A DNA stretch of 44,680 nucleotides, from the NCBI GenBank assembly GCA_944343275.1, contig CALVMH010000014.1, positions 1-44,680 on the forward strand, given 5' to 3'. Made by a program: the position numbers and the translations under genes. Positions 1 to 44,680 of the stretch are shown piece after piece; position 1 is the stretch's first letter; every line of letters starts with the position of its first letter. The DNA is from an uncultured Clostridia bacterium (GTDB taxonomy: Bacteria > Bacillota > Clostridia > Christensenellales > Borkfalkiaceae). The notes below the pieces were generated by a model. It worked only from the letters and a program-made list of their open reading frames with translations, was not told where the DNA came from and made no database searches.

Positions 1-289
1 GGCTTTTTGCGTGGCGCAGAGAAGAGGCAGAAAGGAACTCCGAATTCGCGGAGGTTCGCGCGAGGAGGCGGCGGAGCACGGAGCGGGACAGGGACGGGAA
101 CCGTATTCCGCCGACGAAGCTTTCGAGGCGCAGCCGAAGAAAATCCTCTAAAAGCCCGCCTTTTGGCGGGCTTTTTGCGTGGCGCAGAGAAGAGGCAGAA
201 AGGAACTCCGAATTCGCGGAGGTTCGCGCGAGGAGGCGGCGGAGCGCGGAGCGTGACAGGGATGGAAACCGTATTCCGCCGACGAAGCT
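1..289. repeat. Tandem direct repeat, two about 121-bp copies with 168-bp period
   Basis: Bases 1-121 and 169-289 are nearly the same sequence; I count four substitutions. The second copy begins inside the 3' arm of a terminator hairpin, so the repeat period includes that terminator. The copies diverge after a shared CCGACGAAGCT. Each contains a short dyad around GAATTC. An open frame runs through both copies, but its product is arginine/glycine-rich, it has no ribosome binding site and it looks like a by-product of the base composition. The first copy is cut by the window edge. I read this as an intergenic repeat, possibly of a family dispersed in the genome. Confidence 0.85.
151..175 (+). 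terminator. Rho-independent terminator inside the upstream repeat
   Basis: The hairpin AAAGCCCGCC-TTTT-GGCGGGCTTTTT has a GC-rich stem, a four-base loop and a T-tract. It would end transcription entering from a gene left of the window. A-tracts on the other side make it potentially bidirectional. Confidence 0.8.
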
Positions 290-400
290 AAGGCTCCCTT
301 CGGGGCGTCGCCGCGCTTTTTGAACGGGCAGGAGATTCGCAAAAGGTTTAGCTATAATTAAACTATTTGAAAAAAAAGTAAAAAAATTTTCCGAGAAGGC

Positions 401-429
401 TTGCCGAATGCAAAAAAATGTGCTATAAT
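401..429 (+). promoter_or_regulatory. Sigma-A-type promoter of the GH51 gene
   Basis: TTGCCG (401-406) and TATAAT (424-429) are separated by exactly 17 bases, preceded by an A/T-rich stretch at 361-390 that could act as an UP element. The predicted start is near 436, giving a short leader ending in the AGGGGGG ribosome binding site (449-455). Confidence 0.8.
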
Positions 430-462
430 ACGCTTGCAGAAAAGCAACAGGGGGGAAATTTT

Positions 463-2868
463 ATGAATAAGAGAGCGATTGCGGTGCTGATCGCGGGGGC
501 GGTGGGGGCGTCGGCGCTCCTGAGCGCCTGCACGTTTACGCCCGAAACGCCCGATGAAAAGGCGCCTGCGTTCTCCGATGCGGCGGCGACGCTCACATTA
601 AGCGGCGAGATCGACAAGACATCGGAAGCGAACGCGATCTCCGCCGATCTGTTCGGACTGTTTTTGGAAGACATCAACTTCGCGTCCTTCGCGCTGGACG
701 ACAATCTTCTCATCAACAGTTCTTTTGAGAACAAGCAGACTGCGCTCAGCGGCGGCGCGCTCCACGGTTGGTATGCGGAGAACGCGGACATGGCATCCGT
801 GCGGGAAGGCGGCGTACTTTCGGGCGATCGGCAGTTCCGCAATGAGGACGGCAGCTATGTCAATGAGGAGCACCTGAAACTGACGCTGCGCGACGGCGCA
901 ACGCTCTCCAATGCGGGGCATCCCGTCGTTCCCATTGCGGTGGAGGCGGGAACGCAGTATGTGTTCTCTGCCTTTATCAAGGGGTATACGGGGAACATCG
1001 GGCTCTCCGTCCGCAAGGGCGGCGATGTCTATGCCGAGAGCGAACTTGCGGTGAGCGGGAATGAATGGGTGAAGTATCGGACGACGCTCACGGCAACGGG
1101 GACTGCCGCGGAAGACCTTTCCTTCGTCATGACGTTTGACGGAACGGGGACCGTTTATCTGGACAACGTCATGCTGGAAACGCAGGACAAAAACGAGGCG
1201 ACGGGCATCAAACGCTATCTCTATGAGGCGATCGAGGCGCTCTCGCCCAAGTTCTTCCGCTTCCCGGGCGGGTGCATCATCGAGGGGACGGGCACGGACG
1301 AAGGGTATTACGATTGGAAAAATTCCGTCGGCGCGGTCGCCGCGCAGGACGGGGACACCGTTCCCGCATTCACCTATACGCTCCGTGAGGACGGCAAGAC
1401 GGAACAGGTCACCTCCTACGGCGAACAGGCGACGCGCACCTATAACACCAACCGCTGGTATCTTCAAAAAGCGCAGGGTGCGTCGGAATCCTATTATCAG
1501 ATGGAGTACGGGCTCGGTTTTTATGAATATTTCCTGCTTTGTGAAGAACTCGGCGCCAAAGCCATTCCCATCCTCAATTGCGGGCTGAGCTGTCAGGTGC
1601 TCGGCGGGAAGGCGCTGAAAGGGCGTCATAACAACGGGATCGCGGACTTTATTCAGGATGCCTTCGATCTCATCGCATTTGCCAAGGGCGATCCCGCTTC
1701 TTCGGACGCGAACGAGGCATATTGGGCGCAGGTGCGCGTCAATATGGGGCACCCGGAGCCCTTCGCCATGGACTATCTCGGCATCGGCAACGAACAGTGG
1801 GGCGAATACTACACAGATTATTACGAAAAATTTCTCATCGCGTTTGCAGAGGCGGACAACGACCTGTACCGGAGCGTGCGCCCCATCGTCGGGAACTGCA
1901 CGCGGTTCGGAAACTGTGAAAACCCCGCCGCGGGACGCGATGGCATAGCGCAGGAAGCGGCGGAACACTTTCTGGATTCCGAGGCGAACAGCACGGCGGA
2001 CGGCGGGTTTGCCATCGGTTCGGTGGCGGAATACGGCGTGGTGGATCAGCACTATTACGTCAATTATACCGACCTCTTTGTTCATCACGACCTGTATGAC
2101 GGCTATGCGCGTCCCGCCGACGATCCGAACGGATATTACGATGTCTTTGTCGGGGAATATGCCGCAAACGCCGCGTTGGTTTCCTCCGACGCGGGGGAGA
2201 ACTGCACTGTCGATGTCACCAAGTTCAACGATCATGCCCCGACGGAGAGCAGCTGGATCAATGCGCTGTCGGAGGCAGCCATGATGACGGGATTCGAGCG
2301 CAACGGCGACATCGTAAAACTTGCAGCCTATGCGCCCATGTTCGCCAATCTGGACGGATTCCGTCAGTGGGGCGTGGACATGATGTACTATACGAACACG
2401 CAGCTCGTCCGCACGCCGAGTTACTATGTGCAGCAGCTCTTTATGCACAACAGCGGCGATTATAAAGTTTCTTCCGAACTCACGTTTGCCGCGGGCGGCA
2501 TGCCGACGCTGTCCTTTGAGGGCTCGGGCGGCGCCTCGCGCACCGTCGATCAACTCTATTCCGTGACGAGCATGGACAAAGAGACGGGGGATATTCTCGT
2601 CAAGATCGTCAACGCAGGGGAGACGTCCGTCCGCCTCAACGTCTCGCTTGCGGGGCTTACGGGCGTTCGCTCCGCCGACTATGCGCAGGTGTACGAGGTG
2701 CTCGGCGAGGAATACGGCAGCGTCAACGAGTTGGACAGGAATGGAGAACTGCGGGAGGGGGTCTACACCGTTCCCGTGCATTCCATCGGTGCATTCACCG
2801 ACGGCAACATTTTCGGGTATGAGATCGCGCCGCTGAGCGTTACGGCATTCCGTGTGCGCACGCGCTGA
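463..2868 (+). CDS. Secreted GH51-type alpha-L-arabinofuranosidase lipoprotein
   Basis: The 801-residue protein should release alpha-L-arabinofuranosyl residues from arabinan, arabinoxylan or arabinogalactan outside the cell. A lipoprotein signal peptide ends at LLSAC (Cys23). Residues about 50-250 look like an N-terminal region with a carbohydrate-binding-like beta fold. The GH51 barrel follows, with KFFRFPGGCIIEG, the acid/base Glu444 in GIGNEQWG and the likely nucleophile Glu565 in FVGEYA, and then a C-terminal beta domain. The ATG at 463 is chosen because AGGGGGG lies about 7 bases upstream and it begins the signal peptide; an earlier in-frame start at 418 would lie on the -10 element. 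It is a monocistronic unit 11 kb left of the glycan island and probably part of the same pathway. Intracellular GH51 enzymes are commonly about 500 residues, so the lipobox and extra N-terminal domain mark this as a surface form. Confidence 0.93.
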   Translation: MNKRAIAVLIAGAVGASALLSACTFTPETPDEKAPAFSDAAATLTLSGEIDKTSEANAISADLFGLFLEDINFASFALDDNLLINSSFENKQTALSGGALHGWYAENADMASVREGGVLSGDRQFRNEDGSYVNEEHLKLTLRDGATLSNAGHPVVPIAVEAGTQYVFSAFIKGYTGNIGLSVRKGGDVYAESELAVSGNEWVKYRTTLTATGTAAEDLSFVMTFDGTGTVYLDNVMLETQDKNEATGIKRYLYEAIEALSPKFFRFPGGCIIEGTGTDEGYYDWKNSVGAVAAQDGDTVPAFTYTLREDGKTEQVTSYGEQATRTYNTNRWYLQKAQGASESYYQMEYGLGFYEYFLLCEELGAKAIPILNCGLSCQVLGGKALKGRHNNGIADFIQDAFDLIAFAKGDPASSDANEAYWAQVRVNMGHPEPFAMDYLGIGNEQWGEYYTDYYEKFLIAFAEADNDLYRSVRPIVGNCTRFGNCENPAAGRDGIAQEAAEHFLDSEANSTADGGFAIGSVAEYGVVDQHYYVNYTDLFVHHDLYDGYARPADDPNGYYDVFVGEYAANAALVSSDAGENCTVDVTKFNDHAPTESSWINALSEAAMMTGFERNGDIVKLAAYAPMFANLDGFRQWGVDMMYYTNTQLVRTPSYYVQQLFMHNSGDYKVSSELTFAAGGMPTLSFEGSGGASRTVDQLYSVTSMDKETGDILVKIVNAGETSVRLNVSLAGLTGVRSADYAQVYEVLGEEYGSVNELDRNGELREGVYTVPVHSIGAFTDGNIFGYEIAPLSVTAFRVRTR

Positions 2869-2880
2869 TCCTTTGCCAAA

Positions 2881-2950
2881 GCATGCGGGGATATCCTGCA
2901 TGCAAACTATATGGGGGGAGACCCGCGCAGTTTTTTTGGCTGCGCGGGTC
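2881..2950 (+). terminator. Two hairpins after the GH51 gene, possible terminator
   Basis: GCATGCGGG and CCTGCATGC (2881-2903) form a 9-bp stem with one wobble. A second, perfect 11-bp stem GACCCGCGCAG/CTGCGCGGGTC (2920-2930 with 2940-2950) encloses a T-rich loop. Neither is followed by a proper T-run, so termination may be weak or the structures may only protect the mRNA end. Confidence 0.45.
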
Positions 2951-3013
2951 TTACCGTATGCGGACGGCGCAAAATATTTTTGTGCGGCGGGTGCGGGAAT
3001 GCCGTCAGAATGA

Positions 3014-3042
3014 TTGACGAAGGCTTTCCGTTCGTGTATAAT
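3014..3042 (+). promoter_or_regulatory. Promoter of prs
   Basis: TTGACG (3014-3019), a 17-base spacer and TATAAT (3037-3042) form a near-consensus promoter. The resulting leader of about 100 bases is GC-rich, can form several stems, and has GGCGC-ATT-GCGCC (3121-3133) just before the ribosome binding site. Confidence 0.85.
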
Positions 3043-3150
3043 AATGCATGTATTGCCGCTGCGGCGGCGCAGATGCTGCGGGTGCGGGGGGATGCCGCCC
3101 GGTCACGGTCAGAAAAAAACGGCGCATTGCGCCTTAACACAGGAGAAGGC

Positions 3151-4098
3151 ATGATCACACACGGTAACGAAATCAAGTTGTTTGCCGGGAGCTCCAACAG
3201 GCCCCTCGCGGAGGCGATCGCGGCGCGGCTCAACACCACGCTGGGCGCCATCGAAGTCGGAAAGTTCTCGGACGGAGAGACGAGCGTGCACATTGCAGAG
3301 ACGGTGCGCGGACGCGACCTCTTTATCATCCAATCCACTTCCACGCCCGTCAATGATAATTTAATGGAATTGCTCATCATGATCGATGCGGCAAAGCGCG
3401 CTTCGGCGGGGCGCGTCACGGCGGTCATGCCCTATTTCGGCTATGCCCGTCAGGACAGGAAGGCGCGCTCGCGCGATCCCATCACGGCAAAGCTCGTTGC
3501 CGACCTTCTGACGAGCGCGGGCGCCGACCGCGTCCTCACCATGGACCTGCACGCGGCGCAGATCCAGGGATTTTTCAATATCCCCGTGGACAATCTTCTT
3601 GGCGGTCCCACGCTCTACAACTATTTTGCCGAGCACATGGATGATAATTTCATCGTTGTTTCGCCCGATGTCGGCAGTGTCAACCGCGCGCGCAAGGTGG
3701 CGGAGCGCCTCGGCTGCCCCATGGCGATCATCGATAAGCGCCGCCCCAAGGCGAACGTGATGGAAGTCATGAACATCATCGGTAACGTCGAGGGAAAGAA
3801 GTGCCTTTTGGTGGACGACATGATCGACACGGGCGGGACCATCGTGCAGGGCGCGCAGGCGCTCGTCGACGCGGGCGCGACCAACATCTACGCCTGCTGC
3901 ACGCATGCCGTTTTGTCGGGTCCTGCCATCGAGCGTATCGAAAAATCTCCCATCGAGGAGCTTGTCGTGCTCGATACCATCTATCTCCCTCCCGAAAAGC
4001 GGCTTTCCAAGATGAAGATCATCACGACGGCGGACATCTTTGCCGCAGCGATCGAGAACGTCTATCTCGATAAGCCGATGAGCAAGATTTACGACTAA
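3151..4098 (+). CDS. prs: Ribose-phosphate pyrophosphokinase (PRPP synthetase)
   Basis: This 315-residue enzyme makes phosphoribosyl pyrophosphate from ribose 5-phosphate and ATP in the cytoplasm for purine, pyrimidine, histidine and NAD synthesis. The length is standard for class I enzymes. Visible family segments are KLFAGSSN at the N-terminus, KFSDGE, the [10 protein letters not shown] loop, [12 protein letters not shown], and the PRPP-binding [12 protein letters not shown] with Asp222 and Asp223. The ATG at 3151 follows AGGAGAAGG; the frame stays open upstream to 2911, but that stretch lies before and across the promoter and is not coding. It is followed by a strong terminator and then pth, a common order in Bacillota. 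It supplies the same purine pathway as guaB and guaA at the other end of the window. Confidence 0.98.
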
Positions 4099-4105
4099 CT
4101 GTTTT

Positions 4106-4138
4106 CCGCCGCGCACTCCGTGCGCGGCGGTCCTTTTT
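4106..4138 (+). terminator. Terminator after prs
   Basis: A perfect 10-bp stem CCGCCGCGCA/TGCGCGGCGG with loop CTCCG is followed by TCCTTTTT. No new promoter is visible before pth, which begins 13 bases later, so termination is probably partial or pth depends on read-through. Confidence 0.85.
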
Positions 4139-4151
4139 GAAAAGGAGCGCT

Positions 4152-4715
4152 ATGTTTCTCATTGTCGGATTGGGCAATCCCGAAGAAAAATACGCCAAGA
4201 CCTTTCATAACATGGGCTTTCTTGCCGCAGCGGACGCTGCGGAGCTTCTCGGTGTCAAATTCAAAAAGAAGGAGTGCGAGGCGAGCATCGCCGAGGCGTT
4301 CCTCGGCGGTGAGAAAGTCATCATCGCCCGTCCGCTCACTTACATGAACGCTTCGGGCAGGGCGGTGAAGCAGCTCATGGCGCGGTATAAAGTTTCCCCT
4401 GCGGAGATGGTCGTCCTCTATGACGATTACGATCTCCCCAAGGGGCATGTCCGCATCCGTCCTTCGGGGAGCGCGGGAACGCACAACGGCATGCGTTCGG
4501 TCATCGCCGAGACGGGACTTACGGAATTTGCCCGCATCCGCATCGGCATCCGCGATGACGCCGTGAACATCCCCATCATCAACTATGTTCTGTGCGATGT
4601 GAAGAAGGAGGACTATCCGCTCTTCACTTCGGCATGCCGCAGGGCGGCGGAGGCGGCGGTCGCACTTGCACGCGGGGAGCGCATCGATCTCGTGATGGGC
4701 AGGTACAACGGATGA
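4152..4715 (+). CDS. pth: Peptidyl-tRNA hydrolase
   Basis: The 187-residue protein cleaves peptidyl-tRNAs that drop off ribosomes, recycling tRNA. The N-terminus has the family signature with Asn9 (VGLGNP), catalytic His19 in TFHNMGF, the LTYMNASG segment, YDDYDLP containing the assisting Asp, and GSAGTHNGMRS. The ATG at 4152 is preceded by AAAGGAG. An upstream TTG at 4137 overlaps the terminator T-run and is unlikely. Its TGA overlaps the mfd ATG (ATGA), so the two genes are translationally coupled. Confidence 0.97.
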   Translation: MFLIVGLGNPEEKYAKTFHNMGFLAAADAAELLGVKFKKKECEASIAEAFLGGEKVIIARPLTYMNASGRAVKQLMARYKVSPAEMVVLYDDYDLPKGHVRIRPSGSAGTHNGMRSVIAETGLTEFARIRIGIRDDAVNIPIINYVLCDVKKEDYPLFTSACRRAAEAAVALARGERIDLVMGRYNG

Positions 4716-7700
4716 AGCGCGGTTTTTTTGCGTTTGAAACGTTGGGCGGCGACTATCCTTTGCTGGGTGCCGCCGTCTCGAACGGCATTCCTGTGTCCGT
4801 TGCAGGCGTTTCGGACGCACAAAAATATCTGATCGCCTCGCTGTTCGCGGGGCGCATCGTCTATCTCACGGCGGATGCGCTCTCGGCGCAGCGGGCGGCA
4901 GCCGCCATCGGGACGCTCTCGGGAAAGCGCGTCGCACTGCTTGCCGCCAAGGATGAAGTGCTCACATACCGCAAGGCGGGGTCCAAGGACGCGCTCTATA
5001 AGCGGCTCTCGGCGCTTGCCGCCTGGCAGGCGGGGGCGGAGGTGCTGGTTGCCGATATCGAAGCCGCCGTCCAGCTCGTTCCCGCGCACCTGCCCGTCTT
5101 TTGCCTTGAAACGGGGAAGGAACGGGAGATGCGCGCCTTCGTCGACGAACTCGTTGCCGCGGGGTATGTGCGCGAATATGCGCCGGAGAGCCGCGGCACG
5201 TTTGCCGTGCGCGGGGACGTTCTGGACATTTTCCCCGTCAATGCGGAACATCCCGTGCGCATCGACTTTTTCGGCGACGAAGTGGAGAGCATCAAGCCCT
5301 ACGACGAAGTGACGGGGGAGCGCTATGAAAAGCTGACCCGCATTGAGATTTGTGCGGCAACGGACGTCGTCTTTGCGGAAGGGGAACGGGAAAACGTGCA
5401 TGCGCGCCTGCGCGGCGAATGCAAGCGGGCGGAGTCCGCTTCCGCCGCCTCCCGCCTTGCGCAGATTGCGGAGGACATCGAAGGGGGGAACGTCACCGAT
5501 TTTATCCTCCCGCTTCTTAAAAACGCGCGGGACCTTTTCTCCCTTCTTCCGGCGGATACGCTGCTTGTCTTTGACGAGTGCAAACTCATCCGCGATAAGC
5601 TGGAAGGGTTGTACAAGGAGCACTTCGAGCGGTTTGCGGAGCTGAAACGGGGAGGCGAGGCAATGAGCTTTTCGGCGGAACAGCTCATTCCCGCAGAACG
5701 GGCGGAACATCCCGCGGGGCACCGCTGCGTCGCGTTGCAGACGTTTGCGGGGAATACCTATTTCTTCGAGCCGCTCAGGATGTTCACGTTCACCTCTTCG
5801 CCCGCGCGCAGGTATCTCGGCTCCCTGCCCGACCTCATCACCGATCTCAAAACATGGGGCAGGACGGGGTATCGCGTCATCCTCTTCTGCGGAACGCCGG
5901 AGCGCGCGCAGAAGATGCGGGAGGCGCTTTCGGAGGAGTTCCTGCCCGTGCGGGAGCTGCCCGCGCACCTTGCAGGGTTTACGGACGTCGCCGTGCTCGA
6001 AGAACCGTTGGAAAAGGGCTTTTTGCTGCACGAGAGCAAGCTCGCCGTCATCGGCAGTGCCGACCTCTTCCCCAAGGCGGCGGGTGCGCGGCGCATCCGT
6101 CACAGGCGGGGCGACCTCTTTTTTGCCCCCGAAATCGGCGATTATGCCGTGCATGAGGTGTACGGCGTCGGCAAAGTGACGGGCGTGGAGCGCATCGAGA
6201 CGACGGACGGCACCAAGGAATACGTCTCCCTTGTCTATAAGGGGGGAGACATGCTGCACGTTCCCGTCGAGCAGATGGACGTGCTGTCCAAATACATGGG
6301 CGGGGACGAGCCCGCGCTCTCCAAGATCGGGGGCGGGGAGTTCGAACGCGTCAAGGCGCGCGTGCGCGCCTCTCTCAAAAAACTCGCCTTTGATTTGAAA
6401 GCGCTCTATGCAGAGCGGCAGGAGAAAAAGGGGTTCGTCTTTCCCGATTATTTTGAGGAGATGGACGAATTCATTGCCGCGTTTCCCTATGAGGACACCC
6501 CCGATCAGGCGGAATCCACCGAGGAAATTTTGTCCGACATGCGTTCCGGCAAGGTGATGGACAGGCTGCTGTGCGGGGATGTGGGGTTCGGCAAGACGGA
6601 AGTCGCCCTGCGCGCCGTCTATCTGTGCGTGCTCGCGGGCAGGCAGGCGGCGCTCATGTGCCCGTCCACCGTGCTCTCCGAACAGCATTTCACAACGGCA
6701 ACCGCGCGCATGAAGGAATTCGGCGTGCGCATTGCCTGTCTCAACCGTTTCCGCACGGAAAAGGAGACGGCGGACATCCTTGCGGGGCTGGCTGCGGGGA
6801 ACATCGACCTCGTCATCGGCACGCACCGCCTGCTCTCCGCCGACGTGAAGTTTCACGATCTGGGACTTCTCATCCTCGACGAAGAACAGCGCTTCGGCGT
6901 CGAACACAAGGAGAAGATCAAGAACTATAAGCGGGACGTCGATTGCCTCACGATGACGGCGACGCCCATCCCGAGAACGCTGCACCTCTCCCTTTCGGGC
7001 ATCCGCGACATCTCCACCATCCAGACGCCGCCCTCCGCGCGCCTGCCCGTACAGACGTATGTCGCTGAGGAGACAGAGACGCTCATCCGCGACGCCGTGC
7101 TGCGGGAGATCGCGCGCAAGGGGCAGGTGTTCCTGCTCTACAACCGCGTGGAGAGCATTTATTCCTATGCAAAGCGGCTCTCGGAGTTCGTTCCGGAGGC
7201 GCGCGTCTGCGTGGCGCACGGCAGAATGGACAGGGCTACGCTCGAAAAGAACGTGTTCGGGTTCTACCGCGGGGAATACGACGTGCTCGTCACGACCACC
7301 ATCATCGAGAACGGCATCGACCTTCCCAATGCGAACACGCTCATCGTCATCGATGCGGACAGGCTGGGCATTTCCCAGCTCTATCAGCTGCGTGGAAGGG
7401 TGGGGCGGGGCGCCCGCCTCGCGCATGCCTACTTTACCTACAAGCCAGAGCGCGTCATGACGCAGACCGCCGCCGAACGCCTCAAAGCCATCATGCAGTT
7501 TACCGAGCTCGGTTCCGGGTTCAAGATCGCCATGCGCGATCTGGAGATCCGCGGCGCGGGCAACGTTCTGGGCGCCGAGCAGCACGGACACATGGACAAG
7601 GTGGGGTACGAACTGTACGCCAAGATCCTGAAAGAGGAGCTGACGGGAGAGCGGCAGGAGAGCGTCGATCTCGACATCAAGGCGACCGCGTACATTCCCG

Positions 7701-8104
7701 AAAGCTATGTGGAATCGGGCGCGGGGCGCATGGATTGCTACAAGCAGATCTCCGACATCCGTTCGCTGTCCGACTACAAGCGGGTGTGCCGTTCGATGGA
7801 GGAGACTTATGGTCCGCTCCCGCCCGAGACGCTCAACCTGCTCGTCGTCGCCGTTTTGAAGAGCTATGCCGCGCCCTTCGGCGTGCGGCGCATCGCGGTG
7901 AACAAGCGGGGCGGCGCGCTGGAATTTTCTTCGCTTTCCAAACTCGGCGACAAGGGGATCGCCGCCGCCATGGAAAAATTTGCGGGGAATGTGGGCATGG
8001 ACATGACGAGCGCGCCCGTCATCACCTTCCGCCCGCAGGCGGACGGCGGCAAAACCATGATCCTCATGACAAAATTTTTGAAGTTTGCACGAACTTTTGC
8101 ATGA
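4712..8104 (+). CDS. mfd: Transcription-repair coupling factor
   Basis: This 1130-residue ATP-dependent translocase removes RNA polymerase stalled at DNA lesions and recruits UvrA. It has a UvrB-like N-terminal region (about residues 1-330), a CarD/RID-like polymerase-binding module around residue 470 (IGDYAVHEVYGVGKV), Walker A GDVGFGKTE near 622, the DEEQ helicase box near 723, helicase motifs including TATPIPRTL and QLRGRVGRG, and a C-terminal TRCF domain. The start at 4712 overlaps the pth stop by four bases and agrees with the usual family N-terminus. The length is close to the usual 1150 or so. pth-mfd is a conserved pair in Bacillota. Confidence 0.98.
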   Translation: MKRGFFAFETLGGDYPLLGAAVSNGIPVSVAGVSDAQKYLIASLFAGRIVYLTADALSAQRAAAAIGTLSGKRVALLAAKDEVLTYRKAGSKDALYKRLSALAAWQAGAEVLVADIEAAVQLVPAHLPVFCLETGKEREMRAFVDELVAAGYVREYAPESRGTFAVRGDVLDIFPVNAEHPVRIDFFGDEVESIKPYDEVTGERYEKLTRIEICAATDVVFAEGERENVHARLRGECKRAESASAASRLAQIAEDIEGGNVTDFILPLLKNARDLFSLLPADTLLVFDECKLIRDKLEGLYKEHFERFAELKRGGEAMSFSAEQLIPAERAEHPAGHRCVALQTFAGNTYFFEPLRMFTFTSSPARRYLGSLPDLITDLKTWGRTGYRVILFCGTPERAQKMREALSEEFLPVRELPAHLAGFTDVAVLEEPLEKGFLLHESKLAVIGSADLFPKAAGARRIRHRRGDLFFAPEIGDYAVHEVYGVGKVTGVERIETTDGTKEYVSLVYKGGDMLHVPVEQMDVLSKYMGGDEPALSKIGGGEFERVKARVRASLKKLAFDLKALYAERQEKKGFVFPDYFEEMDEFIAAFPYEDTPDQAESTEEILSDMRSGKVMDRLLCGDVGFGKTEVALRAVYLCVLAGRQAALMCPSTVLSEQHFTTATARMKEFGVRIACLNRFRTEKETADILAGLAAGNIDLVIGTHRLLSADVKFHDLGLLILDEEQRFGVEHKEKIKNYKRDVDCLTMTATPIPRTLHLSLSGIRDISTIQTPPSARLPVQTYVAEETETLIRDAVLREIARKGQVFLLYNRVESIYSYAKRLSEFVPEARVCVAHGRMDRATLEKNVFGFYRGEYDVLVTTTIIENGIDLPNANTLIVIDADRLGISQLYQLRGRVGRGARLAHAYFTYKPERVMTQTAAERLKAIMQFTELGSGFKIAMRDLEIRGAGNVLGAEQHGHMDKVGYELYAKILKEELTGERQESVDLDIKATAYIPESYVESGAGRMDCYKQISDIRSLSDYKRVCRSMEETYGPLPPETLNLLVVAVLKSYAAPFGVRRIAVNKRGGALEFSSLSKLGDKGIAAAMEKFAGNVGMDMTSAPVITFRPQADGGKTMILMTKFLKFARTFA

Positions 8105-8121
8105 TTTTCACCGCGAAACTA

Positions 8122-8150
8122 TTGCGTAAATCGGACAAATACGGTATAAT
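8122..8150 (+). promoter_or_regulatory. Promoter of the PrsA-like lipoprotein gene
   Basis: TTGCGT (8122-8127), 17 bases and TATAAT (8145-8150) sit in the mfd-lipoprotein gap. They give a leader of about 50 bases and allow the lipoprotein and uppP to be expressed independently of mfd. Confidence 0.8.
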
Positions 8151-8208
8151 AATCGGGTATTAAAGTGGAATGTGGGGGATTCCCCGCAAAACCGTTTCGG
8201 AGTAAAAG

Positions 8209-10347
8209 ATGAAGAACAGGACGAAAGTTGCGGCAATCGCACTTGCCGCCGCGCTCAGCGCGGGAACGTTGGCGGGCTGCGGTCTGACGACGACCAACTA
8301 CAACAAGGATTTCGCGCAGGTCATCGCAACGGTGAACATCACGAACAGCGAGAATTTCGCGGACAGCGAATATTCCGTCTATGCGGATGCCATTCAGACG
8401 GCGGAGATCACCAAGCGCGACATGGTCGCCTATTTCGTATCCACGGGATATTCGATGATGCAGAACTACGGCTGGACGTATCACGATACGTTCAACATGA
8501 TCAGCTCGACGCTCGTCAACCGTCAGATCTACATCCAATACGCCATGCTCTATCTGCTGCGCGATGCCGCTTCGGACGCGGACCCAGAGGTTACCATTGC
8601 AGGGTTCAACGATGCCGTCGCCGCCGCGCCGGCGGGCGAAAAAGATCTTGCGGCGCTCGCCTATTTCCTCACCGTCGAGGAGGAGGAAAAGGCGCTCTAC
8701 GATACGCGCGTCATGTTCAATAACTCCATTGATTCGGAAGAGCTCAACAATTTCATCAAGGACGAGGATGAGGATGCGAGCACGGAGACGGCGCGCACCA
8801 CGCCCACGGGGATCGACACCGAGGACGAGGAGTACTACAACACGGCGTATAGGGTCTACACGGGCGCCAACCTCACGCAGTGCGTCGGGTATGAAGCGCA
8901 GGACGGCTCCACCTCTACCACGCGCAGAAAGGCATACTCTTCCTTCCTTGCAAGTCTTCGTTCCAACGATCTCATCTTTGCCGACGAGGACACGAGCAAC
9001 ATCGAAAATCTTTCTTACTTCAAATTGGAACTCAAAAACGCTTACGAGGCGGCGCTCATCAACAAGCTGAGCGATCTGTTTGAGGAGCGCATCCGCGCGA
9101 CGGTCACGCAGGGTGTCGCCCAAGAGGTTTACGATACGGTGTATGCAGGACAGCAGGCGGCATTTGCGGCGGATGAAGAGGCGTTTGAATCCGCTCTGGA
9201 CGGTATGTCGGACACTTCCTTCGTGCTGACCGCGCCCGAACAGTATTACGGCTTTGTCATCAACATCCTGCTTCCCTTCTCGGCGTCGGCGTCCGATGCG
9301 CTCTCCGCGGCAAAGCCCGACCTCGGCGACCCCAAGGGCAATCACTTCGTGCAGCGCGCCAATCAGCTGCGCGTCCTGCAGGCGACCGACCAGCGCGGAA
9401 CGTGGTTCACGGGCGCGGAGGACTACTCCTTCGTCGTAGCGGATTCCGAAGTGAGCGATGCATACCAGGGCGGCAACGCGGACCGCAAATACCTCTTCTT
9501 TGAAGACAGCGTCACGGAGAACACGCAGTACGAGCGCGTGCCGAACTACTACGGCAGATATACCTATAACGGCAGCGTCACCAAGAACGCGGACGATGAA
9601 TACGTCCTCACGCCCAACCGCATCACCATCGACGGATTCCTTGAGGAGATGAAAGGGTATCTCACAGCGGCGGCGGGCAGCACGGGTTATACCGTTCCCG
9701 AAGGACAATATGTTGCCTCCATCGGTCCGGACGATCGGATCGCTCCGGAAAGCGATGGCACGGCGTACTTCAACCGCAAGGCAGCCGATTATTATACGGT
9801 AGATAAAACGGTGGATTACAGCAAGTTCGTCTACTATGCGGGCAAGGTGGACTTCGGAGCGGACGGCTACGACGCGAACGAGATCTTCCGCGAAGGTTCT
9901 GCGGAGAACACGGCGTTCTCCGTCATCAACGAACTCTCCTTTGCATACAATACCGATACGGCGGGGCTCAACAGCTATCTCGGATATGCGGTCTCCACGG
10001 GCAAGACGGATTATGTCCCCGAATTCGAGTATGCGGCGCAGTATCTGTGCCGTCAGGGTGCGGGCAGCTACGCGGTCGTCGCCACCGATTACGGCTGGCA
10101 CATTATGTACTGCACCTTCTCCTTCGTGGAGGGGACGGACGGAACGATCAAACCGTTCACCTTTGACTATGCGAAGCGCGAAGAGGAGGGGACGTTCTCC
10201 TATCTCTTCTATGAAGCCATCTGCGAGGCGTTCGTAAGCGATTATGCAAGCAACATGCAGACGGAAGCCATCAACACCTATTTGGATTGTGCAACGGTGT
10301 ATGAGGAACGCTATGCCGACCTCACGGGGCTGGATACGGCTTCGTAA
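8209..10347 (+). CDS. PrsA/SurA-like lipoprotein, putative extracytoplasmic foldase
   Basis: The 712-residue protein has a lipoprotein signal peptide ending at LAGC (Cys24). An N-terminal helical segment with KRDMVAYFVSTG and TLVNRQIYIQYAM resembles the SurA/PrsA chaperone domain. Near the C-terminus, ATDYGWHIMYC resembles the end of a parvulin-type prolyl isomerase domain (GxHI). A gene for such a foldase commonly follows mfd in Clostridia. It would assist folding of secreted proteins at the outer membrane face. It is roughly twice the length of PrsA, with long acidic and Ser/Ala-rich stretches, and I see only a weak parvulin core, so catalytic activity is uncertain. GGAGTAAAAG precedes the ATG. 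It is followed by uppP after 22 bases. Confidence 0.7.
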   Translation: MKNRTKVAAIALAAALSAGTLAGCGLTTTNYNKDFAQVIATVNITNSENFADSEYSVYADAIQTAEITKRDMVAYFVSTGYSMMQNYGWTYHDTFNMISSTLVNRQIYIQYAMLYLLRDAASDADPEVTIAGFNDAVAAAPAGEKDLAALAYFLTVEEEEKALYDTRVMFNNSIDSEELNNFIKDEDEDASTETARTTPTGIDTEDEEYYNTAYRVYTGANLTQCVGYEAQDGSTSTTRRKAYSSFLASLRSNDLIFADEDTSNIENLSYFKLELKNAYEAALINKLSDLFEERIRATVTQGVAQEVYDTVYAGQQAAFAADEEAFESALDGMSDTSFVLTAPEQYYGFVINILLPFSASASDALSAAKPDLGDPKGNHFVQRANQLRVLQATDQRGTWFTGAEDYSFVVADSEVSDAYQGGNADRKYLFFEDSVTENTQYERVPNYYGRYTYNGSVTKNADDEYVLTPNRITIDGFLEEMKGYLTAAAGSTGYTVPEGQYVASIGPDDRIAPESDGTAYFNRKAADYYTVDKTVDYSKFVYYAGKVDFGADGYDANEIFREGSAENTAFSVINELSFAYNTDTAGLNSYLGYAVSTGKTDYVPEFEYAAQYLCRQGAGSYAVVATDYGWHIMYCTFSFVEGTDGTIKPFTFDYAKREEEGTFSYLFYEAICEAFVSDYASNMQTEAINTYLDCATVYEERYADLTGLDTAS

Positions 10348-10369
10348 GCCGCGCGCATAAGGAGACAAT

Positions 10370-11188
10370 ATGGAACTTTGGGAAGCCGTCTGGAAATCGG
10401 CGATCCTCGGAACGGTGCAGGGACTCACGGAGTTCCTGCCCGTTTCGTCAAGCGGACACCTCACTTTTTTACAGCTTCTGGGGCTTGGGTTCGGCGACGA
10501 CATGATGATGTTCGTCAACATCATGATGCACCTCGGCACGCTCGTCGCCGTCGTCGCCGTATTTTGGCGGGACATTCTGGCACTGTTCAAAAAGCCCTTC
10601 AAGACGCTTTTCATGCTCATTGTTGCCACCATTCCCGCGGGCGTCGTGGGGCTGCTGTTCAACGATAAGATCGATGCGCTCTTTCAGGGTCCGACGGCGC
10701 TTCTCAAGCTCGCTGTCTGCTTTGCGGTGACGGGGCTCATGCTGCTCGTTGCGGAACTTGTCGCAAGGCGCCGCAAAAAGGTACATCCCTTGAGCTGGGG
10801 AAGCAGTACCGCCATGGGGCTGATGCAGGCGGTCGCTCTGTTTCCGGGCATTTCCAGGAGCGGTTCCACCATCGTGGCGGGAACGGTCGCGGGAGCCGAT
10901 CGGGAACAGGTCGCTTCCTTCTCCTTCCTCATGAGCATTCCCGTCATTCTGGGCAGCTTTGCGGTGGAGGTGTACGGCGTCATCAAGGAACCTTCCGCCG
11001 TGGCGGACATCGGCACGAACGGCTTTGTCGGCATCGCCGTGGGCGTCGTGCTCGCCGCCGTGTTCGGCGTTCTTGCCATCAAACTCATGCTGCGCGTCAT
11101 CCGCAAGGCGAATTATATGTGGTTCAGCGTCTATCTCGTCTGCCTGTCTCTCACCTGTTTCTGGCTGAACGCATTGGGAATTTTTTAA
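10370..11188 (+). CDS. uppP: Undecaprenyl-diphosphatase (UppP/BacA)
   Basis: The 272-residue polytopic membrane enzyme dephosphorylates undecaprenyl diphosphate to recycle the lipid carrier for wall synthesis, and it confers bacitracin tolerance when abundant. The two signature segments are intact: QGLTEFLPVSSSGHL (residues 17-31), with the catalytic Glu and Ser-rich loop, and PGISRSGST near residue 160. Several hydrophobic helices cover the rest. AAGGAG lies 7 bases before the ATG. It is co-transcribed with the upstream lipoprotein. Confidence 0.97.
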   Translation: MELWEAVWKSAILGTVQGLTEFLPVSSSGHLTFLQLLGLGFGDDMMMFVNIMMHLGTLVAVVAVFWRDILALFKKPFKTLFMLIVATIPAGVVGLLFNDKIDALFQGPTALLKLAVCFAVTGLMLLVAELVARRRKKVHPLSWGSSTAMGLMQAVALFPGISRSGSTIVAGTVAGADREQVASFSFLMSIPVILGSFAVEVYGVIKEPSAVADIGTNGFVGIAVGVVLAAVFGVLAIKLMLRVIRKANYMWFSVYLVCLSLTCFWLNALGIF

Positions 11189-11242
11189 GAACATGCATAA
11201 CCCTTCGCCTCCTGCGCAACATAGGAATATCGGAGGTGAAGT

Positions 11243-11395
11243 ATGAGACTCAATTGCGGTGATACCTGCCCCAAGACGGGTTCCTACAAAGTAGTGGACG
11301 CGCAGGGCAACGTGGTCAACACCATCTACGTGGGCGAAGGCGAAACGATGCCTCCCACGCAGCGTTCCGACTGTTACTACGAGTCGAACGACTGA
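11243..11395 (+). CDS. 50-residue protein, YjzC-like
   Basis: This small gene begins with ATG behind a strong CGGAGGTGAAGT site and encodes 50 residues starting MRLNCGDTCPKTGSYKVVD and ending CYYESND. The pattern (Gly, Pro, GxY, then VxVGEGExMPPT and a terminal aromatic pair) resembles the short YjzC-like proteins of Bacillota, whose function is unknown to me. It has three cysteines (5, 9 and 43), which could bind a metal or form a disulfide. The good ribosome binding site, codon use matching its neighbours and a terminator 25 bases downstream all support a real gene. It lies 54 bases after uppP with no obvious promoter of its own. Confidence 0.75.
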   Translation: MRLNCGDTCPKTGSYKVVDAQGNVVNTIYVGEGETMPPTQRSDCYYESND

Positions 11396-11420
11396 GCATC
11401 GAAAAACCAAAGATGAAAGA

Positions 11421-11447
11421 AAAACGGAGCGCTCTGCGCTCCGTTTT
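11421..11447. terminator. Bidirectional terminator after the small gene
   Basis: The stem ACGGAGCGC/GCGCTCCGT with loop TCT is flanked by AAA on the left and TTTTT on the right. It ends the uppP-small gene transcript and can also stop leftward transcription from the PHP-domain gene. Confidence 0.85.
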
Positions 11448-11533
11448 TCTTGTTTGCTCGGCATGCTCCCGAAGCCTCATGACGCGGGGGCTTTTTGTAT
11501 CGGCGCCCGCCTTTTTCCGCGGCGGGCGTGCAG

Positions 11534-12736
11534 TCATTGCTGCGGTTCGGATGCGGTGCGGATCCAGATGGGGCTCGTCCACGCAAAGCGTCCGTCCGCA
11601 AGTTCGATGCGCAGATAGTAGCAGTCCTCCTCCCGCTCCTGCCGGTAGTCGAAATAGAGCATGGACGGCTGCCCGAAGATGCATTGATCGCGGCAATTTT
11701 TTACTACGGTCACGCGCCTGACGTCTGCATCGGCGGTGATATTGTACCAGACGGTGCGTTCCTGCCGGGCGGGGCAGGCGAACGCTTCGCCCATCCAATG
11801 CCCGTTGATCCGGAAGTCGATGCGCACGTTCCCGCCCATAAAACCGTAACAGCGCCTTGCGCGGAGCGCGTCGAAGATGCCTTCCGCAGTGTTTTCCGTT
11901 GTCCATACGCCCGTAAGTCCGGGGAAGTTGTGCGGATAGAGGACATCTTTGAGGATGACGCCGTTCTTGCAGAAATGGTCGTCCGATCCCGCAATACAGC
12001 CCATGTGCGCGCCCTTTCTGAGGGCATCCTGCCACCAGCCGCCCTCGATGAGCGCGTCGAGATCGTTGGCGGGATTGCCCATGTATTCCGTTGCGTCCCC
12101 GCGGGAATAGATCTCGATGAGCGGCGGGATGAGTTCCGTCGGAATGGCGTTGAAATCCGCACCCGCAGACAGATAATAGGTGTCATGCGGGATGACAAGG
12201 ATGTTTTTGTCCGCCAGCAGGGAGCGCAGTTCCGCCGCGGTGATCTCCCCGTCGTGCACGCCGCGGAACATCTTACCTTCATGTCCGCGGTAGTAAATGA
12301 CCATGTTATTATAGTAGGGATAGGCGTCCCGTTCATAGGCGAGCAGGGTAGTGAACGTGCCGGGGCGGTAATATTCTTTGACCTTTTCTTGGATGACGTT
12401 CCATTTGGAAGGATTGCCCACCCACAGTTCGGGCTTGCCGACGCCGCCGTGATCGTGGTCGGAAACGGCGCCGAAGTCAAGTTTGAGTTCGTCGCGCAGA
12501 TGCGTAAAATAGCGGTCGATGTCGGGATCGCCGTCCGAGAGGGAGGTGTGCCCGTGCATTTCGCCGATGAAGAGCTTGTATTCGGGGGGTGGCGGGTCAA
12601 AGGCGTGCTGTGCCGCTTGCAGTTCGGCATACAGCGCTTTTGCGTCGCCTGCGCCGCTGTAAACGGCATCCGTAAAGCGGCGGCTGCGTCCGGGCGTGTC
12701 AATGCCCCGTGCCTGTTTGCGTTCGGGATGTTGCAT
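11534..12736 (-). CDS. PHP-domain metal-dependent hydrolase-like protein
   Basis: The 400-residue protein has the four metal-binding motifs of the PHP superfamily: GEMHGHTSLSDGD with HGH at 61-63, FGAVSDHDHGG, ILVIPHD, and CIAGSDDHF. The best match by eye is the CehA/McbA-like or DUF3604 group, whose members hydrolyse ester or phosphoester bonds. A C-terminal beta-rich part (from about residue 300) follows. There is no signal peptide, so it is cytoplasmic. The ATG at 12736 is preceded by AAGGAG and lies 38 bases inside the AraC gene upstream, so the two form a leftward operon. The substrate is unknown; its position suggests a glycan decoration or a signal linked to the pectin or arabinan operon. 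Confidence 0.8.
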   Translation of the reverse strand: MQHPERKQARGIDTPGRSRRFTDAVYSGAGDAKALYAELQAAQHAFDPPPPEYKLFIGEMHGHTSLSDGDPDIDRYFTHLRDELKLDFGAVSDHDHGGVGKPELWVGNPSKWNVIQEKVKEYYRPGTFTTLLAYERDAYPYYNNMVIYYRGHEGKMFRGVHDGEITAAELRSLLADKNILVIPHDTYYLSAGADFNAIPTELIPPLIEIYSRGDATEYMGNPANDLDALIEGGWWQDALRKGAHMGCIAGSDDHFCKNGVILKDVLYPHNFPGLTGVWTTENTAEGIFDALRARRCYGFMGGNVRIDFRINGHWMGEAFACPARQERTVWYNITADADVRRVTVVKNCRDQCIFGQPSMLYFDYRQEREEDCYYLRIELADGRFAWTSPIWIRTASEPQQ

Positions 12737-13712
12737 AGTGTGCTCCTTGTTTTTCTGAGTTGGTTGCGAGCCTTTGTGGGGGGAAGGGCGCGCCGTCCTG
12801 CATACGGTGGGTGTGGCGGAAGCGCGCGGGCGTTTCGCCCGTATCCTCCTTGAAGATCTTGATGAAGTGCGCAGAGTCGGAAAACCCGCACGACTGCGCA
12901 ATGAGGGACACAGGCTGCGACGTGGCAACGAGCAGCTCGATGGCATGGTTGACGCGCAGTTTGCGGATATATTCGAAGGGGGTCAGTTTGAAGAGGTGTT
13001 TGAATTTCTCGATGTAGCTCGTGCGCGATTCCATTGCAAGATGCGCAAGGTCGTCCAGGCGGAACGGCTCCGACAGATGCTGAATGATATAATTGACGGA
13101 ATTGACGATATACAGATAGTTCTTCTGTGCGTCGGGGCGGTCGGGCGCGCTGTACGCCTTTTCGATGAGCGCGGAGAGGTCATAGATGAGCGCCATGGCA
13201 TAGGTCTCGAAGAGAATGGGGTGCTCGGTGGTCTTGGCAAGGCGCGTGAGTTTGTCCATGAGCAGCGTTTTTTCGCGCAGCTGCAGCGGACCGAGCTGCA
13301 AAAAGAACGCGGTGGATGCGATGCTCTTGCGCAGTTCGGGTTCCGTTTCGAAGAGGAGGTAGTATCCCGAAAAGCTGTTGAGTTCGAGGGAATACTTTTG
13401 CAGCATGCGTTGGTCGATGAGCAGGTGGAAGATGCTCGCGTCGTTGTCTTCCGCCCAATAGCCGTGTTCGATGCGCGGCGGGATGACAAAGACGGCGCCG
13501 GGGGAAAAGGGGAAGTTCTTGTCCTCGATGTAATGTCTGCCCCTGCCTTTTACGATGATGTTGAGTTCATAGAAATCGTGCGCATGCATGAGCAGCGGAA
13601 ATTCATCGTCATGATAGTATGCAAGATGATCGCGCAGCGAAAAGCGCGCATCGTTGAGATTGAAGGACGTTGTTTTCGGGTGTTTTTCGAGAAACGCGGG
13701 GGAATGTTCCAT
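12699..13712 (-). CDS. AraC-family transcriptional regulator
   Basis: The 337-residue protein has an N-terminal cupin-like sensor (HAHDFYELNIIVKGRGRHYI, then PPRIEHGYW) and a C-terminal double helix-turn-helix (about 225-320) with LDDLAHLAMESRTSYIEKFK, IRKLRVNHAIELL and SLIAQSCGFSDSAHFIKIFK. This is the classic sugar-responsive AraC layout, probably sensing an arabinose- or rhamnose-type oligosaccharide. I prefer the ATG at 13712, which has GGAG nine bases upstream; the in-frame ATG at 13727 has no ribosome binding site but cannot be excluded. It is divergent from the glycan operon and overlaps the PHP gene by 38 bases. Confidence 0.93.
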   Translation of the reverse strand: MEHSPAFLEKHPKTTSFNLNDARFSLRDHLAYYHDDEFPLLMHAHDFYELNIIVKGRGRHYIEDKNFPFSPGAVFVIPPRIEHGYWAEDNDASIFHLLIDQRMLQKYSLELNSFSGYYLLFETEPELRKSIASTAFFLQLGPLQLREKTLLMDKLTRLAKTTEHPILFETYAMALIYDLSALIEKAYSAPDRPDAQKNYLYIVNSVNYIIQHLSEPFRLDDLAHLAMESRTSYIEKFKHLFKLTPFEYIRKLRVNHAIELLVATSQPVSLIAQSCGFSDSAHFIKIFKEDTGETPARFRHTHRMQDGAPFPPQRLATNSEKQGAHYATSRTQTGTGH

Positions 13713-13739
13713 TTGTTCAATCTCCATTTTGTTTTTTTA

Positions 13740-13768
13740 ATTATACATGATTGATTTGAAAAAGTCAA
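13740..13768 (-). promoter_or_regulatory. Promoter of the AraC regulator gene
   Basis: On the minus strand TTGACT (13768-13763), 17 bases and TATAAT (13745-13740) form an almost perfect promoter. The predicted start is near 13733, leaving a leader of about 20 bases before the ATG at 13712. Confidence 0.85.
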
Positions 13769-13772
13769 TCAT
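13747..13772. promoter_or_regulatory. Perfect dyad overlapping the AraC promoter, likely operator
   Basis: ATGATTGA (13747-13754) and TCAATCAT (13765-13772) are perfect inverted 8-mers separated by ten A/T-rich bases. The right arm covers the -35 element of the AraC promoter and the left arm lies in its spacer. A bound protein would therefore block that promoter, while sitting about 60 bases upstream of the divergent operon's -10. Autorepression plus activation is a natural reading, but the binding protein is inferred. Confidence 0.6.
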
Positions 13773-13829
13773 CTTTGTACTATTATACAATTTTTTTGCA
13801 TTATCATTATATTTTTTTCATAATCCCTA

Positions 13830-13838
13830 TGCTATAAT
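13830..13838 (+). promoter_or_regulatory. Extended -10 promoter of the glycan operon
   Basis: TGCTATAAT (13830-13838) is a full extended -10 element, 40 bases before the GH43 start. The position 17 bases further upstream holds TATTTT rather than a recognisable -35. A weak -35 with a strong extended -10 suits an activator-dependent promoter. Confidence 0.65.
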
Positions 13839-13878
13839 GATAGCGCAGAGAGAAAATCTTGCAACAAGGAGGAAAGAG

Positions 13879-15738
13879 GTGAACAAAACGAGACTGTTGG
13901 CAGCAACGATCGCACCCATGATGCTGGTTGCCGTTATTGCTGCCGGATGCGAAGGGGACAAGCAGTATGTCAGGATGTCGTATTACGACGGGACGACTTA
14001 CGAAGAGGGTGCCGAATACAGCATCATCAACGAAAATCTGTTCTACCGCAATACGCGTCAGGTGGACATCGCCGATCCGAGCGTCGTATACGTATCGGAT
14101 GAAGCGGATCCCGATTACGGAAGCTATTTCCTGTACGGGACGACAAGCAGCACGACGGGGTTCTTCTGCTGGAAGAGCGAAGACCTCCTCAATTGGGATG
14201 CCATAGGGTATGCGCTCAAATACGATGACTTCAAGTCCACGGAGGCAAGGTCGCTCAAACAGGACATCTGGGCGCCCGAAGTCATCTATGACGAGGAAGA
14301 GGACAAGTGGTACCTGTTTTTCAGCGCCACGCCCGATACGCCCGTCAATACGGACAGCGCCAGACCCACCATGGAGTATCAGTGCATTCCGTATGTTGCC
14401 GTGAGTGATTCGCCGCGCGGCCCGTTCAACCTCATCGACCATAAGGCGGCATACAAGACGACGGAGGGCACGCCGCTGAGCGAAGTGGGCAATCTTGACG
14501 AGAATCAGGATTGCTTCTTCCAGCGCTATATGACGTTCGATCCCTATTCGATGCATCAGCAGCTGGAAACGCTCGGCGTCTCGGAGGATGGCTGCGACCT
14601 GATCCGCGCCATCGACTTCCATCCGTATGTCGATCCCGCCACGCAGGAGAAATACCTCTACTTTGCGCTCAGCCACAACTCTTACATTTGCGGCATGAAG
14701 ATGGAGGATTGGAACACGCCCGTGTATTCGTCGCTCGTCGTTCTGACGCGCCCCGGATATTCTTCGATGACCGCGGAGGAGAAAGACCTCACCTACGAAT
14801 CGACGAACAACCATGTGAACGAGGGACCCTGGATGACGGAACACGGCGGGAAGTACTATCTCACCTTCTCCATCAACAGTTCCACGCTGCACGGATATTC
14901 CGTCTGCCAGGCGGTGGGCGATACGCCGCTCGGTCCCTTCCGCAAGCTGACGGAGGCAGAGGGCGCCGTTCTGCTGTCGGCAGACTCCTCGCGTGACGAT
15001 GTTTCGGGAACGGGGCATCACACCATCGTCACCGTCGGGGGGAAGGAATATATCCTCTATCACAGCCACAATTCCGTGGAGGCGGGCGGGTTCAGCCGTC
15101 ACCTTGCCTTCGATCCCATCGAGTGGGTCACCGTCAAGGACGGCGCCGGCAACGATCTTCCCGTCATGTATGTGAACGGTCCCACGACGTCCGTTCAGCC
15201 GCTGCCCGAATATGCGGCAGAATACCGCAACATCGCTGCGGAAGCGGAGGTGGAGGCGACGGCGCTTGCCGACGGCAGCAGCGCATCGTGGATGACGGAC
15301 GGGCTGCTTTCCGTCAACCGTTACATGAACTACGATATGGTGGAGACCTATGTGCAGGAATCCGCCTTTACGGGAAAGACGACCGTCACACTGACGTTTG
15401 ACGACTACAAGACGGTGCGCGCGCTCATGGTCTACAATTCCAAGAACATGCAGAGCGCCTTCTACGAAATCGAGCGCATCGAATTTGACTGCAAGGAGGA
15501 GGACGGTTCCGAGGTCACGCGCTTTATCGATCGGCTTGCGTTCGATTGGAAGGCGTATACCGCCGGAGACCCCGACGTCATCCGCCCTGCATCCGCGGCG
15601 TTTGCGGAATTTGCCGAGATTCGGTGCAAGACGATCCGCATCACCATTGCGCCTGCAACGGAGGAACAGATCGCGGTACACGGAATGGACGATATGCCCG
15701 AACTCTCCGTCTCCGAGATCAGAGTATTAGGGAAATAA
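13879..15738 (+). CDS. Secreted GH43-family glycosidase lipoprotein
   Basis: The 619-residue protein starts with GTG behind AAGGAGG and has a lipobox IAAGC (Cys24). The five-bladed propeller region (about 60-470) shows the GH43 landmarks: catalytic-base Asp66 in DIADPSVVY, WAPEV near 132, and NEGPWMTEHGGKYYLTFS with the likely general acid Glu315. A C-terminal beta domain (about 490-619) resembles an F5/8-type, carbohydrate-binding fold. GH43 enzymes act on arabinan, xylan or galactan side chains; in this operon arabinanase or arabinofuranosidase activity is most likely. It acts on the cell surface. An in-frame extension to 13747 would run through the promoter and is rejected. It is the first gene of the operon. 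Confidence 0.9.
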   Translation: MNKTRLLAATIAPMMLVAVIAAGCEGDKQYVRMSYYDGTTYEEGAEYSIINENLFYRNTRQVDIADPSVVYVSDEADPDYGSYFLYGTTSSTTGFFCWKSEDLLNWDAIGYALKYDDFKSTEARSLKQDIWAPEVIYDEEEDKWYLFFSATPDTPVNTDSARPTMEYQCIPYVAVSDSPRGPFNLIDHKAAYKTTEGTPLSEVGNLDENQDCFFQRYMTFDPYSMHQQLETLGVSEDGCDLIRAIDFHPYVDPATQEKYLYFALSHNSYICGMKMEDWNTPVYSSLVVLTRPGYSSMTAEEKDLTYESTNNHVNEGPWMTEHGGKYYLTFSINSSTLHGYSVCQAVGDTPLGPFRKLTEAEGAVLLSADSSRDDVSGTGHHTIVTVGGKEYILYHSHNSVEAGGFSRHLAFDPIEWVTVKDGAGNDLPVMYVNGPTTSVQPLPEYAAEYRNIAAEAEVEATALADGSSASWMTDGLLSVNRYMNYDMVETYVQESAFTGKTTVTLTFDDYKTVRALMVYNSKNMQSAFYEIERIEFDCKEEDGSEVTRFIDRLAFDWKAYTAGDPDVIRPASAAFAEFAEIRCKTIRITIAPATEEQIAVHGMDDMPELSVSEIRVLGK

Positions 15739-15751
15739 AGAGAGGGAATCA

Positions 15752-18700
15752 ATGATGAGAAACAAAAAGAACATTCGGCTACTGACTTGTTTGTGTGCCG
15801 CAACGCTGCTTACGGGCGTGGCGGGGACTGTCGCGGCATGCGCGCCGCCGATCATCGACGATCCGCCCTACACGGTGGAGAAACCGCAGGAAGACCTTCC
15901 CGCATACGATGCCGACATCAAGATGGACGGCGTGCTCAATGATGCCGCGTATGCACAGCTGCGCTGGCTGGAAAACGAATACGTCACGAATAACGTGACC
16001 GTAACCGTGCGGATGTCGGCATATTTCGGCGAAAAGGGCGTCTTCCTCCTGTTTGACGTGGACGACCCCGCCGTCTTTATCAACCCCGACCGCAACCCTT
16101 CGTGGAACAGCGGCATCGAGCTCTATCTCGCCGAGGCGGGCGTCGACCACATCGAAGGGGAGGGCTGGGAGATCGACTTCACCCCCGGAATCGATATGGT
16201 CTCCACGCGCTTGCAGCGCAACGGCGGATTTGTCGCCATGCTCACCGCCAAGGAGGATACGCCCTTCATGCGTTCCGTCGGAAAGGGCGGCGCTGTCGGC
16301 GCGGAGGGCACCGAGGGCTACACGATGGAAGCCTTCTTCCCTTACGGGTTCTTCGGGATCGACGAAGGCGGGCTGGATGCGCTTGCGCTGAACCCCGTTC
16401 TTTTGCGTGCCTACGATCTTGTGGACAACGAATATAGTCAGCGCGTCTGGCACAACTTCGGGCTAGAATGCAAAAAGGGATACAGTTTCTCCAATCCCAC
16501 CACATGGTGGCAGTTCAAGGAGGGCGGGCTGGACGCATGGCTCGTCACTTTGCAGACGGACGGCAACGGAACGCTTGACGGCAACAGCTTTGTCGTGAAC
16601 GGCGAGTCGCTCGAACTGACCGTCACGCCCGATACGGACTATTCCATCAAATCCGTCAAGTGCGGCGGTACGGACTATACCGACAAGCTGTTCATTGAAG
16701 ACGGCGCCATGAAAGTCGTCATCGACAATGTGGCGCAGGACATCACCGTTGAGGCGGAGTTCGAGCGCTTCCCCACGGAGCGCTATGCACTCACGGGCGA
16801 CATCGAATACTTCGGCGCGCCCCTTCCCGACGCGCGGTTCTCGGAACTTACCTTGCAGGCATGCTGCCGCGGCGCGTTCTTCGATGCGGACTTCCAAAAC
16901 GGGGGGGGGTACTCGGTCGACCTTCCCGCAGGAGAGTATATCCTCATTCTGACCAAGGAGGACGGCACCGTCGTCGCACAACAGACGGGCAGCCTGTCCG
17001 CTGCGGCGACCTGCGACATATCGATCGAAAAGACCCTCGATGCCGACATCCTCGAAGGCAAAGAGGACTTCACAAAGAATTTCAGCGATGCGACAGCCGC
17101 CCAGCAGCAGGGCATTCTCTACGACAACAAGGATAACGGCGAAACGTATCCTTCGCAGGTCACGTTCGAAAGCGCTTTCTATGCGCCGTCCATCGGCTCT
17201 ATCATGACGGACAACATCAAGTTCGGCATGCGCATTTATTTGAAGAATGCGGGCGGCGGCGGGGATTTTTCCGTTGCGGACGTCGTTCTCGGCAAAAAGG
17301 CGGACGGCTGGTATCTCGGTATCGGCTATGACCTCATTGCCAATGACGTCGGAACGTACAAGCTCAGCGAGGAGCAGGTCACGGCGGTGCAGGAGGGCAC
17401 GTTCAAGGTGCTCGTCATCAAGGAGGGCGTGGAACACAGGCTGTATGCTCTCAACGGCGACGACTATGAGTATGTTGCCGGCTATACGGATGACGACGAT
17501 ACGCTCGTCTCCTTTGCGACCATCGACCTCATCACCCACAAGGATACGGCGGGCAGCGGCGTCGGCGCATTCGGCATGAAGGGCACCACGGTGTATACCA
17601 ATTATGCGGACGGCATCGACGCAAGTGATATCTCCCTCATCAAGGCGCTCGTCAACGGCACCGTCCGCGTAAAGCCCGTCGTCGAGGCGGAGCATGCGCA
17701 GGTCGTCGACATGTCCGAGGATTACTCCGTCGGCGCGACGCTCACCTTCAAGGTGCAGCTTGACCGCTTTGCCGAACTGCAATCGGTCTCCGTCAACGGC
17801 ACGCCGCTGACGGCGGTAGGAGACACCTATTCCTACGTCATCCGGGCAGAGGACATCCTGAACGGCATCACCATCACGGTGGATGCCACCGCCGATGCCA
17901 TCGTGTATGCAGGCACAGATGCAACAAAAGCATTCAGCGAAGTTGAAGATGACACCATTCAGGGTACCGTATACAATTACGCAACGCATGCGAGCGCAAA
18001 GTTGCAGGAGTTTACTGTCGTCGAGAGCAAGTTCCAAGCACCGTCTTTGAGCAGCGTCACGGAAAACGGTGTGCGCTTCGGGTTGCGTTTTTACAGCAAG
18101 CAAACGGACGATCTTAGCAATACCGGTTATATCGATGTTGTCATTGCAAATGAAAACAATCAATGGTATTTGGACATCGGTGCAGACCTTGTAAATGATA
18201 AGTTGAAACCGGAGACAAAGTATGCACTCAGCTCACAACAGTTTGCAGCGGTTTGTGCAGACGGATTGCGGGTGCTGATCGTTCAGGCAGACAATGTTTA
18301 CAGGTTGTATGCCGAAGACGACGGCGGCTTTGACTTTGTTGAAGCCTTCACAGACGCTCCCGCTGACAAACCTGTCAGGACTGCTTTTGCGACGATCGAT
18401 CTTGTTACAAACCCCGCAACGGCGGCATCCCGCGGAAAAGGCGACTTCGGCGTGAAGGGCACCACGGTGTACGGCGGCTTTGACGAGACGCTCACGGATA
18501 CGGCGCTCATCCGCCTGCTCACCGAGGACGCCGACGCGCAGGTGCGGTATCCCGTCGTCACCGATGCGCCCAACGTCACCGTTGGCGGTCTTTCCGCAAG
18601 CTATCAGGCAGGTGATACGCTCACCTTCACCGTGACGCCCGGCCGCTTTGCAACGGTCACAAAGGTCACCGTCAACGGTGTGGAAGTTATGGAAAGCGCG

Positions 18701-20380
18701 GGTTCCTATTCTTACAAGCTTCCCGACGACATCACGGGCATCACCGTTCAGGTACAATCTACCGTCGATGCCATCGTGTATGCAGGCAAGGGCGATATTG
18801 TCAAGAATTTCAAAACATTGCGCGATGCGGCGCAGATCACATCGGAAAGCAGTTCTGGAAGTGTTGTGGCGGGGCAGGGGACATTGTATACCTATTCCGA
18901 CCATTCCAATATGCTTCCGACCACTTCTGTGATCGTCAGCAATTTCTATGCGTCCGCGCTTCCCGATGAGCAGAATGCCCCGAGCGGTTGCCGCTTCGGA
19001 ATGCGAATCTATACCTGTCCCAATCCGAATAACGATAACGGCAACCAAGGCTTTATCGACGTGATCGTTGCAAGGCAGAATAACAAATGGGTGCTTGATA
19101 TCGGAAACGCAGTTGCACAAAATAGTGTTACTCCTGCGACAGGTTATCCGCTCAGCGATGAACAATTCAATGCTCTTAAAACAGACGCGGGGTTGCAGAT
19201 CGCCATTGTTCAGACAAGTTTGGCGGACGGGGTACAGTTTGCACTCTATGCGGAGGATAACGGAGCATTTGAACTTGTTGAAACGTTTTCGGTTCAGGAA
19301 GGAAACAGAACGACGTACAAGTCCATCGACCTCGTTGTCAACGGCGCTGCCGCAGCCATGATGCGCAGCGGTGACGGCGACTTCGGCGTGAAGGGCACCA
19401 CGGTGTACGGCGGCTTTGACGAGACGCTCACGGATACGGCACTCATCCGCCTGCTCACCGAGGATGCCGACGCGCAGGTGCGGTATCCCGTCGTCACCGA
19501 TGCGCCCAACGTCACCGTTGGCGGTCTTTCCGCAAGCTATCAGGCAGGTGATACGCTCACCTTCACCGTGACGCCCGACCGCTTTGCAACGGTCACAAAG
19601 GTCACCGTCAACGGTGTGGAAGTTACGGAAAGCGCGGGTTCCTATTCTTACCCGCTTCCCGACGACATCACGGGCATCACCGTTCAGGTACAATCTACCG
19701 TCGATGCCATCGTGTACGCAGGCAAGGGCGATATTGTCAACAACTTCAGCGACAGCGATATGCTGGTTTCCAATGCACTTGCAACGGATAATCTGTATCA
19801 CAGTAACGGCAATTATCTGTCTCCGATGTCTGTCATCGAAAGCAATTTCTACATGCCGGAAATTGCGTCGGTTTCTGCGGAAAACGTTGCATTCGGCATG
19901 CGGGTGTATCTGACGAACACGGCTGGCGGCGGCGCCTTCACCTGCGCAGATGTCGTGATCGGCAGAAAGAGCGACGGATGGTATATGGGCACGGGCTATG
20001 ATATGCGCGGCGCCAACAAGATTTCTGCCGCTTACAAGCTCAGTGATGCACAGCTGACCGCGGCGGCATCCGGGAACGGGCTGAAAATTCTATTGGTAAA
20101 AGACGGCGTGGAACACAGACTGTATGCACAGGACGGCAACGCCTTTGAGCTGGTCGGCGTTTATACGGATGACGATGCTACGATGACATCGTATAAGTCC
20201 ATCGATTTGCTCGTGCATAACAGGCAGGGGACCGATCCTCACTTTATGCGGATCGTATCGGAAGGCAACTTCGGGATGAAGGGCACCACGGTGTACGGCA
20301 ACTTTGCCGCAACGTACACGACGGACGCGCAGCTCATTGAGCTTATCACAGGCAAACAGATCGCGGGGGCGGCGGACTAA
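15752..20380 (+). CDS. Giant modular surface lipoprotein with CBM9-like domain and four repeats
   Basis: The 1542-residue protein has a lipobox VAAC (Cys30). Residues about 45-260 resemble a CBM9-like domain (DIKMDGVLNDAAYAQ, later WNSGIELYL). A short beta repeat at about 262-340 and a carboxypeptidase-regulatory-like domain at about 342-428 follow. Four modules start near 429, 722, 1012 and 1325. Each opens with a lectin-like part containing RFGMRIY-type and WYLDIG-type strands and KGTTVY; the first three close with an Ig-like part ending DAIVYAG. The fourth lacks the Ig-like part. No catalytic motif was seen. It probably captures polysaccharide for the neighbouring GH43 and importer. It follows GH43 by 13 bases with GAGGG before two adjacent ATG codons. 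The modules are not a family I can name. Confidence 0.8.
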   Translation: MMRNKKNIRLLTCLCAATLLTGVAGTVAACAPPIIDDPPYTVEKPQEDLPAYDADIKMDGVLNDAAYAQLRWLENEYVTNNVTVTVRMSAYFGEKGVFLLFDVDDPAVFINPDRNPSWNSGIELYLAEAGVDHIEGEGWEIDFTPGIDMVSTRLQRNGGFVAMLTAKEDTPFMRSVGKGGAVGAEGTEGYTMEAFFPYGFFGIDEGGLDALALNPVLLRAYDLVDNEYSQRVWHNFGLECKKGYSFSNPTTWWQFKEGGLDAWLVTLQTDGNGTLDGNSFVVNGESLELTVTPDTDYSIKSVKCGGTDYTDKLFIEDGAMKVVIDNVAQDITVEAEFERFPTERYALTGDIEYFGAPLPDARFSELTLQACCRGAFFDADFQNGGGYSVDLPAGEYILILTKEDGTVVAQQTGSLSAAATCDISIEKTLDADILEGKEDFTKNFSDATAAQQQGILYDNKDNGETYPSQVTFESAFYAPSIGSIMTDNIKFGMRIYLKNAGGGGDFSVADVVLGKKADGWYLGIGYDLIANDVGTYKLSEEQVTAVQEGTFKVLVIKEGVEHRLYALNGDDYEYVAGYTDDDDTLVSFATIDLITHKDTAGSGVGAFGMKGTTVYTNYADGIDASDISLIKALVNGTVRVKPVVEAEHAQVVDMSEDYSVGATLTFKVQLDRFAELQSVSVNGTPLTAVGDTYSYVIRAEDILNGITITVDATADAIVYAGTDATKAFSEVEDDTIQGTVYNYATHASAKLQEFTVVESKFQAPSLSSVTENGVRFGLRFYSKQTDDLSNTGYIDVVIANENNQWYLDIGADLVNDKLKPETKYALSSQQFAAVCADGLRVLIVQADNVYRLYAEDDGGFDFVEAFTDAPADKPVRTAFATIDLVTNPATAASRGKGDFGVKGTTVYGGFDETLTDTALIRLLTEDADAQVRYPVVTDAPNVTVGGLSASYQAGDTLTFTVTPGRFATVTKVTVNGVEVMESAGSYSYKLPDDITGITVQVQSTVDAIVYAGKGDIVKNFKTLRDAAQITSESSSGSVVAGQGTLYTYSDHSNMLPTTSVIVSNFYASALPDEQNAPSGCRFGMRIYTCPNPNNDNGNQGFIDVIVARQNNKWVLDIGNAVAQNSVTPATGYPLSDEQFNALKTDAGLQIAIVQTSLADGVQFALYAEDNGAFELVETFSVQEGNRTTYKSIDLVVNGAAAAMMRSGDGDFGVKGTTVYGGFDETLTDTALIRLLTEDADAQVRYPVVTDAPNVTVGGLSASYQAGDTLTFTVTPDRFATVTKVTVNGVEVTESAGSYSYPLPDDITGITVQVQSTVDAIVYAGKGDIVNNFSDSDMLVSNALATDNLYHSNGNYLSPMSVIESNFYMPEIASVSAENVAFGMRVYLTNTAGGGAFTCADVVIGRKSDGWYMGTGYDMRGANKISAAYKLSDAQLTAAASGNGLKILLVKDGVEHRLYAQDGNAFELVGVYTDDDATMTSYKSIDLLVHNRQGTDPHFMRIVSEGNFGMKGTTVYGNFAATYTTDAQLIELITGKQIAGAAD
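16901..16909 (+). repeat. Nine-G homopolymer tract within the giant lipoprotein gene
   Basis: A run of nine G encodes three glycines at about residues 384-386. A one-base slip would truncate the protein before the four repeated modules, which makes this a candidate contingency tract. Confidence 0.9.
18440..18804 (+). repeat. Intragenic direct repeat, copy A
   Basis: The 365 bases encode the end of the lectin-like part and the whole Ig-like part of module 2, plus the first residues of module 3. Aligned by eye with 19376-19740 they differ at about seven positions, with an offset of 936 bases (312 codons). Confidence 0.95.
19376..19740 (+). repeat. Intragenic direct repeat, copy B
   Basis: This is the partner of 18440-18804. 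The differences include one Gly/Asp, one Met/Thr and one Lys/Pro replacement. The stretches between and after the copies are far more diverged. A 17-base core (AAGGGCACCACGGTGTA) recurs in all four modules at 17579, 18455, 19391 and 20279. Confidence 0.95.
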
Positions 20381-20408
20381 CCCGCTGTCTCCCGCAGAAC
20401 GCGGCACC

Positions 20409-20436
20409 CCCCGTCCGTGTCCTGATACGGGCGGGG
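20409..20436 (+). other. Intercistronic hairpin before the ABC ATPase gene
   Basis: A 10-bp stem with one wobble (CCCCGTCCGT with ACGGGCGGGG, loop GTCCTGAT) sits in the 94-base gap. It has no T-run. It may protect the upstream mRNA end or reduce expression of downstream genes, setting different levels for the lipoprotein and the transporter. Confidence 0.6.
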
Positions 20437-20474
20437 CAGGTCCGCCGCAGGGAAGAGTATGGAGGAAAAGCTCA

Positions 20475-22361
20475 GTGGCAGAAGTGACCTTAAAAAACAT
20501 TTGTAAAGTGTACGACAGCAGGGAACGCGGACACAGGGGCGTTCTCGCCGTCAAAGATTTCACCATGGACATCCGCGACGAGGAATTCATCGTCTTTGTC
20601 GGACCGTCCGGGTGCGGAAAATCGACGACGCTCAGAATGATCGCGGGTCTGGAAGATATTTCCGGCGGCGATCTCTACATCGACGGCGTCTACGTCAACG
20701 ATGTTCCCGCCAAGGACCGGAATATCGCCATGGTGTTCCAGAACTATGCGCTCTATCCGCACATGACGGCATATCAGAACATCTCTTTCGGACTGACGTT
20801 GCAGCGCATTCGGGAACCCATCTACGAACAGAGCGAGGATGTCGCAAACGTGCTATCGGAGATCGCGGCGGCGCGGGCGCAGATGCGCGCGGAATGCAGG
20901 AGCATCGCCGCAGCGGAGAAGCAGATCGACGCGCTCGACAAAAAGAATACCGCTTATCTGAAAGCCATCGACGCCGTCCGCGAGAAGGAGCGCCGCACCA
21001 AGGACCGCGGCATCCATCTTCCGGAGGTGCAAAACGCCGTGCAGCGCCTGAGCGCCCGTGCGGAAGGTCTGCGCGCGGCGATCGAAACGAACATGCAGAC
21101 GGCGGAAGGTCTGCGCGCGGCGATCGCGTCCGGAAAAGAACGGCTGGATGAGCTGGAAGCCGACATCTGCGCCAAGCAGGAGAGCATCAAGGATCGCTGC
21201 CTTCTGCGCATTGACGACAAGAAGCTCAAAGAGCTGGAAAAACACAAGGCGTACTATTTGAAGCTGCGCGCAGGCGACAATGCCGTGCGCGAACAGGACG
21301 AGGCGCAGCTTGCAAAGCTCGAAGAAGAACTCGGTTCGCTGCTTCCCGAAGGGGAGGCTGCCGCAGTGGAGGGGGAAGGGACGGAGGACGCTCCCGCCAC
21401 CGCCGAGGAGCTGCGCATTGCGGGCTTGCGCGAACTGATCGGGCGCTACCAAGAGGAGCTGGACGTGCTTGCGCGGCGGCGGGAGAGCATCGACGAAAAT
21501 CTCGCGCGCATCGACGGCGAACGCGAATTTTACGCCGCAACGCCGCAGCCCGCCTACCGTTTCCGCCGCTATACCAAAACGGAGATCGACAGGAAGGTCA
21601 TGCGCGCCGCCGAGATCCTCGACATCAAAAAACTCCTCAAACGCAAACCGCGTGAGATGTCGGGCGGGCAGCGTCAGCGCATTGCGCTCGGACGGGCGAT
21701 CGTGCGCGAACCGAAGGTGTTCCTTCTGGACGAGCCCCTGTCCAACCTCGATGCCAAACTGCGTACCTCCATGCGCAGCGAGATCGTCAAGCTCCACAAA
21801 CAGCTCAAAACGACGTTCATCTACGTCACGCACGATCAGGTCGAAGCCATGACGATGGGCACCCGCATCGTCGTCATGAAGGACGGCGAGGTGCAGCAGA
21901 TCGACACGCCCGTCAACCTGTTCGACAATCCCGTCAACACCTTTGTTGCAGGGTTCATCGGGACTCCGCAGATGAACATGTTCCGCGTGCAGATGCGCGC
22001 CGTGGGGACCAAGGTGCAGTTCAGCTTCGGCAATGACAGCGTACTCACCTGCGAGAAAAAGAAGATGCGTCCCGTGGACGATCGCTACCTGGACGGAGAA
22101 CCGCACGACGTCGTGCTCGGCATCCGTTCGGAGAACTTCTTCCTCTCCAAGGACGGCAGCGGATTCGCCTGCACCGTCTCCGAAGTGGAACTTCTCGGCA
22201 GCGAGACCAACATCTACACGACGTTCAACGGCGCAAACATCATTCTCAAACTCAATTATCGTCCTGCGGTCGCCGAAGGCGATCCCATCGTCGTCGGGGT
22301 GGATGCGGGCAAACTGTATCTCTTCGACGCAGAGACCACAAAAACCATCTTAAAAGGATAA
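20475..22361 (+). CDS. Sugar ABC importer ATPase with a large coiled-coil insertion
   Basis: The 628-residue protein is a MalK/MsmK/UgpC-type ATPase. Walker A GPSGCGKST is at 43-51, the Q-loop in VFQNYALYPHMT near 89, signature MSGGQRQR near 395, Walker B VFLLDEPLSN near 415, the H-loop in YVTHD near 451, and a C-terminal TOBE/OB region at about 470-628. Ordinary homologues are about 370 residues. Here, after NISFGLTLQ (about 110), roughly 250 residues rich in Ala, Glu, Lys, Arg and Leu form a predicted coiled coil before YTKTEIDRKV (about 367) resumes the family sequence. The reading frame is intact and all nucleotide-binding motifs are present. The GTG at 20475 follows GGAGGAAAAG. It should energise the permeases encoded downstream. 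Confidence 0.92.
   Translation: MAEVTLKNICKVYDSRERGHRGVLAVKDFTMDIRDEEFIVFVGPSGCGKSTTLRMIAGLEDISGGDLYIDGVYVNDVPAKDRNIAMVFQNYALYPHMTAYQNISFGLTLQRIREPIYEQSEDVANVLSEIAAARAQMRAECRSIAAAEKQIDALDKKNTAYLKAIDAVREKERRTKDRGIHLPEVQNAVQRLSARAEGLRAAIETNMQTAEGLRAAIASGKERLDELEADICAKQESIKDRCLLRIDDKKLKELEKHKAYYLKLRAGDNAVREQDEAQLAKLEEELGSLLPEGEAAAVEGEGTEDAPATAEELRIAGLRELIGRYQEELDVLARRRESIDENLARIDGEREFYAATPQPAYRFRRYTKTEIDRKVMRAAEILDIKKLLKRKPREMSGGQRQRIALGRAIVREPKVFLLDEPLSNLDAKLRTSMRSEIVKLHKQLKTTFIYVTHDQVEAMTMGTRIVVMKDGEVQQIDTPVNLFDNPVNTFVAGFIGTPQMNMFRVQMRAVGTKVQFSFGNDSVLTCEKKKMRPVDDRYLDGEPHDVVLGIRSENFFLSKDGSGFACTVSEVELLGSETNIYTTFNGANIILKLNYRPAVAEGDPIVVGVDAGKLYLFDAETTKTILKG
21060..21126 (+). repeat. Short direct repeat in the coiled-coil insertion
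   Basis: Identical 25-base copies at 21060-21084 and 21102-21126 encode AEGLRAAI twice, 14 residues apart. This equals two heptads, so the unit could grow or shrink without breaking coiled-coil phase. Confidence 0.9.
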
Positions 22362-22373
22362 GGGGTGAATATC

Positions 22374-24206
22374 ATGAGGCATTTGAAAAGCAAAATTGTC
22401 GCACTTTCGCTGACCGCCGTCCTCGCCGCAGCGGGGTTGGCGGGCTGCGGAAATCCCGACGGCGCAGCGGGGAACGGGGAGCGCATCACGTTCTGGTACA
22501 CCGCCGATCAGTTCAATGCGGACCCGTATGTGGAGATCGTCAACACGTACAACGCCGGACAGGGGAAGACGGACGGCGTATATGTGAAAGCGTTGATCAA
22601 GAGCGATCAGTCTAATTCGCATATCCAATACTGTACGGGCAAGGGGAGCCAGGTCGACCTCATTGCCGTCAACGACCGTTATGCGTTCAACAACATCGCA
22701 CAGGGGTTCTATACGAATTTGCAGGACTATGTGGACGATGCGTCCACATATACCAAGAACGAGGACGGCGAAGCCTACTTCGACGTCGCCAATTATGCGG
22801 CAAACAACCTCGACCGCTACCGTTTCAACGTGGACACGCGCGAGGCGGGCGAAGGGGAGGACCTGTATGCGCTGCCCATCCTGAGCAACGCCTGCGTGCT
22901 CTATTATAACGAGACGTATTTCGAAGAGGCGGGCATCCACATCATCTCTGTCCCGGAGGACGAGCTGGACGCCTACAACACGGCGCACGGCACGACGTAT
23001 GCGCCGCGCGGCTATGCGGAATATACGGCGGCGTCGTCCCCCGAATCGGGGCTTGCAACTTCCAAAAATCTTGCAGGCGAAACGGTCGTCAAGGTGTTCA
23101 ACAACCTCATTCCCATGAGCTTTCTGGAAGTCAACACGCTTGCAAAATATTTCTCCGAAGCGTGGAATGCAAAGTCGTCTCCCTCCAAATACGGCATTCT
23201 CAATGAGTGGTGGTTCTCGCACGGCTGGGCGGTCGGCGGTGACTGCGTCAAGTATGACGAGGAGAAGGGGCAGTATGTCTTTACCCTCGGCAGCGAACAG
23301 CCCAACTATCTTGTGACGGAGGCTCTCAGCGTCAACGGTCACGACTATGCGGCGGGGGACATCCTCACCTACCGCGACGGGAAGTATCTCGCGGCACATC
23401 CCGACGCGGAACTTTCCAAGCACCTCTATGAGCTTCCCTCGCAGTACGAGCAGTTCCGCGAATTCTGCGCATGGTCGCAGGTGAAGGGCGTTGACGTCGA
23501 TGAGGAATTTGTCGGCTACGGGATCTCGCCCTCTCCCGCTACGCTCGGTCAGACGTCCAAGATCACGTACTTCACGTCGGGCGAGGTCGCCATGGTCGCC
23601 GAGGGCGCCAATGCCATGGACTCCATCGGCAATGCGCTGCGCAACAGCGATACAACGTGGAATGCGGCGCTCATGTATACCTACCGTGAATTTGAAGGGG
23701 AGGACCCCGATCCGTCCGGCACGCTTGCCGTTATCGGCAAGAGCGGCTTTGAAGGGGAACTGAGAACGCAGGACGGCACGAAGATCGTCGGCAAGCTCGG
23801 CGCTTCGAGCATCAACTTCGGATATGCGATCCCTGCAAATTCCAGGCATAAGGACGCCGCATGGAAGTTCCTGCAATATCTCACTTCCGAAGAGGCGCAG
23901 CGCGTCTTCGCCAAGCACGATGCGGGTGTTCCCTCCAACTCGACGCTTGTGACGAGCGAGGAGTTCTACAACAAAGAGAATAAGAAATGCTCCAATTACC
24001 GAGCGCTCTCCATCATGTCCGAGGTCTGCGAGATCGGCGACTGGTCATATTTCGAAAACGGTGAATGGATCACGGATTGGTCGTTGACCCTCAATGACGA
24101 CGTGCGCAACGGTGAGATGTCCCTCGCGACGTTCTTTGCGACATATGAGCCGGCGACCGACGCGCTCCTGAAAGAGTACAAATTCAAGTTGCACGGAAAA
24201 GAGTAA
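22374..24206 (+). CDS. ABC transporter family 1 solute-binding lipoprotein
   Basis: The 610-residue protein has a lipobox LAGC (Cys25), a start typical of family 1 sugar-binding proteins (ERITFWYTADQF), and a C-terminal segment FGYAIPANSRHKDAAWKFLQYLTSEEAQRVF split across residues about 480-520 as in MsmE/YtcQ-like proteins. It should deliver oligosaccharides to the two permeases. It is longer than the common 420-450 residues, with extra sequence in the middle (about 180-340). The ATG at 22374 has AGGGG eight bases upstream; a GTG at 22365 is an alternative. It follows the ATPase gene by 12 bases. Confidence 0.93.
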   Translation: MRHLKSKIVALSLTAVLAAAGLAGCGNPDGAAGNGERITFWYTADQFNADPYVEIVNTYNAGQGKTDGVYVKALIKSDQSNSHIQYCTGKGSQVDLIAVNDRYAFNNIAQGFYTNLQDYVDDASTYTKNEDGEAYFDVANYAANNLDRYRFNVDTREAGEGEDLYALPILSNACVLYYNETYFEEAGIHIISVPEDELDAYNTAHGTTYAPRGYAEYTAASSPESGLATSKNLAGETVVKVFNNLIPMSFLEVNTLAKYFSEAWNAKSSPSKYGILNEWWFSHGWAVGGDCVKYDEEKGQYVFTLGSEQPNYLVTEALSVNGHDYAAGDILTYRDGKYLAAHPDAELSKHLYELPSQYEQFREFCAWSQVKGVDVDEEFVGYGISPSPATLGQTSKITYFTSGEVAMVAEGANAMDSIGNALRNSDTTWNAALMYTYREFEGEDPDPSGTLAVIGKSGFEGELRTQDGTKIVGKLGASSINFGYAIPANSRHKDAAWKFLQYLTSEEAQRVFAKHDAGVPSNSTLVTSEEFYNKENKKCSNYRALSIMSEVCEIGDWSYFENGEWITDWSLTLNDDVRNGEMSLATFFATYEPATDALLKEYKFKLHGKE

Positions 24207-24223
24207 ACCGCGGGAGGGGAATC

Positions 24224-25177
24224 ATGGAAAAATTTGCCTCGCACGGTCTTACGCCCGATCTGCATGCCAAAAAGCGGGTGGACGGCGAAAAAATCTTTGC
24301 CTACATCTGCGTGTGCATTCCGCTCTTCGGCTTTACAATGTTCAGCGTCGTGCCGCTGCTCATATCGCTCATTTCCACGTTCACGACGATGGAATATTAC
24401 GATCTGAACACCATGACATGGAACAACTTCGAGACCTTCAAGGTCGTGCTGTCGGATGATGATTTCTGGAAGTCGCTGCTTGTCACGCTCATGCTCTCCA
24501 TGAGCCAGCTCATCAGCCTCATCGTCGCGCTGTTCATTTCCTTTCTGCTCTCCAAAAAACCGCGCGGCAGAAAAATCTTCCAGATCCTGTTCTTTATCCC
24601 GTACATCTGCAGCAGCGTCGCCACGGCATATATGTGGATGACGATGTTCGATCCCAACTACGGCATCATCAACTCCGTGCTCGTTGCCATCTTCGGGGAG
24701 AGCGCGCGCGTGAGCTGGACAGCCGACCCCGCGGCATACGTTGCGGCGATCATCATCACCACCGTCTGGCAGGCGCCCGGTTACGGCATCGTCATGTACA
24801 AGGCGGCGTTCGACGCCGTCAACCCTTCGCTGTATGAAGCAAGCGACATCGACGGCGCCTCCGCATGGAAAAAGTTCTGGCGCATCACCTTTCCGAGCAT
24901 CGCTCCCACGACCTTCTATCTGCTCATGACGGGCATCATCGCGGGATTGCAGACGTTCGACATCGCCAAGCTGTTTGCCTCGTGGTCGGCGGATTCGTGG
25001 ACGGGCACGGCGGGTCCGGACAATATCGGGCTTACGACGGTGTTCTATATTTACAGAGAGGGCACGCTGTATTATAATATTCCTGCGGCATCCGTCGCCT
25101 CGTGGGGGTTGTTCCTCGTCATTCTGACGCTCTCCCTCATCAACTATAAGTTAAGAAAGAGGTGGGTGAACGTATGA
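24224..25177 (+). CDS. ABC sugar permease, MalF/MsmF type
   Basis: The 317-residue membrane protein has about six hydrophobic helices and the permease EAA loop YEASDIDGASAWKKFWRITFP near residues 203-223, which contacts the ATPase. It forms the transport channel with the next gene product. GGGAGGGG precedes the ATG. The TGA overlaps the next ATG by four bases, so synthesis of the two permeases is coupled. Confidence 0.96.
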   Translation: MEKFASHGLTPDLHAKKRVDGEKIFAYICVCIPLFGFTMFSVVPLLISLISTFTTMEYYDLNTMTWNNFETFKVVLSDDDFWKSLLVTLMLSMSQLISLIVALFISFLLSKKPRGRKIFQILFFIPYICSSVATAYMWMTMFDPNYGIINSVLVAIFGESARVSWTADPAAYVAAIIITTVWQAPGYGIVMYKAAFDAVNPSLYEASDIDGASAWKKFWRITFPSIAPTTFYLLMTGIIAGLQTFDIAKLFASWSADSWTGTAGPDNIGLTTVFYIYREGTLYYNIPAASVASWGLFLVILTLSLINYKLRKRWVNV

Positions 25178-26124
25178 AACCTTTCAAGAGCACCGTCCAT
25201 GCAACGCTGCACAATGTCGCCGCCCGCGTGCCGACCTATGAAGAGGTGCGCGAACGCCGCGCAAGAAAGACGACGGGCATCATCGGAAAGATCGTCGTAT
25301 TTGCCATTCTTCTCGTCTATGCCGTCGCGCTCATGCTGCCGTTTTATGTGCTGTTTGTCACGAGTATCACGCCCTATGAAGAACTCATGGGGTCCATGAG
25401 CTTCATCTGGTGGCCCGAAGAGGTCACATGGGACGCCTTCGTCCCGTTTATCACAACGGACAATCTTCTGGCAAGCGAGATCGGCGTTCCCATCCTGCAC
25501 GGATTTTTGAATACGCTGTGGTCCACGCTCCTTACCACCATCGTCTCGCTCTTCGTCAGCGGGCTGGCGGCGTATTGCTATTCCAAGATCCGCTTCAAGG
25601 GGAAGGAAGTGCTGTTCATGATCGAGATCGCCACCATGATGATCCCGATGGCGACGATGACCGTCCCTTCGCTCATCTATTACGAGGCGCTCGGCTGGAC
25701 GTTCAGCTGGTTCCCCATCCTCATTCCGGGCATGTTCGGCAGCGCGACGACCATCTTCTTTTTGCGCAGCTATATGGCGTCCATTCCGAATGAGACCATC
25801 GAGGCGGCAAAGATCGATCGCTTAGGTCCCTTCCGCATCTTTTTGAGGATCGTGCTGCCGCAGGCAGTCCCTGCGTTCATCGCGCAGTTCATCTTTGCCT
25901 TTGTCGGCGGATACAACAACTATATGGGGCCGCTGCTCTATCTGTCCGACGACCCGCAGCACTACACGCTGCAGCTCGTCATCACCGAACTGCGGATCTT
26001 CTACAACCAGCCGGGGCAGGTCTGCGCAAGCTGTCTCATCGCGCTTGTACCGCTCATCATTGTCTATATCGTCTTCCAGAGATTCTTCATCGAAGGCATC
26101 TCTGTGGGCGGGGGCAAGGAGTGA
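25174..26124 (+). CDS. ABC sugar permease, MalG/MsmG type
   Basis: The 316-residue membrane protein is the partner channel subunit. It has an N-terminal cytoplasmic tail, six hydrophobic helices, and the EAA loop IEAAKIDRLGPFRIFLRIVLP around residues 210-230. The Gly usual in this loop (EAAxIDGA) is replaced by Arg-Leu. The ATG overlaps the upstream stop. The EAA loop should dock on the coiled-coil-bearing ATPase, the only ATPase encoded in the operon. Confidence 0.95.
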   Translation: MKPFKSTVHATLHNVAARVPTYEEVRERRARKTTGIIGKIVVFAILLVYAVALMLPFYVLFVTSITPYEELMGSMSFIWWPEEVTWDAFVPFITTDNLLASEIGVPILHGFLNTLWSTLLTTIVSLFVSGLAAYCYSKIRFKGKEVLFMIEIATMMIPMATMTVPSLIYYEALGWTFSWFPILIPGMFGSATTIFFLRSYMASIPNETIEAAKIDRLGPFRIFLRIVLPQAVPAFIAQFIFAFVGGYNNYMGPLLYLSDDPQHYTLQLVITELRIFYNQPGQVCASCLIALVPLIIVYIVFQRFFIEGISVGGGKE

Positions 26125-26161
26125 CGCGGCGCAGAAAATTGAATAAGAAAAGGAGAGGAAC

Positions 26162-27334
26162 ATGCAAAACAAAGTCGTAGACAGCGAATATCAGTTCAAC
26201 TCTCCTTTTTCTGTTTCCAAGCGGGTGATGCAGTTCCTCATCGACAGCCTGCTCCTCGTGCTTGCGACCATCCTCGCCTTTCAGCTGACGGAGGTCTGTT
26301 TCGGTGCGTGGAGCACGCGCCTGCGCGGGCTGAACGCTTCCATGGAGCAATGCTCGCGGGAAATTGTCGGGCAATACACGCAGGCGCAGCTGATGCTCTA
26401 CGACGAGCAGACGCAGACTGCCGCCGAGGACCCCGTCCAGGGCGAAGCGTTTTTGTATTCGCTGGTGCTTTCCACGCTCGGCGACGGCGTTTCGGACGCC
26501 GCGCCGTATGCGGGGGAGCATATTTACGGCGACCTTGCAGAGACGGAGCGCTCCGTGCTGTATTACTACGGGACATTCAAGCCCGCGCACAGGGAGGCGT
26601 TTTCGGGCGGGGATGAAGCCTTCGGTGCGGAGTATATCCGCACGCGGTTTTTGACGGGCTGCGACAATGCCGCCAACGGCTATTTCGCGGAGGAGGGGTT
26701 CCCGCTGCTGGACGGCGACGTCGCGGCGGCGCTCGACAGGCTCATCTGTTTCGGGGAAGAAAGGGTGCAGATCGACGGGATCGTCTATCCCGCCGCGGAG
26801 ATCTATGTGGAACTGTATGAGACGTTCCATGATATTTTGCGGGAAGCGCGCAGCGAACTGTCCACGCAATATGCGCCCTGCGTGCAGCTACAAGCGGACT
26901 TTTCCGCCGCGCGGGAGCAGCTCATCGCATTTCGGATCGGCGAACTCGCGCTTGCATACGCGCTTGCGGTCTGCATCTGTTTTCTGCTCGTTCCGCTGTG
27001 CTGCAAGGGGCAGACGGCGTCGGTTTTGTTCCTGCGCGGGCGGTGTATCCACGCGTCGGGGATCCGGCTCCGGTGGTACAATCTCGTGCTGCGCGCCCTT
27101 GCGGAGTATCTGATTTGCTTTGGGAACGTCATCTTCGTCATCCTGCTCAACTACGGCAGGTATGCGTCCTATTTTCTGATGTGCGACCTGTTCGGCGGCG
27201 TGCGCTTTTACATGCTCTTTCTCGCCGCGGTCGCGCTGCTCCTCGCCTCGTTTGTCTGTTTGCTGTTTGACAGGCGCGGGCGGCGGACGCTCGCGGACCG
27301 CATGTCGCTGACGTCCGTCAGGGAACGGGAATAA
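26162..27334 (+). CDS. RDD-like membrane protein with large extracytoplasmic loop
   Basis: The 390-residue protein starts like RDD-family proteins (SVSKRVMQFLIDSLLLVL, first helix about 22-44) and ends like them (RRTLADRMSLTSV). Three more helices lie at about 257-280, 310-332 and 340-367. Between helix 1 and helix 2 there are about 210 hydrophilic residues, probably outside the cell. It lies between the permease and pgmB genes with a good AAAAGGAGAGG site. The function is unknown; association with the importer or with lipoprotein partners is a guess from position. I see no enzyme motif. Confidence 0.6.
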   Translation: MQNKVVDSEYQFNSPFSVSKRVMQFLIDSLLLVLATILAFQLTEVCFGAWSTRLRGLNASMEQCSREIVGQYTQAQLMLYDEQTQTAAEDPVQGEAFLYSLVLSTLGDGVSDAAPYAGEHIYGDLAETERSVLYYYGTFKPAHREAFSGGDEAFGAEYIRTRFLTGCDNAANGYFAEEGFPLLDGDVAAALDRLICFGEERVQIDGIVYPAAEIYVELYETFHDILREARSELSTQYAPCVQLQADFSAAREQLIAFRIGELALAYALAVCICFLLVPLCCKGQTASVLFLRGRCIHASGIRLRWYNLVLRALAEYLICFGNVIFVILLNYGRYASYFLMCDLFGGVRFYMLFLAAVALLLASFVCLLFDRRGRRTLADRMSLTSVRERE

Positions 27335-27382
27335 ATTTTGCCCCGCGGACGGGGCACGGAAAAATATGGGAGGAGTGCGCAC

Positions 27383-28027
27383 ATGCGCTATCAGGCAGTC
27401 ATTTTCGATCTGGACGGGGTGCTCGTCAGCACCGACCGTTACCATTTTCTTGCATGGAAGCAGCTCGCAGACAGGCTGGGGATCCCCTTTGATGAAGAGG
27501 TCAACCGCCGCCTGCGCGGCGTCTCCCGCATGGAGAGCCTTTCCATCGTGCTGGAACGGTCTCCCGTTTGCTATTCCGCAGAGGAGCAGGCGCGCCTTGC
27601 GGAGGAAAAAAACGAAATATACAGGGGGTTTCTGAGCCGTATGACGCCCGCGGACGTCGGAAGGGACGTGCTTTCCGCGCTGTTCGCCCTGCGCGCGGCG
27701 GGGGTGAAACTTGCCGTCGGGAGCAGTTCCGCCAATGCAAAATTCATCCTGCAAAAGATCGGGCTGGGAGAATTTTTCGACGCCGTCGTTGACGGAACGG
27801 ACATCACGCGTTCCAAACCCGATCCCGAAGTGTTCGTCAAGGCGCGGGAAAGGCTCGGGATGAACGGGCGGGATTGTCTTGTGGTGGAGGATGCCGTCGC
27901 GGGCGTGCGCGCGGCACAGGCGGGCGGCATGGACTGCGCCGCACTCGGCGATGCCGCCGAAGCGCATATCGCAACTTACGACCTCGGACAGTTTTCCGAG
28001 ATCGTGCAGATCGTCGGGAGAGACTGA
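27383..28027 (+). CDS. pgmB: Beta-phosphoglucomutase-like HAD phosphatase or mutase
   Basis: The 214-residue cytoplasmic HAD enzyme has the nucleophile motif FDLDGVLVSTD (Asp9, Asp11), the beta-phosphoglucomutase-specific segment HFLAWKQLAD followed by LRGVSRMESL, the Ser motif VGSSSAN, and KPDPEVF with VVEDAVAGVRAA. These match beta-phosphoglucomutases, which interconvert beta-glucose 1-phosphate and glucose 6-phosphate. The ATG at 27383 follows GGGAGGAG; the frame opens earlier at 27338 over a small hairpin and is not used. It ends one base before the next ATG. Its presence suggests that a phosphorolysis product, or another sugar phosphate, is handled in this pathway. Confidence 0.85.
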   Translation: MRYQAVIFDLDGVLVSTDRYHFLAWKQLADRLGIPFDEEVNRRLRGVSRMESLSIVLERSPVCYSAEEQARLAEEKNEIYRGFLSRMTPADVGRDVLSALFALRAAGVKLAVGSSSANAKFILQKIGLGEFFDAVVDGTDITRSKPDPEVFVKARERLGMNGRDCLVVEDAVAGVRAAQAGGMDCAALGDAAEAHIATYDLGQFSEIVQIVGRD

Positions 28028-28028
28028 A

Positions 28029-29792
28029 ATGATACAATTGTTACGGCGGATTTGCCTGAAAGGAAGGATGGACGAAAATGTCCGGTTCGTCATCGCGCGG
28101 CAGCTCAAAAACCGTGCGTATTGGAACAAGTTCTGCGAAGTGTTTTCCACAAAAGAGGATACCGCAGACGAGGGCTGGCGGGCGGAGTACTTCGGGAAAA
28201 TGATGCGCGGCGCGGTGTGGATATATTTATACAGCCGCGACGAGGAACTGTATGACGTCATGACCGAGGCGGTCCTCAATATGCTCCCGCGGCAGGAGGA
28301 GAACGGCAGGTTCTCTTCCTACACGCAGGAGAAGGAGTTCACGGGCTGGGACGTATGGGGCAGGAAATATCTTCTCACGGGGATGCTGCACTACTGCGAC
28401 GTTTGCCGTGACGAAGCGCTCAAAACGCGCATCGTGCAGGCGATGGAGCGGCATGTCGATTATATGATCGCACACATCGGCAGCGAAGAGGGGCGCATCG
28501 CCATCACGGCAACATCCGAATGGTGGAGCGGCGTCAATTCCTGTTCCGTTCTGGAACCCGTTGTCGAACTGTACCGCCGCACGGGGAAGGCGGAATATCT
28601 CGCCTTCGCAAAATACATCATTTCCACGGGCGGCTGTGCGGACGGCGACCTCGTTGCCCTCGCGCTTGAAGGGAAAAAACTTCCCCACGAATATCCCGTC
28701 GTCAAAGCATATGAGGTGATGTCCTTCTTCGAAGGCTTGCTCGCCTATTATGAAGTCACGGGCGAGGAACCCTATTACCGTGCGGTATGCAACTTTGCGG
28801 AAGGCGTTCAGGCGGGGGACATCACGGCGATCGGCTGCGCAGGCTGCACGCACGAATGTTTCGACAACGCCGCGCTCCGTCAGACGGAATACAGCGACGT
28901 CATCATGCAGGAGACCTGCGTCACCGTGACGTGGATGCGCCTTTTGTTCCGCCTGTACCGCCTGAGCGGGAAGGCGTGCTACATCGACCGCCTCGAATGT
29001 TCCGGATGGAACGCGCTCTACGGCAGCCTGAACACGGAGGGGAACGAGCAATACAGTTTTGAACGCCGTGCCTATCTCCCCGCGATGGCGTTCGACAGTT
29101 ACAGCCCGCTCTATATGAACAAGCGCGGGCGCGGCATCGGCGGGTTCAAGGAATTTGCAAGCGGCGGATATTTCGGCTGCTGCGCCGCCATCGGCGCCTG
29201 CGGCATTGCGCTCATGCCCATGACCGCGCTCATGCAGGACGAGGACGGCAGTCTCATCGTCAATGCCCTGTGCGACGGCGAAGCGCAAGCGGACGGGTTT
29301 TCCGTCTGCGTGAAGAGCGCCTATCCGCGCGACGCAAAGGGGACGATCACCGTCTTCTGCGAAGGAGAACGGGAACTTTGCATCCGCATCCGCCGTCCCG
29401 CGTGGTGCCCTGTCCTGACGGTGAACGGCAGACGTTTTTCAAAAGAGGATTTCTGCACGGTGCGCGGGACGTTCCGCAGCGGGGACACCATCGACGTTGC
29501 TTATGAATTATCCCTGCGGGCAGTGCGTCTGAACGGAAAGATCGCCTTTTTCTATGGACCGTTGACGCTCGCCGCCGATGCCCTGAAAACGGAGCGCGAC
29601 ATCAGGCGCCCCGTCCGTTTGGGCGGAAGGCAGCCCGTATTCCGCGTGCTGCCTCCCGCAGCGGGGGAGCTCGTCCGCATCGCGCTGAAAACGGCGGACG
29701 GGGAACTGCTTCTGACCGACTATGCGTCCTGCGGGAAACAATGGCTCAACGAAAACGCCATTCTTTCCGTCTGGTTGGACGAAGAGACATAA
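28029..29792 (+). CDS. GH127/GH146-type beta-L-arabinofuranosidase
   Basis: The 587-residue protein belongs to the DUF1680 family, retaining enzymes that use a zinc-bound cysteine as nucleophile. The expected residues are present: Glu295 and Cys297 in MQETC, and Cys384-Cys385 in GYFGCCAAIGACG, which correspond by motif to the Glu/Cys and Cys-Cys of characterised bifidobacterial enzymes. An alpha/alpha barrel covers about 1-420 and beta domains follow. With no signal peptide it acts inside the cell on imported beta-arabinosides, such as those of extensin or rhamnogalacturonan side chains. GGGAG lies 10-12 bases before the ATG. It is translationally close to pgmB. Confidence 0.9.
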   Translation: MIQLLRRICLKGRMDENVRFVIARQLKNRAYWNKFCEVFSTKEDTADEGWRAEYFGKMMRGAVWIYLYSRDEELYDVMTEAVLNMLPRQEENGRFSSYTQEKEFTGWDVWGRKYLLTGMLHYCDVCRDEALKTRIVQAMERHVDYMIAHIGSEEGRIAITATSEWWSGVNSCSVLEPVVELYRRTGKAEYLAFAKYIISTGGCADGDLVALALEGKKLPHEYPVVKAYEVMSFFEGLLAYYEVTGEEPYYRAVCNFAEGVQAGDITAIGCAGCTHECFDNAALRQTEYSDVIMQETCVTVTWMRLLFRLYRLSGKACYIDRLECSGWNALYGSLNTEGNEQYSFERRAYLPAMAFDSYSPLYMNKRGRGIGGFKEFASGGYFGCCAAIGACGIALMPMTALMQDEDGSLIVNALCDGEAQADGFSVCVKSAYPRDAKGTITVFCEGERELCIRIRRPAWCPVLTVNGRRFSKEDFCTVRGTFRSGDTIDVAYELSLRAVRLNGKIAFFYGPLTLAADALKTERDIRRPVRLGGRQPVFRVLPPAAGELVRIALKTADGELLLTDYASCGKQWLNENAILSVWLDEET

Positions 29793-29813
29793 TAACAGCC
29801 GACGAGGTGAAAC

Positions 29814-32075
29814 ATGATCTTGTCCGATGCATTTTACGGCGGCGACAGCCGCGTCTGTACGCTTGCGGAGCACGTTCCGGCACCGCTCTTCCGCAAGTCG
29901 TTCACGCTTGACGTGCTTCCCGCCCGCTTTGAAGTGACGGTCTGCGGGCTTGGGGTCTATGAACTGTATGTCAACGGCAGGCGGGTGACAAAGGGCTACC
30001 TCGCTCCGTACCGCAGCAACCCCGATCATTTTGTATACTACGACCATTACGACCTTGCCGACGCGCTGCGCATCGGCAAAAACGTTGTGGCGCTTGCACT
30101 CGGCAACGGCATCCTTTCCTCCAACATGCCCGTATGGGGCAACGATCGATATCCGTGGCGGAGCGCACCGAAGTTTGCGCTTGCGGCGGAGGCGGACGGC
30201 AAACCGCTCTTTGATGCGTCCGCTTTCGTGACGGCGGGCGGGGAAGTGACGTACAACGATTGGCACTGTACGGAGTACATCGATGCGCGCCTTGTGCGAA
30301 AGGGGTGGACGCAGGCGGACTACGACGATTCCGCGTGGGAACGGGTGACGCCCGCCGCGGCGCCGAACGGGGAGAAAAAGCTGTGCGAATCCGATCCCGT
30401 CAGGGTATATGAATGCCGCAGCCCCGTTGCGATGTGGAAGGGGGTGCGGGGGTACCTCTATGACTTCGGCGTGAGCGGTGCGGGGACATACCGTCTGCGC
30501 ATCAAGGGCAGGCGCGGGCAGGTGCTGCGCGTGTACACCGCGGACTGCGTCATCGAAGGGCAGCGGACGACCAACCGCAATCTGTACTGCTGGTCGCTCA
30601 GCGATGCGATCGCGCAGGAGGTGCAGCGCGACACCCTGACGCTCTCCGGCGAAGAGGATGAGTTCGAGCCGCGCTTTTCCTTCAAAGGGTTCCGCTATGC
30701 GGAGATCGTCGGGCTGACGCCCGAACAGGCGCGTTCCCTCGACATCACCTTTCTGATGTTTTCCAACGCGTTCGGTGCGGCGGGTTCGTTTGTCTGCGAT
30801 CACGAGGCGATCAACCGCCTGCAACAGTGCGTGCTTGCTTCCGACAGGTCGAACTTCATCCACTTCCCGCTCGATTGTCCGCAGCGGGAAAAGAACGGCT
30901 GGACGGGCGACGCGGCACTCTCCGCCGAGCAGTTTTTGCTCAACTTCGATTGCGCGCGTTCGCTGATCGTCTGGCTGGAAAATATCTGCAAGGCGCAGCG
31001 GGAGGACGGTTCCCTTCCCGGGATCGTTCCCACGGATACCTGGGGCTACGCATGGGGCGCGGGACCTGCGTGGGACAACGTCCTGTTCGAGCTTCCGTAC
31101 CGCATCTATGTGTATACGGGCAGAACGGACGTGCTTGCACTGTGCGCGCCGCACATGCGCAAGTATCTCGCCTATATGGAGAGCAAGCGCGACGAACGCG
31201 GTCTGTTCGCCTACGGCTTGGAGGATTGGCTGCCCGTCAACGTGCATACGCCGCTCGCGGTCACGGACACCATTGTGTGCAAGTCGATGGCGGATACCGC
31301 GGCAAAGTGTTTTGCGGTGCTCGGCATGCAGAAGGAGGCGCGGTATGCAAAAAGTCTGTCTTCCAAGATCAGGCGCGCATTCCGCAAAGAGGTCTTGCGC
31401 CCGTGGGAGGCGGACGGTCCGCTCGGCGCCAACAACACGACGGCAACGCACGCCATGTCCATATATTACGGCATGTATGACGCATCCGAAATGCCGTCGG
31501 CAGTCCGGAAGCTGCGTTACAGGATCGCTCAGGCGGGCGGGCACATGGACTTCGGCGCACTTGCAAACCGTGTGTTCTGGCGCGTGGCGGGGGACTGTCT
31601 CGGCGTCGATGAGGCGCTCGGGATCATGCTGCATGCGACCTATCCTTCCTTTGCGGCGCTTCTCGATCACGACATGACGACGCTGTGGGAAGGGTTTGAA
31701 TGGTTTGACGGGGACATGGCGCACGTTCCCGCCGATCTGCCGGACGGGTTCTGGTCGTTCAATCATCATTTCTGGGGCGACATTTCCGCGTTCTGGTACA
31801 GATACCTTGCGGGGATCAACATCGATGCGCCCGATGCCGTGCGCTTTGCGCCGCAGTTCGCGGGCGCCGTCAGGCATGTGAAAGCGGAACATCGTTTCCC
31901 GTGCGGAACATTCTTTGTGGAGATCGCGCATGACGGGCAGACGGCGACATGTCGCGTCACGGTCCCTGCGCGGCTCCAAACGGAACTTGTTCCGCCCGCG
32001 GGCTGGCGGACGGATACGGCGGCGCTTGTGCCCGGGGAAAATACCGTTGTATTTACAAAATTGTCCGATGTTTGA
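29814..32075 (+). CDS. GH78-type alpha-L-rhamnosidase
   Basis: The 753-residue protein has N-terminal beta-sandwich domains (about 1-320, including VYELYVNGRRV) and an alpha/alpha barrel with the GH78 hallmark DCPQREKNGWTGDA near residue 354. LPGIVPTDTWG, ALEDWLP-like YGLEDWLPVN and FNHHFWGDISAFWYRYLAGI follow. It removes terminal alpha-L-rhamnose, for example from rhamnogalacturonan I or arabinogalactan fragments. No signal peptide is present, so it acts in the cytoplasm after import. GAGGTG precedes the ATG. The downstream gene begins 47 bases later. Confidence 0.93.
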   Translation: MILSDAFYGGDSRVCTLAEHVPAPLFRKSFTLDVLPARFEVTVCGLGVYELYVNGRRVTKGYLAPYRSNPDHFVYYDHYDLADALRIGKNVVALALGNGILSSNMPVWGNDRYPWRSAPKFALAAEADGKPLFDASAFVTAGGEVTYNDWHCTEYIDARLVRKGWTQADYDDSAWERVTPAAAPNGEKKLCESDPVRVYECRSPVAMWKGVRGYLYDFGVSGAGTYRLRIKGRRGQVLRVYTADCVIEGQRTTNRNLYCWSLSDAIAQEVQRDTLTLSGEEDEFEPRFSFKGFRYAEIVGLTPEQARSLDITFLMFSNAFGAAGSFVCDHEAINRLQQCVLASDRSNFIHFPLDCPQREKNGWTGDAALSAEQFLLNFDCARSLIVWLENICKAQREDGSLPGIVPTDTWGYAWGAGPAWDNVLFELPYRIYVYTGRTDVLALCAPHMRKYLAYMESKRDERGLFAYGLEDWLPVNVHTPLAVTDTIVCKSMADTAAKCFAVLGMQKEARYAKSLSSKIRRAFRKEVLRPWEADGPLGANNTTATHAMSIYYGMYDASEMPSAVRKLRYRIAQAGGHMDFGALANRVFWRVAGDCLGVDEALGIMLHATYPSFAALLDHDMTTLWEGFEWFDGDMAHVPADLPDGFWSFNHHFWGDISAFWYRYLAGINIDAPDAVRFAPQFAGAVRHVKAEHRFPCGTFFVEIAHDGQTATCRVTVPARLQTELVPPAGWRTDTAALVPGENTVVFTKLSDV

Positions 32076-32122
32076 ACGAAGCGTCCCGTCGGCGTGCCAA
32101 CGGGGCGGGAAGGGGGCTGTAC

Positions 32123-32821
32123 ATGTGTTCCGACCTTGAACGAAACGATGTGCCCGCCGCAGGGCAGCTGCGCGCGGAGGAGAGCATCCGGTATTTCGGG
32201 GCGGCTCATCCCGACCTGAAGATCGCGTTTTTGGGAAATTCCATCACCCGCCACGGGCGCGCGGAGGCGCTCGGCTGGCAGGGCGATTGGGGCATGGCGG
32301 CGTCCTGCCGCGAAAATGACTACGTTCACAGGCTCTGCGCGCTTCTGGAAGGCGCGGGGCGGCGCGTCGCATGCTGCGTCGCAAACCTTTCGGAATGGGA
32401 ACGCTCGCGGGAGATGCGGCTGCTTGAAACGCGCTATGCGCCTGTCTTCTCCTTCGGCGCGGACATCGCCGTCGTGCGGCTGGGCGAGAACGCGCAGCTC
32501 GCGGAACACCTGGCGGCGTTTCAATGCTGTTATGCGGAGCTGACGCATCGTCTGCGCGCGGGCGGCGCGACGGTCGTGCTCACCGATCTCTTCTGGGCAT
32601 ATCCGCCCTTTGACGGCTTCGTCAAAGAGCTCGCCGCGCGGGAAGGGGATCTGTTTGTGCAGCTGCACGATCTCGGAAGCAGGGAGGAGATGAAGGCGAC
32701 GGGCAGGTTCGCACACGCGGGCGTTGCCCTGCATCCGGGAGACAGGGGCATGGCGGAGATCGCCCGCAGGCTGTATGCCGCCATCACGACGCCGCACGGG
32801 CAGAAAAAGGAGAAACCATGA
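32123..32821 (+). CDS. SGNH/GDSL-type esterase-like protein
   Basis: The 232-residue protein has block I IAFLGNSITRHG with Ser40 as the likely nucleophile, a block III-like VVRLGENAQ containing the conserved Asn, and a C-terminal ALHPGDRGMAEIA with His204. The Asp usually three residues before that His is replaced by Val, so the third catalytic residue is missing or located elsewhere. Such enzymes often remove acetyl groups from pectin or xylan oligosaccharides, which fits between the rhamnosidase and the end of the operon. The ATG at 32123 follows GGGAAGGGGG. The stop overlaps the next start by four bases. Confidence 0.75.
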   Translation: MCSDLERNDVPAAGQLRAEESIRYFGAAHPDLKIAFLGNSITRHGRAEALGWQGDWGMAASCRENDYVHRLCALLEGAGRRVACCVANLSEWERSREMRLLETRYAPVFSFGADIAVVRLGENAQLAEHLAAFQCCYAELTHRLRAGGATVVLTDLFWAYPPFDGFVKELAAREGDLFVQLHDLGSREEMKATGRFAHAGVALHPGDRGMAEIARRLYAAITTPHGQKKEKP

Positions 32822-33468
32822 TAGAGGAATTGTATTACCTGTTGGACATTCTGCTTGCGGTGGTGCTGGGGTTTGCGATCGGGTACGAGCGGAAGCTGCG
32901 TTATAAGGAGGCGGGCATCCGCACGCACACCATCGTGTGCGCGGGGAGCGCGCTCATCATGGTGGTGTCCAAATACGGCTTCGGGGACAGTATCGAGGCG
33001 GACGCCTCGCGCGTGGCGGCACAGATCGTCTCGGGGATCGGCTTTTTGGGCGCGGGCATCATCATCTACCGCAAGCACGAGATTCACGGACTGACGACGG
33101 CAGCGGGCGTGTGGGCGACGTCGGGCGTGGGGATGGCAGCGGGCGCGGGACTGCATATCGTGGCGGCAGGTGCGACGGTCGTACTCATCGGGGTACAGTG
33201 CATCTTCCACATCAAGTGCAAGTTTTTTCAGACGAAGAAGTATTTTCAGGTGAAGATCGTGTTCACGAGCGACGGGTCTGCGAACGACACCATCAAGGAG
33301 CTCTTTCAGACGGACCGCTTCAACCGCCTCGTCATCGAGCGCAAGGGCGGGGAGACGGTGTACCACGCGACCCTCAACACGGACAAAGAGTACTCTTCGC
33401 AGCGGCTCACGGAGATCATGGCGGAGCATCCCTTTATCCGTTCCATTGAACGCTGCGACGAAGATTGA
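32818..33468 (+). CDS. MgtC/SapB-family membrane protein
   Basis: The 216-residue protein has the MgtC family N-terminal membrane domain: VVLGFAIGYERKLRYKEAGIRTHTIVCAGSAL split over residues 16-47, then IVSGIGFLGAGIIIYR and GLTTAAGVWATSGVGMAAGAG. A soluble C-terminal domain (about 140-216) looks ACT-like. MgtC proteins are linked to magnesium limitation, acid tolerance and, in Salmonella, control of the ATP synthase; the biochemical role is unsettled. Its ATG overlaps the esterase stop (ATGA), so it is formally the last gene of the glycan operon, which is an odd place for it. Confidence 0.92.
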   Translation: MIEELYYLLDILLAVVLGFAIGYERKLRYKEAGIRTHTIVCAGSALIMVVSKYGFGDSIEADASRVAAQIVSGIGFLGAGIIIYRKHEIHGLTTAAGVWATSGVGMAAGAGLHIVAAGATVVLIGVQCIFHIKCKFFQTKKYFQVKIVFTSDGSANDTIKELFQTDRFNRLVIERKGGETVYHATLNTDKEYSSQRLTEIMAEHPFIRSIERCDED

Positions 33469-33484
33469 CATTTCATCGAAACGC

Positions 33485-33518
33485 AAAAAAGAGAAGCGAA
33501 CAAGCGCTTCTCTTTTTT
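33485..33518. terminator. Bidirectional terminator closing the glycan operon
   Basis: An A-tract, GAGAAGCG, six-base loop, CGCTTCTC and six T form a strong symmetrical terminator. It serves the rightward operon and the leftward glycerophosphodiesterase gene that ends at 33565. Confidence 0.95.
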
Positions 33519-33564
33519 GCAAAGCGGGATGTATCGGTGGTTTTGCGTTGTGGCGGCGGGGAGG

Positions 33565-34308
33565 TTACGGGCGGAAGCCTTCGAAAATGACGTTGTCGGC
33601 GTATTGCATGACGCGCGCCATCTCCTCGGCGGAGCGCACCGTCCACGCAAGTTTGGCGCCCCGATAGGCGGCGAGTTTTTTCGATGGATAGTTCTCGCAG
33701 AAGTAACTCAGGAAGTCAAGTTTTTTTGCCGCCTGCATGCAGACGACGGGCAGCAGTTTCGCCTTCACCCGCCAAAGAAGAGAGCCGTGAAAATCCTCTT
33801 TGGTATACTGCTTGTCGATGCCGAGCATGCCGCACGCAATGTCCGGGCACAGTTTTTTGTATGCCTTCGGATAGGCGGGCTGAAAGGACTGTACGGCATA
33901 TTCGAGGGCGGGGAAGCGGGCGGTTTCTTCGTGAACGGCGCGGGCGATCTCTTCTCCCGTGACGTGCGGCATATCCTTGATTTCCAGCAGCAGCGGAACG
34001 CGCCCCGCGATCGTTTCAAGGAATTCCGAAAAGAGCGGGATGCGTTCTCCCGTTCCTGCAAGACGCAGTTCTTTCAGGGCGTCGTAGGGAAAGGCGGAAA
34101 CGGCTCCGGAGCCGTCCGTCATCCTGTCCACGGTGTCGTCGTGAAAGACGACGAGCCGTTTGTCTTTCGTAAACCGCACGTCCGTCTCCACGGGATAGCC
34201 GCATGCTGCGGCGGCTTCGAATGCGGCAAGACTGTTTTCGGGGCGCGTTTCGTCGTGCAGCCCGCGGTGGGCAATGGGGCGGGTCTTCAAAAAAGCGGGG
34301 ATATTCAT
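33565..34308 (-). CDS. Glycerophosphodiester phosphodiesterase
   Basis: The 247-residue TIM-barrel enzyme hydrolyses glycerophosphodiesters to glycerol 3-phosphate and an alcohol. Catalytic and metal residues are visible: His14 in PIAHRG, Glu41 and Asp43 in PVETDV, His56 in VVFHDD, and LLLEIKD later. No signal peptide is present. Two in-frame ATG codons exist (34314 and 34308). There is no ribosome binding site, and the -10 element ends at 34315, which places the transcript start at about 34308. A leaderless mRNA starting at the second ATG is the best reading. It is divergent from lepA. Confidence 0.92.
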   Translation of the reverse strand: MNIPAFLKTRPIAHRGLHDETRPENSLAAFEAAAACGYPVETDVRFTKDKRLVVFHDDTVDRMTDGSGAVSAFPYDALKELRLAGTGERIPLFSEFLETIAGRVPLLLEIKDMPHVTGEEIARAVHEETARFPALEYAVQSFQPAYPKAYKKLCPDIACGMLGIDKQYTKEDFHGSLLWRVKAKLLPVVCMQAAKKLDFLSYFCENYPSKKLAAYRGAKLAWTVRSAEEMARVMQYADNVIFEGFRP

Positions 34309-34314
34309 GCACAT

Positions 34315-34343
34315 ATTGTAGCAAATTTGCGCGGAAAATGCAA
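34315..34343 (-). promoter_or_regulatory. Promoter of the glycerophosphodiesterase gene
   Basis: On the minus strand TTGCAT (34343-34338), 17 bases and TACAAT (34320-34315) form a good promoter abutting the coding region. It is back to back with the lepA promoter, with six bases between their -35 elements. Confidence 0.75.
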
Positions 34344-34349
34344 TAGCGG

Positions 34350-34378
34350 TTGCAAAAATTTCTACGATCCGTTATAAT
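34350..34378 (+). promoter_or_regulatory. Promoter of lepA-MGMT-hemW
   Basis: TTGCAA (34350-34355), 17 bases and TATAAT (34373-34378) give a leader of about 32 bases before the lepA ATG. Confidence 0.85.
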
Positions 34379-34416
34379 AAGATAGAAAAAGTTGCCCGAA
34401 GGGAAGTCGGAACAGC

Positions 34417-36231
34417 ATGGCAAAGGCAAGCAAGTATTTACGCAATTTCTGTATCATCGCCCATATCGATCATGGCAAGAGCACCATTGCCGACCGCATC
34501 ATGGAACTCACGGGACAGGTGAGCAAGCGGGACATGGAGGAACAGCTCCTCGACTCCATGGACATCGAACGCGAACGGGGCATTACCATCAAGCTGACCC
34601 CTGTCAGGATGTTTTATACGGCGCTCGACGGGAACGAGTATGAACTCAACCTCATCGACACGCCGGGGCACGTGGACTTCACCTATGAGGTGAGCCGTTC
34701 GCTCGCCGCGTGCGAGGGCGCGCTCGTCGTCGTGGACGCCACGCAGGGCGTGGAGGCGCAGACGCTCGCCAATGTCTATCTTGCCCTCGAAAACAATCTG
34801 GAGATCGTGCCCGTCATCAACAAGATCGATCTTCCTTCCGCACGCATTGAAGAGACCAAAGCGGAGATCGAGGACGTCATCGGGCTGGACGCCGCCGAGG
34901 CACCCTGCGTCTCCGCGAAGGAGGGGACGAACATCCGCGACATTCTCGAAGCGGTGGTCAAATGCGTGCCTCCGCCCGAAGGGGACACGGACGATCCGCT
35001 GCGCGCGCTCATTTTTGACAGTTATTACGATAACTACAAGGGCGTCATCCTCTTTGTGCGCATCCGCGACGGAAAGGTGAAGGTGGGGGACAGGATCAAA
35101 GCGTTCCTCTCCGAGCGCACCTATGACGTCACCGAAGTCGGGGCATTCTCTCCCCGTTTGCAGCCCAAGAACGAGCTTGCGGCGGGCGAGGTCGGATACA
35201 TCGCCGCCAGCATCAAATCCATCGAGGATGTGGAGGTGGGGGATACGGTCACCTTTGCCGACCGTCCCGCCGCCGCACCGCTTCCGGGATATAAAAAGGT
35301 GCAGCCCGTCGTCTTTTGCGGCATTTACCCGTTGGACGGCAGCAAGTTCAACGACTTGAAGGACGCCATCCTGAAATTGAAGCTCAACGATGCGGCGCTC
35401 ACCTTCGAACCGGACAATTCCGTTGCGCTCGGCTTTGGCTTCCGCTGCGGCTTTTTGGGGCTGCTGCACATGGAGATCGTGCAGGAGCGCATCGAGCGGG
35501 AGTTCGGTCTCGACATCATCACGACCGCGCCCTCCGTCTCCTATCTCGTACACAAGACGGACGGGGAGGTCTTTCATGTAGACAATCCCTCACACCTTCC
35601 GCCTGCCGCGGAGATCGAATTTATGGAAGAGCCCATCGTCAGGGCGGAGGTGTATACGCCGCCCGAATATGTCGGCGCTATCATGGAACTTTGTCAGGAC
35701 AAGCGGGGCGTCTATAAAAATATGACCTATCTCGACGCGCGCCGCGTTCGCCTCGATTACCTTCTTCCGCTCAACGAGATCGTCTACGATTTCTTCGATG
35801 AACTCAAAAGCAGAACAAAGGGGTATGCGAGTTTCGACTACGAACTTGCAGGTTATCAGCGCAGCAAATTGGTCAAGCTCGACATTCTCTTGAACGGTGA
35901 GGCGTGCGACGCGCTCTCCACCATCGTGCACGAGGATCACGCCTACAAGCGGGGCAGGATGCTCGCCGAGAACCTAAAAGACGCCATTCCCCGCCAGCTG
36001 TTTGAAATTCCCATTCAGGCGGCGGTGGGCGGAAAGATCATCGCCCGCGAGACGGTGAAGGCGGTGAGAAAAGATGTCCTTGCCAAGTGCTACGGCGGCG
36101 ACATCACCCGCAAGAAAAAGCTCCTCGAAAAGCAGAAAGAGGGCAAAAAGCGCATGCGGCAGGTGGGCACGGTGGAGGTCCCTTCCGAAGTATTCATGGA
36201 GATCTTAAAGACCAATAAAGACAGAAAATAG
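34417..36231 (+). CDS. lepA: Elongation factor 4 (ribosome back-translocase GTPase)
   Basis: The 604-residue translation GTPase has G1 AHIDHGKST (15-23), switch segment [10 protein letters not shown]3 DTPGHVDF, G4 NKIDLP, the EF-G-like domains II, III and V, and the LepA-specific C-terminal domain ending in lysine-rich [19 protein letters not shown] within the last 40 residues. It binds stalled or mispositioned ribosomes and affects translation under stress. The length is typical (about 600). It starts the operon with MGMT and hemW; the lepA-hemW neighbourhood is widespread in Bacillota. Confidence 0.98.
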
Positions 36232-36238
36232 GGGGACC

Positions 36239-36598
36239 ATGTCCGTGAGTGAGCAAAAAAAACTGCAAATGCAGGCAACCATGTCCGAAGTTGGACATGG
36301 TCTGTTCGGGCGGGTCTACGACTATGTAAGGCGTGTTCCCGCAGGGCGCGTCGTCACCTACGGGCAAGTGGCGGCGGCGGTCGGCGCGCCCCGCTGCGCA
36401 AGGCAGGTGGGCTGGGCGCTGCACGTCAATCCGCAGCCGGGCGTCATTCCCTGTCACCGCGTGGTCAACCGCGAGGGGCGGCTCGCGCCCGCGTTCGCCT
36501 TCGGCGGCACGGACGCGCAGGCGCACCTTTTGGAGGCGGAGGGCGTAGCCGTTCACGACGGGTACGTCGACCTCAACGCCTATCTTTGGAGAGAGTAA
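36239..36598 (+). CDS. Single-domain MGMT-family DNA alkyl-repair protein
   Basis: The 119-residue protein corresponds only to the C-terminal DNA-binding and active-site domain of O6-methylguanine-DNA methyltransferase. The PCHR motif (Cys72 in VIPCHRVV) is intact, unlike ATL proteins, which usually carry Trp at that position, so alkyl transfer is possible. Other family features are YGQVAAAVG and the Arg finger in CARQVGWAL. The GTG/ATG choice is clear: ATG at 36239 is preceded by AGGGGGACC, and it begins 7 bases after lepA. A second in-frame ATG at 36281 lies within a palindrome and would remove 14 residues. Confidence 0.88.
   Translation: MSVSEQKKLQMQATMSEVGHGLFGRVYDYVRRVPAGRVVTYGQVAAAVGAPRCARQVGWALHVNPQPGVIPCHRVVNREGRLAPAFAFGGTDAQAHLLEAEGVAVHDGYVDLNAYLWRE
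36278..36301. repeat. Perfect inverted repeat at the start of the MGMT gene
   Basis: ACCATGTCC (36278-36286) and GGACATGGT (36293-36301) are separated by GAAGTT. The same 9-mer occurs again at 36237-36245, over the start codon. Confidence 0.85.
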
Positions 36599-36599
36599 C

Positions 36600-37709
36600 A
36601 TGGCAGGTATCTATCTTCACATTCCCTTCTGCAAGCAAAAGTGCCGCTATTGCGACTTTGTGTCCTTCGCGGGAAAAGAGGACGTCGCCGAGGCGTATAT
36701 GGCGTGCCTTTTGAAGGAGATCGAGCTGCGCGGTAAGGAGCTTTCTGGCAGGACATTCGACACCGTCTATTTCGGCGGAGGGACGCCCTCCGTCGTCGAT
36801 CCCAAATATATTTACGCCGCCATGCGGCAGATCAAAAAATGTTTCCGGCTCTCCGCCCGCCCCGAGGTGACCATTGAGGTCAACCCCGGCACGGTGAGCG
36901 AGCAGAAGATCGCCATGTACAAGCGTGCGGGCATCAACCGCTTTTCGGTCGGGCTGCAAACCGCCATCGACGCGCAGCTTGCAGACCTCGGACGCGTCCA
37001 CACCGTGCGTGACTACCTCTACTGCGCTTCGCTGCTGCGGGGAGAAAATTTTTCTGCGGACGTCATGATCGGCATCAAGGGACAGACGCGGGACGACCTT
37101 CAAAAGACCATCGAGGTGGCGGTGGGGAGCGGGGCAAAACACATCTCCATGTATGCGCTGCAGCCGGAGGACGGCACCCCCGTCTATACCGATTATCTGA
37201 ACGGGGAATTGCCCGACGACGATGAGGTCGCCGCGCTCTACGACTTCGGGCGGGAGCTGCTTGCGCGGAAGGGCTATGCGCGCTATGAAGTGAGCAACTT
37301 CTGCAAGAAGGGATGCGAAAGCCGACACAACCTCAATTATTGGCGGCGGGGCGAATATGTGGGGCTGGGCGTTGCGGCAAGTTCCTTCTTTGCGGGCAGA
37401 CGGCTCCTCAACACCACCGACCTCGACGAATACATGAAGTGCACCCTTTCGGGCTTTTTTCCCGTTATCGACAGCGAGGAGGTCTCCGTGCAGGAGGCGA
37501 AGTTCGAGTTCGTCATGCTGGGGCTGCGCACCGTGTACGGCGTGAGCGGGAGGCGGTACAAAGAGCAGTTCGGCAGCGATTGGACGGAGGATTTTGCTGC
37601 GGCGTACAAGCGCACGCGGCAGTATCTCGAAACGCAGGACGATGTCACCCGCATCCGGGACGAATACCTCTTCGTGCAGAACAAAATTTTATCGGAATAT
37701 GCTCCGTGA
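36600..37709 (+). CDS. hemW: Radical SAM heme chaperone HemW
   Basis: The 369-residue protein has the radical SAM cluster motif CKQKCRYC (Cys11, 15, 18) in the HemW-type N-terminus IYLHIPFCKQKCRYCDF, the FGGGTPS SAM loop, and the C-terminal HemN-like region. HemW inserts heme into respiratory enzymes and was long misnamed oxygen-independent coproporphyrinogen oxidase. The HNLNYWRRGEYVGLG segment is typical. GGAGAG lies before the ATG, which follows the MGMT stop directly. It is the last gene of the lepA operon. Confidence 0.95.
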   Translation: MAGIYLHIPFCKQKCRYCDFVSFAGKEDVAEAYMACLLKEIELRGKELSGRTFDTVYFGGGTPSVVDPKYIYAAMRQIKKCFRLSARPEVTIEVNPGTVSEQKIAMYKRAGINRFSVGLQTAIDAQLADLGRVHTVRDYLYCASLLRGENFSADVMIGIKGQTRDDLQKTIEVAVGSGAKHISMYALQPEDGTPVYTDYLNGELPDDDEVAALYDFGRELLARKGYARYEVSNFCKKGCESRHNLNYWRRGEYVGLGVAASSFFAGRRLLNTTDLDEYMKCTLSGFFPVIDSEEVSVQEAKFEFVMLGLRTVYGVSGRRYKEQFGSDWTEDFAAAYKRTRQYLETQDDVTRIRDEYLFVQNKILSEYAP

Positions 37710-37721
37710 CGGCAAAACAAC

Positions 37722-37759
37722 CAGCGGCGCGGCGCCTCTTTGGAGGCGCCGCGCCGCTG
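37722..37759. terminator. 17-bp perfect hairpin between converging genes
   Basis: A perfect 17-bp GC-rich stem with loop TTTG (arms 37722-37738 and 37743-37759) lies between the hemW stop and the stop of the leftward gene at 37772. The T-rich stretch TTGTTTTG follows it only on the minus strand, so termination is best supported leftward. Confidence 0.75.
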
Positions 37760-37771
37760 ATATCTTGTGTT

Positions 37772-38626
37772 TCACCAAAGTTTTAAGGGGTCAAATCCGA
37801 ACACCTGCACCACTTCGAACAGGTCGCTGCGGGCGATGTCCTGCGGGGCGCACAGCGGTCCGCCGTTGGAGTCGACGTCGTAACCGTAGTAGTGAAACGC
37901 CTGCCATACCAGATGGGAACAATGCGTCTCCTGCGGCGTTTCACCCTGGTCTTTGGGCGAAAAGAAGCCGACGAACAGCGAATAGGGGATGTTGTACAGC
38001 CTCTCCCGCGCGGTATCGGCAATGGCAGCGCGCTCCTCGGCGGTCGCGTCTTTGAGGCGCAGTACCATAAAATTCGTGCCGTAGCGGAACCAATTATCTC
38101 CGAAGGTGGTCAGGATGCTGGGAGTGCCCAGCGAGACGGATTCCAGCAGCGTGCCCGTCTTCGGTTCGATGACGAGGGCGGCGTGACCGTTCCGCCAGCC
38201 GAAGCTGTGGCAGGTGGAAGTCAACAGCACGTCTCCTTTTTCCAGAGGGGCGATGGGCGCGCGGTAGCTCCTGTCAGCAAAGATGTCCCGCTTGGTCGTG
38301 ATGGCGACTTCCTCGTGCGTGATCGCGCCTTCATAGAAGAGTGCGTCCTGAAAAGCAAGGATGCGTTCATCCTCTCCCTGCAGCGCTTCGAGGGCGCTTC
38401 TTCCGAGCCCCGTCTGCAAATAGAGCGTCTCGAAGTCCTCGTCCGTCCACGTCTCTTTTGCAAGAACGGGCGTGATGTCTTCGCGCGCATAGGAGGGCAG
38501 GATGCGGGCGCTTGCATCGACGGCAGCGTCCGCAATGAGCAGCGCGGAGGAAAGCAGCGCGGCGAATGCGATGATGCCGAACAGGACGGCAAGTAAAACG
38601 AAGCCGATCCGCCGCAGAATTTTCAT
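37772..38626 (-). CDS. Membrane-anchored papain-like (YiiX/NlpC-type) cysteine hydrolase
   Basis: The 284-residue protein has an N-terminal membrane helix (about 8-32) and a C-terminal permuted papain-like domain. GDVLLTSTCHSFGWRNGHAALV carries the likely catalytic His148, and THCSHLVWQAFHYYG the likely nucleophile Cys236. FGWRNGHAALVIEP with GTLLES is the typical YiiX/YebB arrangement, in which His precedes Cys. Relatives cleave amide or ester bonds in wall peptides or lipids; the substrate here is unknown. The catalytic domain should face outward. AGGAGGG supports the ATG at 38626 over an earlier TTG. Stem-loop termination is downstream. Confidence 0.82.
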   Translation of the reverse strand: MKILRRIGFVLLAVLFGIIAFAALLSSALLIADAAVDASARILPSYAREDITPVLAKETWTDEDFETLYLQTGLGRSALEALQGEDERILAFQDALFYEGAITHEEVAITTKRDIFADRSYRAPIAPLEKGDVLLTSTCHSFGWRNGHAALVIEPKTGTLLESVSLGTPSILTTFGDNWFRYGTNFMVLRLKDATAEERAAIADTARERLYNIPYSLFVGFFSPKDQGETPQETHCSHLVWQAFHYYGYDVDSNGGPLCAPQDIARSDLFEVVQVFGFDPLKLW

Positions 38627-38658
38627 TGCGCATCCCTCCTTGGGTTCTTCTTCCAAGA

Positions 38659-38687
38659 AGTATATGCTTTTTTGGCGGCGCAGTCAA
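38659..38687 (-). promoter_or_regulatory. Promoter of the YiiX-like gene
   Basis: On the minus strand TTGACT (38687-38682), 17 bases and TATACT (38664-38659) form a near-consensus promoter with a leader of about 25 bases. Confidence 0.82.
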
Positions 38688-38725
38688 CCGAATTGCACGA
38701 AAATTGCGTGAAATCGCCGAAAAAA

Positions 38726-39367
38726 CTATCCCTCCCTGCGCGCGAGCACTTCGCCCGTGTCGGCATCCAGCAGGAGGGCGATGCACGTCTCGCCGTTCAG
38801 GACGGCGGCGTAATAGTAATTTTTATCGCGCCGCAGAAGGCGGATGCGGAATTCCCCGCAGAAGACGTTTTCGCGTTCCATGCGTCCGAGCGCCTCCCGT
38901 TCTTCGTGCACAAGGACGGACAGGGCGTCCTGCGGGGAGACGGTCTTTTCGCTTTTCACGCTCGTTGCCACGATCTCGTGCCGCGCTTCCCCCCAGACGA
39001 CGGTCAGGGCGATCTGTTCCTGCGGAAAGGCGTCCACGCCTTCGGAATAGCGGTATTCGCCGCTCACGGCGTCAAAAGACGCCTCGCCGCCGCCGTTCGG
39101 TGTGTAGACTTCCGCCTTTTGCGGAACGTCGCCCGTCGGAACAAGGCTGATCTCCACATAGTCGGTCATGGGACAGGCGATGCCGTCGTCCGCATAGGGA
39201 TATTCGCGGGAAACGCAGGCGAGGGTGAGCGTGAACGCTTCCGACTGCGCAAGAAAGAGGTCGGAACGGACTTCGGAGAGATGCCGCGTATAATCATAAG
39301 GGGCGCAGGCGGCGAGCAGCGGAACGATGCCCGCCATGAACAGGGTGCAAAGGGTGCGTTTTTTCAT
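38726..39367 (-). CDS. Small lipoprotein of unknown function
   Basis: The 213-residue protein has a lipobox LAAC (Cys21). A middle beta-rich region is followed by a C-terminal segment, NYYYAAVLNGETCIALLLDADTGEVL within the last 32 residues, that looks like a PepSY-type strand-turn-strand element. I cannot assign a function. No good ribosome binding site is visible upstream of the ATG. It lies upstream of, and on the same strand as, the papain-like hydrolase, which has its own promoter. Confidence 0.75.
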   Translation of the reverse strand: MKKRTLCTLFMAGIVPLLAACAPYDYTRHLSEVRSDLFLAQSEAFTLTLACVSREYPYADDGIACPMTDYVEISLVPTGDVPQKAEVYTPNGGGEASFDAVSGEYRYSEGVDAFPQEQIALTVVWGEARHEIVATSVKSEKTVSPQDALSVLVHEEREALGRMERENVFCGEFRIRLLRRDKNYYYAAVLNGETCIALLLDADTGEVLARREG

Positions 39368-39429
39368 GCTTTACTTGTATGCACCCGCGGAGAAGAAAAT
39401 GACTTTTCATATTTTTTTCCGCGATTTTG

Positions 39430-39458
39430 TTGCATTTTCCGCGCGTGTGTGCTAAAAT
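39430..39458 (+). promoter_or_regulatory. Promoter of the membrane protein-guaB unit
   Basis: TTGCAT (39430-39435), 17 bases and TAAAAT (39453-39458) predict a start near 39465, just before a strong hairpin. Confidence 0.8.
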
Positions 39459-39469
39459 AGACAAAACCA

Positions 39470-39499
39470 TTTCCGAAGGGGCATATCCCCTTGCGGAAA
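39470..39499 (+). other. 5'-terminal mRNA hairpin
   Basis: TTTCCGAAGGGG pairs with CCCCTT-G-CGGAAA in a 12-bp stem with one bulged G and loop CATAT. It would lie within a few bases of the transcript 5' end and could stabilise the mRNA or control initiation at 39521. Confidence 0.75.
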
Positions 39500-39520
39500 T
39501 GCCCTCCAACGATATTATTT

Positions 39521-41594
<2,074 letters not shown>

Positions 41595-41600
41595 AAGAAG

Positions 41601-41621
41601 AACGCCCGCACGGGCGTTTTT
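41601..41621 (+). terminator. Terminator or attenuator between guaB and guaA
   Basis: AACGCCC-GCAC-GGGCGTT is followed by four T. No clear promoter lies between it and guaA, so it probably trims rather than blocks guaA expression. Confidence 0.8.
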
Positions 41622-41651
41622 CCTATGCCTGTTTACAATCCGGAGAAAGAT

Positions 41652-43187
41652 ATGCAACATGAACGCGTGCTCGTCCTCGATTTCGGCGGACAGTACAATC
41701 AGCTCATCGCGCGCCGCGTGCGCGACCTCAAAGTCTATTGCGACTTAAAGCCCTGCGACATGACCGTCGAGGAGATCAGGGCATACGATCCCATCGGCAT
41801 CATTTTTACGGGGGGACCCAACAGCGTTTACGATGCGGTCTCGCCGCGGATCGATCCCGCCGTCCTCTCCCTCGGCATCCCCGTTCTGGGCATCTGTTAC
41901 GGCTGTCAGCTCATTGCCTTTACGCTGGGCGGGAAGGTGGAACATGCCGTCCAAAGCGAGTACGGCAAGCGGGAATTTTCCTTTATCCGCCGCAGCCCGC
42001 TCTCGGAGGGCATCCCCGAAAAGAGCGTGTGCTGGATGAGCCATACCGACCACGTCACCCGCGTTCCCGACGGGTTTGAGGTGCTTGCCTCTACCGAGAG
42101 CTGCCCCGTCACCGTCTACGGCAGCCGCGAGAAAAAAATTTACGGCGTGCAGTTCCATCCCGAAGTCGTGCATTCGCAGTATGGTAATACCATGCTGGAA
42201 AATTTCCTCTACGAAGTGTGCGGCGCAAAAGGGGATTGGACGATGGGCGGCTTTGTGGAGGAGCAAGTCGCAGCGCTCCGTCAAAAACTTGCGGGGAAAA
42301 AGGTGCTGTGCGCCATGTCGGGCGGAGTGGATTCCGCCGTCGCCGCTACCCTTGTGCACCGCGCTGTGGGAAGTTCGCTCACCTGCGTCTTTGTCGACCA
42401 CGGGCTTTTGCGTAAGGGCGAATCGGAAGAGGTCATGTCGGTGTTCCGTGACAGGCTTGGCATGAACCTTGTCAGAGCGGACGCGGGCGAGCGCTTTCTT
42501 ACGGCGCTTGCGGGGGTCTCCGAACCGGAGACAAAGCGCAAGATCATCGGCGCGGAATTTATCCGCGTGTTCGAGCAGGAGGCAAAAAAGATCGGCGCCG
42601 TCGATTTTTTGGTGCAGGGCACCATCTATCCCGACGTCATCGAAAGCGGGAAGGACAAGTCTGCCGTCATCAAGTCCCATCATAACGTGGGCGGGCTGCC
42701 ATCCGTCGTCGACTTCAAGGAGATCGTCGAGCCCCTGCGCGACCTCTTCAAGGACGAGGTGCGCAGGGTGGGCACCGAGCTGGGACTGCCCGATTCCGTC
42801 GTGCAGCGCCAACCCTTCCCGGGACCGGGGCTTGCCATCCGTATCATGGGCGAGGTCACGCGCGAAAAGCTGCAAACGCTGCGCGACGCAGATTTTATTT
42901 TCCGCGAGGAAGTGGCAAAGGCGGGGCTGAACCGTGAAATCTGGCAGTACTTCGCCGTCATCACCAATTCCAAGACGGTGGGGGTGCAGGGAGATTTCCG
43001 GACGTATGAGAATGTCATCGCCCTGCGCGCCGTCACCAGCGTGGACGCCATGACCGCGGATTGGGCGCGCATTCCCTACGACGTTCTGGAAACGATCTCC
43101 ACACGCATCACGAACGAGGTGCCGCACGCCAATCGCATCGTCTATGACATCACTTCCAAACCGCCGGCGACCATTGAATGGGAGTAA
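41652..43187 (+). CDS. guaA: Glutamine-hydrolysing GMP synthase
   Basis: The 511-residue enzyme converts XMP to GMP using glutamine and ATP. The N-terminal class I amidotransferase has Cys82 in LGICYGCQ and the partner His in GVQFHPEV. The ATP pyrophosphatase domain has the P-loop SGGVDS (from Ser223) and the dimerisation domain ends at ATIEWE. The ATG at 41652 follows CGGAGAAAG; an in-frame ATG at 41625 lies against the terminator. It follows guaB and works directly after it. Confidence 0.97.
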
Positions 43188-43190
43188 AAG

Positions 43191-43250
43191 GGTTCACACT
43201 TTTTTCCGCGAACTGACGCGGAAAAAAGCCGTGAGTTTGAAGAAAACCCA
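43191..43250 (+). ncRNA. Hairpin element, copy 1 (candidate structured RNA)
   Basis: GGTTCACAC, an 11-base arm TTTTTTCCGCG, loop AACTGA, the perfect complement CGCGGAAAAAA, then GCC-GTGA-G-TTTGA and a linker to ACCCA. TCAC in the 5' flank can pair with GTGA in the 3' flank as an outer helix. It shares loop, flanks and spacing with copy 2 but not the stem sequence. Confidence 0.55.
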
Positions 43251-43284
43251 ACAGTCGCCGATGGCTTTGTGTTCGGTTTTCCTC

Positions 43285-43322
43285 GATAGCGCGCAGATGG
43301 CAACAGTTTGGCGCGCGCTATC
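43285..43322 (+). other. Long dyad within the guaA intergenic region
   Basis: GATAGCGCGC (43285-43294) and GCGCGCTATC (43313-43322) are perfect inverted 10-mers around an 18-base loop. Shorter stems follow at 43339-43352 and 43351-43368. The whole 318-base gap from 43188 to 43505 is dense in potential structure. Confidence 0.6.
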
Positions 43323-43389
43323 TCACCTTTCCGTGTAAGCGCAAGTATGCGCAAAAGCGTGGTTTTGCTTGCGGACAAAATTGAGAGCA

Positions 43390-43450
43390 GGTTCACACGT
43401 TTTCTTTCAAACTGATGAAAGAAAACGTCGTGATTTTGAGAGATGACCCA
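43390..43450 (+). ncRNA. Hairpin element, copy 2 (candidate structured RNA)
   Basis: GGTTCACAC, arm GTTTTCTTTCA, loop AACTGA, perfect complement TGAAAGAAAAC, then GTC-GTGA-T-TTTGA and a linker to ACCCA. A small stem TGCAC-GGC-GTGCA (43452-43464) follows. It ends 55 bases before the second GMP synthase start, so it lies in that gene's leader if transcription passes through. Confidence 0.55.
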
Positions 43451-43505
43451 TTGCACGGCGTGCATTTCTTTTGCAAAATCAGAAATATCACATAAGGAGA
43501 GAGCT

Positions 43506-44483
43506 ATGAGCAACAAAAGACCGGAAAGCATGGAGCGCATCACAAACGAGGCGCTTGCGAATGCGTTCATTGCGGAACAGGTGGCAGCCGTCAAGGCGCA
43601 GGTGGGGGACAAAAAGGTGCTTCTCGCCCTTTCGGGCGGTGTGGATTCCTCCGTCGTCGCCGCCCTTCTCATCAAGGCGATCGGCAAAAATCTCGTCTGC
43701 GTGCACGTCAACCACGGACTTTTGAGAAAGGGCGAGCCCGAGCAGGTCGTCGAGGTGTTCCGCAATCAGATGAACGCCAACCTCGTCTATGTGGACGCGG
43801 TGGACAGATTCCTCGATAAACTTGCAGGCATCGTTGAACCCGAACGCAAGCGCAAAATCATCGGCGCGGAGTTCATCCGCGTCTTTGAGGAGGAGGCAAG
43901 AAAGCAGCAGGGGATCGAGTTTCTGGCGCAGGGCACCATCTATCCCGACATCCTGGAGAGCGGTCCCGTCAAGGCGCATCACAATGTGGGCGGGCTGCCC
44001 GACGATCTCAAATTCGAACTTGTCGAACCGCTGAAATTCCTCTTTAAGGATGAAGTGCGCGTTGTCGGAAAGGCTTTGGGGCTTCCCGACGGCATGGTCT
44101 ACCGCCAGCCCTTCCCCGGACCCGGTCTGGGCGTCCGGTGTCTGGGCGCCATCACGCGCGACAGGCTGGAAGCCGTGCGCGAATCGGACGCCATCCTCAG
44201 GGAGGAGTTTGCCAAGAACGGGCTGGAGGGCAAGGTGTGGCAGTACTTCACCATCGTTCCCGACTTCAAGTCGGTGGGGGTGAAGGAGGGCAAGCGTTCT
44301 TTCGAGTGGCCCGTCATTATCCGCGCCGTCAACACGCGCGACGCCATGACCGCCACGGTGGAAGACGTTCCCTTCGCGCTTCTCGAACACATCACCGAAC
44401 GCATCACGCACGAGGTGAAGGGGGTCAATCGTGTCCTGTATGACCTCACCCCCAAGCCCACGGGAACGATCGAGTGGGAATAA
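43506..44483 (+). CDS. GMP synthase paralogue lacking the glutaminase domain
   Basis: The 325-residue protein has only the ATP pyrophosphatase and dimerisation domains of GMP synthase: P-loop SGGVDS from Ser43, [38 protein letters not shown] and the terminal GTIEWE. All motifs look intact. Without an amidotransferase domain it could use free ammonia, or borrow a glutaminase as in the split archaeal enzyme; none is encoded nearby. An N-terminal extension of about 30 residues precedes the P-loop domain. AAGGAGAG lies 5 bases before the ATG. It follows a full-length guaA after a 318-base structured gap. Confidence 0.93.
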   Translation: MSNKRPESMERITNEALANAFIAEQVAAVKAQVGDKKVLLALSGGVDSSVVAALLIKAIGKNLVCVHVNHGLLRKGEPEQVVEVFRNQMNANLVYVDAVDRFLDKLAGIVEPERKRKIIGAEFIRVFEEEARKQQGIEFLAQGTIYPDILESGPVKAHHNVGGLPDDLKFELVEPLKFLFKDEVRVVGKALGLPDGMVYRQPFPGPGLGVRCLGAITRDRLEAVRESDAILREEFAKNGLEGKVWQYFTIVPDFKSVGVKEGKRSFEWPVIIRAVNTRDAMTATVEDVPFALLEHITERITHEVKGVNRVLYDLTPKPTGTIEWE

Positions 44484-44513
44484 GTTCACGAATTTTCTCG
44501 CGCAAAGGCAATG

Positions 44514-44652
44514 CCTTCCCCCTCGGGGGAAGGTGGCAGGCGAGGAACGAGCCTGACGGATGAGGGGGTACACAGGGAACCGTTTTCCGTTCTTTCCCCC
44601 TCATCAGTCCCTTCGGGACAGCCGTCTTGGCGGCGCAAGGGGAACGCCGCCA
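44514..44652. repeat. Hairpin-rich intergenic repeat at the window end
   Basis: After the last gene come nested dyads: CCTTCCCC/GGGGAAGG around CTCG (44514-44533), GATGAGGGGG (44559-44568) with CCCCCTCATC (44596-44605), GTCCC/GGGAC around TTC (44607-44619), and TGGCGGCG/CGCCGCCA (44628-44652). This style of palindromic, CCTTCCCC-starting element is common between genes in Clostridia. It contains no open frame I would call a gene, and it may continue beyond the window. Confidence 0.7.
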
Positions 44653-44680
44653 GCGGTCACGGTTTTTGCCCGCAATGGCA

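Follow-up and report, generated by a model that had tools for sequence, protein, structure and literature searches.

A binding protein, two permeases and an ATPase dimer are generally taken to make up a whole type I sugar importer. Insertions between the Q-loop and the signature of an ABC ATPase are known from SMC and ABC-F proteins. In SMC and Rad50, an inserted coiled coil separates the Q-loop half from the signature half; these proteins have no permeases and no TOBE domain, and their coil is far longer than the insertion described here. ABC-F proteins are soluble ribosome factors with tandem ABC domains, and the arm of EttA is at the corresponding place of the first of these domains. This arm is described as a coiled-coil-prone protrusion of variable length that binds the L1 stalk (PMC6723617). 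The arm that we describe below resembles it in being a variable-length, coiled-coil-prone protrusion, and in EttA the protrusion binds a partner.

A MalK/UgpC-type ATPase with a long insertion

We analyzed a stretch of 44,680 nucleotides (the window) that is contig C14 of a 1.98 Mb genome (92 contigs) from an uncultured Clostridia bacterium. It contains a gene (20475..22361, + strand) for an ATPase of 628 amino acids. The gene is a single open frame from a GTG at 20475 to the stop at 22361, with GGAGG upstream of the start. Like other ATPases of the MalK/UgpC/MsmX type, the product has the motifs of the group and a TOBE/OB C-terminal region, and its operon encodes a binding protein and two permeases. 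A preliminary description of this DNA held that the nucleotide-binding motifs were intact, and we agree: the set is complete, with Walker A, Q-loop, signature, Walker B and H-loop all readable in the translation.

The family assignment is supported by profile matches. The protein scores 436.9 bits with NCBIfam UgpC (cut-off 432), and its C-terminal region scores 32.1 bits with TOBE_2 (cut-off 21). OB_MalK is just under its cut-off (26.3 against 27 bits), and the MalK equivalog gives 387 bits against a cut-off of 568. Both Pfam ABC_tran and UgpC match in two stretches, with the insertion in between. The Q-loop-to-signature distance is 308 residues, compared to 54 in ordinary members and in a paralogue from the same genome. 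We treat the long spacing as a variant feature, not as an essential criterion of MalK/UgpC membership. The paralogue is an ordinary UgpC on contig C25 (L002:1198-2910, G000 C25), without the insertion. It has a long C-terminal tail rich in Lys, Ala and Pro, which we take to be reminiscent of histone H1.

The best solved relatives are 7x0q from Clostridium thermocellum, MsmX (6yir) and AlgS (4tqu). The ATPase core aligns with these in Foldseek with target-normalised TM scores of 0.90 (7x0q_A), 0.85 (6yir) and 0.91 (4tqu_S). Known MalK-type chains, among the best 60 of 138 structure matches, have approximately 340-408 residues, in contrast to the 628 found here. Unlike ABC-F proteins, the window ATPase has a single ABC domain (one Walker A and one signature), together with permeases and TOBE. 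The permeases and TOBE also distinguish it from SMC and Rad50, and SMC_N matches residues 367-467 only, at 25.2 bits against the Pfam cut-off of 40.

The insertion comprises residues 112-361 (~250 residues; 20808..21557, + strand), in the helical subdomain between Q-loop and signature. The preliminary description had placed its limits correctly: residue 110 is the last of NISFGLTLQ and residue 366 the first of YTKTEIDRKV. We ruled out a frameshift or assembly artefact, which had been raised as a concern: nothing interrupts the frame, the architecture is found again in other genomes, and the same site is filled in many.

The insertion is predicted to form two helical hairpins

An AlphaFold2 model of the ATPase (39 sequences) had a mean pLDDT of 89.8 and four long helices in the insertion. 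Block means were 91-98 for residues 121-290 and 86-96 for residues 311-360, and were weaker (64-69) in the loop at 291-310. The insertion is thus predicted, with high confidence, to be two helical hairpins on an ordinary MalK core. The first hairpin, arm A (20835..21185, + strand; helices 121-177 and 183-237), occurs at full length only in loci of the window type, and its predicted fold is based on five sequences of that type. The second, arm B (21216..21539, + strand; helices 248-289 and 310-355), has base motifs common to the ATPases of fructan-type operons (see below). The conserved base of the insertion consists of a strand after FGL-x-x-RK, a motif like ID-x-KK-x-KEL and, at the far end, YY-x-x-TP ... 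TK-x-EID.

Residue 368 of the window ATPase aligns with residue 107 of the MalK chain of 1q12, and therefore the insertion sits in the loop just before that place. The helical subdomain has a cleft that serves as the docking site for the permease's coupling helix (PMC3150292).

The preliminary description had proposed one long coiled coil, an idea to be abandoned if structure prediction gave disorder. The model instead gives confidently predicted helices. A 3.5-residue period, averaged over homologues, was clear in the first helix (reached by 7 of 2000 shuffles), weak in the second (258/2000) and absent from the third and fourth, those of arm B (1262 and 766 of 2000). With the window sequence alone, the first helix was the only one that was suggestive (72/2000). 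The arm of the fructan-type ATPases had clear heptad periodicity in its first half (0/2000) and none in its second half (559/2000). The coiled coil therefore stands in part: there are four confident helices, and the first is periodic, but the third and fourth are not. Two hairpins fit the insertion better than one coiled coil.

The arrangement had been suggested to be undescribed, and our searches are consistent with that. The only match to a known domain was to Fib_alpha, below threshold (24.0 bits; cut-off 29.9). Sequence and Foldseek searches of structures found no solved member of the MalK-type family with such an insertion, and the insertion used as a query against solved chains gave no MalK-type match beyond its last 33 residues. 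We found no description of an insertion in a sugar-importer ATPase in the open-licence literature searched.

Insertions of many lengths occur at the same site

The preliminary description called for a search for homologues with an insertion at this position, and such homologues exist. Insertions of 18 to more than 300 residues were found at the same site in dozens of other Bacillota genomes, mostly from the gut. In loci from 201 genomes of the same family, Q-loop-to-signature distances were 54, 72, 80, 124-128, 188-191, 231-234, 296, 308 and 313. A search of named genomes with an alignment of the insertion yielded 56 loci, whereas the single insertion sequence had no match in the named-genome contigs. 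Distances in the named-genome loci with an ATPase found by motifs were 54, 72, 80, 114, 126-231, 294-296 and 366. The record titles of these loci name metagenome-assembled genomes of Clostridia, Christensenella, Oscillospiraceae, Bacilli and Erysipelotrichaceae, many from animal guts; also among the loci are some ordinary members, from Alphaproteobacteria and others. In a sample of the order, the insertion was detected in 6 of 396 genomes at E 1e-18, including its own genome. In a sample of the class (381 genomes, few of the same family), it was detected only in its own genome.

The insertion profile misses unlike insertions, for example that of genome G141. The G141 ATPase (L123:4131-6008; 626 residues) has, at this site, an insertion unlike the others, and its C-terminal region contains another one. 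Three other UgpC-like ATPases (L028, L029 and L031; frames of ~650 residues) have a C-terminal extension of ~250 residues that is of another kind.

We found that the window-type insertion did not grow from the repeat that it contains. The preliminary description had noted a duplicated 25-base unit and suggested growth by slippage. Two exact 25-nt copies are indeed present inside arm A (21060-21084 and 21102-21126, + strand), 42 nt (14 residues) apart. Four relatives align without gaps through this stretch and are of equal length there, and the DNA fetched for these four contains no copy of the 25-mer. The repeat therefore did not lengthen the protein, and growth by slippage is not supported.

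The window-type insertion is fast-evolving but under constraint. In nine of ten window-type pairs, the insertions are 37-50% identical, and in the other (L047/L051) 89%, compared to 89-100% for the two ABC parts. dN was lower than dS in the insertion in all ten pairs (e.g., 0.46 and 1.18 for the window and L049). For arm A, constraint was weak in one pair, L049/L050 (dN 1.02, dS 1.30). L049 also has ~70 extra residues at the start of arm A.

The freely varying length, and an identity far below that of the ABC parts, might indicate a surface loop open to insertions, in which a helical expansion with no specific function is tolerated and drifts fast. We consider this improbable given the constraint, the base motifs kept across types, the confidently predicted fold and the co-occurrence with companion genes described below.

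Operons encoding arm ATPases

In the window-type loci, the genes are in the order GH43, modular lipoprotein, ATPase, binding protein, two permeases, RDD-like membrane protein, HAD and GH127. In the window, all on the + strand, the ATPase gene is preceded by genes for a GH43 glycosidase (13747..15738; 663 amino acids) and the modular lipoprotein (15752..20380; 1542 amino acids). It is followed by those for a substrate-binding lipoprotein (SBP_bac_1; 22365..24206), a MalF-like and a MalG-like permease (both BPD_transp_1; 24224..25177 and 25162..26124), the RDD-like protein (26162..27334; 390 amino acids), a HAD-family hydrolase (27383..28027) and a GH127 beta-L-arabinofuranosidase (28029..29792). 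In L048, a GH3 gene comes next. An alpha-L-arabinofuranosidase (Pfam ASD1, Alpha-L-AF_C) is encoded ~11 kb further upstream in the window. Together with the gene set, this suggests, from sequence, that this arabinan-type operon targets arabinose-containing glycans.

The modular lipoprotein had been put forward as a gene that might co-occur with the insertion. This holds for the five window-type loci, including the window, but not for the fructan-type loci, where it is absent. The lipoprotein has repeated modules with only a sub-threshold Pfam match, and is 1881 residues long in L048.

The usual order in fructan-type loci is ATPase, cl4, PfkB kinase, GH32, LacI, binding protein and permease; a few loci depart from it (L054, L061 and L127). 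Here cl4 is an unnamed family of membrane proteins of ~440 residues. In scans of 24 members, no Pfam family matched more than 2 (best E 0.0092) and no NCBIfam family more than 4 (best E 0.015). An AlphaFold2 model of cl4 had a mean pLDDT of 90.7, and the PDB contained no fold relative at E 0.001 or below. The RDD-like protein of the window is narrowly above the RDD cut-off (25.5 against 24.1 bits). By hydropathy, it has one transmembrane helix, ~220 residues outside and three further transmembrane helices. By a simple hydropathy scan, the two companions have a like layout, with one transmembrane helix, a domain of 220-280 residues and two to three further transmembrane helices. Profile comparison found no kinship between them (hhalign probability 2%). 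In 26 of 27 loci, the frame directly after the ATPase is cl4; the window-type companion is 3.8 kb from the ATPase, beyond the permeases.

Genes for PfkB, HAD and LacI proteins in the operons raise the idea that the arms recruit cytoplasmic partners, such as a sugar kinase, a HAD enzyme or a regulator, to channel sugar or to signal. There is a precedent in MlaB, a small, dedicated accessory protein: it binds the ATPase domain of an ABC transporter, MlaF, whose helical subdomain it may affect (PMC7367683). However, PfkB, GH32 and LacI genes are also present in L095 and L125, whose ATPases have a 26-residue form, and therefore do not follow the arm. Recruitment of cytoplasmic partners seems to us a poor prospect.

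Companion genes follow the arm

We examined 65 loci, of which 57 had an ATPase by motif search. Those with a Q-loop-to-signature distance of at least 126 were classed as long-arm (36/57); removing three that had been fetched twice left 33 distinct loci, and L131 made 34. A companion gene was present in 32 of the 34: cl4 in 27 (counting L131 with its companion) and the RDD-like gene in five, two of which (L047 and L048) are records with identical ATPase genes. The two long-arm loci without a companion are cut by a contig end. One (L079/L124) ends 101 bases after the ATPase. The other (L049) ends 3740 bases after it, and the RDD-like frame of other window-type loci is at ~3780-3800. In contrast, neither gene was found in any of the 21 loci with a distance of 114 or less (0/21), one of which (L077) has its ATPase broken into two frames. 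The Bacilli loci L057 and L075, with a 60-residue insertion, are among those without a companion.

Genome samples gave a similar picture. Of the 201 family genomes, 16 have cl4. By coordinates, it adjoins a long-arm ATPase in 14; in G141 it is in the same locus, 3.2 kb downstream of the ATPase with the unlike insertion; and in G053 it is alone. The G053 relative (L122:9113-10381) adjoins genes for a LytTR response regulator, a GHKL kinase and GH3. The 14.7 kb read there contain no sugar ABC ATPase, and the insertion has no match in that genome. The RDD-like gene was present in exactly the two genomes of this sample with a window-type ATPase. A cl4 search of the class sample (381 genomes, few of the same family), run without a positive control, found none. 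GH32 operons with shorter forms of the ATPase (L092, L095, L125, L077, L057 and L075) have no cl4, and therefore the companion follows the arm and not the substrate.

These results bear on another explanation, in which the arms act as a clamp or scaffold that links ATPases together, either from one half of the MalK dimer to the other or from one transporter to its neighbour, and the companion is a passenger of the operon. Long helices rich in Ala, Glu, Leu and Arg, with heptads in part, would suit such helix-helix association. We think it unlikely, since it leaves unexplained both the all-or-none link to a companion among the readable loci and the absence of cl4 from the short-form GH32 operons.

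In a tree of the ATPase core (69 rows), the five window-type rows form a clade (100/100) that groups with ordinary ATPases (99/91) and not with the fructan type. Five classes of insertion length need 16 changes on this tree. The best tree does not have the long-arm ATPases as a single clade, but such a clade was not rejected (AU p 0.216, or 0.135 without L057 and L075); for the ordinary ATPases as one clade, p was 0.085. In a tree of 46 of the 69 rows, arm and companion agree in all 46, and each trait changes four times. For loci with short flanks, coordinates supplied the companion labels. Independent contrasts between arm and companion number four on the best tree and one on supported branches, which is too few for a significant result. 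L014 and L049 were left out because their contigs end too soon, as were L041 and 20 rows that are near-duplicates or have long branches. L041 has cl4 beside its ATPase. Seven of the 20 are long-armed with cl4 (L017, L019, L062, L064, L067, L074 and L076); in the remaining 13 the distance is at most 80, and there is no cl4 where the neighbourhood or genome was read.

Proposed role of the arms

We propose, with a probability of roughly 0.45, that the insertion is a docking arm for an accessory membrane subunit, RDD-like in the window and cl4 in the fructan operons. The window gene encodes the ATPase of an oligosaccharide importer of the MalK/UgpC type, and its operon is one for arabinose glycans. 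The two predicted helical hairpins stand on the helical subdomain, which receives the coupling helices of the permeases. The arms, whose direction we infer from the insertion point, would extend sideways below the membrane and keep a dedicated accessory membrane protein beside the transporter. The outside domain of the companion would thereby be joined to the importer, and might influence the ATPase cycle or be influenced by it. The preliminary description had suggested that the insertion could lock the transporter to a partner. Indirect support for this comes from the membrane protein that co-occurs with the arm, and contact between the two is what we infer from it. MlaB, which has a STAS domain, belongs to the cytoplasmic part of its complex, whereas the docking proposed here would involve an arm borne by the ATPase and a partner in the membrane.

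More speculatively, and with the odds rather against it, these ATPases might belong to a branch of importers with an extra polytopic subunit, carrying an outside domain, on the ATPase arms. Such a branch would have arisen or been re-equipped more than once, with unrelated-looking companions, through which an outside sensor could act on the ATPase directly.

The arm is recurrent and variable in length, is carried by the ATPase region that contacts the permeases, and is tied to an uncharacterised membrane protein. If docking is correct, some gut bacteria run sugar importers with an unrecognised accessory subunit, and the neighbouring enzymes point to fructans and arabinans as the substrates. Because forms of many lengths survive, arm ATPases would also be a useful case for studying how transporters acquire insertions between Q-loop and signature.

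Other features of the arm-ATPase loci

Most fructan-type arm ATPases (L013-L027, L052-L084) have a second, Lys-rich insertion before Walker A (e.g., TGKAKKNAKGEAKKRSGDF), where the window ATPase has a shorter stretch (20514-20543). In addition, lepA and the gene following it are near the arm-ATPase locus both in the window (34417-37706) and in the genome of L052 (L052:4490-7421), although the operons differ.
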